Below are positions 1 to 30,193 of a stretch of DNA of 30,193 nucleotides, piece after piece; position 1 is the stretch's first letter, and each line of letters starts with the position of its first letter. This DNA is from a virus. The position numbers and the translations under genes were made by a program. The notes under the pieces were generated by a model, which saw only the letters and a program-made list of their open reading frames with translations, did no database searches and had not been told where the DNA came from. The stretch is from the IMG/VR virus record IMGVR_UViG_3300042154_000181, positions 1 to 30,193 of that record; one strand, 5' to 3'.

Positions 1-3000
1 CGCTTCACTGATGCGGACTGATCTCCGTCGAAGGCGTTGCCCATAGCGAACAGGCCACCACCAGCAAGAGCCTCGGCACGTTCTGTCTTGTAGGCTCTCC
101 AGCCCTGCATCACGTTACCCATTGGGTTGCTGCTGAGTTCAGACAGACCGATAGACTGGATCGAGTCTCGGATCAAGTTGTTGATCTTGAAGGTGGGAGA
201 CAAGGAGATGAAGCGAGTCAACGTAGTTTTAAAGCCACGCATGATGTCCATGCCCCATCCGTAGCTGGGCATCTGAGCAACAGCAGACAGTGATGTCAGA
301 AGGAACTCGTCGTCGATGCGGTAGAAGTTTTCTTTGCCCTTCTCCATAACCTTGACAGCGCCCTTCTCCTGCCTCTCCAGCTTGGTCACGATGTCGCCCA
401 TAGCTGTAGCGGATGTCAATGCTTCCACGGCGGCTTGGTTCTTCATCGAGGCTGACAGGATGTGCGTCCAGTTCATCAGGACGTTCTCCATCAGGTCGTT
501 GAGCGGACGCTCGCTGCCCTTTAGCTTCTTGGACAGATACTGACCAACAGCTCCAGAGCTGGTCTGGGCTGCCGACAGGCTGCCGTCATCTTCCATCTGT
601 CGATAGAACGGGATGTACCAGATGTCTGCGGAGAAGCGTTTGTACCCTTCTGCATCAATCAACCCGGTGTCCCTGGCGACATCCAGAACAGATCTGTTCA
701 GCTCGTTCATGTTCTTCAGGGTCTCGGCGTAAACAGCAAGACGAGACTTGCCATTCTTCATCGTACCCATGTTCAGGCCACGCAAAGACTTAATGTCTTC
801 GGGGCTGAAGAAACGCTCGCGCTCATCCTTCGACAGAGCTGCCGCACGGTTGGCTGCAATCCAAAGCAGGAAGCGATCAACCTCTCCACCGACAGGATCA
901 AGAACCTCCAGCAATCCCTGTGTTCCCTTCTTCACATTCAGTGCGCCGTCATCATTGAAGACTTGACCGTAATGCAGAAGAGCGGAGACAGCACCATCCT
1001 GAGAACCAGCAGACATGCGAAGCATGAGGTAGGCTTTCTGGCTGATGTCACGGACAGAACGGAACTTGTCGAACGTACCCTGAACGATACGCAGCGCAAA
1101 GTTTGGACGAAGGTGATCCAGTCTCTCCTTGATTGTGGGAGGAGAGTAGAAGCCTTTATTCAACGCACGTTCGCGGGTGTCTGGGCTGACATCAGAGAAT
1201 TGATCTTCGTATCTCTTACGGCTGAACATAGGGAAGCCATCGTTTGCAACCTGTTCTTGCACACTTTCAGGAATGACAAAACCAAGTTGCTGTCCTGTTG
1301 ACTCTATGTCAAAGACCTCAACTTTGCCGTCTGCCTTGAGGCTCTTCATGACATCCTTGGCAACAGACGGAAGTGTCTGGTTGTAGTATGGACGCAGATT
1401 TGCAGTCATCAACTTCATTTCCTCGCCAGTGAAAGATCCGCTAACTGTGTTGTATTTTTTGCTCTTTTTTGCACCCTTGCCTTCGAGTATGCGCTGAGCC
1501 ACTTTATCGCCAACATAGTCAGGCAAATCATTCTCTGAGATTCCTGGCGCAGATCTATCTGGTGTGCCACTCTTTTTTATGGTTAGGGTGTATGTGTTTG
1601 TATTGTTGTCCTTGACGTAGGCAAGCTCGTCGCCCTTGAACTGGTAACGCTCGTTCTGCTGTTCACCTGTTGTCCAGACAACCGTATCAATGCCAACTTT
1701 CTGGGCATAAGCCATTGCCCTCTTTAAAAGAAGAGCCGTCCAAGATTCTGTCTTCTCTACAAACGGAGCCATCGGCACTTCACCAATAGCAGGTAGTGTG
1801 CTGAGTTCATTTTCTACCTCGAAGAGTCTTGCTTCTTTTTCTTGAGCTTCCTTTTCAAACCCCGAAATAGTCGCCTCAAAAACGTCATCATCCATGTCTT
1901 CATACGCTTCTCTGTCTTCGCGCATGTTCTCAATGTCAATGACAAGATCGTCAAGTCGATCTTCAAGAGACTCGGCTTCTTTTTTCAAGCTTGCGGCACG
2001 AGCAGATAAAGCACTATCGCTTTTATTGGCGAAGCCTCGTTTCCTTCCTTCTTGCGCTCTCTGACTTTGAATCTCTTCAATGAATAAGACATCGTTTCCA
2101 TCTTTGTCTTTGCGCTGATTCATGCGAAGCCAGCCAATGGCCCTTCCTTGGGAGACATCTCCAAAGTGAACGTCATCGTCTTCTTTGTATTTGGCAATCG
2201 TGGGATCGAAAAGAACTAGCTCAACATAATTTTTCCCGCCGGGCAGTACAAGCCAATCATCCCCATGCTTTGGTCTTAGCATGTTGGTGACACGACCCCG
2301 TTGGAATCTTTCCATAAGGCGGCGGTGCTTATGCAAAAAGTTTTGCCAACCAAAGTTGTCGGTAATCCACTGGCGCATCTCCAGCTCTGTCATGTCGTCT
2401 GCGCCAGTTTCAAAAATAGACTCGTCTACGTCACCGATGTTATCTTCAAACTGATTTTCGGCAACCCATTCATCAATAAACTCACGCATGTCATCGGCAG
2501 TAGGCTCCCTAAACTCTGCAACTGGCGCACCATCTGGCCTATCACTGGTCAACAGAACATCATTGATGCCAACTTTGTTTGCTATAACCCATGTGCGAAC
2601 CTGATCTGGCGTAAGTTTTTCTTTTTCATTTAAGCTCAGCCAGTCGTTTATTCCTACGTATTCAATCTCTTCCTTCTTGACACCAATATTTGAGCGATTG
2701 GATTCAAGCCAAGCTTTCCACTGCTGACCAGTTGTTGCACCATTTTTATCGAGGCTGATTTTGGGATTAACAAATGCACGTTCGAGTGCAGAGTAGAAGA
2801 TCTCACCCTCTGGCTTGCGGCTGAACATGGGTGAAGGACGCTCTTGTTCCGCCTGCACTGGAGCAGGCTCTGCGACTGGTTGAGCTTCTGGTTGAGCTGG
2901 TGCTGCTGGCTGCTTCTGTTCAAAGTCTGCCAGAACGCTGACGATTGCTTGGCGTGCAGCAGCGACATCTGTCAACAGATTTTTGGAGTCCAGAGTCTGC

Positions 3001-6000
3001 TTGCTGCGGATCTTGTTCATTACTGAATCAAGGAAGTCCACAACAATTCTTGCGAGCTGTGTGAACATGCTTGGATTCTCATCGGCCATCATCTGCCAGA
3101 AGGAGGATTCACCGAATCTGTCTCCAACGATGTCGCCAATAGCTTCTTCCAGAATCAATGCTGGGTCTTTCATGCCCTCTTTGCTGAGCTGCGCTCGATA
3201 GGCATTCATGCCGCCCTGATCCAGATAGGGAGTCAGATGTTTTGTGAGCGCAGTATAAATTTCTTTATGGCTGAACCGCAAAGCATGAACCATCTCGTGG
3301 CCCAATACCCGAATGTGTGGTTGAGTGCTATTTACATTGACGAAGATTGTGTCTGACCCACTGAGGACAGCGCCGTCTATGAGGTCAACACTTCCCTTCT
3401 CCACTGCAAAATATACGAGCTTCTTTCCGAACAGATCGGCAATGCGTTGCATGGCAGGGAGGCCGGGAACCTTTCCAGCAAGATTGCCGAGAGGTACTCG
3501 CGTTGCGGTAAACGTCCCGCCTTCTCCTCCTTGTCTTGCAAGGTATCCTCTGACATCTTTGTTGAGGTCGTCAACGGTTTTGAGGTTGCCATATGCAAAA
3601 TCCCTTCCTGTTGTAGCTGCCTGCGGAGTTCTGCTTAGGCTGTACTTTGCGCCAGCCCCTGCCCCAATATTGCTTTCAACAATCTTTTTCATGCTGTTGA
3701 TTGCGCCCATAAGGTCGCCGTCATCAACCATCTTGTTCAGCTTAACAACGTCCTCAAAGTCAAGTCCGCCGTCTTCGTCTGCTCTGTTAATGCGCTCCTT
3801 AACACGAGCCTGCATTACAGGGTCAACTGCTGGTTTTACTTCTTGCGGTTGAGTCCCGCCTTCGACAGGCTGATCGCCACGGCCTGTTTCACCGCCGCCT
3901 GTTTGCTCTTCGGCCTTGACTCCCCGATCTTCCCCGACCGCTGAAACTTGTTCACCAGCTCCTTGACGTTGCTGCTTACCACCTTTTGTGACTTGCCTTG
4001 TTTGAGTGGCATCTGCTTCTCCTTGTTTTGATTTGTAGTCATTGACCAATCTATCAAACGCATCACCGGCCTGCTGAAGAACGAGCTGGTCTGTCTCTCC
4101 GCTGTCAGTGAGGGTATCAATCGTGTTTTGTCGGTATGCGTCCAGAGCCTCATCTAGTGAGGCGTACTCCCCAACTTGGTCAATTGCTGTATCAAAATTT
4201 GTTTTGGCGACACCAGCAAATTCGGCTCTTTGTGGTTGAACCGGAGCACCCGCCTCGACAGCAGGGGTTGTGACAGCAGGGGCTACTGCGGCAGGAGCTT
4301 TTGCCGCCTTCCCCTTCTTGCCCTTTACCGCCTTCGGCGCGATGACTGCTGGCGCTGCTGCTGTGACAGTTGGAACTGCTGGAGCGGTAGGGATAACGGC
4401 TGGCGTTACTACTGGAGCGGCAGGAGTCACTACCGGAGCAGCAGCGGTTGTTACCGGAGCAGATGGTGTTACTACCGGAGCTGCCGCAGGAGTTACCTCT
4501 GCTGGCTTCTTACGAGTCTCCACAAAATAGAACGTGCCGCCGCCTTCGGCTTTGGAGCGTTTACCCTGACGGATTCGCGCCTCAAGTCCCTGTCCGACCA
4601 AGTTTGTTTGGGCGTAGCCTCCGCTGCGCTGTCCTGTCTTTGCGTCTTTCGGGCCGAACAGAAAAGTCTCGGCAGCCTGGGGTGATGGGAATCTGTTCCC
4701 GACTGGGCCTTTGTCTGTTGTGATGCCGATCAATGGCTCGAAGCCTTGCTGTCTGGCAACCAAGTCTTCAGGCGACAGAGCAACCGTACCAGCCTGACCG
4801 CCTGCTGTCTCTGGCAGGATCACTGGTTGAGCTTCACCTTCGAGGGTGCGGGTCTCAAGATTGGGAGTTACGCTGGCTCGCTGGATGACAGGCTCGATTG
4901 CGCCTGTAGACCCACCGACTGCGGTAGATGCTGTCTCGCCAAATGCGGCAAGGACATCAGCCTCACGCTGCTTTCTGGTTTCAGCTCTGGCTTCAGGAGT
5001 TGGAGCCTCAAGGTCAACCAACATGCGCTGGGTAGCCAGTGCCTTGGTGACTACATTCTGGAATCTTGGATCGTCGCCAGACTCAATACCGTTGGCCTGA
5101 AGAATCGGGCCAAGATTGGGGTCGTCGAACATGGAGTCGAACAGTTCCTGACGACCATCATCGGAGGTCATATCAGCCTGAGCCTGCTCCAGAATCTGTC
5201 GAACTCTGTCGGGGGATGTCTTGCCTCCACGGAAAGCGCCGACCGCAGCACCAATAGTGCCGCCGCCTAAACCACCCAACGCAAAGGCATTGATGTACTC
5301 GTTCATGGCATCTTCGCCAGTGAGATCTTTGCCTGCGCCGAAACGCTCAATGGCTGTCTGGAATAGTTCTTGACCACCCTCAATACCAACACCAGCCGCA
5401 CCGCCAATCAGCGCACGACCGGGGCGACCAGCGCCGGGGATATTGATCTTGCCAGCCGCAACGCCCAAGCCAAGACGATCAACCGCCGCCTCAGACAGAC
5501 CGGCAACAACGCCAGATCCAAAGATTCGAGCCAAGTCACCGCCAGTCAGTTCGCGGCCTTCTTTCCCTGCCTGCTCTTCTGCCTCGCCATAAATGCCGCC
5601 AGTTGACTTGATGATGCCGGAGCCAACCAGAGCAGTACCAGAGCCAATGTTCTTGGCGACAGTCTTTGTAGCCTGCTTGAGCATCTGCTCCGTTGCAAAC
5701 TCAGCGCCTTCTTTTTCAGCCAGCTTAGCGGCTTCCTTGGCGACCATGCCTTCGATCAGATTCTTGGCAACACCTTGAACGGCCTGCTTTCCAACAGCAC
5801 CAGCACCAGCACCAGCCAAAGCACCGGCAGGGCCAGCAGTAAGTCCACCGATGGCAGATCCGAGGGCGGATGTGGCGACCGTCTCGACGATGCTGCCGCC
5901 AAGATAACCAACGCCATACTGCGCCCAATCAACCAAAGCACCAAGATCGCCCTGCTTAGCCTTGTCCCAAGCCTTGGTCACATCGTCTGTGTCCTTGGCT

Positions 6001-6530
6001 GTTGCGCCGATCTCTTTCATTCGGCTGCCGTACTCTCTCAGGCCATAGTTCTTCAGCGAAGTCATGGCTCCGCCAGTACCAAAGGCTTTCTCGCCAGCGG
6101 CTCCGGCAAAGCCAAGAGCGCCAAATGCTAAAGCTGGGGTCTGTGCCAGTGCTGTGCCGCCGCCTCGCATGAAGTCGCCGGTATCTTCGGTTGGAGCCTT
6201 CTCAACTGGCGTAGTTGTTGGAGAAGACTTTATGCCCATCAGATCATTGACGCTGAACATCTCGCTGGGCTTTGCTGTCGCAGTCTCCGATGGAGGTGGT
6301 TGACGGACAGCAGATCCCATGAGATCGTCCAAAGAGAAAAGATTGGCCGAGCCAGTCTGTTGCATTGAAGCCGATGATGACGGGGTAGAGATGGCGGTTC
6401 TGGGTTTTACGTCCCCGCCGTAAGATCTAGGAAGAACCTCAGTTCTTAGAGCTTCATCTTTTGACAGATAGAGAGAGTCATTTTCTCTGTCGATGTCCTC
6501 ATCGCCAAATAACGAAAGACCTGTTGCCAT
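1..6530 (-). CDS. Giant polyvalent zincin-containing protein, probably ejected internal virion protein (3' partial)
   Basis: One uninterrupted frame of 2,176 codons runs off the left edge; it begins at an ATG (6528-6530) preceded by AGAGG six bases upstream. Order of parts: an acidic N-terminus with two copies of an FS-x-x-DLMG motif (about residues 64-99); Gly/Ala-rich hydrophobic segments (about 125-435) resembling membrane-active parts of ejection proteins; a Pro/Ala/Val linker (678-763); a metallopeptidase-like segment with HEMVH at 1078-1082 and a candidate third ligand in an EEAIGD stretch near 1128; an MFSRK junction (1235-1239); a charged module with a coiled coil (about 1500-1577); a second MFSRK (1768-1772); then a helical C-terminal module with NLIRDS. 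The composition resembles the polyvalent proteins of phages and plasmids, including their large polyvalent-associated helical domains; that family link is from memory. Its place after two coiled-coil virion-like proteins suggests packaging and injection. The peptidase substrate is unknown. Confidence 0.85.
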   Translation of the reverse strand, partial: MATGLSLFGDEDIDRENDSLYLSKDEALRTEVLPRSYGGDVKPRTAISTPSSSASMQQTGSANLFSLDDLMGSAVRQPPPSETATAKPSEMFSVNDLMGIKSSPTTTPVEKAPTEDTGDFMRGGGTALAQTPALAFGALGFAGAAGEKAFGTGGAMTSLKNYGLREYGSRMKEIGATAKDTDDVTKAWDKAKQGDLGALVDWAQYGVGYLGGSIVETVATSALGSAIGGLTAGPAGALAGAGAGAVGKQAVQGVAKNLIEGMVAKEAAKLAEKEGAEFATEQMLKQATKTVAKNIGSGTALVGSGIIKSTGGIYGEAEEQAGKEGRELTGGDLARIFGSGVVAGLSEAAVDRLGLGVAAGKINIPGAGRPGRALIGGAAGVGIEGGQELFQTAIERFGAGKDLTGEDAMNEYINAFALGGLGGGTIGAAVGAFRGGKTSPDRVRQILEQAQADMTSDDGRQELFDSMFDDPNLGPILQANGIESGDDPRFQNVVTKALATQRMLVDLEAPTPEARAETRKQREADVLAAFGETASTAVGGSTGAIEPVIQRASVTPNLETRTLEGEAQPVILPETAGGQAGTVALSPEDLVARQQGFEPLIGITTDKGPVGNRFPSPQAAETFLFGPKDAKTGQRSGGYAQTNLVGQGLEARIRQGKRSKAEGGGTFYFVETRKKPAEVTPAAAPVVTPSAPVTTAAAPVVTPAAPVVTPAVIPTAPAVPTVTAAAPAVIAPKAVKGKKGKAAKAPAAVAPAVTTPAVEAGAPVQPQRAEFAGVAKTNFDTAIDQVGEYASLDEALDAYRQNTIDTLTDSGETDQLVLQQAGDAFDRLVNDYKSKQGEADATQTRQVTKGGKQQRQGAGEQVSAVGEDRGVKAEEQTGGGETGRGDQPVEGGTQPQEVKPAVDPVMQARVKERINRADEDGGLDFEDVVKLNKMVDDGDLMGAINSMKKIVESNIGAGAGAKYSLSRTPQAATTGRDFAYGNLKTVDDLNKDVRGYLARQGGEGGTFTATRVPLGNLAGKVPGLPAMQRIADLFGKKLVYFAVEKGSVDLIDGAVLSGSDTIFVNVNSTQPHIRVLGHEMVHALRFSHKEIYTALTKHLTPYLDQGGMNAYRAQLSKEGMKDPALILEEAIGDIVGDRFGESSFWQMMADENPSMFTQLARIVVDFLDSVMNKIRSKQTLDSKNLLTDVAAARQAIVSVLADFEQKQPAAPAQPEAQPVAEPAPVQAEQERPSPMFSRKPEGEIFYSALERAFVNPKISLDKNGATTGQQWKAWLESNRSNIGVKKEEIEYVGINDWLSLNEKEKLTPDQVRTWVIANKVGINDVLLTSDRPDGAPVAEFREPTADDMREFIDEWVAENQFEDNIGDVDESIFETGADDMTELEMRQWITDNFGWQNFLHKHRRLMERFQRGRVTNMLRPKHGDDWLVLPGGKNYVELVLFDPTIAKYKEDDDVHFGDVSQGRAIGWLRMNQRKDKDGNDVLFIEEIQSQRAQEGRKRGFANKSDSALSARAASLKKEAESLEDRLDDLVIDIENMREDREAYEDMDDDVFEATISGFEKEAQEKEARLFEVENELSTLPAIGEVPMAPFVEKTESWTALLLKRAMAYAQKVGIDTVVWTTGEQQNERYQFKGDELAYVKDNNTNTYTLTIKKSGTPDRSAPGISENDLPDYVGDKVAQRILEGKGAKKSKKYNTVSGSFTGEEMKLMTANLRPYYNQTLPSVAKDVMKSLKADGKVEVFDIESTGQQLGFVIPESVQEQVANDGFPMFSRKRYEDQFSDVSPDTRERALNKGFYSPPTIKERLDHLRPNFALRIVQGTFDKFRSVRDISQKAYLMLRMSAGSQDGAVSALLHYGQVFNDDGALNVKKGTQGLLEVLDPVGGEVDRFLLWIAANRAAALSKDERERFFSPEDIKSLRGLNMGTMKNGKSRLAVYAETLKNMNELNRSVLDVARDTGLIDAEGYKRFSADIWYIPFYRQMEDDGSLSAAQTSSGAVGQYLSKKLKGSERPLNDLMENVLMNWTHILSASMKNQAAVEALTSATAMGDIVTKLERQEKGAVKVMEKGKENFYRIDDEFLLTSLSAVAQMPSYGWGMDIMRGFKTTLTRFISLSPTFKINNLIRDSIQSIGLSELSSNPMGNVMQGWRAYKTERAEALAGGGLFAMGNAFDGDQSASVK
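4240..4500 (-). repeat. Pro/Ala/Val-rich imperfect repeat (linker) inside the giant gene
   Basis: The coding strand repeats short units that encode variants of APVVTP or APAV about ten times, covering residues 678-763 of the giant protein, and ends in a Lys/Gly/Ala stretch. Such a segment is expected to be extended and flexible, separating the hydrophobic N-terminal third from the peptidase and helical modules. The near-repeated DNA could allow length changes by slippage. Confidence 0.7.
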
Positions 6531-6541
6531 TGATTGCCTCT

Positions 6542-7849
6542 TTAATCAGCAAAGATTTGTACGCCGCCGTAGTCAAAATACGAACGCCCTGTTTTTGGAT
6601 CAGACTTTCTCGCAGGCAGTTTGCCTGATGCGGCGGCCTTGGCAGCACCAATCAAAATCTGCGGATCAGTTTTTGGATTCAAAGAGGCCAGATTGACTGC
6701 GATATTTCTACCAACAGTATCATTTTGGATAGATAGTTTTGTCGCCTCGACATCTGGCCCAACACTCTCCTCTAGCTTGAGAACCCTGTCGGCGTTCGGG
6801 AAGCTCTTTGTGATGCTCTCTACCTTGGCCCTGACATCAGCACCTTTGACTTGATCGTCTAGAGCAGCCCTCTGAGCGGAACGAAGATCTCTTGTTGCAA
6901 GAGCACCTATGCGCTCGACACCAATCTTCTCTCTCTGGAGAGCAACGTCTTCTTTGCGGTTGGCTGCTGCTGTCGCACGTTCCTCTTCGTAGCGTTTTGT
7001 GCTCATGTTTATTTCAAGAGCCTTAACTGGATCTAGCAACTTTAATGAAGCATACAAAGATTGTTGATCCATTGGTCGCATTTGAACAGCACCAGTTTTG
7101 TCGTCAACAACAGCTAGGTTATATGTCCCTGTCTTTGGATCTTGCGTGGTTCTTTTTGCGTCGATGCTTTTTCCATCATCAATGAACTGATAAACCTTTT
7201 GCAGCGCGGGTACTACCTGCTCAGGAGGGGCGTTAGCCGCAATAAGAGCTGCCGCCTTTTTCCTTTGGAAGTCATACCCCTCCTCTTTGAACTTCTCAAT
7301 ATCTCTGTCCACCATAATGGCTCGACCAAAGTCTCCTTTTGCAATCAGAGACTTTTTCATAGCATTGCCAATTAGCTGGTACTTCAGATTGTCAGCAGCT
7401 CGCTGGTCTGCGTATAAGCCCTCACCGCCTGACTTAAAGAGGTTCTCCTCTTCCGGAGTAACCGAGTTTGACTGGGCCTCCGGTGATGGTCTAACCCCAA
7501 GTCTTTGCATTTCCGCTTGGCCGTAGCTGCGATCACCCTTCTGTTCGACAGATTGAGTGGCCTGCTGAAGAGCCTGAACTTTCGTTGGATCTGCTAGATC
7601 CGCAAAAGCACCACGACCAAACTTCTGATCTTCCATCGCCGAAATAGCTTCTTGCTTTGCAGAGTCCTCAATCTTGGCCTGCTCCTCTTCTCGCTGCGCC
7701 CTTGTTTGTTCCAAGGCAAAACGCTGGCGCTCTCTTTCGTCTCGCTCTTCTTCGCGCTTCTGCAAGGCATCCATGCGAGACATCTCTTTGCTGGTCTTGT
7801 ATCCCTCGACAGCGCCTTTTACAAAGCTACCTAATCCTGTTGCCATCAT
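6542..7849 (-). CDS. Coiled-coil internal virion-like protein
   Basis: A 435-residue protein with no recognisable catalytic domain. Residues 20-70 are extremely rich in Glu, Arg, Gln and Lys and should form a long coiled coil. A second charged helical region is near residues 280-340, and the C-terminus (ending in a YFDYGG segment) looks compact. The start codon overlaps the previous stop (ATGATG, TGA inside), and a second ATG follows at once, so the true N-terminus is probably MATGL, the same five residues that begin the next gene. Its position between another virion-like protein and the giant zincin protein matches the internal or ejection protein set of short-tailed phages. The role as an ejected core or channel protein is inferred from position and composition only. 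Confidence 0.7.
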   Translation of the reverse strand: MMATGLGSFVKGAVEGYKTSKEMSRMDALQKREEERDERERQRFALEQTRAQREEEQAKIEDSAKQEAISAMEDQKFGRGAFADLADPTKVQALQQATQSVEQKGDRSYGQAEMQRLGVRPSPEAQSNSVTPEEENLFKSGGEGLYADQRAADNLKYQLIGNAMKKSLIAKGDFGRAIMVDRDIEKFKEEGYDFQRKKAAALIAANAPPEQVVPALQKVYQFIDDGKSIDAKRTTQDPKTGTYNLAVVDDKTGAVQMRPMDQQSLYASLKLLDPVKALEINMSTKRYEEERATAAANRKEDVALQREKIGVERIGALATRDLRSAQRAALDDQVKGADVRAKVESITKSFPNADRVLKLEESVGPDVEATKLSIQNDTVGRNIAVNLASLNPKTDPQILIGAAKAAASGKLPARKSDPKTGRSYFDYGGVQIFAD

Positions 7850-9015
7850 GCGCTCCTTTTATTCAGTGCTCTGCGTTTTTGAACAACCGCTGGAGTGTGA
7901 GTCGCCTTGACCAACTTGTCGAGCTTCTTGACTCCGATTGCTTTTACTGTGTCTGCTGGGATGACGTACTCGCCGTCTGACAGCATGGCTGGGATCTTGT
8001 CATCAACAGGCCCACCAGGGCCAGTGACTTTGCCGCCGCGACCAAGGCGCTTAATAGTTCCGCCATCTGCCTTAAACAACTTACCAATAGCCGCAGAGCC
8101 GCCCGGAGATCCTGCGTACATACCAGCAATGCCTCCGAGAGCGCCAAACGCATCTGACTGGTTTGCCATCTGTGTGTTGTAGCCCTGCATCCTTGCGTTG
8201 AACTCTTGTCCATAAATGTTTCCGGCTGTGCCAAAAGATGAAGAGGCTCCACCCAGCATCTGTCCAGTCTGTCCGTAGGACTTACCCATAAACTCAGAGG
8301 GAGCCATGTAGCTTCCTCCCGCAGAAGTTCCTGCGGACACAGCAGTACCCGCCGCCGCAGTAGCATTGGATGCAAGACCGCGACCAAGTGCGGCTGCATC
8401 GTACAGACGAGCGCGACCCATCTCCTCAGATGCGATTCTTGATTTAGTAGCTACACCAGCACGAGCCGCTGCCTCGCCTTGACCAAGCTGAGCATTGATT
8501 GCTGCAAAGCGAGCAGAGTTAGGATTGATGCCGTACTTCGCCATCGTATCTAATGCCTGCTGGCGCTGAACCTGATAGGCGCTGGCTACGTCAGCCATAC
8601 CCTGAGAGGCAAGTTCTTCTTGCTTGGCGGCAGTGTTGTAGTCCTCCGCTTCAGCGACAAGCCTCTTCTCTAAAGGGCGAAATGTTTCGCGCTCGTAAGT
8701 TGCATACTCTTCTGCACGTTTGGCTGTGTCAGACATGATCTTTTTCTGAGCAGAGGCAATCTCTTTCAGATCATCTTTAAAGTCTGCATACTGCTCTTTA
8801 GAGAAATTCAGATACTCCATAGCAGTATCTTTTTGCATCTGACCAATTTCTCTCGACGCTTCTGCTGATGCAATCATTCCGGGGTTTGGATCAGGTGCGG
8901 CTGGCGTATCACCGCCAAAATCGAGCTGGCAAACAGATGACCCACATGCGCCATTCTGCTCTCTAAGATAGTCGAGCTTATATTGAGCGATTTGTTTTTT
9001 GGTTCCAACTTTCAT
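7846..9015 (-). CDS. Internal virion (ejection-type) protein with DGEYVI motif
   Basis: A 389-residue protein. Residues 45-150 are a long Gln/Glu/Lys/Ala-rich helical region. It is followed by a segment with YGINPNSARFA, then a Gly/Ala/Ser-rich hydrophobic stretch (about 205-310). Near the C-terminus comes GPGGPVDDKIPAMLSDGEYV, a motif that recurs in phage internal virion and tape-measure-like proteins. This order (helix, Gly/Ala-rich hydrophobic part, DGEYVI tail) fits proteins released from the virion with the genome. The gene starts with an ATGA overlap on its upstream neighbour and ends with the same overlap into the next gene, so the three proteins are likely made together. The N-terminus carries two Cys (CGSSVC), whose meaning is unclear. 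Confidence 0.75.
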   Translation of the reverse strand: MKVGTKKQIAQYKLDYLREQNGACGSSVCQLDFGGDTPAAPDPNPGMIASAEASREIGQMQKDTAMEYLNFSKEQYADFKDDLKEIASAQKKIMSDTAKRAEEYATYERETFRPLEKRLVAEAEDYNTAAKQEELASQGMADVASAYQVQRQQALDTMAKYGINPNSARFAAINAQLGQGEAAARAGVATKSRIASEEMGRARLYDAAALGRGLASNATAAAGTAVSAGTSAGGSYMAPSEFMGKSYGQTGQMLGGASSSFGTAGNIYGQEFNARMQGYNTQMANQSDAFGALGGIAGMYAGSPGGSAAIGKLFKADGGTIKRLGRGGKVTGPGGPVDDKIPAMLSDGEYVIPADTVKAIGVKKLDKLVKATHTPAVVQKRRALNKRSA

Positions 9016-9452
9016 TTCATTTCCTTCATGAAGTTCTCTAGCTTGTCTTTCTGTGATCGAAGACGAAGTTCAGGGCCTACCTCAGCCGCCCACTCTGGGC
9101 CACCTATTGCCGATGCTAAGTACAGAGCAATATCTGCTATTGAATAGCGGATCACATGAGCGATCTGCTTCGCATGGTCGTCGCCTTTTTGAAGCTTGTT
9201 GGCTACATGCCAGTTGATTATTCCTGTGCTGATGACAGTAGTTACGTCTAGCTGGTATCTGCGAAATGCAGGGTTCTTCGGAATCTCTACAAGCGCAAGC
9301 CAGAATGCTTGGTTAATTTCGTCGTCGCCTACTGGCTTGTCTTTATCTACTAGATTGTCCCAAACATCAACAATCTTTACAACAGACATTACAAGACCAA
9401 CTGCATCCATGTCTCCGCGCATTGCAAACGTAAGAAACTCTATGTCATTCAT
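9012..9452 (-). CDS. Hypothetical helical phage protein
   Basis: A 146-residue protein that I do not recognise. It is predicted largely alpha-helical, acidic at the N-terminus and basic at the C-terminus (ending KDKLENFMKEMK), with Trp and hydrophobic residues spread through helices and no clear membrane segment or catalytic motif. The start overlaps the end of the upstream gene by eight bases (ATGAATGA) and the stop overlaps the next start as ATGA. Lying between the nozzle-like protein and the internal virion proteins, it may be a virion assembly or core component; that is inference from position. Confidence 0.7.
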   Translation of the reverse strand: MNDIEFLTFAMRGDMDAVGLVMSVVKIVDVWDNLVDKDKPVGDDEINQAFWLALVEIPKNPAFRRYQLDVTTVISTGIINWHVANKLQKGDDHAKQIAHVIRYSIADIALYLASAIGGPEWAAEVGPELRLRSQKDKLENFMKEMK

Positions 9453-9645
9453 TGAAATTCAGCCTTGCAATAATCTCGTTAACTTTTAAAACCGTCTCAG
9501 CAAGAGTTGCATCTGTTGGGAGCTTGGTTATTGCTCCCTCACGGATGCCAGTGATGATCTCTATGTTTTCTTTCATTGGCCTGAGTATCGTAGCGATAGA
9601 GACATCTTGTATAGATAAAGATGTTGGGATAGCTGGCTTTTTCAT
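9445..9645 (-). CDS. Small hypothetical phage protein
   Basis: A 66-residue protein with a proline-containing N-terminus (MKKPAIPTSLS), then a segment with RPMKENIEIITG and a C-terminal helix with many Ile and Leu (TVLKVNEIIARLN). The start overlaps the nozzle-like gene's stop as ATGA. The pattern, in which a short loop-forming part is followed by a helix used for oligomerisation, is common in small structural proteins of short-tailed phages, but no function can be assigned. The last eight bases are shared with the next gene. Confidence 0.65.
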   Translation of the reverse strand: MKKPAIPTSLSIQDVSIATILRPMKENIEIITGIREGAITKLPTDATLAETVLKVNEIIARLNFNE

Positions 9646-11453
9646 AGCTGCGCCAATTCTTTTGCTGTCTCTGCGATCTTGAATGCTCTAAGAGGAACAT
9701 TGCCGCTGAGTCTGAACTGCCATCTGTCGCTCTTGAATCCAGATGGAAGGCGATATGTTGATCTGTCAGTAATAGATGTTGTTGACACCAACACTCCGTT
9801 GCAATAAATCTTTACTTGCAGGCTAAGAGTCGACACGCCGCCGGGGATTTTCTGAAGTATTGATCCACCTAAAACAATTTTGCCAATCTCAACACTACCT
9901 AGTGTAGAGAGAAGGTCAACGCCAGATGCAAAAACTGTTTGATTTTCAGCAATGATTGCATCAACTTCATCTTGCAACGCAGAAACTAAAGCAATATCTT
10001 CAAAGGCAGCATCTATCTGTATGGCAGAAAAGTTAACTGGTCGTGGGAGTATGTATAACTTAGACATCCAATCATAGGTGAGAAAGTTTAATGCGTCTGT
10101 TTCCCATGCGCTAACCACTCCGTTGTATGGAAAGAAAAGCTGCGCCGTGGTTGGATCAATAAATACTGCTGTTGTAAAAATACTTGTTGTAGTCAAGGCT
10201 GAGGCGGATTCGTTCCTGTCTAGGATTAAACACTCTTGGACAGCATTTGCTTGATCTTCCCAAAACAGGTAATACGCTCCATCTAATACAGCGCCCAGCA
10301 TGGTAGCTGGGTATCTAAGTTGCCACTCGTCACGAGTGAACAATCCATTTGTTGTTACCCCAGCAAAGCCCTGAGAGATCTTCACAACCCCGTTGGGTGA
10401 CGCATACATCACGCCTGTGTCGTCTGAGACGATTGATCTCTTAGAAACACAAGGCTCAAAGAGAGGTATCTTTGCCTGAGACATTGAGGATGGTGTCGAT
10501 CCGCTGATGATGAATGGATTACCTTTTGTTGCAACAACAACAGATTCTCCGAATGCGCCAAGCCCAACAATAGGGAACTCAACAGTTAATGAGTATTCAA
10601 CAGGCCATGCGTGAGGAATGTAAGGCTCAGAGAAATATATCTCGTTGCCTCTAAACCCAGCCAATATACCGTTAGCCATTGCCACAATACCCTGAAGGTC
10701 TGATGGGGGTGTGTTGTAGCTGGATGACTCAAGAGCGCCACCTAGCTGAGCGGCTGTTGTTGTATCTGAATAAGATGCTGCGCCAATGGCAACATCCGCA
10801 ACTTTAAGATATATGGTTGTTGACGTACCAGATACAGCTCGATAGATTCTCTTTGTTGTTATGTTGTAGTCGCCAGCAGGAGCTGTTGTTCCAAGACCAG
10901 AAACGGTAACAGTTCCACCAGGAAGAACAGATACAACAGATGAAGCAGGAGATGGGGCTGACTCTTCTTCTGTAGTCCCAAATATTGATATATACGTAAA
11001 CAAATAAACACGACTCTCTGCCGTACCAGATCCTCCGGCAGCAGATACGCTGGGGGCAGATGTTGGCGCAGGCACTCCCATCTCATAGTAATCACCGGGG
11101 AATGGTGCTGTGCCAGTTTCCGAGAGAGTTGAGTTTGTTTTCTTTGGGGTTCCGCTACCTGTGTAGTAGATTGGATTTAGGCCAGTATCAAAGATTGGGC
11201 TTGGCACAACATTCACATCTGTTGACCACGACAACCACAAATCATCGCCAGCAACATTCTTGTGTTTGTATATTGACTTGACGCTTGAGGCTAAAGACGC
11301 AGCCCCTTCGACAACTCCCGGTTTATTCCACGCCCGAAGCTCTCCGCTATACAGTTTTGTATTGATTGCTATGGTGGCCTCATTGTCTTTCAACAAAGCA
11401 GGGCCTACCCTCGGCGCAATGCCAGCAAAAGCGGAGATCTTCAGTGCGGCCAT
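9642..11453 (-). CDS. Tail nozzle/hub-like structural protein
   Basis: A 603-residue, beta-rich protein with a start codon directly after the endolysin stop (TAAATG). The sequence shows repeated short strands and loops with aromatic and Gly turns, a FSEPYIPHAW segment and a following GNPFIISGSTP segment, which is the style of beta-propeller tail proteins such as the P22 gp10 / tubular tail protein group. Residues 120-240 look like Ig- or fibronectin-like strands (Ser/Thr/Ala-rich), and the C-terminal 130 residues look like another beta domain. It probably forms the distal tube or nozzle below the adaptor ring. The assignment rests on composition, size and gene order; no domain search was possible. 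Confidence 0.6.
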   Translation of the reverse strand: MAALKISAFAGIAPRVGPALLKDNEATIAINTKLYSGELRAWNKPGVVEGAASLASSVKSIYKHKNVAGDDLWLSWSTDVNVVPSPIFDTGLNPIYYTGSGTPKKTNSTLSETGTAPFPGDYYEMGVPAPTSAPSVSAAGGSGTAESRVYLFTYISIFGTTEEESAPSPASSVVSVLPGGTVTVSGLGTTAPAGDYNITTKRIYRAVSGTSTTIYLKVADVAIGAASYSDTTTAAQLGGALESSSYNTPPSDLQGIVAMANGILAGFRGNEIYFSEPYIPHAWPVEYSLTVEFPIVGLGAFGESVVVATKGNPFIISGSTPSSMSQAKIPLFEPCVSKRSIVSDDTGVMYASPNGVVKISQGFAGVTTNGLFTRDEWQLRYPATMLGAVLDGAYYLFWEDQANAVQECLILDRNESASALTTTSIFTTAVFIDPTTAQLFFPYNGVVSAWETDALNFLTYDWMSKLYILPRPVNFSAIQIDAAFEDIALVSALQDEVDAIIAENQTVFASGVDLLSTLGSVEIGKIVLGGSILQKIPGGVSTLSLQVKIYCNGVLVSTTSITDRSTYRLPSGFKSDRWQFRLSGNVPLRAFKIAETAKELAQL

Positions 11454-11921
11454 TTAAGCAACCAATCCATTCAAGTAAGTCGTCTTACCGGCAACCTTGG
11501 TGGCAGTCAACTCCTGCTTCTTCAGATTGTTCGGATCATAACTAACATGTACCCAGCCAGAATCAGGAATGCCCGGAGTGTAGAACTCAAGAATCAACTG
11601 CGTATATTCGAGATTATCCATGATCCATTGCGCTAAGTCAGCATTTGCTACACCGGGAATCTCAATATCGGCTGCCATCCCACGGCAATGGTCTGAGGTT
11701 TTTGACCCTCCCACTGCTGCATTTGACTCAGGACTGCGGAAGGCTGAGTTCACCTTGACCCCTTTGCCGTAGTGCTCACGGACAGGCTGTAATACTTTTT
11801 CGCACAAAAAGCGCAGATTCTCTGTTGCCTCATCGTCTGGGGTGTTGTCGAATCCCATACGCATGGCTGTCTCGGATTTGCACATTTCGTGCAGGCTGAA
11901 GTTTGCTGTAAGTTGGGTCAT
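11454..11921 (-). CDS. Endolysin, peptidase M15-type (zinc peptidoglycan peptidase)
   Basis: A 155-residue protein with the M15 signature. SAFRSPESNAAVGG (59-72) leads into SDHCRGMAAD, where His78 and Asp85 are the first two zinc ligands (HxxGxAxD). WVHVS supplies His125 as the third. Proteins of this family cut peptide bonds in peptidoglycan stem peptides (D-Ala-D-Ala or L-Ala-D-Glu type). The length and lack of a binding domain match single-domain endolysins of Gram-negative phages. There is no signal peptide, so a holin is needed for release. The start ATG overlaps the Rz stop as ATGA, with AAGGAG seven bases upstream. It lies last in the lysis cassette, after the spanin pair. Confidence 0.88.
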   Translation of the reverse strand: MTQLTANFSLHEMCKSETAMRMGFDNTPDDEATENLRFLCEKVLQPVREHYGKGVKVNSAFRSPESNAAVGGSKTSDHCRGMAADIEIPGVANADLAQWIMDNLEYTQLILEFYTPGIPDSGWVHVSYDPNNLKKQELTATKVAGKTTYLNGLVA

Positions 11922-12400
11922 GGTTTACTCCTTAAGGTTTGATAGACGGTGTTGTAGGCATCGATGCAGGCGTTGAGCTGTCGAGTGTTGGCATCTCCTT
12001 GGTCGGTGATGGCGACAAGAGATTGAGCAGTCGTTGCGTCAAGTTCGCCTCCTGTTTGAACGCTATCTCCGGCGGGAGGGGTGGGATCTCCGGCGGTTTG
12101 TACGGGGCAGACGGGGCTTTTGACAGGAATCCGCAGCTTGAGACTGCCAGAGGCAATAGCAGCATCACGCTCCTTTGCAGCAATTTTTGCATCGTAGTTG
12201 GCCTTTTGAAGTTTGGTTGCTTGGGTGGTCACAGCAGAGATGAGAGCCTGCTCTTTTGCCCTTGCTTGGGCATTAAGCTCGGCAATCTCTAACTGCTGTC
12301 TTGTAACCTCATCATGCTGGCCCTTGTAGTACCCACTGCCAGCGGCAGAAAGAATAGCAAGCAAGATTCCCAGCATGACGTAGGGATTGAATATGCTCAT
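11918..12400 (-). CDS. Rz: Inner-membrane spanin, Rz-like
   Basis: A 160-residue protein with one N-terminal membrane segment (about residues 6-22), then a periplasmic Gln/Ala/Lys/Glu-rich coiled coil (about 28-85). A looser Pro/Gly/Thr part follows and the C-terminus carries two Cys-containing stretches. This is the layout of the inner-membrane spanin, which pairs with the outer-membrane lipoprotein Rz1 to fuse the membranes in the last step of lysis. Identification is strengthened by the Rz1-like lipoprotein frame embedded inside it and by the endolysin that follows with an ATGA overlap. The start overlaps the stop of the holin-like gene by four bases. Confidence 0.82.
   Translation of the reverse strand: MSIFNPYVMLGILLAILSAAGSGYYKGQHDEVTRQQLEIAELNAQARAKEQALISAVTTQATKLQKANYDAKIAAKERDAAIASGSLKLRIPVKSPVCPVQTAGDPTPPAGDSVQTGGELDATTAQSLVAITDQGDANTRQLNACIDAYNTVYQTLRSKP
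11932..12192 (-). CDS. Rz1: Outer-membrane spanin lipoprotein, Rz1-like, embedded in Rz
   Basis: An 86-residue frame lies wholly inside Rz in the +1 register. It has a lipoprotein signal: a basic start, a Leu-rich core (MLLLPLAVSS) and the acceptor Cys20. The mature part starts with a proline-rich stretch (APYKPPEIPPLPPEI), the hallmark of Rz1. Proteins of this type are anchored in the inner leaflet of the outer membrane and bind the Rz C-terminus. The signal and the proline-rich pattern are too specific for a chance frame. The ribosome site is weak (AAGG nine bases upstream), as often seen for embedded genes. The stop falls 14 bases before that of Rz. Confidence 0.85.
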   Translation of the reverse strand: MQKLLQRSVMLLLPLAVSSCGFLSKAPSAPYKPPEIPPLPPEIAFKQEANLTQRLLNLLSPSPTKEMPTLDSSTPASMPTTPSIKP

Positions 12401-12717
12401 GGCTTTGGGGGTTCGTCGTTATCTGTTGCCTCTGCCGTAGCAATAGCCTTAGCAGTTGCAGAAACAGCAGTGCGACCAGCAACGCCGCCAAGAACACCAG
12501 TGATGAACACCATGATGGTATTAATCTGTTGGGTGTACACCTTGTCTATCGCAGCCATACCGCTCATGGGTTGGGTTACAAATGAGACAGAGTACAGAAA
12601 CATAGCGACAGATCCCAGAAGGATCATGGTCAACGAAAAGATTACGATGGCCCAGATCCTGACTTCAATTTCTTCAGGAGTCAGGCGGTTGTTAGGTTTG
12701 TATCCAATGGTTGGCAT
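12397..12717 (-). CDS. Two-helix membrane protein, candidate holin
   Basis: A 106-residue protein with two clear membrane segments (about residues 21-45 and 66-84) joined by a short loop, a charged N-terminus (PEEIEVRI) and a hydrophilic acidic/proline C-terminus (TDNDEPPKP). The size and topology fit class II-type holins, and the gene lies two positions upstream of the endolysin in the lysis cassette. Its stop overlaps the Rz start. No sequence-specific holin motif was recognised, and other small membrane proteins nearby could also be the holin, so the assignment is inference from context. Confidence 0.6.
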   Translation of the reverse strand: MPTIGYKPNNRLTPEEIEVRIWAIVIFSLTMILLGSVAMFLYSVSFVTQPMSGMAAIDKVYTQQINTIMVFITGVLGGVAGRTAVSATAKAIATAEATDNDEPPKP

Positions 12718-12902
12718 TATTTTTTCTCCGGTTCAGATTTAGTGAGTTGCTCAGGACAAGTACCAGTAGCGGTACAGATTGGCGGTTTACATTCAGTATT
12801 CTGCCAATTCTGTGGGTCTTGGCAAGGATAGCGGAATCTGTCCTCACAACCAACCAACAGAACCAACAGGACTGATAAGCCCCAAATACAGTAAATGTTC
12901 AT
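12717..12902 (-). CDS. Small Cys-rich lipoprotein
   Basis: A 61-residue protein with a lipoprotein signal: a hydrophobic core ending in LLVLLVGC, with acceptor Cys19. The mature part is only about 42 residues and holds four further Cys (in YPCQDPQNW, ECKPPIC and TGTCPEQ), which could form disulfides in the periplasm. The start overlaps the previous stop as ATGA. It is not a typical Rz1, since it lacks a proline-rich stretch, and a good Rz1 is embedded in Rz downstream. It may be a lysis accessory protein, a superinfection-exclusion lipoprotein or an envelope-stress decoy. I recall similar short lipoproteins in other environmental phages but know no function. Confidence 0.7.
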   Translation of the reverse strand: MNIYCIWGLSVLLVLLVGCEDRFRYPCQDPQNWQNTECKPPICTATGTCPEQLTKSEPEKK

Positions 12903-13063
12903 TTTTGTTTCTCCCTTTCTTTCTGTTCAATCTGTCTTCTCATTTTCTCAACCTTCTCGACTTGCTGCTTTACTTCGTGCTTTGCCTCAAGGGTCTCAAG
13001 CAACAGCATAGCCATGATTGGCAACAGTAATGCGACAAGAACACAAGCAGCAATCCATCCCAC
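12899..13063 (-). CDS. Small membrane protein with C-terminal coiled coil (GTG start)
   Basis: A 54-residue protein with a hydrophobic N-terminal segment (about residues 2-24, Leu/Ala/Val-rich) followed by a Lys/Glu/Gln-rich helix (about 28-54), i.e. a membrane anchor plus coiled coil. I chose the GTG at 13061-13063 because it overlaps the upstream stop as TAGTG and has GGGAG six bases before it. A longer reading from an ATG at 13186 would overlap the upstream gene by 124 bases and lacks a good ribosome site, but it cannot be excluded. The stop overlaps the lipoprotein start as ATGA. It may be a holin, antiholin or spanin-like helper; the function is unknown. Confidence 0.6.
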   Translation of the reverse strand: MGWIAACVLVALLLPIMAMLLLETLEAKHEVKQQVEKVEKMRRQIEQKEREKQK

Positions 13064-13752
13064 TACGCTCTCCCAGTCTTGGTCACGAACACGATTAGCA
13101 TCCACAGATACAGGAGGCAAAGGAAAGCTACCAACAGATATGCCTGTTTTTCTTGTAGGAGGCGCTCTTTTTCCTTTCGTTGCCATGCTTCTGCGTCCCG
13201 CCTTTTTCTTGCCTTCTCTTGCTCTGCCGCAATAATGTCCTTCATGCTGAAAACTTCGCTATACAGAGCACCCATTTCAGGAGGAGACTGATAGACCATG
13301 CACTCTCGGATCTGGACTACAAGTCTTTCCATCTCCTGTTGAGCCAAGACTCTGTTCAGAGCTTCTTCCATTATGTTCACATCGTCAGCAAAGACTACTG
13401 TCCTTGACTTCTCTTCGGAATCTCTAATGTGGGCTTCAAGTTGTTCTTGTAGTTTAAAGAACTCAGTAAGGTTCTTAACGATGTCTGCTTTGACTTGAGT
13501 CTCATCAACAGCAACATACTCAGACTTTTTACTCTTTGCAACAGATTTTAAAGAATCTGTCTTAGTGGTTCCGCTAAATAGATTTTTCAGCGTACCCCAG
13601 ATTCCATGTACTTCCTTGCCAATGGCTACTACTTCATTGGCTGTATTCCTAATCTCTACGAATGACTCTTTGGCCTGCTTATAAAGATCACACCCCGCTT
13701 GTATATTTTTTACAAGGCCAGCGGCAAGAAGACAGATTGAGATTGGATCAAT
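13063..13752 (-). CDS. Membrane-anchored hypothetical protein with apparent ATT start
   Basis: The frame is open for 230 codons from just after a TAG, with no ATG, GTG or TTG before codon 125. The likely start is ATT at 13750-13752: it follows AGGA by seven bases, lies just beyond the stop of the upstream gene, and gives an N-terminus (M)DPISICLLAAGL typical of small phage membrane-associated proteins. The protein (229 residues) has a hydrophobic N-terminus, a charged helical middle, a Lys/Arg/Glu-rich helix near 180-203, and a C-terminal membrane segment (about 206-224). A shorter product from GTG at 13380 is possible but would leave 370 bases of open frame unexplained. It sits in the lysis cassette between two other small membrane proteins; function unknown. 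Confidence 0.65.
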   Translation of the reverse strand: MDPISICLLAAGLVKNIQAGCDLYKQAKESFVEIRNTANEVVAIGKEVHGIWGTLKNLFSGTTKTDSLKSVAKSKKSEYVAVDETQVKADIVKNLTEFFKLQEQLEAHIRDSEEKSRTVVFADDVNIMEEALNRVLAQQEMERLVVQIRECMVYQSPPEMGALYSEVFSMKDIIAAEQEKARKRRDAEAWQRKEKERLLQEKQAYLLVAFLCLLYLWMLIVFVTKTGRA

Positions 13753-13753
13753 T

Positions 13754-13951
13754 TTATATTCCTAGTAATTTTTTTACTATGTCGGCGGCTACACCTGGGC
13801 CAAAAAGAATTGCTACGATGACAATATAGAGTTGTATTTCTATATTCCTCATGCGAGTTTTACCCGCATCAAGCTTATCCTCTATGCTCTTGTACCTTTG
13901 AGAGCAGACAGCCTCATGCACAGCAAGCTTTGTTTCTGTTGATTTTTCCAT
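13754..13951 (-). CDS. Small C-terminally anchored membrane protein, XhlA-like
   Basis: A 65-residue protein: a charged N-terminal helix with HEAVCSQRYKSIEDKLD, then a hydrophobic C-terminal segment (about residues 42-63). This layout, a heptad-patterned helix ending in a single membrane anchor, resembles the XhlA-type haemolysin or holin-accessory proteins found near phage endolysins. It lies at the start of the lysis cassette, right after a fibre gene. There is no clear ribosome site upstream. Family assignment is by pattern only. Confidence 0.6.
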   Translation of the reverse strand: MEKSTETKLAVHEAVCSQRYKSIEDKLDAGKTRMRNIEIQLYIVIVAILFGPGVAADIVKKLLGI

Positions 13952-13959
13952 AATTAATT

Positions 13960-15231
13960 TTAAAAGCTAGTTATGATTACTCTTCCAGACCCGCCAGCAG
14001 ACCTGGTTGGGCCTCCCGCCCCACCCGCACCTACCGTAACTGTAATTCCGTTATTTAAGTAACTCAATGGAATTGTAACTTCTGCATAGTTACCCCCTTT
14101 AGCTCCAGCAACGCCAAGACTACTAGCACCGCCACCGCCACCGCCAGGTGCGCTACCTGCTGTTCCAGGCCCTCCACCATTGCCACCAAATTGACTTGTA
14201 CCGCCAACTCCGCCTGCGCCTCCTGAACCACCACCCCCGCCAAATATTGAACTTTCTCCACTTGTATTAGTACCACCGGCAGCTCCACCGCCAAAGGTAG
14301 TACCCGTGCTAACAGTATTTGCGAAAGGACTTACGGTAGATGAGTTTATATAAGTGGTATTTAAGGGAACAGAAGAAGTGCCTCCGTTTCCTGCTGTTTC
14401 ACCATCTCCTCCATTCCACATTTGAATATATGCCATGTTTTGACCACCAGTGGGCTTAGTCCATGTTCCGGAAGAGGTAAATACTTGTACGTTGGTTGCA
14501 ATACCTGAAGAAGTACCTGTTCCCCCATTTGCTACCGCAACTGTTCCGCTTACGCTCCCTGCTGATGTAGCTGATGTAGCAGTGGCGGCATTACCTGTAA
14601 TGTTTATGCCCCATGTACCGCTTGCCCCAGTACCAGTTGGTGAAGGGACATTAGTGCCAATTACAGAGCCAATTGCTGATCTTGCCGCAGCAGCGTCTGC
14701 CGCAATAAATACAGCATCACCTACAGTTGTTGAACCCAAGCTCGTTCTTGTAGAAGAAGCTGTAGCAGTGTTGAACACAGGAGTTCCGCTAAATGTGGGG
14801 TTGCCTGAGAAGGTCGGGTTGCCAGAAAGTGTTGGGCTGCCGGTATAGGTTCCGGACATAGACCCGCCACCACTCAACGCAACAGTTCCACTAAATGTCT
14901 TGTTGCCTGATATGGTTTGAGTGCCATCGAGTTGAACAAAATTCTCAAGGGCTGTTGAAATCAACCGAAGTTCAACCTTGTCACCTGCCGTATATGCGCG
15001 AGCAGACGACCCTCCCTGCGCCCTAACAATAGTGAACGTGTCAGATGAGCGAGTGGTGACTTTGACAAACTCTATCTGGTTGCTTGAGTTGACAAGAGCA
15101 ACGTAGAAGAATCCGCTTGTTGTTGCCGGGAACAGAGCGCCTGTTCCTGAAGCAACAGTCAACGACAGATCTCCGATGAGGATTGAAGATCCTAGCGTTG
15201 TGGTTGCATTGTTTGTAAATAAGACTGGCAT
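13960..15231 (-). CDS. Tail fibre / receptor-binding protein with glycine-rich tip
   Basis: A 423-residue protein. The N-terminal 110 residues (with LTVASGTGALFP and FTIVRAQGG) look like the beta-structured head found in many phage fibres. The middle holds short repeats around SGNPTFSGNPTFSGTPVF and GNAATATSATSA, typical of trimeric fibre shafts. From residue 250 a segment FTSSGTWTKPTGG leads into a glycine-rich tip with runs such as GGGGGSGGAGG, as in glycine-rich adhesin domains that present binding loops. GGAGG lies just upstream of the ATG. It is the last fibre gene before the lysis cassette and likely contacts the host surface. Receptor unknown. Confidence 0.78.
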   Translation of the reverse strand: MPVLFTNNATTTLGSSILIGDLSLTVASGTGALFPATTSGFFYVALVNSSNQIEFVKVTTRSSDTFTIVRAQGGSSARAYTAGDKVELRLISTALENFVQLDGTQTISGNKTFSGTVALSGGGSMSGTYTGSPTLSGNPTFSGNPTFSGTPVFNTATASSTRTSLGSTTVGDAVFIAADAAAARSAIGSVIGTNVPSPTGTGASGTWGINITGNAATATSATSAGSVSGTVAVANGGTGTSSGIATNVQVFTSSGTWTKPTGGQNMAYIQMWNGGDGETAGNGGTSSVPLNTTYINSSTVSPFANTVSTGTTFGGGAAGGTNTSGESSIFGGGGGSGGAGGVGGTSQFGGNGGGPGTAGSAPGGGGGGASSLGVAGAKGGNYAEVTIPLSYLNNGITVTVGAGGAGGPTRSAGGSGRVIITSF

Positions 15232-15250
15232 TGCGCCTCCTCTTTCATTT

Positions 15251-16048
15251 TTATTTAGATTGAATTAAATTTCGTTTAAGGTGATTCTCTAGACAAGCGC
15301 CTATCAAACCATCTTGCTGAGAGATATGGTAGCCACGCTGTCCATACGCCATGAAATGTGGGTAAGACCATCTAAAAACACCGTTGCGTGAAAACATAAT
15401 TTTGTAAGCATTGATCCATGTGGACAATTTAAAAAAGCCACCCATGCGCCAAACATTGCTGGTTGTCTGCCGAACAAGCTCAATTAAATTTAAGATATAC
15501 ATGGCTCGCATCCATTTAATGCGCCATTCTTCTGAACCGTCCAAGTCCCTGTACAAATCTATTGCAACTTTTCTATGGTTTATTTCTTCTACAGCGTGCC
15601 ACACCCAAAGTTTTTTGGTTGCAGGATCAGCGTTATCAAGTATGTGTTGGTTTTGCAAAACCCAACAAGCTAAAATTGTTGTCAGATGCTCTATTGCGGC
15701 AGTAGAGGCAACGTAGTGCCTAGAGTTTTTTCCCTTTATTCTTGCAACACGCCTTGCTGTCCTAGTCGACCAATTGTTTACAAATCCATATGTATCAATG
15801 TTTTTTTGATTGTGAATTACATGCGCCCTACTGTGATTCATTTCTTCTTTACAAAATCTATCAATTTCAGATTTCCACTTTTCTTTTAACTGTGGCGAAA
15901 GATCGGCAAATCCCCTTTGTAACGAGTCAATAAAAAAATCTTCACCGCCTGGAAAACTCATTGACAACGCACACATGATAGCCGTTACAAATGAATCAGG
16001 CTTACCCCACTCAACTGGTTTGCCATTGTTGAACAGTTCAATTTGCAT
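15251..16048 (-). CDS. Ferritin-like di-iron enzyme, predicted metal-dependent hydrolase family
   Basis: A 265-residue, all-helical protein with the complete ligand set of a ferritin-like four-helix di-iron site: Glu36 (in FPGGEDFF), Glu69-x-x-His72, Glu120 (AIEHLT) and Glu155-x-x-His158 (WHAVEEINHRK). A further His76 and His151 flank the site. Size and motif order match the bacterial family annotated as predicted metal-dependent hydrolases (PF10118, COG3687, named from memory). The reaction is not known; related folds carry out hydroxylation, desaturation and N-oxygenation. The gene is four bases downstream of the preceding stop and lacks a clear ribosome site, suggesting translational coupling. 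Its place between fibre genes is unusual and suggests action on the host surface, lipid or a virion component, which is inference. Confidence 0.8.
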   Translation of the reverse strand: MQIELFNNGKPVEWGKPDSFVTAIMCALSMSFPGGEDFFIDSLQRGFADLSPQLKEKWKSEIDRFCKEEMNHSRAHVIHNQKNIDTYGFVNNWSTRTARRVARIKGKNSRHYVASTAAIEHLTTILACWVLQNQHILDNADPATKKLWVWHAVEEINHRKVAIDLYRDLDGSEEWRIKWMRAMYILNLIELVRQTTSNVWRMGGFFKLSTWINAYKIMFSRNGVFRWSYPHFMAYGQRGYHISQQDGLIGACLENHLKRNLIQSK

Positions 16049-16052
16049 GTGT

Positions 16053-16556
16053 TCAAATGTTTGGAGAAATGGTTATTGGATCGACTATTTGCTCTGCAAC
16101 CCAAGTTGTATGACCATGCTCATTTGAAAATTCTCGGCAAACAGAAATCTTGTGCGTTTCTAAAATTTGCTTTGAAATTTCTGCTATAGCGGCTTTTGCC
16201 AATTCTTCTGTTTCGCAATACGTGTGTAATCCAGTCAACGGATTAAAAACTTGATACTTGCCCATTGTGAACACCTTTCCTGTGTAACGTACAAATTTTT
16301 CTGTTTCTCTTTGTTTTAGATACCAAGCAGTATCTTTCATTAGATTGTTTTTTATACAATATTCAAGACACACGGCTTCAGTTTTACCCCACATATTTCC
16401 AACAGTGTGGTAATGGTCATCAGGTGATCCATCTTCATTTGCTGGATCGTAATTTTTTTGATTTGGCCTGTCAAAACTAAGCCCGCAAGAACCAAGATGC
16501 AAAAGAAGCTCTTTGGTCATTAGCACTTCGCCTTGTGCATTTACTCTTTCCGTCAT
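16053..16556 (-). CDS. Hypothetical protein between fibre and di-iron enzyme genes
   Basis: A 167-residue protein that I do not recognise. I chose the ATG at 16554-16556 because it overlaps the preceding stop as ATGA; an upstream start at 16598 would run back into the fibre gene. The sequence is rich in aromatic residues and His/Cys (for example DDHYHTVGNMWGK and VCLEYC) and has a YQVFNPLTGLHTYCET segment followed by an amphipathic helix. The C-terminal third contains HGHTTWV. There is no membrane segment. It may work with the di-iron enzyme or with the fibre: the three genes are tightly spaced. Confidence 0.65.
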   Translation of the reverse strand: MTERVNAQGEVLMTKELLLHLGSCGLSFDRPNQKNYDPANEDGSPDDHYHTVGNMWGKTEAVCLEYCIKNNLMKDTAWYLKQRETEKFVRYTGKVFTMGKYQVFNPLTGLHTYCETEELAKAAIAEISKQILETHKISVCREFSNEHGHTTWVAEQIVDPITISPNI

Positions 16557-17614
16557 GATACTGCTCCATAAACTCTTGTTGTGTTTCCGCTTACCCACGT
16601 AACAGAAAAACCATTTAGCGCAACAGCTTTTCCTCCTGCGCCGCTTGTGTAGCCAAAGCCTTTAAAGCCACCTGATGCTCCCCAGCCACCACCACCAGCG
16701 CCCCCATCTTGGCCTCCAGCGTCTCCGGTAGCGTTTGCAGAACCTCCAGCACCGCCGGTAAATAAAGTTCCTACTCCCCCTGCACCACCCGATCCTGGCA
16801 AAATTCGTCCACCGGCTCCGCCTGATCCACCAAATCCACCCTTACCACTGTCCAGTCCACCGCCACCACCGCCAGCGCCTCCGCCAAAACCCGACGATGT
16901 TGTAGTAACATTAGTGCCATTGGCTCCAGTTGCGCCAGGGCCACCTCCAGTGGCGTTGTAAGCACTATAGTTTGGAGGATTACCACCAAAACCACCACCA
17001 GCGCCACCGCCACCGCCGCCTTGCTGACCAGCAATACCACCTACAGATCCACCACCACCACCGCCAGCAATATAAGCGCCGCCATTTGTGTTGTTTATGG
17101 TTGCAGACATGCTTAGACTTAATGCGGTGCTGCCATTTGAACCCGCTTGAGGGCCACCCGCTACCGTTGTGTTTTGACCACCGCGACCACCGCCACCAAG
17201 AATAAATCCATTATTGACAATAGTTAATGTGTCACCAGTTGTGCCGCCCGAAAGTGTTAACCCAACTCCTGGCACAGCCGATGTGTTACTTGTACTTGCA
17301 TAAACATAAACACCTGAACCAATAGTTACCGTTATATCTGATTTACCAGCGATATATCCACCAATAGCGGATAAGTTTAAAGAAGCATCTGCGGTGTTTG
17401 ATGAATATGTAAATGAAATAGCAACTCTATTTGCTTTTCCGTAAAGCGAACTCATGCTCCAAGCTGTTCCACTGCCACCAACACCAGCAAGAGTACGCAC
17501 GTTGGCTTGATCCATTGTGATTGTTGATGTCAATCCCAAACCAAGTTCTTGAGCAACACTAACAGGGCTGGATGTACCGCCCATGTTCAATGGCCCACTT
17601 GCTGGCATTACCAT
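16553..17614 (-). CDS. Glycine-rich tail fibre tip / adhesin-like protein
   Basis: A 353-residue protein. The N-terminus (MPASGPLNMGG, ELGLGLTSTITMDQANVRTL, then SSLYGK) matches a pattern widely seen at the start of phage tail proteins. Residues 110-310 are extremely glycine-rich, with runs like GGGGGGSVGG and GGAGGGGGGLDS, as in polyglycine-helix adhesin tips that display variable loops. The C-terminus has a NTTRVYGAVS end. The start overlaps the upstream fibre's stop as TAATG and has GGAG eight bases upstream. It is probably a second receptor-binding or fibre-tip protein. Confidence 0.75.
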   Translation of the reverse strand: MVMPASGPLNMGGTSSPVSVAQELGLGLTSTITMDQANVRTLAGVGGSGTAWSMSSLYGKANRVAISFTYSSNTADASLNLSAIGGYIAGKSDITVTIGSGVYVYASTSNTSAVPGVGLTLSGGTTGDTLTIVNNGFILGGGGRGGQNTTVAGGPQAGSNGSTALSLSMSATINNTNGGAYIAGGGGGGSVGGIAGQQGGGGGGAGGGFGGNPPNYSAYNATGGGPGATGANGTNVTTTSSGFGGGAGGGGGGLDSGKGGFGGSGGAGGRILPGSGGAGGVGTLFTGGAGGSANATGDAGGQDGGAGGGGWGASGGFKGFGYTSGAGGKAVALNGFSVTWVSGNTTRVYGAVS

Positions 17615-19956
17615 TATTTAGACTCCAATGCCTTCAATCTTGCTTCAAGATCTACAACACGTTGTGCAAGTTTTACACAAGCTACCAAGGCGGCGTTTCC
17701 GTATGCCACAGACAGGTTGCCATTTTCATCTTCTAAAACTGCGTGTTCCATGATTGGTCGTAATGCTTGTGCTGATACACCGACTTGTGTAATCTCTTCA
17801 TCAATACGATCATATATTCCGTGTTTTACAGTGGCAAGTTGCTCAACAAAATTAGGTTGCAAGTCGCGCCAATTTTTCTTTTTGCGTTCATCCGAATAGG
17901 CTGTGACGTTGGCGGTGGCGGTGACGTTGCCGGAACCATCCCATTGGATTAGCCATGTGCTATCTGCTTTGTTGTAGATGCCACCATAGCCATCGGAAGA
18001 TCGAGCCATCAACGTATTACAGTTTGTGCCAGCAGTATCTTTAAAGTTTAAACCCGCCCAACTTCCCTTTTCTCCCCTTATAGTCATCGCCCCATAAGTT
18101 GCACTTGAGCCACCTGTTGCTGTAAATGTCGTTCCCGACATTGCAATGGTAGTTGCACTTACTGTACCGCCTGATTGGTTTGTTGCTGTTGTAGCAGTAG
18201 CCGCATTACCAGTACAAGAGCCTGATGATCCTGTGACGTTGCCGGTAACATTACCTGTTAAGTTTCCAGCAAACGCTGTGGCTGTGAGCAGTCCAGTGCT
18301 TGGGTTAAATGAAAGCTTAGTGCTGGAAGTCCTGACCGAGGAGAATGAACCTGAGTTTGATGTAGACAGTGCTGGGTAATACGTGGCATTGGTTGTCGTA
18401 TCGTCGGTGATATTTGACCCTGCACTAGCCCATGCAAATGCTGATCCATCCCACTTCAGAAACGTATCAGTTGTTGTTGGCGCAACTGCAAATGCAGATG
18501 CCCCAGATCCTGTTTGATAAGCAATACGATTGGCTCCACCACCAGCAAGATTTGTTGCTGTTGTCGCCGTATCTGCATTACCCACCAATGCCGCTGTAAT
18601 TGTTCCTGCGGTGAAGTTGCCGCTCGCATCTCTCTGAACGATTGCCAGAGCCGTGTTTGCGTTTGTCGAACTTGTCCATGTCGGAACAGATGCGCCGCCA
18701 GATGTAAGAACTTGTCCAGCAGTGCCAGCGACAGAGAAATCAAAAGAGTCTGCTGTTCCGTAAGCAATACCACCAGCAACTGGGGCTGAGGGTATCAGAC
18801 TCTTCTTAACAGCAGAAGCAACTCCAGATCGAGCATCTGATGTGGACAGATACTGTGGGTGGTCATCATCTGTTAACCCAGACAAGTTCCCATGATCTGT
18901 GACAAGAGCCGCAGCCACTCCAACAGAAGAGATACTTCTGATGTCCGTGATGCCCCTTAATCTTGCGTGGGGAGTATTTGAATAGGGGCTGTTAGACTGG
19001 AATATAAGCTTGTACAGCGGCCTGAACTCAACAGATGGGAATCCTGGCAAGTCCAAATCCTCAAACACGGCAGCTTCTGCATTGTTTAGCGTGGACAGAT
19101 TTGATTGGCTGATTACTCCAACTACCGGATAGTTAAGGTTGTTGGTTGCAAGAATCCATGTACACGTGAAGTCTGTATTGGCTACATCAACAAGAGTCCA
19201 AACACCGCCAATAAACAGGTTGTACTGTGGCCTAGCTGTTCCCTGCTTAACGGGATAGTCGGTTGGAGATGTGATTCTCCACTCACTTCCTTCAAGATAC
19301 AGAATTGGTATGCGAGCTGGGCTGTTGAGATCTTGCTCAAATGTATTTGCTGTTGGAGTGTTGGACGAAACAATGTCAATCTGCATGTCCTCGTCAAAGA
19401 ACGTGCCGCCTTCTATCGTTATCTGTGCATCTGCATCTGCACTTCCGTCCCCAGACAAGGTGTATCCACTGGCTGCAAATCCATTTGCTATTGCTGCGCC
19501 GCGAGTTCTGTGAAGGTACTCGTGTGTTTGCCAGTCAAGAGTAACACCATGACGTTCATCGGCAAAGTAAACAGCCTCGTTGTTTGTTGCGTTCCAATAA
19601 ACATAAGATGTTGGCGCATCTTCATCCCACGTGAAGAATGACATCTTTGTTGACAACACGCCAGACGAGCTGAAGTAAATGTAATGAAGGCCAGCAGTGT
19701 CTGGAATAACAACTGTCTGTGCTGTTGTGTAGGTGTACTTCTCGCCCTTACACCAGACAACAAAGTTCGCGCCAACAGGGGTAATCGTGAATGTGCGTGT
19801 ACCCGCATCAAACGAAATCGTTGACTGTGTTTTATCGGCATGGCCCATAGGCTCGCCCATGACAGTCTGCGACTCATTGAGACTGGTTAGGTTGGCATCC
19901 ATCTCCGCATTGGTTAGCGGAGAACCCTTGCCCGAGCGAGTTGTAATTGCGGCCAT
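17614..19956 (-). CDS. Tail fibre/spike with C-terminal S74 intramolecular chaperone
   Basis: A 780-residue protein. The N-terminus (TTRSGKGSPLTNAEMDANL) is a common phage fibre start. A beta-rich body follows, then low-complexity repeats such as GNLTGNVTGNVTGSSG and GNADTATTATN. The last 95 residues are an intramolecular chaperone of the endosialidase type (peptidase S74): AYSDERKKKNWRDL carries the Ser-Asp pair, then GVSAQALRPIMEHAV and a C-terminal coiled coil. In this family the chaperone drives trimer folding and then cuts itself off just before the Ser. This is the largest fibre in the window and the first of three in series. Receptor or substrate is unknown. Confidence 0.85.
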   Translation of the reverse strand: MAAITTRSGKGSPLTNAEMDANLTSLNESQTVMGEPMGHADKTQSTISFDAGTRTFTITPVGANFVVWCKGEKYTYTTAQTVVIPDTAGLHYIYFSSSGVLSTKMSFFTWDEDAPTSYVYWNATNNEAVYFADERHGVTLDWQTHEYLHRTRGAAIANGFAASGYTLSGDGSADADAQITIEGGTFFDEDMQIDIVSSNTPTANTFEQDLNSPARIPILYLEGSEWRITSPTDYPVKQGTARPQYNLFIGGVWTLVDVANTDFTCTWILATNNLNYPVVGVISQSNLSTLNNAEAAVFEDLDLPGFPSVEFRPLYKLIFQSNSPYSNTPHARLRGITDIRSISSVGVAAALVTDHGNLSGLTDDDHPQYLSTSDARSGVASAVKKSLIPSAPVAGGIAYGTADSFDFSVAGTAGQVLTSGGASVPTWTSSTNANTALAIVQRDASGNFTAGTITAALVGNADTATTATNLAGGGANRIAYQTGSGASAFAVAPTTTDTFLKWDGSAFAWASAGSNITDDTTTNATYYPALSTSNSGSFSSVRTSSTKLSFNPSTGLLTATAFAGNLTGNVTGNVTGSSGSCTGNAATATTATNQSGGTVSATTIAMSGTTFTATGGSSATYGAMTIRGEKGSWAGLNFKDTAGTNCNTLMARSSDGYGGIYNKADSTWLIQWDGSGNVTATANVTAYSDERKKKNWRDLQPNFVEQLATVKHGIYDRIDEEITQVGVSAQALRPIMEHAVLEDENGNLSVAYGNAALVACVKLAQRVVDLEARLKALESK

Positions 19957-19960
19957 GTGA

Positions 19961-20410
19961 TTAGCTTACGGTTACAGTCCAAGTGACAGACATTGCATCG
20001 TCTGAACCCTTATTGACAACAGAGAAGACGGTTCGACAAAGCATTGTTCCGCCAGTGCTGTTATTCAAAATGCCAGCCTCTGTTACCGCGCCAGTGCCAG
20101 TGCCAGCAGGGAATGAAGCTGTGTAGGTAACAACAGCGCCGGAAGATGCTGCACTTGCAAGAGCCACACGACCAAGCTGGCTTTCCATGCCTGTATCGCC
20201 AATCGCAGCCGCAGTGGTTCCAGATCCAATAGCCATGTGACTCATCGCAACAGGACTGTTGGTGGTTGTCTTCAGCATACTTGAAGCAATAAATTCCTTG
20301 CCTGCTGTCAGGACAAGGTTTTTGACGCTACGAGTATCTTTGACAAACCCATGCTTGTCAGTGACCACAATGTCAACATGACCCGTAATTTTGATTTCTT
20401 CATTAACCAT
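19961..20410 (-). CDS. Small structural (fibre-associated) protein
   Basis: A 149-residue, beta-rich protein with SVKNLVLTAGKEFIASSML, MAIGSGTTAAAIGDTGMESQLGR and a Thr/Ser-rich C-terminus (TWTVTVS). The IGSGTT...AIGDT...LGR pattern recurs in small phage structural proteins near fibre genes. There is no enzyme motif or signal. GAGG lies six bases before the ATG. Its place between the repeat protein and the large S74 fibre suggests a fibre-attachment or baseplate-like role. Confidence 0.65.
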   Translation of the reverse strand: MVNEEIKITGHVDIVVTDKHGFVKDTRSVKNLVLTAGKEFIASSMLKTTTNSPVAMSHMAIGSGTTAAAIGDTGMESQLGRVALASAASSGAVVTYTASFPAGTGTGAVTEAGILNNSTGGTMLCRTVFSVVNKGSDDAMSVTWTVTVS

Positions 20411-20422
20411 GATTAACCTCGT

Positions 20423-21109
20423 TTAAAAAACATAACCTACACCAACGTAGTCTTCAGCAAAATACGTTAAGTCAACATAGTCTTGCTGCACCAAAATGCC
20501 CGAGTCACTTGTGGAAACAGAATCTGTTCTTGTTTTTGTGAATCCTCGAATGCTTGCATCCGAAGCAGTGACAATGTTTTGAACAGCGTGAGCAAATGCA
20601 AATGTTATTCCGTCAGTGGCTTCCGATGAGTCGTTCATCGCAAACCCATCTTGGAATTGCTTAGAGAAGCTTTTGGCAATTACATCTTCTGGCGTGACAT
20701 ACTCGTATACAAATTTTTCAAATACCTTTGCAAATACGTCATCAACTCCCTGAGTTTCCGCAAAGCTTCTAATTAGAATCAAAGTCCTTGTTAGGCTATC
20801 CAGCAACGTCACCGTATCAGATAGTGGTTTTTCAAAAGACTCAAATACGTAATCGGTAATCAGTGCGCTGTCTGCTAATGACTTAGAAAAAGAAAAAGCC
20901 TTACCATCAGACACTACAGCGGAGTCTGTTATGAAGGCAAACCTTCCTGTGCTATCTAGGCTGGCAAGAACCTGCAAATAAATATATGATATTTCTGAAA
21001 CTGGTATTGATCTCGATACATCAACAACTGGATCTACAACAGACACGGCTGCACGAAGCTTAACGTCTGTTGACGAGACGGTTATTTTTGTAACCGCGAC
21101 CGTAACCAT
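20423..21109 (-). CDS. Repeat-containing structural protein (Asp/Ser repeats)
   Basis: A 228-residue protein. After a Val-rich N-terminal 35 residues, most of it is a loose repeat of about 20-25 residues with hydrophobic-aromatic positions followed by S-D or D-S pairs (for example ITDSAVVSDG, KSLADSALITD, KPLSDTVTLLDS, RTDSVSTSDSG). The C-terminus has QQDYVDLTYFAEDYVGVGY, a motif I associate with phage structural proteins. The start overlaps the previous stop as TAATG. The repeats could form a beta or helical stack in a fibre or spike. Function not known. Confidence 0.65.
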   Translation of the reverse strand: MVTVAVTKITVSSTDVKLRAAVSVVDPVVDVSRSIPVSEISYIYLQVLASLDSTGRFAFITDSAVVSDGKAFSFSKSLADSALITDYVFESFEKPLSDTVTLLDSLTRTLILIRSFAETQGVDDVFAKVFEKFVYEYVTPEDVIAKSFSKQFQDGFAMNDSSEATDGITFAFAHAVQNIVTASDASIRGFTKTRTDSVSTSDSGILVQQDYVDLTYFAEDYVGVGYVF

Positions 21110-21441
21110 TAGAAGTCCTCGCGGATCTTAAATTTCAAAAGATCGTAGACGGTTTGAATCTGCCCATCGCTGAACGTGATTTCAATCTCACCCTCATAAT
21201 CTCCTGCGTCACCTGTCAGCATTGCTGGAGCGGAGGCTGGGTAGAAGGCGACTTGTCCAGCAGAGCCAGATGTCACCGTTCCCGTTACGGTAGCTTGGAG
21301 AGTCGTGCTTCCGACTGGGCGGAATTTCAAAACGACAGTGGCTCCAGTGATGTTGACCGCATCTCCTGTGGTCTCATCGGTGATCGTGCAGACAATGGCT
21401 GGACGAGTGTCGCCTTGAACAAGTTTAATTTTGTCTGTCAT
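21109..21441 (-). CDS. Ig-like virion protein, BppU N-terminal type
   Basis: A 110-residue beta-sandwich-like protein: KLVQGDTRPAIVCTITDE, then GDAVNITGATVVLKFRP and a GDYEGEIEITFSDGQ strand. This order matches the small Ig-like domain of phage baseplate upper proteins (BppU N-terminal family), which acts as a link between tail core and receptor-binding parts. Here it is a stand-alone domain. The gene lies between the adaptor-like genes and the fibre cluster, which suits a linker or decoration function. Confidence 0.7.
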   Translation of the reverse strand: MTDKIKLVQGDTRPAIVCTITDETTGDAVNITGATVVLKFRPVGSTTLQATVTGTVTSGSAGQVAFYPASAPAMLTGDAGDYEGEIEITFSDGQIQTVYDLLKFKIREDF

Positions 21442-22088
21442 GGCTTCCTCAACTGGACTTGTAAAGTAGATCGCACATTGCCGCGCAAGGCTCTCTGTCT
21501 AGCGTCATTCAATCCTGTCATGTAGCGAACCTGATTAAAGTTTGCTGCCTCGTTGTTTGAATAAGGCTTTCCAGGTGTCAGCATCAGCCTTGCCTTTGCG
21601 CCAAACCCAAGAGTCTCGCCCCAGATCTCAAACAAAAAATCAGCAACCTCTGTCACTGTTCGCAGGGGAACGAGAGCCACCCTCATTGTAAGGGCGCTTG
21701 TGTACTTTTGATCCGGAATTGGCAGAATTGTGAAGGTGTCCACATCCTTCTGGGTATATCCGGCGGGTGGGCCACTGCTGGGGTTGTAGCCAGTTATGTT
21801 GGTTCGATAGGCATCCGGCACACCAATACCATCAGGAGCCAAAGCCTCAAGCTCCTGCCCCAGATACCAAACCTTCATGATCTTCTGAATACGGTAGTTT
21901 TTGGGAGGCTCCAGATCGTAATCTGTTATCCCTTCCAAGACGGTGATCGCGTCCATTGTGTCCTGATGGATCAGGCTCTTCTCGCAGAACTCAATGATTG
22001 TGTTGCGTAGAGCGCGGATAGCCATGTCTGACGGGCATCCGGGTACATCGGGAAGGATCTCTGGCAGGAATGATTCGAGTGTCTTCAT
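21438..22088 (-). CDS. Head-tail adaptor-like protein (second)
   Basis: A 216-residue protein with SFLPEILPDVPGCPSDMAIRALRNTIIEFCEKS at the N-terminus, a strand-rich middle (GITDYDLEPPKNYRIQKI and IGVPDAYRTN) and a C-terminal part with GAKARLMLTPGKPYSNNEAANF. This helix, strands, helix plan and the size resemble head-tail connector or tail-tube proteins of short-tailed phages. It overlaps the previous gene as ATGA. Together with the 115-residue protein upstream it probably forms the ring or tube below the portal. Confidence 0.65.
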   Translation of the reverse strand: MKTLESFLPEILPDVPGCPSDMAIRALRNTIIEFCEKSLIHQDTMDAITVLEGITDYDLEPPKNYRIQKIMKVWYLGQELEALAPDGIGVPDAYRTNITGYNPSSGPPAGYTQKDVDTFTILPIPDQKYTSALTMRVALVPLRTVTEVADFLFEIWGETLGFGAKARLMLTPGKPYSNNEAANFNQVRYMTGLNDARQRALRGNVRSTLQVQLRKP

Positions 22089-22432
22089 GTGATTCCCAGC
22101 AGTGCAGACTTAAATTTTTGGTACAGGGTGGCAGACCGACCGTCCACAGCAAACTCATCATCCCGCAACTCGGCGCGGTGGACAACGTAATCGACCATTG
22201 CAAGAAGGTAGTCGTCAGAGATTGGGATCGTGGAAGCAGCCGTATAGCTTGCGAAAGACGTAGTTAGGTTTGACAGAAACAGATCTGGCCTGACTCGACG
22301 AGCCTCGATAAGAGCCGAGCGAGCGTAGCTCATCAACTGGGTCTCCGTATAGCGAGGGATTGGGTTCAACTCAGTGGTTTCGTCATTGAGGAGAACTCGC
22401 GCATCGTCCATTACATTTTGAAATGTTGCCAT
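22085..22432 (-). CDS. Head-tail adaptor-like protein (first)
   Basis: A 115-residue helical protein: ATFQNVMDDARVLLNDE, then RYTETQLMSYARSALIEARRVRPDLF and a C-terminal helix ending in LLGIT. The DARVLLND...ETQL..YARSAL..A...RPDLF pattern matches small phage adaptor proteins (I recall DUF6682-type), which bind the portal ring. The stop overlaps the next start as ATGA. Function is inferred from motif pattern and position. Confidence 0.65.
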   Translation of the reverse strand: MATFQNVMDDARVLLNDETTELNPIPRYTETQLMSYARSALIEARRVRPDLFLSNLTTSFASYTAASTIPISDDYLLAMVDYVVHRAELRDDEFAVDGRSATLYQKFKSALLGIT

Positions 22433-22437
22433 TTATA

Positions 22438-22749
22438 CTACCAAAGTACCTTTCTAGCCCAGTGATTTGCACTGAACACATCATCCTTGGTGGGCTGACC
22501 GCTTTTATTTTTGATGCCTGCTGATCGCGCAAGGTAGTTCTTGCGGCGCTCAGGGTCTTTGTGTTGGGTGAAGTCTTCCATCCCGCGCAGACCAAAGCGA
22601 ACAAGCTTCACTTCTTCGCCTTTCTTGGCAAGAACGACCTTCTTTTGCTTTGCGCCAGCAGGGGCATTCTTTGGCTTGTTGAAGCCATCAAACTCTTGTC
22701 CGCGATAGACGAGCTTGCCACCTTCGCGCTTTATGTCCTTTGCCTTCAT
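22438..22749 (-). CDS. Small basic conserved-looking phage protein
   Basis: A 103-residue, very basic protein with GKLVYRGQEFDGFNKPK, AKKGEEVKLVRFGLRGMEDF, QHKDPERRKNYLARS and a C-terminal SANHWARKVLW. The VRFG..G...H.DPERR..Y.ARS...W.RK.LW pattern is a recurring small phage protein type in head-proximal clusters, but I do not know its function. It could bind DNA or contact the capsid interior. Its start overlaps the preceding small gene's stop (ATGA). Confidence 0.7.
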   Translation of the reverse strand: MKAKDIKREGGKLVYRGQEFDGFNKPKNAPAGAKQKKVVLAKKGEEVKLVRFGLRGMEDFTQHKDPERRKNYLARSAGIKNKSGQPTKDDVFSANHWARKVLW

Positions 22750-22913
22750 GCGGCCTCTTTAAACAGTTTGATGGTGATCTCGTCCTGCACGGAAACCTCG
22801 TCGTCAGTTGGCTTCTTTGGCTTTGGCTCGTCTACGACCACCTCGTACCCCAGCTCCAGCAGCTTCTCGTCGTAGACCACTATCCTGCCCGTGCGCTTGT
22901 TTCTCATGAACAT
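22746..22913 (-). CDS. 55-residue protein overlapping the glycosyltransferase end
   Basis: A short gene: 55 residues from ATG at 22911-22913, with GGGAG six bases before it, to a TGA that overlaps the next ATG. The product starts MFMRNKRTGRIVVYDEKLLE, continues with LGYEVVVDEPKPKKPTDDE and ends in an acidic tail with IKLFKEAA. The regular Lys/Glu-rich pattern, good ribosome site and overlap with the next gene make it more gene-like than the competing glycosyltransferase frame in the same bases. Function not recognised. Confidence 0.7.
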   Translation of the reverse strand: MFMRNKRTGRIVVYDEKLLELGYEVVVDEPKPKKPTDDEVSVQDEITIKLFKEAA

Positions 22914-23832
22914 GTGATTCTCCCAACTGGAATACTGATTCTGGCCTGATTGACTGCAAAGACTCGCAGTTTTTTGAGCATCGCTCGTCCCAACCTCGAT
23001 CTCGCTGCCAATAGCATCCAGTGCATGGCATGTCGGAGCTTATCCCAACGATAGATTCTCCGCAATCAAAAACAAAGTTTTTGTTGGTCGGGCCAAGAAC
23101 AACAACTGCTGGCGTTCCGAGCATTCCGGCCACATGAACCATGCCACTGTCATTGCCGTACAGGATTGTCGCACTGCCGATCAACTCAATCACTTCCTTG
23201 ATTGGCATATCCCAAAGAAATCTGTCCGCAGGAAGCTTCTCGACAAGCTCTCTACCCCTGCCGGAGCCTATGACCACCACTGAATAACCAGATTCTGTCA
23301 ACAGATTCGACAGATCTGTCCATTTTTCTGCATTCCACGACCGGACTGACCAAACACTGAGGGGGGCGATGACCGCCAACTTCTTAATTTTGGGGTACTC
23401 GACCACATTTGCTGGCCTCTTGGCCGTGCAGTCAGGGATCTCGTAATAACGCTGGAGGCTTTTGATGTACCAGTTTGGCCTTGATCCGCCGACAACACCA
23501 GATTTAAGCTGTCCGCCGTAATCAAGATTTGCATTTGCGAAGAGATCTGACTCCTGACAAACACTGACATTAGGATGCGAAACAGCAGAGAGCCAGTCGA
23601 CATGTCTGGTATGGAACGTGACATTAAAACCTTGATCTGCTATCCCGCAAGCCGCATACATTCCGCAAACAGCATCTCCGATACCCAACGCAGAGTTGTA
23701 GAACGTGATGTCCTTCGTCTTCTTTGGCGGGTCTCGTGGATCGTCCTCATACTCTACGAAGTATCCAAACTCAAATAAGGATCTATCGTAAGCATGAAGC
23801 TTGCTGGTTTGTATATTGCGGATGTATCGCAT
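22804..23832 (-). CDS. Glycosyltransferase family 9 (heptosyltransferase-like)
   Basis: About 342 residues. The N-terminal part has a GIGDAV loop (about 50-55). The C-terminal Rossmann domain has APLSVWSVRSWNAEKW, SGYSVVVIGSGRG and the sugar-nucleotide signature YGNDSGMVHVAGMLGTPAVV (about 225-244). A Cys cluster (MPCTGCYW, ERCSKNCESL) then SIRPESVF follows, as at the end of many ADP-heptose:LPS heptosyltransferases. Such enzymes add sugars to lipopolysaccharide cores; here the target could be host surface glycan or a virion protein. I chose the ATG at 23830-23832; an upstream TTG at 23862 lies inside a terminator hairpin. The last 37 codons overlap the 55-residue gene and are Arg/Gly/Ala-rich and not family-like, so the stop may have been lost. 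No ribosome site is seen. Confidence 0.82.
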   Translation of the reverse strand: MRYIRNIQTSKLHAYDRSLFEFGYFVEYEDDPRDPPKKTKDITFYNSALGIGDAVCGMYAACGIADQGFNVTFHTRHVDWLSAVSHPNVSVCQESDLFANANLDYGGQLKSGVVGGSRPNWYIKSLQRYYEIPDCTAKRPANVVEYPKIKKLAVIAPLSVWSVRSWNAEKWTDLSNLLTESGYSVVVIGSGRGRELVEKLPADRFLWDMPIKEVIELIGSATILYGNDSGMVHVAGMLGTPAVVVLGPTNKNFVFDCGESIVGISSDMPCTGCYWQRDRGWDERCSKNCESLQSIRPESVFQLGESHVHEKQAHGQDSGLRREAAGAGVRGGRRRAKAKEAN

Positions 23833-23860
23833 AAAAAGGGAGGAGGCCGAAGCCTCCCCC
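23833..23860 (-). terminator. Intrinsic terminator after the major capsid gene
   Basis: On the minus strand a nine-base-pair stem (one G-U pair) with a TTCG loop, GGGGGAGGC-TTCG-GCCTCCTCCC, is followed by TTTTT. It begins 17 bases after the capsid stop. The T run abuts the ATG of the glycosyltransferase. A terminator right behind the capsid gene is also found in T7 (Tphi), where it lets capsid transcripts exceed downstream ones. Confidence 0.85.
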
Positions 23861-23877
23861 AATTCCTCGGCAACTGC

Positions 23878-24876
23878 TTAGGCTTTGGAAACCAGTGCAT
23901 TGACCAAAGCTTCGGGCTTGGTCACTTTGTAGCCGTAGACATTCAAACCACGAACGATGTTACCGAATGTGGATTGAGCGCGGATGGTCTCGACGTTTGC
24001 CATTTGTGAAGCAAAGGAGATTGCGTCACGTGTACCGGCAAGGATGTTCCAACCAGCAACGTCAGCAGCAGTACCTGTACCGCCGGTGGCTGAGTCGGAA
24101 CCCAAGTCGGTGGCTGTAGGCAGGCTGTTGGAGACGTACAGGGTGAAGCGGTCGATCATACCCAACTTACCATTACGCAAGGGAGACTGGCTGTCGCCGG
24201 TCAAGTACGCTTGCTTCAGGTCAGAGTTCTTAATCATTGCAGCCATCCAAGAAGGAATGACCAACCAACGACCAGTCTCGGGGACGTTCTGCTCATCCAA
24301 CACCTGACCCATGTCCAAAATCAAGTCCAACACGTTGGTCTTGCTAATAGCACGGGTAGCGTAGGTAGCGCCCAAGTTGATGTTGCCAGAAAGAGCACCG
24401 GCTGCTGCGCCTTTGTTTGCTGCGGCTGCGCCTGCTTTCACACCATTCAACACATCAGTGTCGATAGTGATCTTCATTTGCTCGCTGGCATCGTTGGTGA
24501 ACATGTCCATCAACTTAACGTCTGCTTGAACGGCATCAACGTCATCCAACACTACGGAGAAGTATTGACCTTGGTCAATGTTCAACTCTAAAGGAGTGGA
24601 TGTGGGGACTTCGTTCGTCAGGTTCATACCTTTTGTGTATGAACGGATGGTGATGGTGGGGATTGAACGGATATAGACTTTATCGCCTTGACCCTTGATC
24701 TCGCCTTCCCAGTCGTTGTTGGTGATCTCTGCAAGAACGGTGCTCTTGTAGAACTTAGCTTGCAACTTGCCAGACCAAACTTCAGGGATGAACTTGGTTG
24801 TGCTGGCAGTTGAATACTGGGGATATGCTCCGCTGATAAGGGCTGCGGAACCTGAGCCTGCTACACCTAATGACAT
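23878..24876 (-). CDS. Major capsid protein (HK97-fold type)
   Basis: A 332-residue protein. After a Gly/Ser/Ala-rich N-terminus (residues 1-25) it has FIPEVWSGKLQAKFYKSTVL, then GEIKGQGDKVYIRSIP, a long helix with VKLMDMFTNDASEQMKITIDTD (spine-helix-like), an Ala/Gly segment (145-165), WLVIPSWMAAMIKNSD and a C-terminal domain with RGLNVYGYKVTKPEALV. This order and size match HK97-fold coat proteins of podovirus-like phages. AAGGA lies six bases before the ATG. The upstream neighbour looks like a scaffold and the gene is followed by an intrinsic terminator, consistent with high expression of the coat. Confidence 0.88.
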   Translation of the reverse strand: MSLGVAGSGSAALISGAYPQYSTASTTKFIPEVWSGKLQAKFYKSTVLAEITNNDWEGEIKGQGDKVYIRSIPTITIRSYTKGMNLTNEVPTSTPLELNIDQGQYFSVVLDDVDAVQADVKLMDMFTNDASEQMKITIDTDVLNGVKAGAAAANKGAAAGALSGNINLGATYATRAISKTNVLDLILDMGQVLDEQNVPETGRWLVIPSWMAAMIKNSDLKQAYLTGDSQSPLRNGKLGMIDRFTLYVSNSLPTATDLGSDSATGGTGTAADVAGWNILAGTRDAISFASQMANVETIRAQSTFGNIVRGLNVYGYKVTKPEALVNALVSKA

Positions 24877-24910
24877 GATTTTTCCTTAAAAAAAGATTGA
24901 TTTGTTTGGG

Positions 24911-25795
24911 TCATCGAATACGACCCTCGACTGATGCTGATGCTATATCAGCTTCAATGGCAAAAGCGTCTGCATCTGTAATAGTTCCTCGTCTCACCCT
25001 GTCGTAGAAAATTGTGATTTCTGCGCGAGTCCAAATCTTTTTCGACTGCGGTGTCGAAGGAGCTTGGTTTGTTGGTGGGACAATTTGCTGTTCCATTGAT
25101 GCGGTGCTTTGTGCCGCCCACGATTGTGATGTCTTCTTATACATGTTGAAGAACTTCGCAGCTCGAACTGGATCACGTTGATTTTCTGCTTTGCCGAGAA
25201 GAGCTTGTCTGGTTTCTCCTGTAAGGTCATCAACACCATCGAGCCAATTTAGAAAATTAGCGTCAGCGTTAAGGGCCTCCCAGTCGGGAACCATTTCAGT
25301 CAGTGATTTAAAAAAGTTGTCCTGCACGACATGTGATTGAACAGATTTGACAGAATCAATTTCGGATCGGAGTTTTGCAATCTGTGCGTCCTTCGATGCC
25401 AGCTCTTCTCTGGCGACTCGACGGGCTACGTCAATCAAACCTTCACCGTATTGCTCGATCTCTTCTGGCTTAACCAAAAGCTCGACAGGTTTTGCGTTCT
25501 TCATGTCTTCGAGTTGTTCTTCGAGAGACTGAAGACGACCTTTTAAATCTTTATTCTCGTGTGCAAAGCGAGGAACTTCAGCGTTGTACTTCCCTTGTAA
25601 AACCTTGAATCGGTGTTCCCAGCTTTCCTCTTGAGGAGGAGGCGGAGAGTCAACAGGAGGTTGGGGAGTTGGAGGTTCTTGCGATTCAACCGGAGGTTGA
25701 GGCATTTGCTCCATCTGGCTCTGCTTCTCTATCTCTTGCAAAATTTCATCAGCTCGCTTTTCAGCGGCGACTACTGCACGTGGTAATGTAGACAT
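24911..25795 (-). CDS. Scaffold-like protein
   Basis: About 294 residues, acidic and helical. A Pro/Gln/Glu-rich, disordered segment (about 30-60) is followed by a coiled coil (KDLKGRLQSLEEQLEDMKN) and a helical middle (VARRVAREELASKDAQIAKL). The C-terminal 60 residues, with KKIWTRAEITIFYDRVRRG, likely bind the coat. I chose the ATG at 25793-25795 with GGAG five bases upstream; a TTG at 25864 in frame would add 23 residues but lacks a ribosome site. Sitting directly before the capsid gene, it matches the usual scaffold-coat order. No protease domain is seen. Confidence 0.72.
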   Translation of the reverse strand: MSTLPRAVVAAEKRADEILQEIEKQSQMEQMPQPPVESQEPPTPQPPVDSPPPPQEESWEHRFKVLQGKYNAEVPRFAHENKDLKGRLQSLEEQLEDMKNAKPVELLVKPEEIEQYGEGLIDVARRVAREELASKDAQIAKLRSEIDSVKSVQSHVVQDNFFKSLTEMVPDWEALNADANFLNWLDGVDDLTGETRQALLGKAENQRDPVRAAKFFNMYKKTSQSWAAQSTASMEQQIVPPTNQAPSTPQSKKIWTRAEITIFYDRVRRGTITDADAFAIEADIASASVEGRIR

Positions 25796-25865
25796 CGTTT
25801 CTCCGTGAGCCGAGACAGTCACATTCGAGTCTTGCGGTATTCGAGTGATTTGTTCGGTGTTCAAC

Positions 25866-25928
25866 GGTTGCTGGGAAGGCCAGCACCTGTTGCAGCAAAA
25901 TGCTGCTAGATAGCCCTAAGACTATCTA
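25866..25928 (-). promoter_or_regulatory. Three adjacent hairpins before the scaffold gene
   Basis: The widest gap in the window (25796-25925) holds three short stem-loops: 25907-25928 (7-bp stem TAGATAG/CTATCTA, 8-nt loop, including the preceding stop), 25892-25906 (6-bp GCAGCA/TGCTGC, 3-nt loop) and 25869-25885 (6-bp TGCTGG/CCAGCA, 5-nt loop). No T run follows, so these are not standard terminators. They could mark an RNA processing site or a translational leader. I see no convincing sigma70 promoter. Confidence 0.45.
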
Positions 25929-26159
25929 CCGCAACTTTCGGATAACCTCTTCGGCATCCTTTGATTTTTCTAAAAACTCACTCACAGCCTGCGCCGCTCC
26001 TTGCTGCCAACGACAGAGAACTTCATCTCTGGTGCTGGCGCTGTCGCGGTATAGGTCTTGCAGTGAGGCCGCCATCCATTGCTGAATGGTCTCAAACTGA
26101 GGGTTGCCCTTGAGTGAAGCAAGGGCGTTTAAAACTTGTATTGATGGCTTCTGAAGCAT
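25926..26159 (-). CDS. Small helical head-cluster protein
   Basis: A 77-residue, largely helical protein: a short N-terminal helix, GNPQFETIQQWMAASLQDLYRD, then STRDEVLCRWQQGAAQAVSEFLEKS. The NPxF...W...S...RDE..R.QQGAAQA pattern recurs in small proteins next to podovirus scaffold genes, without known function. The ATG overlaps the upstream stop as TAATG. It may help head assembly. Confidence 0.68.
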   Translation of the reverse strand: MLQKPSIQVLNALASLKGNPQFETIQQWMAASLQDLYRDSASTRDEVLCRWQQGAAQAVSEFLEKSKDAEEVIRKLR

Positions 26160-27115
26160 TAGATCAAGCCAGCTCGCTTAGCCTGCGCTCTTTCCATTGC
26201 TGTCAGGTTGCCAGCATCAATGCGTGATTGAAGGTATCTGTTCTCGGCGCGACTCATGGCGGTACTTCCAGCGCCACTGTAAACCTGCGAAGATCTTGGC
26301 CCGAGTCCGACAGGAATTTGGTTTCCTTGAAGATCAAATCGACCAACAACTCCGGGGATGGACTTGCTAGTCTTGTCCCGCAAACGAGTCATCTCATCGC
26401 CAGTATCAGTTGCAGCTTCTCTCGTTCGAGCGCCACGAGAGCCGCCGGATGCGCGGACTTGTTTTTCGCGCATTTGAGCAGCAGTCTCTTTTGTTTGCGA
26501 TGGCGTAGCAGGCATAGACCGAGAGGAAGACTTGGCGACAGCAGGCTTGGTGGTTTTAACAACAGCAGGCTCTTCTGTCATCGTCATGGTTGGCTCAGCC
26601 TTTGGCTTTGACAGAGTATCGCGGACATCCTTCATGTATGAGGGTTCTGTCTTTGCCTCTGTCATCGCTGAACTTGTCTCTGCCTTTGGTGTCATTGCGG
26701 CAGAAATGATTTCTCTCTTTGCTTTGTCAGACTCATTCGCACCATCATTGTTGGTAATATTGTCTGACGAAGACTTGCCTTCACCGGAGAAGAAAGACTT
26801 GATACTGTCGGCGGCAGAGCGAAGGCGCTCCATGTTCTTTGCGCCTTCAGCCATTCGACGGTCATAGCTGCCGGGATCTACCTTACCAGTACGAGGATTG
26901 GTATCACCAATTTCGTCGTCCGAGCGAGTACGCACAGAACCACCATCAGCAAACTTGCGAACAGCAGGCATTGGCTGACTAGGCATGTTGTGGTTGGAGA
27001 CAGCAATCTTCGAGTGAAGGCTGGTCATGCCCACCTTCAACTTAGAGTGCATAGTCGAAGGGGCGGTGGGTGAGCTTGTCTTGGCGTAGCTCTTATTTTG
27101 CCAATCAGGTTTCAT
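26159..27115 (-). CDS. Disordered Ser/Thr/Ala-rich protein in the head cluster
   Basis: A 318-residue protein rich in Ser, Thr, Ala, Lys and Pro and probably disordered for most of its length. It has VRKFADGGSVRTRSDDEIGD near residue 52, a Lys/Thr/Pro-repeat-like middle (KAEPTMTMTEEPAVVKTTKP), and a C-terminal helix with RAENRYLQSRIDAGNLTAME and RAQAKRAGLI that may be the only ordered part. No catalytic motif is seen. It lies between the portal and scaffold, where capsid-internal or assembly proteins are usual. The start has an ATGA overlap with a candidate 27-residue gene. Confidence 0.65.
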   Translation of the reverse strand: MKPDWQNKSYAKTSSPTAPSTMHSKLKVGMTSLHSKIAVSNHNMPSQPMPAVRKFADGGSVRTRSDDEIGDTNPRTGKVDPGSYDRRMAEGAKNMERLRSAADSIKSFFSGEGKSSSDNITNNDGANESDKAKREIISAAMTPKAETSSAMTEAKTEPSYMKDVRDTLSKPKAEPTMTMTEEPAVVKTTKPAVAKSSSRSMPATPSQTKETAAQMREKQVRASGGSRGARTREAATDTGDEMTRLRDKTSKSIPGVVGRFDLQGNQIPVGLGPRSSQVYSGAGSTAMSRAENRYLQSRIDAGNLTAMERAQAKRAGLI

Positions 27116-27195
27116 TTCTTTTCCCTCAGCTTATTTACTCGTTCCATGAACTTGGCGACCAAAGCCTTGGCCTGCTCAACAATCTTGGAAATCAC
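27112..27195 (-). CDS. Candidate 27-residue amphipathic peptide gene
   Basis: A frame of 27 codons starts at GTG (27193-27195), whose last bases overlap the previous stop as GTGA, and ends at a TGA overlapping the next ATG. AAGG lies seven bases before the GTG. The product (VISKIVEQAKALVAKFMERV, then a basic NKLREKK) is a strongly basic amphipathic helix. The precise joining at both ends supports a real gene, but a tiny linker frame by chance cannot be excluded. Confidence 0.4.
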   Translation of the reverse strand: MISKIVEQAKALVAKFMERVNKLREKK

Positions 27196-27437
27196 TTTCC
27201 ACCCTTCATGCACTTGCCCATAGCAGCGCACTTCTTGGGAGCTGGACAACCAGCACAAGGCTTAAATGCCTTGCCGCCATTTGCCATCTTCATGCCGTAC
27301 TCTTTGGCTTCGGACATCATTACCTTTTTAGGAGCGCCGCCCTTTTTCAAAGCAGCCATCTCTTTTTTGGCGTGACCACCATCTTTGTAACCTGCGGCCA
27401 TCATGCCTTTTTTGGGGGCTTTTTTCATTGTCATCAT
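27192..27437 (-). CDS. Small Lys/Met/Gly-rich protein with Cys cluster
   Basis: An 81-residue, very basic protein. The first 55 residues are rich in Lys, Ala, Met and Gly (for example KKAPKKGMMAAGYKDGG and KKVMMSEAKEYGMKM). The C-terminus has four Cys in CAGCPAPKKCAAMGKC, which could bind zinc or another metal. The start overlaps the portal stop as ATGATG, with AAGGAG five bases upstream. The function is not known; a DNA-binding or capsid-internal role would fit the charge. Confidence 0.7.
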   Translation of the reverse strand: MMTMKKAPKKGMMAAGYKDGGHAKKEMAALKKGGAPKKVMMSEAKEYGMKMANGGKAFKPCAGCPAPKKCAAMGKCMKGGK

Positions 27438-29458
27438 ACTGATACTCCTTGTTGGGGTTGAACTGTATTCATTGCAGGAGGCGCTTGGTCTCCAGCGGGG
27501 TTGGTTGCCTCTGGCGCTGCAATCTGTTGTTGTGGCATTGTGGCCTGCAATTGTTGCATAGCCATCTGAATCTGTTCCTGTTTGAACTTCATCATCTCTG
27601 TCGATGGAACCAATCTGTCGGTATCCATCTGTAAGCCCATCGCTGTCTCGCGCAACAGATACGCCGCACCTTCTGGGCCAACAATCTGTAGAGCGATCTG
27701 GTTGCTGAGCACAAGATTCAAGAACTCATTGCGACGAACTTGGATCTGTTCCTTGGCGATCAGTCCCATTGCGCCCTTGGCTATGACACGGAAGTCTCCC
27801 TTGATGTATGGATCAGGGTTATAGATCATGTTGTGAACATAGAAGCGGTTGACGACCATAACGACAACATCATCGATTGTGCCGACCGCCATCTTGATTC
27901 CCTTGGCGGCGTTGTCCATCAGCATGGATAAACCAGAGGCTGTGCGGCCTGCGCCACTTGCTCCAGAGCCAGAACCGTAGATGTAATTTGGGATACCCGT
28001 CACTTCGTCCGCTTGTTTGGCGAACTGGTTATAGATGCCCATCAACTCTGCCGCCTTCATCTCAGGCATGAAGAAGCGAACACCCGGCTGCCCACCACCA
28101 GTTTTGTCCGATGTAGTCTGCCAGATCTTCCAAGGGTACATCTGGGTGATGTCTTCGCCGTCAGCCAATCTGTCCACAGCCACTTCAACTTGAGGGCCGG
28201 AGCCAATACCCATGTTGTTTGCTAGGGCGCGAGCCGATGCGTTACACATGATCTGCACATCGCGCATGTTCTCAGGAAGACCCATACCCCAAAAAGCTGA
28301 AGGGATAGTTCTCCATGAGGCGATTTCGTAGGGGCGCTCACCAAGGGGGTCTGGATTCAGAACCACCTTGATTGTAAAGCTCGCCACCTGCCAAGCATTG
28401 ATCTCGTAGACCTTGTTGGGTTCAACGTCTTTCATTCCCCACTGCATGAGCAGGTCGCCCATGACTGGCCCCCAGAACTCCAGTGCTTCGATCAGGTGAT
28501 CGTTGTGCATCTGGGAGTTCGTCTTGCCTTCGAGGTCGTCGCGCTGTTGATCGCCGAACTCGTTGTATCGGTAGCCAGTTCTTGCGTAGCGGATGATGAC
28601 TTGATCTATCTCGTCGTCCGAGTATCCGGGGACACCCTTCATGGACTCCAAGGTCTTAGCCGACAGACGGTGACGCTGGATCAGGAAGCCGTCATCCACG
28701 CCCATTGAGTTGGCGCTTGGGAAGATGTCGTAGGGAGAAACCCTTGAAACTTCACGAATCATATCGTTTACAACGATAGGCATGAAGTTTGGCCCCCACT
28801 GGAGTTGCTTCTTGCGGCGAACGCTTGGGCCTTTGAGGATGGCCGTGGGGAACGTCACGAAGTCATCAATGAAGTCCTGCATGGCAGGCTTGAACTTACC
28901 AACATCCAGTTGATCTTGGATGACCTGAGCCATTCTCTCTGCGGTAGCCTTGGCTTCTTCCTTGACACGAATAGAAATCATGTCGTGGACTTCGTTCATC
29001 CGCTTGCGGAATGTCTCTGGGTGCAGTTGCTGCCCAGCAAGAACGTAATCTTCTGCCTCTGTGCGAACCAAGTCGATGATCGACAGACGGACTTCAGGAG
29101 GAATCTGTGGTTCCTGAGCGGGTACAAGGTCAAAAGGACGGTTTGCTTGGAGCATTACGTCCTGAATCCACGACTTGGCGGCGGCACACTTAACGTCTGT
29201 CAGCATCATGAAGATGTCTGATCCGCCAGTATTGGATATGTCCATAGCTTTATCTGGATCATATTCACCACGGCGCTGGCGCTCGCACTTGAGCAAACGC
29301 TCAGTGATGTCCTGCTTTGCCATCTTCGCTTGAGTCCAGCAGGAATTGATGTGACCAGAGATGCCCATAGCGATCAGGTCGGAGTTATCCACGCCTTGTG
29401 CTTGGACGGCGCTGATGTCTGCTTCGACTGGCGCTGCTGCCTGATACACCTGTGTCAT
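27434..29458 (-). CDS. Portal protein (podovirus type)
   Basis: A 674-residue protein just after the terminase. Features: an N-terminal helical part (CWTQAKMAKQDITERLLKCERQRRGEYDPD), a clip/wing region with SPYDIFPSANSMGVDDGFL, a stem-like region with GLPENMRDVQIMCNASARALANNMG and a YIYGSGSGASGAGRTASGLS loop, and a Gln/Pro-rich C-terminus (MAMQQLQATMPQQQ). Such long portals with a helical C-terminus occur in P22-like and other short-tailed phages. Twelve copies would form the channel ring for DNA packaging and ejection. The start lies eight bases after the terminase stop. Confidence 0.85.
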   Translation of the reverse strand: MTQVYQAAAPVEADISAVQAQGVDNSDLIAMGISGHINSCWTQAKMAKQDITERLLKCERQRRGEYDPDKAMDISNTGGSDIFMMLTDVKCAAAKSWIQDVMLQANRPFDLVPAQEPQIPPEVRLSIIDLVRTEAEDYVLAGQQLHPETFRKRMNEVHDMISIRVKEEAKATAERMAQVIQDQLDVGKFKPAMQDFIDDFVTFPTAILKGPSVRRKKQLQWGPNFMPIVVNDMIREVSRVSPYDIFPSANSMGVDDGFLIQRHRLSAKTLESMKGVPGYSDDEIDQVIIRYARTGYRYNEFGDQQRDDLEGKTNSQMHNDHLIEALEFWGPVMGDLLMQWGMKDVEPNKVYEINAWQVASFTIKVVLNPDPLGERPYEIASWRTIPSAFWGMGLPENMRDVQIMCNASARALANNMGIGSGPQVEVAVDRLADGEDITQMYPWKIWQTTSDKTGGGQPGVRFFMPEMKAAELMGIYNQFAKQADEVTGIPNYIYGSGSGASGAGRTASGLSMLMDNAAKGIKMAVGTIDDVVVMVVNRFYVHNMIYNPDPYIKGDFRVIAKGAMGLIAKEQIQVRRNEFLNLVLSNQIALQIVGPEGAAYLLRETAMGLQMDTDRLVPSTEMMKFKQEQIQMAMQQLQATMPQQQIAAPEATNPAGDQAPPAMNTVQPQQGVSV

Positions 29459-29468
29459 GGTTTATTCC

Positions 29469-30193
29469 TCATGTCCATGCTTTGCTGGACGCTTTTTTAA
29501 CTGGTCGTGCCCTCACCTCTACTCTGCCGCTTCGTGCTGCTAAACAGAGGTACTGGAGTGCATCGTGGGGATGGCTGTATTTGTCTTTGACTGGTCTGTC
29601 GCGGTATCTTTCACCAGCAACCTTGAGTCGTTCGTACCTGAACCCGCCGAGGAAACCTTTGCGTAGTTGTCGGCAGTTCGGTGAGAGAAGGAACCCCGCT
29701 TCTCCCCCAGCCAACTTGTTGAGGAAGTACGCAACAGATTCTCTGCGTGGTATGAAATCATTTGTGCTTGCTGGCTCGCTTGCAATTCCGGCCTCTAGTA
29801 GTTCTTGGTAGCAGGTTCTCTCATCTGCTTGAGATCTGTGTGTACCGGCTGGGTCGCCAGCGGAGATGAACCTCATTCCTGAGTAGGTTGTCATCAGGGC
29901 TGGTTTCACAATCTCCTGAGCAAACTGTCTGATGCCCATGTCTTCGGCCACGAATTCTTCAAGGATGACAAGCTGTCCTCTTGAAGTTATCTGTCCAACA
30001 ATGCAAGCAGGTGTGAGTCCGAAGTCCCATCCGAGGTAGAGAGGCAGTCCTCTATTGACTTCAAGCTCTTCTTCGGCGGTGTGGATTCTGTCGTTGTATT
30101 CTGGGTAGACCGGCTTGCCATCGGCGGTTGTTCCGTACTGGCCGAGGACGAAGACTTTGATCCAGTCGTCCGTCTTGCCTTTGACCATCTTCA
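29469..30193 (-). CDS. terL: Terminase large subunit, C-terminal nuclease part (5' partial)
   Basis: The frame is open to the right edge, so the ATPase part and true start lie outside; residues here are counted from the ATG at 30188. After GQYGTTADGKPVYPEYND, three acidic motifs of the RNase H-like nuclease domain are seen: LGWDFGLTP (Asp55), SAGDPAG (Asp112) and SHPHDALQY (Asp209), the standard catalytic set. The protein cuts concatemeric DNA during packaging, bound to the portal. It ends in a basic Lys/Arg tail. Confidence 0.9.
   Translation of the reverse strand, partial: KMVKGKTDDWIKVFVLGQYGTTADGKPVYPEYNDRIHTAEEELEVNRGLPLYLGWDFGLTPACIVGQITSRGQLVILEEFVAEDMGIRQFAQEIVKPALMTTYSGMRFISAGDPAGTHRSQADERTCYQELLEAGIASEPASTNDFIPRRESVAYFLNKLAGGEAGFLLSPNCRQLRKGFLGGFRYERLKVAGERYRDRPVKDKYSHPHDALQYLCLAARSGRVEVRARPVKKASSKAWT

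Follow-up and report, generated by a model that had tools for sequence, protein, structure and literature searches.

We find that the giant gene at one end of the window, the whole 30,193-nucleotide stretch of DNA analyzed here, encodes what is, judged from its sequence and predicted structure, a phage-type polyvalent protein, in which swappable modules are joined to a conserved C-terminal chassis with an LPD38 domain. Our preferred reading, to which we give about an even chance, is that this protein is virion-borne and ejected, and that its zincin-like module most likely frees the modules at tagged borders, releasing a GNAT-like acyltransferase.

Architecture of the giant protein

The window constitutes an entire phage fragment in IMG/VR (virus record IMGVR_UViG_3300042154_000181), and the giant gene is therefore cut at the contig end. 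It is a single frame (6530..3, minus strand) that starts with ATG directly downstream of AGAGG and runs off the contig without reaching a stop codon; a full-length version is present on a near-identical contig, L002 (Table 1). A preliminary description of this DNA had recognized the single frame of more than 2,176 codons, along with a Gly/Ala stretch, a Pro/Ala linker, the HEMVH motif, a coiled coil (a long helix pair in the model), and a helical C-terminal module, all of which we recover. Absent from that account were the GNAT-like module, the tags at the module borders, and an additional 458 chassis residues. A BLAST block map indicates that the middle modules are swapped between relatives.

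Table 1. Features of the giant gene and neighboring genes in the window
Feature	Position	Strand	Basis
Giant polyvalent protein gene, 5' part	3..6530	minus	2,176 codons; complete protein of 2,634 aa in L002
N-terminal region, residues 1-690	4461..6530	minus	BLAST block map; kept in window clade and sister clade
Gly/Ala-rich stretch, residues ~120-435, inside N-terminal region	5226-6173	minus	sequence
Pro/Ala-rich linker, residues ~680-760	4251..4493	minus	homology blocks end there
Border tag 1, KYSLSR, residues 962-967, before zincin-like module	3630..3647	minus	sequence comparison
Zincin-like metallopeptidase module, residues ~976-1205	2916..3605	minus	AlphaFold2 secondary structure and alignments
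HEMVH motif, residues 1078-1082	3285..3299	minus	H, E, H invariant in 19/19 (alignment A2)
EE of EEAIGD, residues 1128-1129, candidate third metal ligand	3144..3149	minus	both Glu invariant in 19/19; later helix of model
Border tag 2, PMFSRK, residues 1234-1239, between zincin-like and GNAT-like modules	2814..2831	minus	
GNAT-like module, residues ~1240-1767, with coiled-coil insert ~1500-1583	1230..2813	minus	AlphaFold2 model and fold searches
Border tag 3, PMFSRK, residues 1767-1772, before chassis	1215..1232	minus	
Mostly helical C-terminal chassis, residues 1775-2176	3..1208	minus	runs to 2634 beyond window (L002)
Possible virion/ejection protein, 435 aa	6542..7849	minus	position and weak PHROG matches: tail protein E 4.7e-4, virion structural E 0.016
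Virion protein, 389 aa, homologue of BcepIL02 gp66	7846..9015	minus	phrog_8003 E 3.7e-47; blastp E 2.2e-18 to frame at gp66
Virion protein, 603 aa, BcepIL02 gp63 type	9642..11453	minus	phrog_511 E 2.9e-145

The LPD38 chassis and the virion context

Beyond the window, residues 2322-2503 of L002 match Pfam LPD38 (PF18857) with an E value of 2.9e-32 and 112.7 bits, against a curated cutoff of 27, which upholds the earlier assignment to the polyvalent proteins. At least two unrelated domains are joined in one polypeptide (zincin-like module, GNAT-like module, and LPD38 chassis), and the gene lies among late virion genes, as is characteristic of phage-type polyvalent proteins. The chassis matched 62 viral predicted structures at E values of 0.001 or below, the best two with TM scores of 0.92 and 0.93 over the chassis length. 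Among solved structures, none of 667 chains reached a Z score of 8 in VIA-align, and a chassis profile gave chance-level matches to PDB sequences. A marginal transmembrane-like stretch, at a median position of chassis +532, was seen in 53 of 113 proteins.

Two ejection-type genes had been placed in front of the giant gene; this stands for the gene at 7846-9015, which has clear virion support, whereas that at 6542-7849 has weak PHROG matches only. The virion setting itself agrees with both the neighboring genes and a related LPD38 giant, gp69 of phage JC1, which is virion-associated by mass spectrometry with 51 unique peptides (PMC9144972). The giant protein of the window phage is probably packed in the virion and injected with the DNA.

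The same evidence bears on a different view of the protein, namely, that it works mainly as an ejectosome component in the manner of T7 gp16, whose helical chassis would help to form a DNA channel with the enzymes as passengers. The gp16-type ejectosome protein of T7 has an N-terminal lytic transglycosylase domain; Pfam returned no such domain in L002 at E values up to 1, which speaks against this view. Neither a gp16-type nor any other ejectosome fold is among the chassis fold matches listed, a result that decides little either way. The mostly helical chassis, the position of the gene behind virion genes, and the transmembrane-like stretch would fit it, and we regard it as a real possibility, if short of probable, that is compatible with self-cutting.

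The zincin-like module and its association with the chassis

In the AlphaFold2 model, residues ~976-1205 form a helix, three strands, a helix bearing HEXXH, and a later helix bearing EE. This zincin-like layout matches the metallopeptidase-like module that had been suspected around GHEMVH. The HExxH motif and the downstream EE are invariant in all 19 sequences of alignment A2, some of which are relatives at 17 to 24% identity, and the motif is therefore not a matter of chance. The alignment and the model together place HExxH on a helix and an invariant Glu pair on a later helix, where the third ligand of a zincin is expected; the EE pair is our candidate for that ligand. Members of the sister clade (L028, L041, and L043) carry HExxxH at the equivalent position. 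We infer from these features that the module has a zincin fold and activity.

The profile search proposed earlier speaks against this. No Pfam zincin family, including the polyvalent MPTase model, matched the window protein or full-length L002 at E values up to 1, and none matched the modules of L041 and L125 at E values up to 0.5. A profile of the module gave chance-level matches to PDB sequences, and no zincin entry is among the matches listed in fold searches of the model, which barely probed this module, their matches being taken up by the GNAT-like region and the coiled coil.

The motif accompanies the chassis almost without exception. Of 93 proteins with a complete 5' end, 92 carry HExxH or HExxxH ahead of the chassis, and after thinning at 80, 60, and 45% the counts are 56/57, 38/39, and 24/24, respectively (2.2, 1.9, and 1.2 expected from shuffling). 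Eight control patterns occurred before the chassis in at most 9/57 proteins, none of the zincin motifs fell within the chassis part, and omission of loci from the zincin search left 52/53. Only 1 of 57 representatives is zincin free. Because the other modules vary while this motif persists, we favor self-processing among the roles raised in the preliminary description, which had also named action in the cell or on the cell wall; no support was found for cell-wall action by the zincin-like module.

Alternatively, the zincin could be an effector that enters along with the DNA and cleaves proteins of the host, such as those of defense or regulation, rather than the giant itself. Iyer et al. give host-targeting zincins as an alternative to autoprocessing (PMC5512222), and the diversity of motif types among chassis proteins (HEXXH, HEXXXH, and HEWWH), with two or three motifs in some proteins, would suit such a role. 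That at least one motif persists as other modules are gained and lost suggests instead that the chassis protein itself, rather than any one host, creates the requirement, and we consider the host-effector role unlikely.

The GNAT-like module

The coiled coil reported previously is present, not as a separate part but as an insertion within the second, GNAT-like module. In VIA-align, 17 of 50 rows for this module are acetyl- or acyltransferases (Z scores of 8.0 to 9.3, rmsd of 3.2 to 6.1, 122 to 150 residues), to be read with the caution that models lacking any clear match often reach best Z scores of 7 to 8. Foldseek ranks 1 to 7 are all spermidine/spermine acetyltransferase, with E values of 0.041 to 0.056 and none at 0.001. 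These results provide moderate evidence for a GNAT fold in the model, and on that basis an acyltransferase activity with a target in the host or phage may be presumed. The modules inserted in L011 and L015 gave no Pfam match at E values up to 0.5.

Tags at the module borders

A short motif recurs at the borders. In 10/10 proteins of the window clade, the wider tag [FY]S[RQLMT][KRSG] occurs once per border from the zincin onward, giving three tags where there are two middle modules and four where a third is inserted; the border near residues 690-836 carries no tag. In other lineages we scored a strict tag, [FY]S[RQLMK], in an interval that opens 50 aa ahead of the chassis start and closes 5 aa past it, with the window-clade representative removed. 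It was found in 18 of 62 lineages (2.7 expected) and in 13 of 41 (2.0 expected), both with p 5e-6, the floor of the simulation, and controls were not enriched; the pattern had been chosen from window-clade tags, but the border stretches of other lineages had already been seen. Among lineages added once the pattern was fixed, the counts were 5/17 (0.75 expected, p 5e-4) and 3/14 (0.66 expected, p 0.02). At 45% thinning the tag was found in 4/25 (p 0.02), as was the control [FY]D (4/25, p 0.056), and 44 of the 62 lineages have a chassis border without the strict tag. The chassis also occurs in the E. coli phages Pondi and PTXU04; the Pondi giant has the motif HEIVVH, and QYSAP lies close to its border.

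Elsewhere in the proteins, strict tags were found at 26 of 76 starts of exchanged blocks (13.3 expected, p 3e-4) and were mildly enriched around the zincin (12/59, 6.2 expected, p 0.012), with one control reaching p 0.02 in each case. A blunt 7-mer comparison, asking whether border stretches are more alike within than between proteins, gave p values of 0.028, 0.46, and 0.74 at 95, 70, and 60% thinning, respectively; the resemblance thus fails on stronger thinning, which we count against cutting at the borders. Another motif at the borders, [IVL]R[AFY], occurred in 20/62 lineages against 5.3 expected; it was picked after looking, and we make no claim for it. No description of the border tags was found in the open-licence literature searched. 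PLxRFG, a name from NCBI annotation, was considered and rejected: no NCBIfam model so named matched L002, L011, or L030, and one paper that uses the name offers no mechanism.

These data also bear on whether the tags are cut at all. They might be traces of module exchange through a short shared recombination sequence, or flexible linkers, with the zincin serving another role. The two PMFSRK copies of L002 are identical at 16 of 18 DNA bases, module exchange is evident at the places where tags lie, and the similarity of borders within a protein is lost on thinning, all of which we count in favor of this reading. On the other hand, the tag serine in L018 and L020 is encoded by TCT at one border but by AGC at the following one; because no single silent base change joins these codons, the amino acid itself seems to have been kept. 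The same tag class moreover recurs in distant lineages. On balance, uncut tags seem to us somewhat unlikely.

Discussion

Self-cleavage of the giant, and cleavage at the tags in particular, would account for its organization as follows. The polyvalent giant would travel in the virion and be ejected together with the DNA, the constant LPD38 chassis serving to package or deliver it. The middle would be a swappable payload, here the zincin and the GNAT-like acyltransferase. The zincin would act on the giant itself, before or after ejection, and free the modules at or near the borders marked by KYSLSR, PMFSRK, and PMFSRK, after which the GNAT-like module might acylate its target.

This raises the broader possibility, which we put forward tentatively, that LPD38 giants in general are self-cutting delivery polyproteins, in which a zincin almost always accompanies the chassis, the payload lies between lineage-specific recognition tags, and the tags are the cleavage sites for the autoprocessing predicted by Iyer et al. 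Any module between tags would then be released on delivery, with FSRK as the tag class here, FRxx together with a HExxxH zincin in the sister clade, and RAEVP in another family. Autoprocessing of polyvalent proteins by zincins has been predicted since 2017, with no site proposed in the available text of Iyer et al. (PMC5512222); the nearly universal zincin motif in LPD38 giants and the border tag make the idea specifically testable. If true, the architecture would be a natural plug-in system that delivers several enzymes with phage DNA.

The earlier judgment that this arrangement had not been described was half right, as Iyer et al. (2017) describe the polyvalent class and predict autoprocessing by its MPTase domains (PMC5512222). 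The window protein resembles their phage-type members in being very long, in joining unrelated modules (zincin, GNAT, and LPD), and in lying among virion genes, and it differs in that its zincin-like module lacks a Pfam match and its GNAT-like module carries a coiled-coil insert. Neither border tags nor the almost invariable association between zincin and LPD38 was found in the available text of that paper, in the main part of which LPD38 appears once.

Among individual giants, JC1 gp69 and BcepIL02 gp70 are "DarB-like" proteins of Lessievirus podophages, of 4,515 and 4,667 aa, respectively (PMC9144972). The former shares LPD38 with the window giant, but its table lists LT-like, COG4646, YtxK, and LPD3 matches that set it apart (PMC9144972). 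The latter shares the chassis (partial profile match, E value of 9.5e-39) and lies behind homologues of the 603- and 389-aa window genes; a tblastn search with the window protein gave 32 records, BcepIL02 not among them, and the link is made by profile alone. DarB and DdrB of P1, compared by description, are likewise large and head-packaged; DdrB reportedly contains a zincin and undergoes processing (PMC5512222). DarB has an N-terminal 30-residue capsid signal (PMC9024508). The N4 virion RNA polymerase, RP4 TraC1, and pSa ArdC contain such domains and yet travel uncut (PMC5512222), which speaks against self-cutting. The N4 protein is, like the window protein, a giant protein with a zincin from a virion gene, but it differs in its RNA polymerase module and in being packaged without processing (PMC5512222).

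RESULTS

The giant gene and its setting

Record IMGVR_UViG_3300042154_000181 (30,193 bases, class virus) is complete in the window, and the single long frame noted in the preliminary description was confirmed: the giant gene is open at the contig end after 2,176 codons, and its product reaches 2,634 aa in the near-identical contig L002. In the relative L007, the gene is split into two overlapping frames (1,769 and 1,055 codons), which may be a sequencing error or a real break. The window portal matched 36 GenBank phage records, of which the 15 listed show 26-31% identity and belong to Rhizobium, Sinorhizobium, Roseobacter, and Puniceispirillum (HMO-2011) phages. The giant protein matched 32 phage records, and in no case was at least 80% of it covered in one place.

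Features of the giant protein (aa, residues) and of the window (nt)
Feature	Position	Remark
Giant gene	nt 6530..3 (-)	ATG start after AGAGG
Border tags	aa 962-967, 1234-1239, 1767-1772	KYSLSR, PMFSRK, PMFSRK
Zincin-like module	aa ~976-1205	
GNAT-like module	aa ~1320-1767	
Coiled coil	aa 1500-1583	541-624 of the model
Chassis	aa from ~1770	contains Pfam LPD38
Virion structural protein gene, 389 aa		upstream of giant gene
Internal virion protein gene, 603 aa		upstream of giant gene
Tail fibre genes		upstream; one with S74 domain
Predicted metal-dependent hydrolase	nt 15251-16048 (-)	PF10118, E 2.2e-51; amid tail fibre genes
Tail fibre protein	nt 17614-19956 (-)	C-terminal Peptidase_S74 (chaperone of endosialidase) domain
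Major head protein gene		upstream
Glycosyltransferase family 9 gene	nt 22804-23862 (-)	heptosyltransferase-like, Pfam E 1.8e-16; adjoins major head protein gene
Portal gene		upstream
M15 endolysin, Rz-like spanin		interspersed among upstream virion genes

A conserved chassis and an exchanged middle

When the L002 protein was compared with its relatives by BLAST, the C-terminal chassis was common to all that are long enough to reach it (the window family shares 45-47% identity there with a more distant family), and residues 1-690 were common to the window and sister clades. The middle is exchanged, in blocks that start or end near 690, 831, 976, 1218-1245, 1500-1585, and 1770. The chassis model is mostly helical (pTM 0.75, mean pLDDT 78). 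At E 0.001 or better it matched 62 predicted structures of viral proteins, and many of these are named "large polyvalent protein associated domain."

The residues of the GNAT-like module, as modelled, resemble GNAT acetyltransferases. Foldseek placed spermidine/spermine acetyltransferase at ranks 1-7, yet with E values of 0.041-0.056. Acetyl- or acyltransferases occupied 17 of 50 VIA-align rows (Z 8.0-9.3; GCN5, PCAF, NatA, NatD, NAT9, Klebsiella N-acyltransferase, and TacT3 and AtaT, which we take to belong here), and five more (Z 9.5-9.8) came from isocitrate lyase 2 or Rv1916, which have a GNAT-like domain at the C-terminus. The other 28 rows matched the coiled coil, which was noted in the preliminary description and which the model places as an insert within the GNAT-like fold; it is missing or different among relatives. 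GNATs in polyvalent proteins are reported by Iyer et al. (PMC5512222). BcepIL02 (gp65, L163) and Itty13 (L164) have annotated stand-alone acyl- or acetyltransferase genes that follow the 603 aa homologue among the virion genes; in BcepIL02 this gene lies shortly before the giant gene.

The zincin motif travels with the chassis

Across 19 aligned relatives, the H, E, and H of HExxH are invariant, as are a D and the EE that lies 50 residues further along. In an AlphaFold2 model of 816 residues (pTM only 0.51), the module runs helix, three strands, HEMVH helix (pLDDT 82-88), more helices, and EE helix (80-81), with block values of 58-89. The GHEMVH metallopeptidase-like module proposed earlier is supported by its layout and invariant residues, although it has no Pfam match and the fold-search rows fell on the GNAT-like and coiled-coil parts. 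Iyer et al. (PMC5512222) give the same order for polyvalent zincins and already describe the HExxxH variant, found here at the zincin position in eight sister-clade proteins (L028, L041, L043, L062, L064, L066, L083, and L101), in which border stretches are FR-type.

Among chassis proteins gathered from viral contigs, genome contigs, phages, and further genomes, HExxH or HExxxH, a proxy for zincin that marks its carriers as candidate peptidases, preceded the chassis in 92 of the 93 whose 5' end is complete (the exception being L174). After thinning at 80, 60, and 45% chassis identity, the motif was present in 56/57, 38/39, and 24/24, against 2.2, 1.9, and 1.2 expected from shuffles, while eight control patterns reached at most 9/57 and the chassis itself held neither motif. 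With loci from the zincin search removed, the counts were 88/89 and 52/53, and the later-added proteins alone gave 24/25. Single linkage, in which chaining is possible, placed 50 motif regions in one group, followed by groups of 7, 4, and 2 and four singles.

Tags at module borders

From the zincin onward, each module border in all ten window-clade proteins carries one tag, [FY]S[RQLMT][KRSG], which makes three tags in proteins with two middle modules and four where a third is inserted. Two matches lie away from borders (L015 at 65, L023 at 1395), and the border near 690-836 has no tag in this clade. The ~580 aa insert of L011 (~1300-1880), without a Pfam match, is flanked by two tags. Four proteins (L015, L017, L018, and L020) have a ~150 aa insert between FSQK and MFSRK tags, with a YHQT start that is ART-like by eye; the L015 copy had no Pfam match.

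The class [FY]S[RQLMK], drawn from window-clade tags after border stretches of other lineages had been inspected, occurred at the chassis border of other lineages in 9/25 of a first set (1.1 expected) and in 18/62, 13/41, and 4/25 of a larger set containing the first one (2.7, 2.0, and 1.1 expected; p 5e-6, 5e-6, and 0.02, the first two being the simulation floor), where controls were not enriched save [FY]D at 45% (p 0.056). Lineages added once the pattern was fixed gave 5/17 (0.75 expected, p 5e-4) and 3/14 (0.66, p 0.02), with controls at p 0.1 or more. The tag was over-represented at the starts (26/76 versus 13.3) and ends (23/76 versus 11.2; one control p 0.02) of exchanged blocks, and weakly enriched around the zincin (12/59 versus 6.2; one control likewise p 0.02). 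Other lineages seem, by eye, to have their own repeated border motifs (MFRRK, RAEVP, and PAFHRA); the test for within-protein likeness of border stretches failed once lineages were thinned.

The borders might instead be uncut linkers or traces of recombination, which we consider unlikely. Two L002 tag copies match at all but 2 of 18 bases, as would suit recombination. In L018 and L020 the codon of the tag serine is TCT at one border but AGC at the following one, a pattern that favours selection at the amino acid level.

DISCUSSION

BcepIL02 resembles the window in that its chassis protein, gp70, sits behind homologues of the 603 and 389 aa genes. JC1 gp69, a related LPD38 giant (4,515 aa), was detected in virions by published mass spectrometry (51 unique peptides, 15.6% coverage; PMC9144972). 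On this homology and gene position, the window giant is very probably a virion protein and would be injected into the host. A role mainly in the ejectosome, which is compatible with self-cutting, is possible but short of even chances.

Self-cutting into functional pieces would fit a zincin motif that is nearly constant, a payload that is exchanged, and borders that carry tags. Our best explanation is that the giant is ejected and its own zincin frees modules at or near the tagged borders; we hold this with even confidence, lowered slightly because tags are absent from some borders. That the zincin is an effector acting on host proteins is a rival reading that we consider unlikely. The earlier interpretation of the protein as a whole, as a polyvalent protein that could be injected and act in the cell or cell wall, or process itself, is partly supported.

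Iyer et al. (PMC5512222) proposed self-cutting of polyvalent proteins generally and also listed uncut counter-examples. The pairing of chassis with zincin and the border tags are the parts worth following, and they turn that general prediction into specific cleavage tests. The giant protein is of the already known polyvalent kind, as a new variant.
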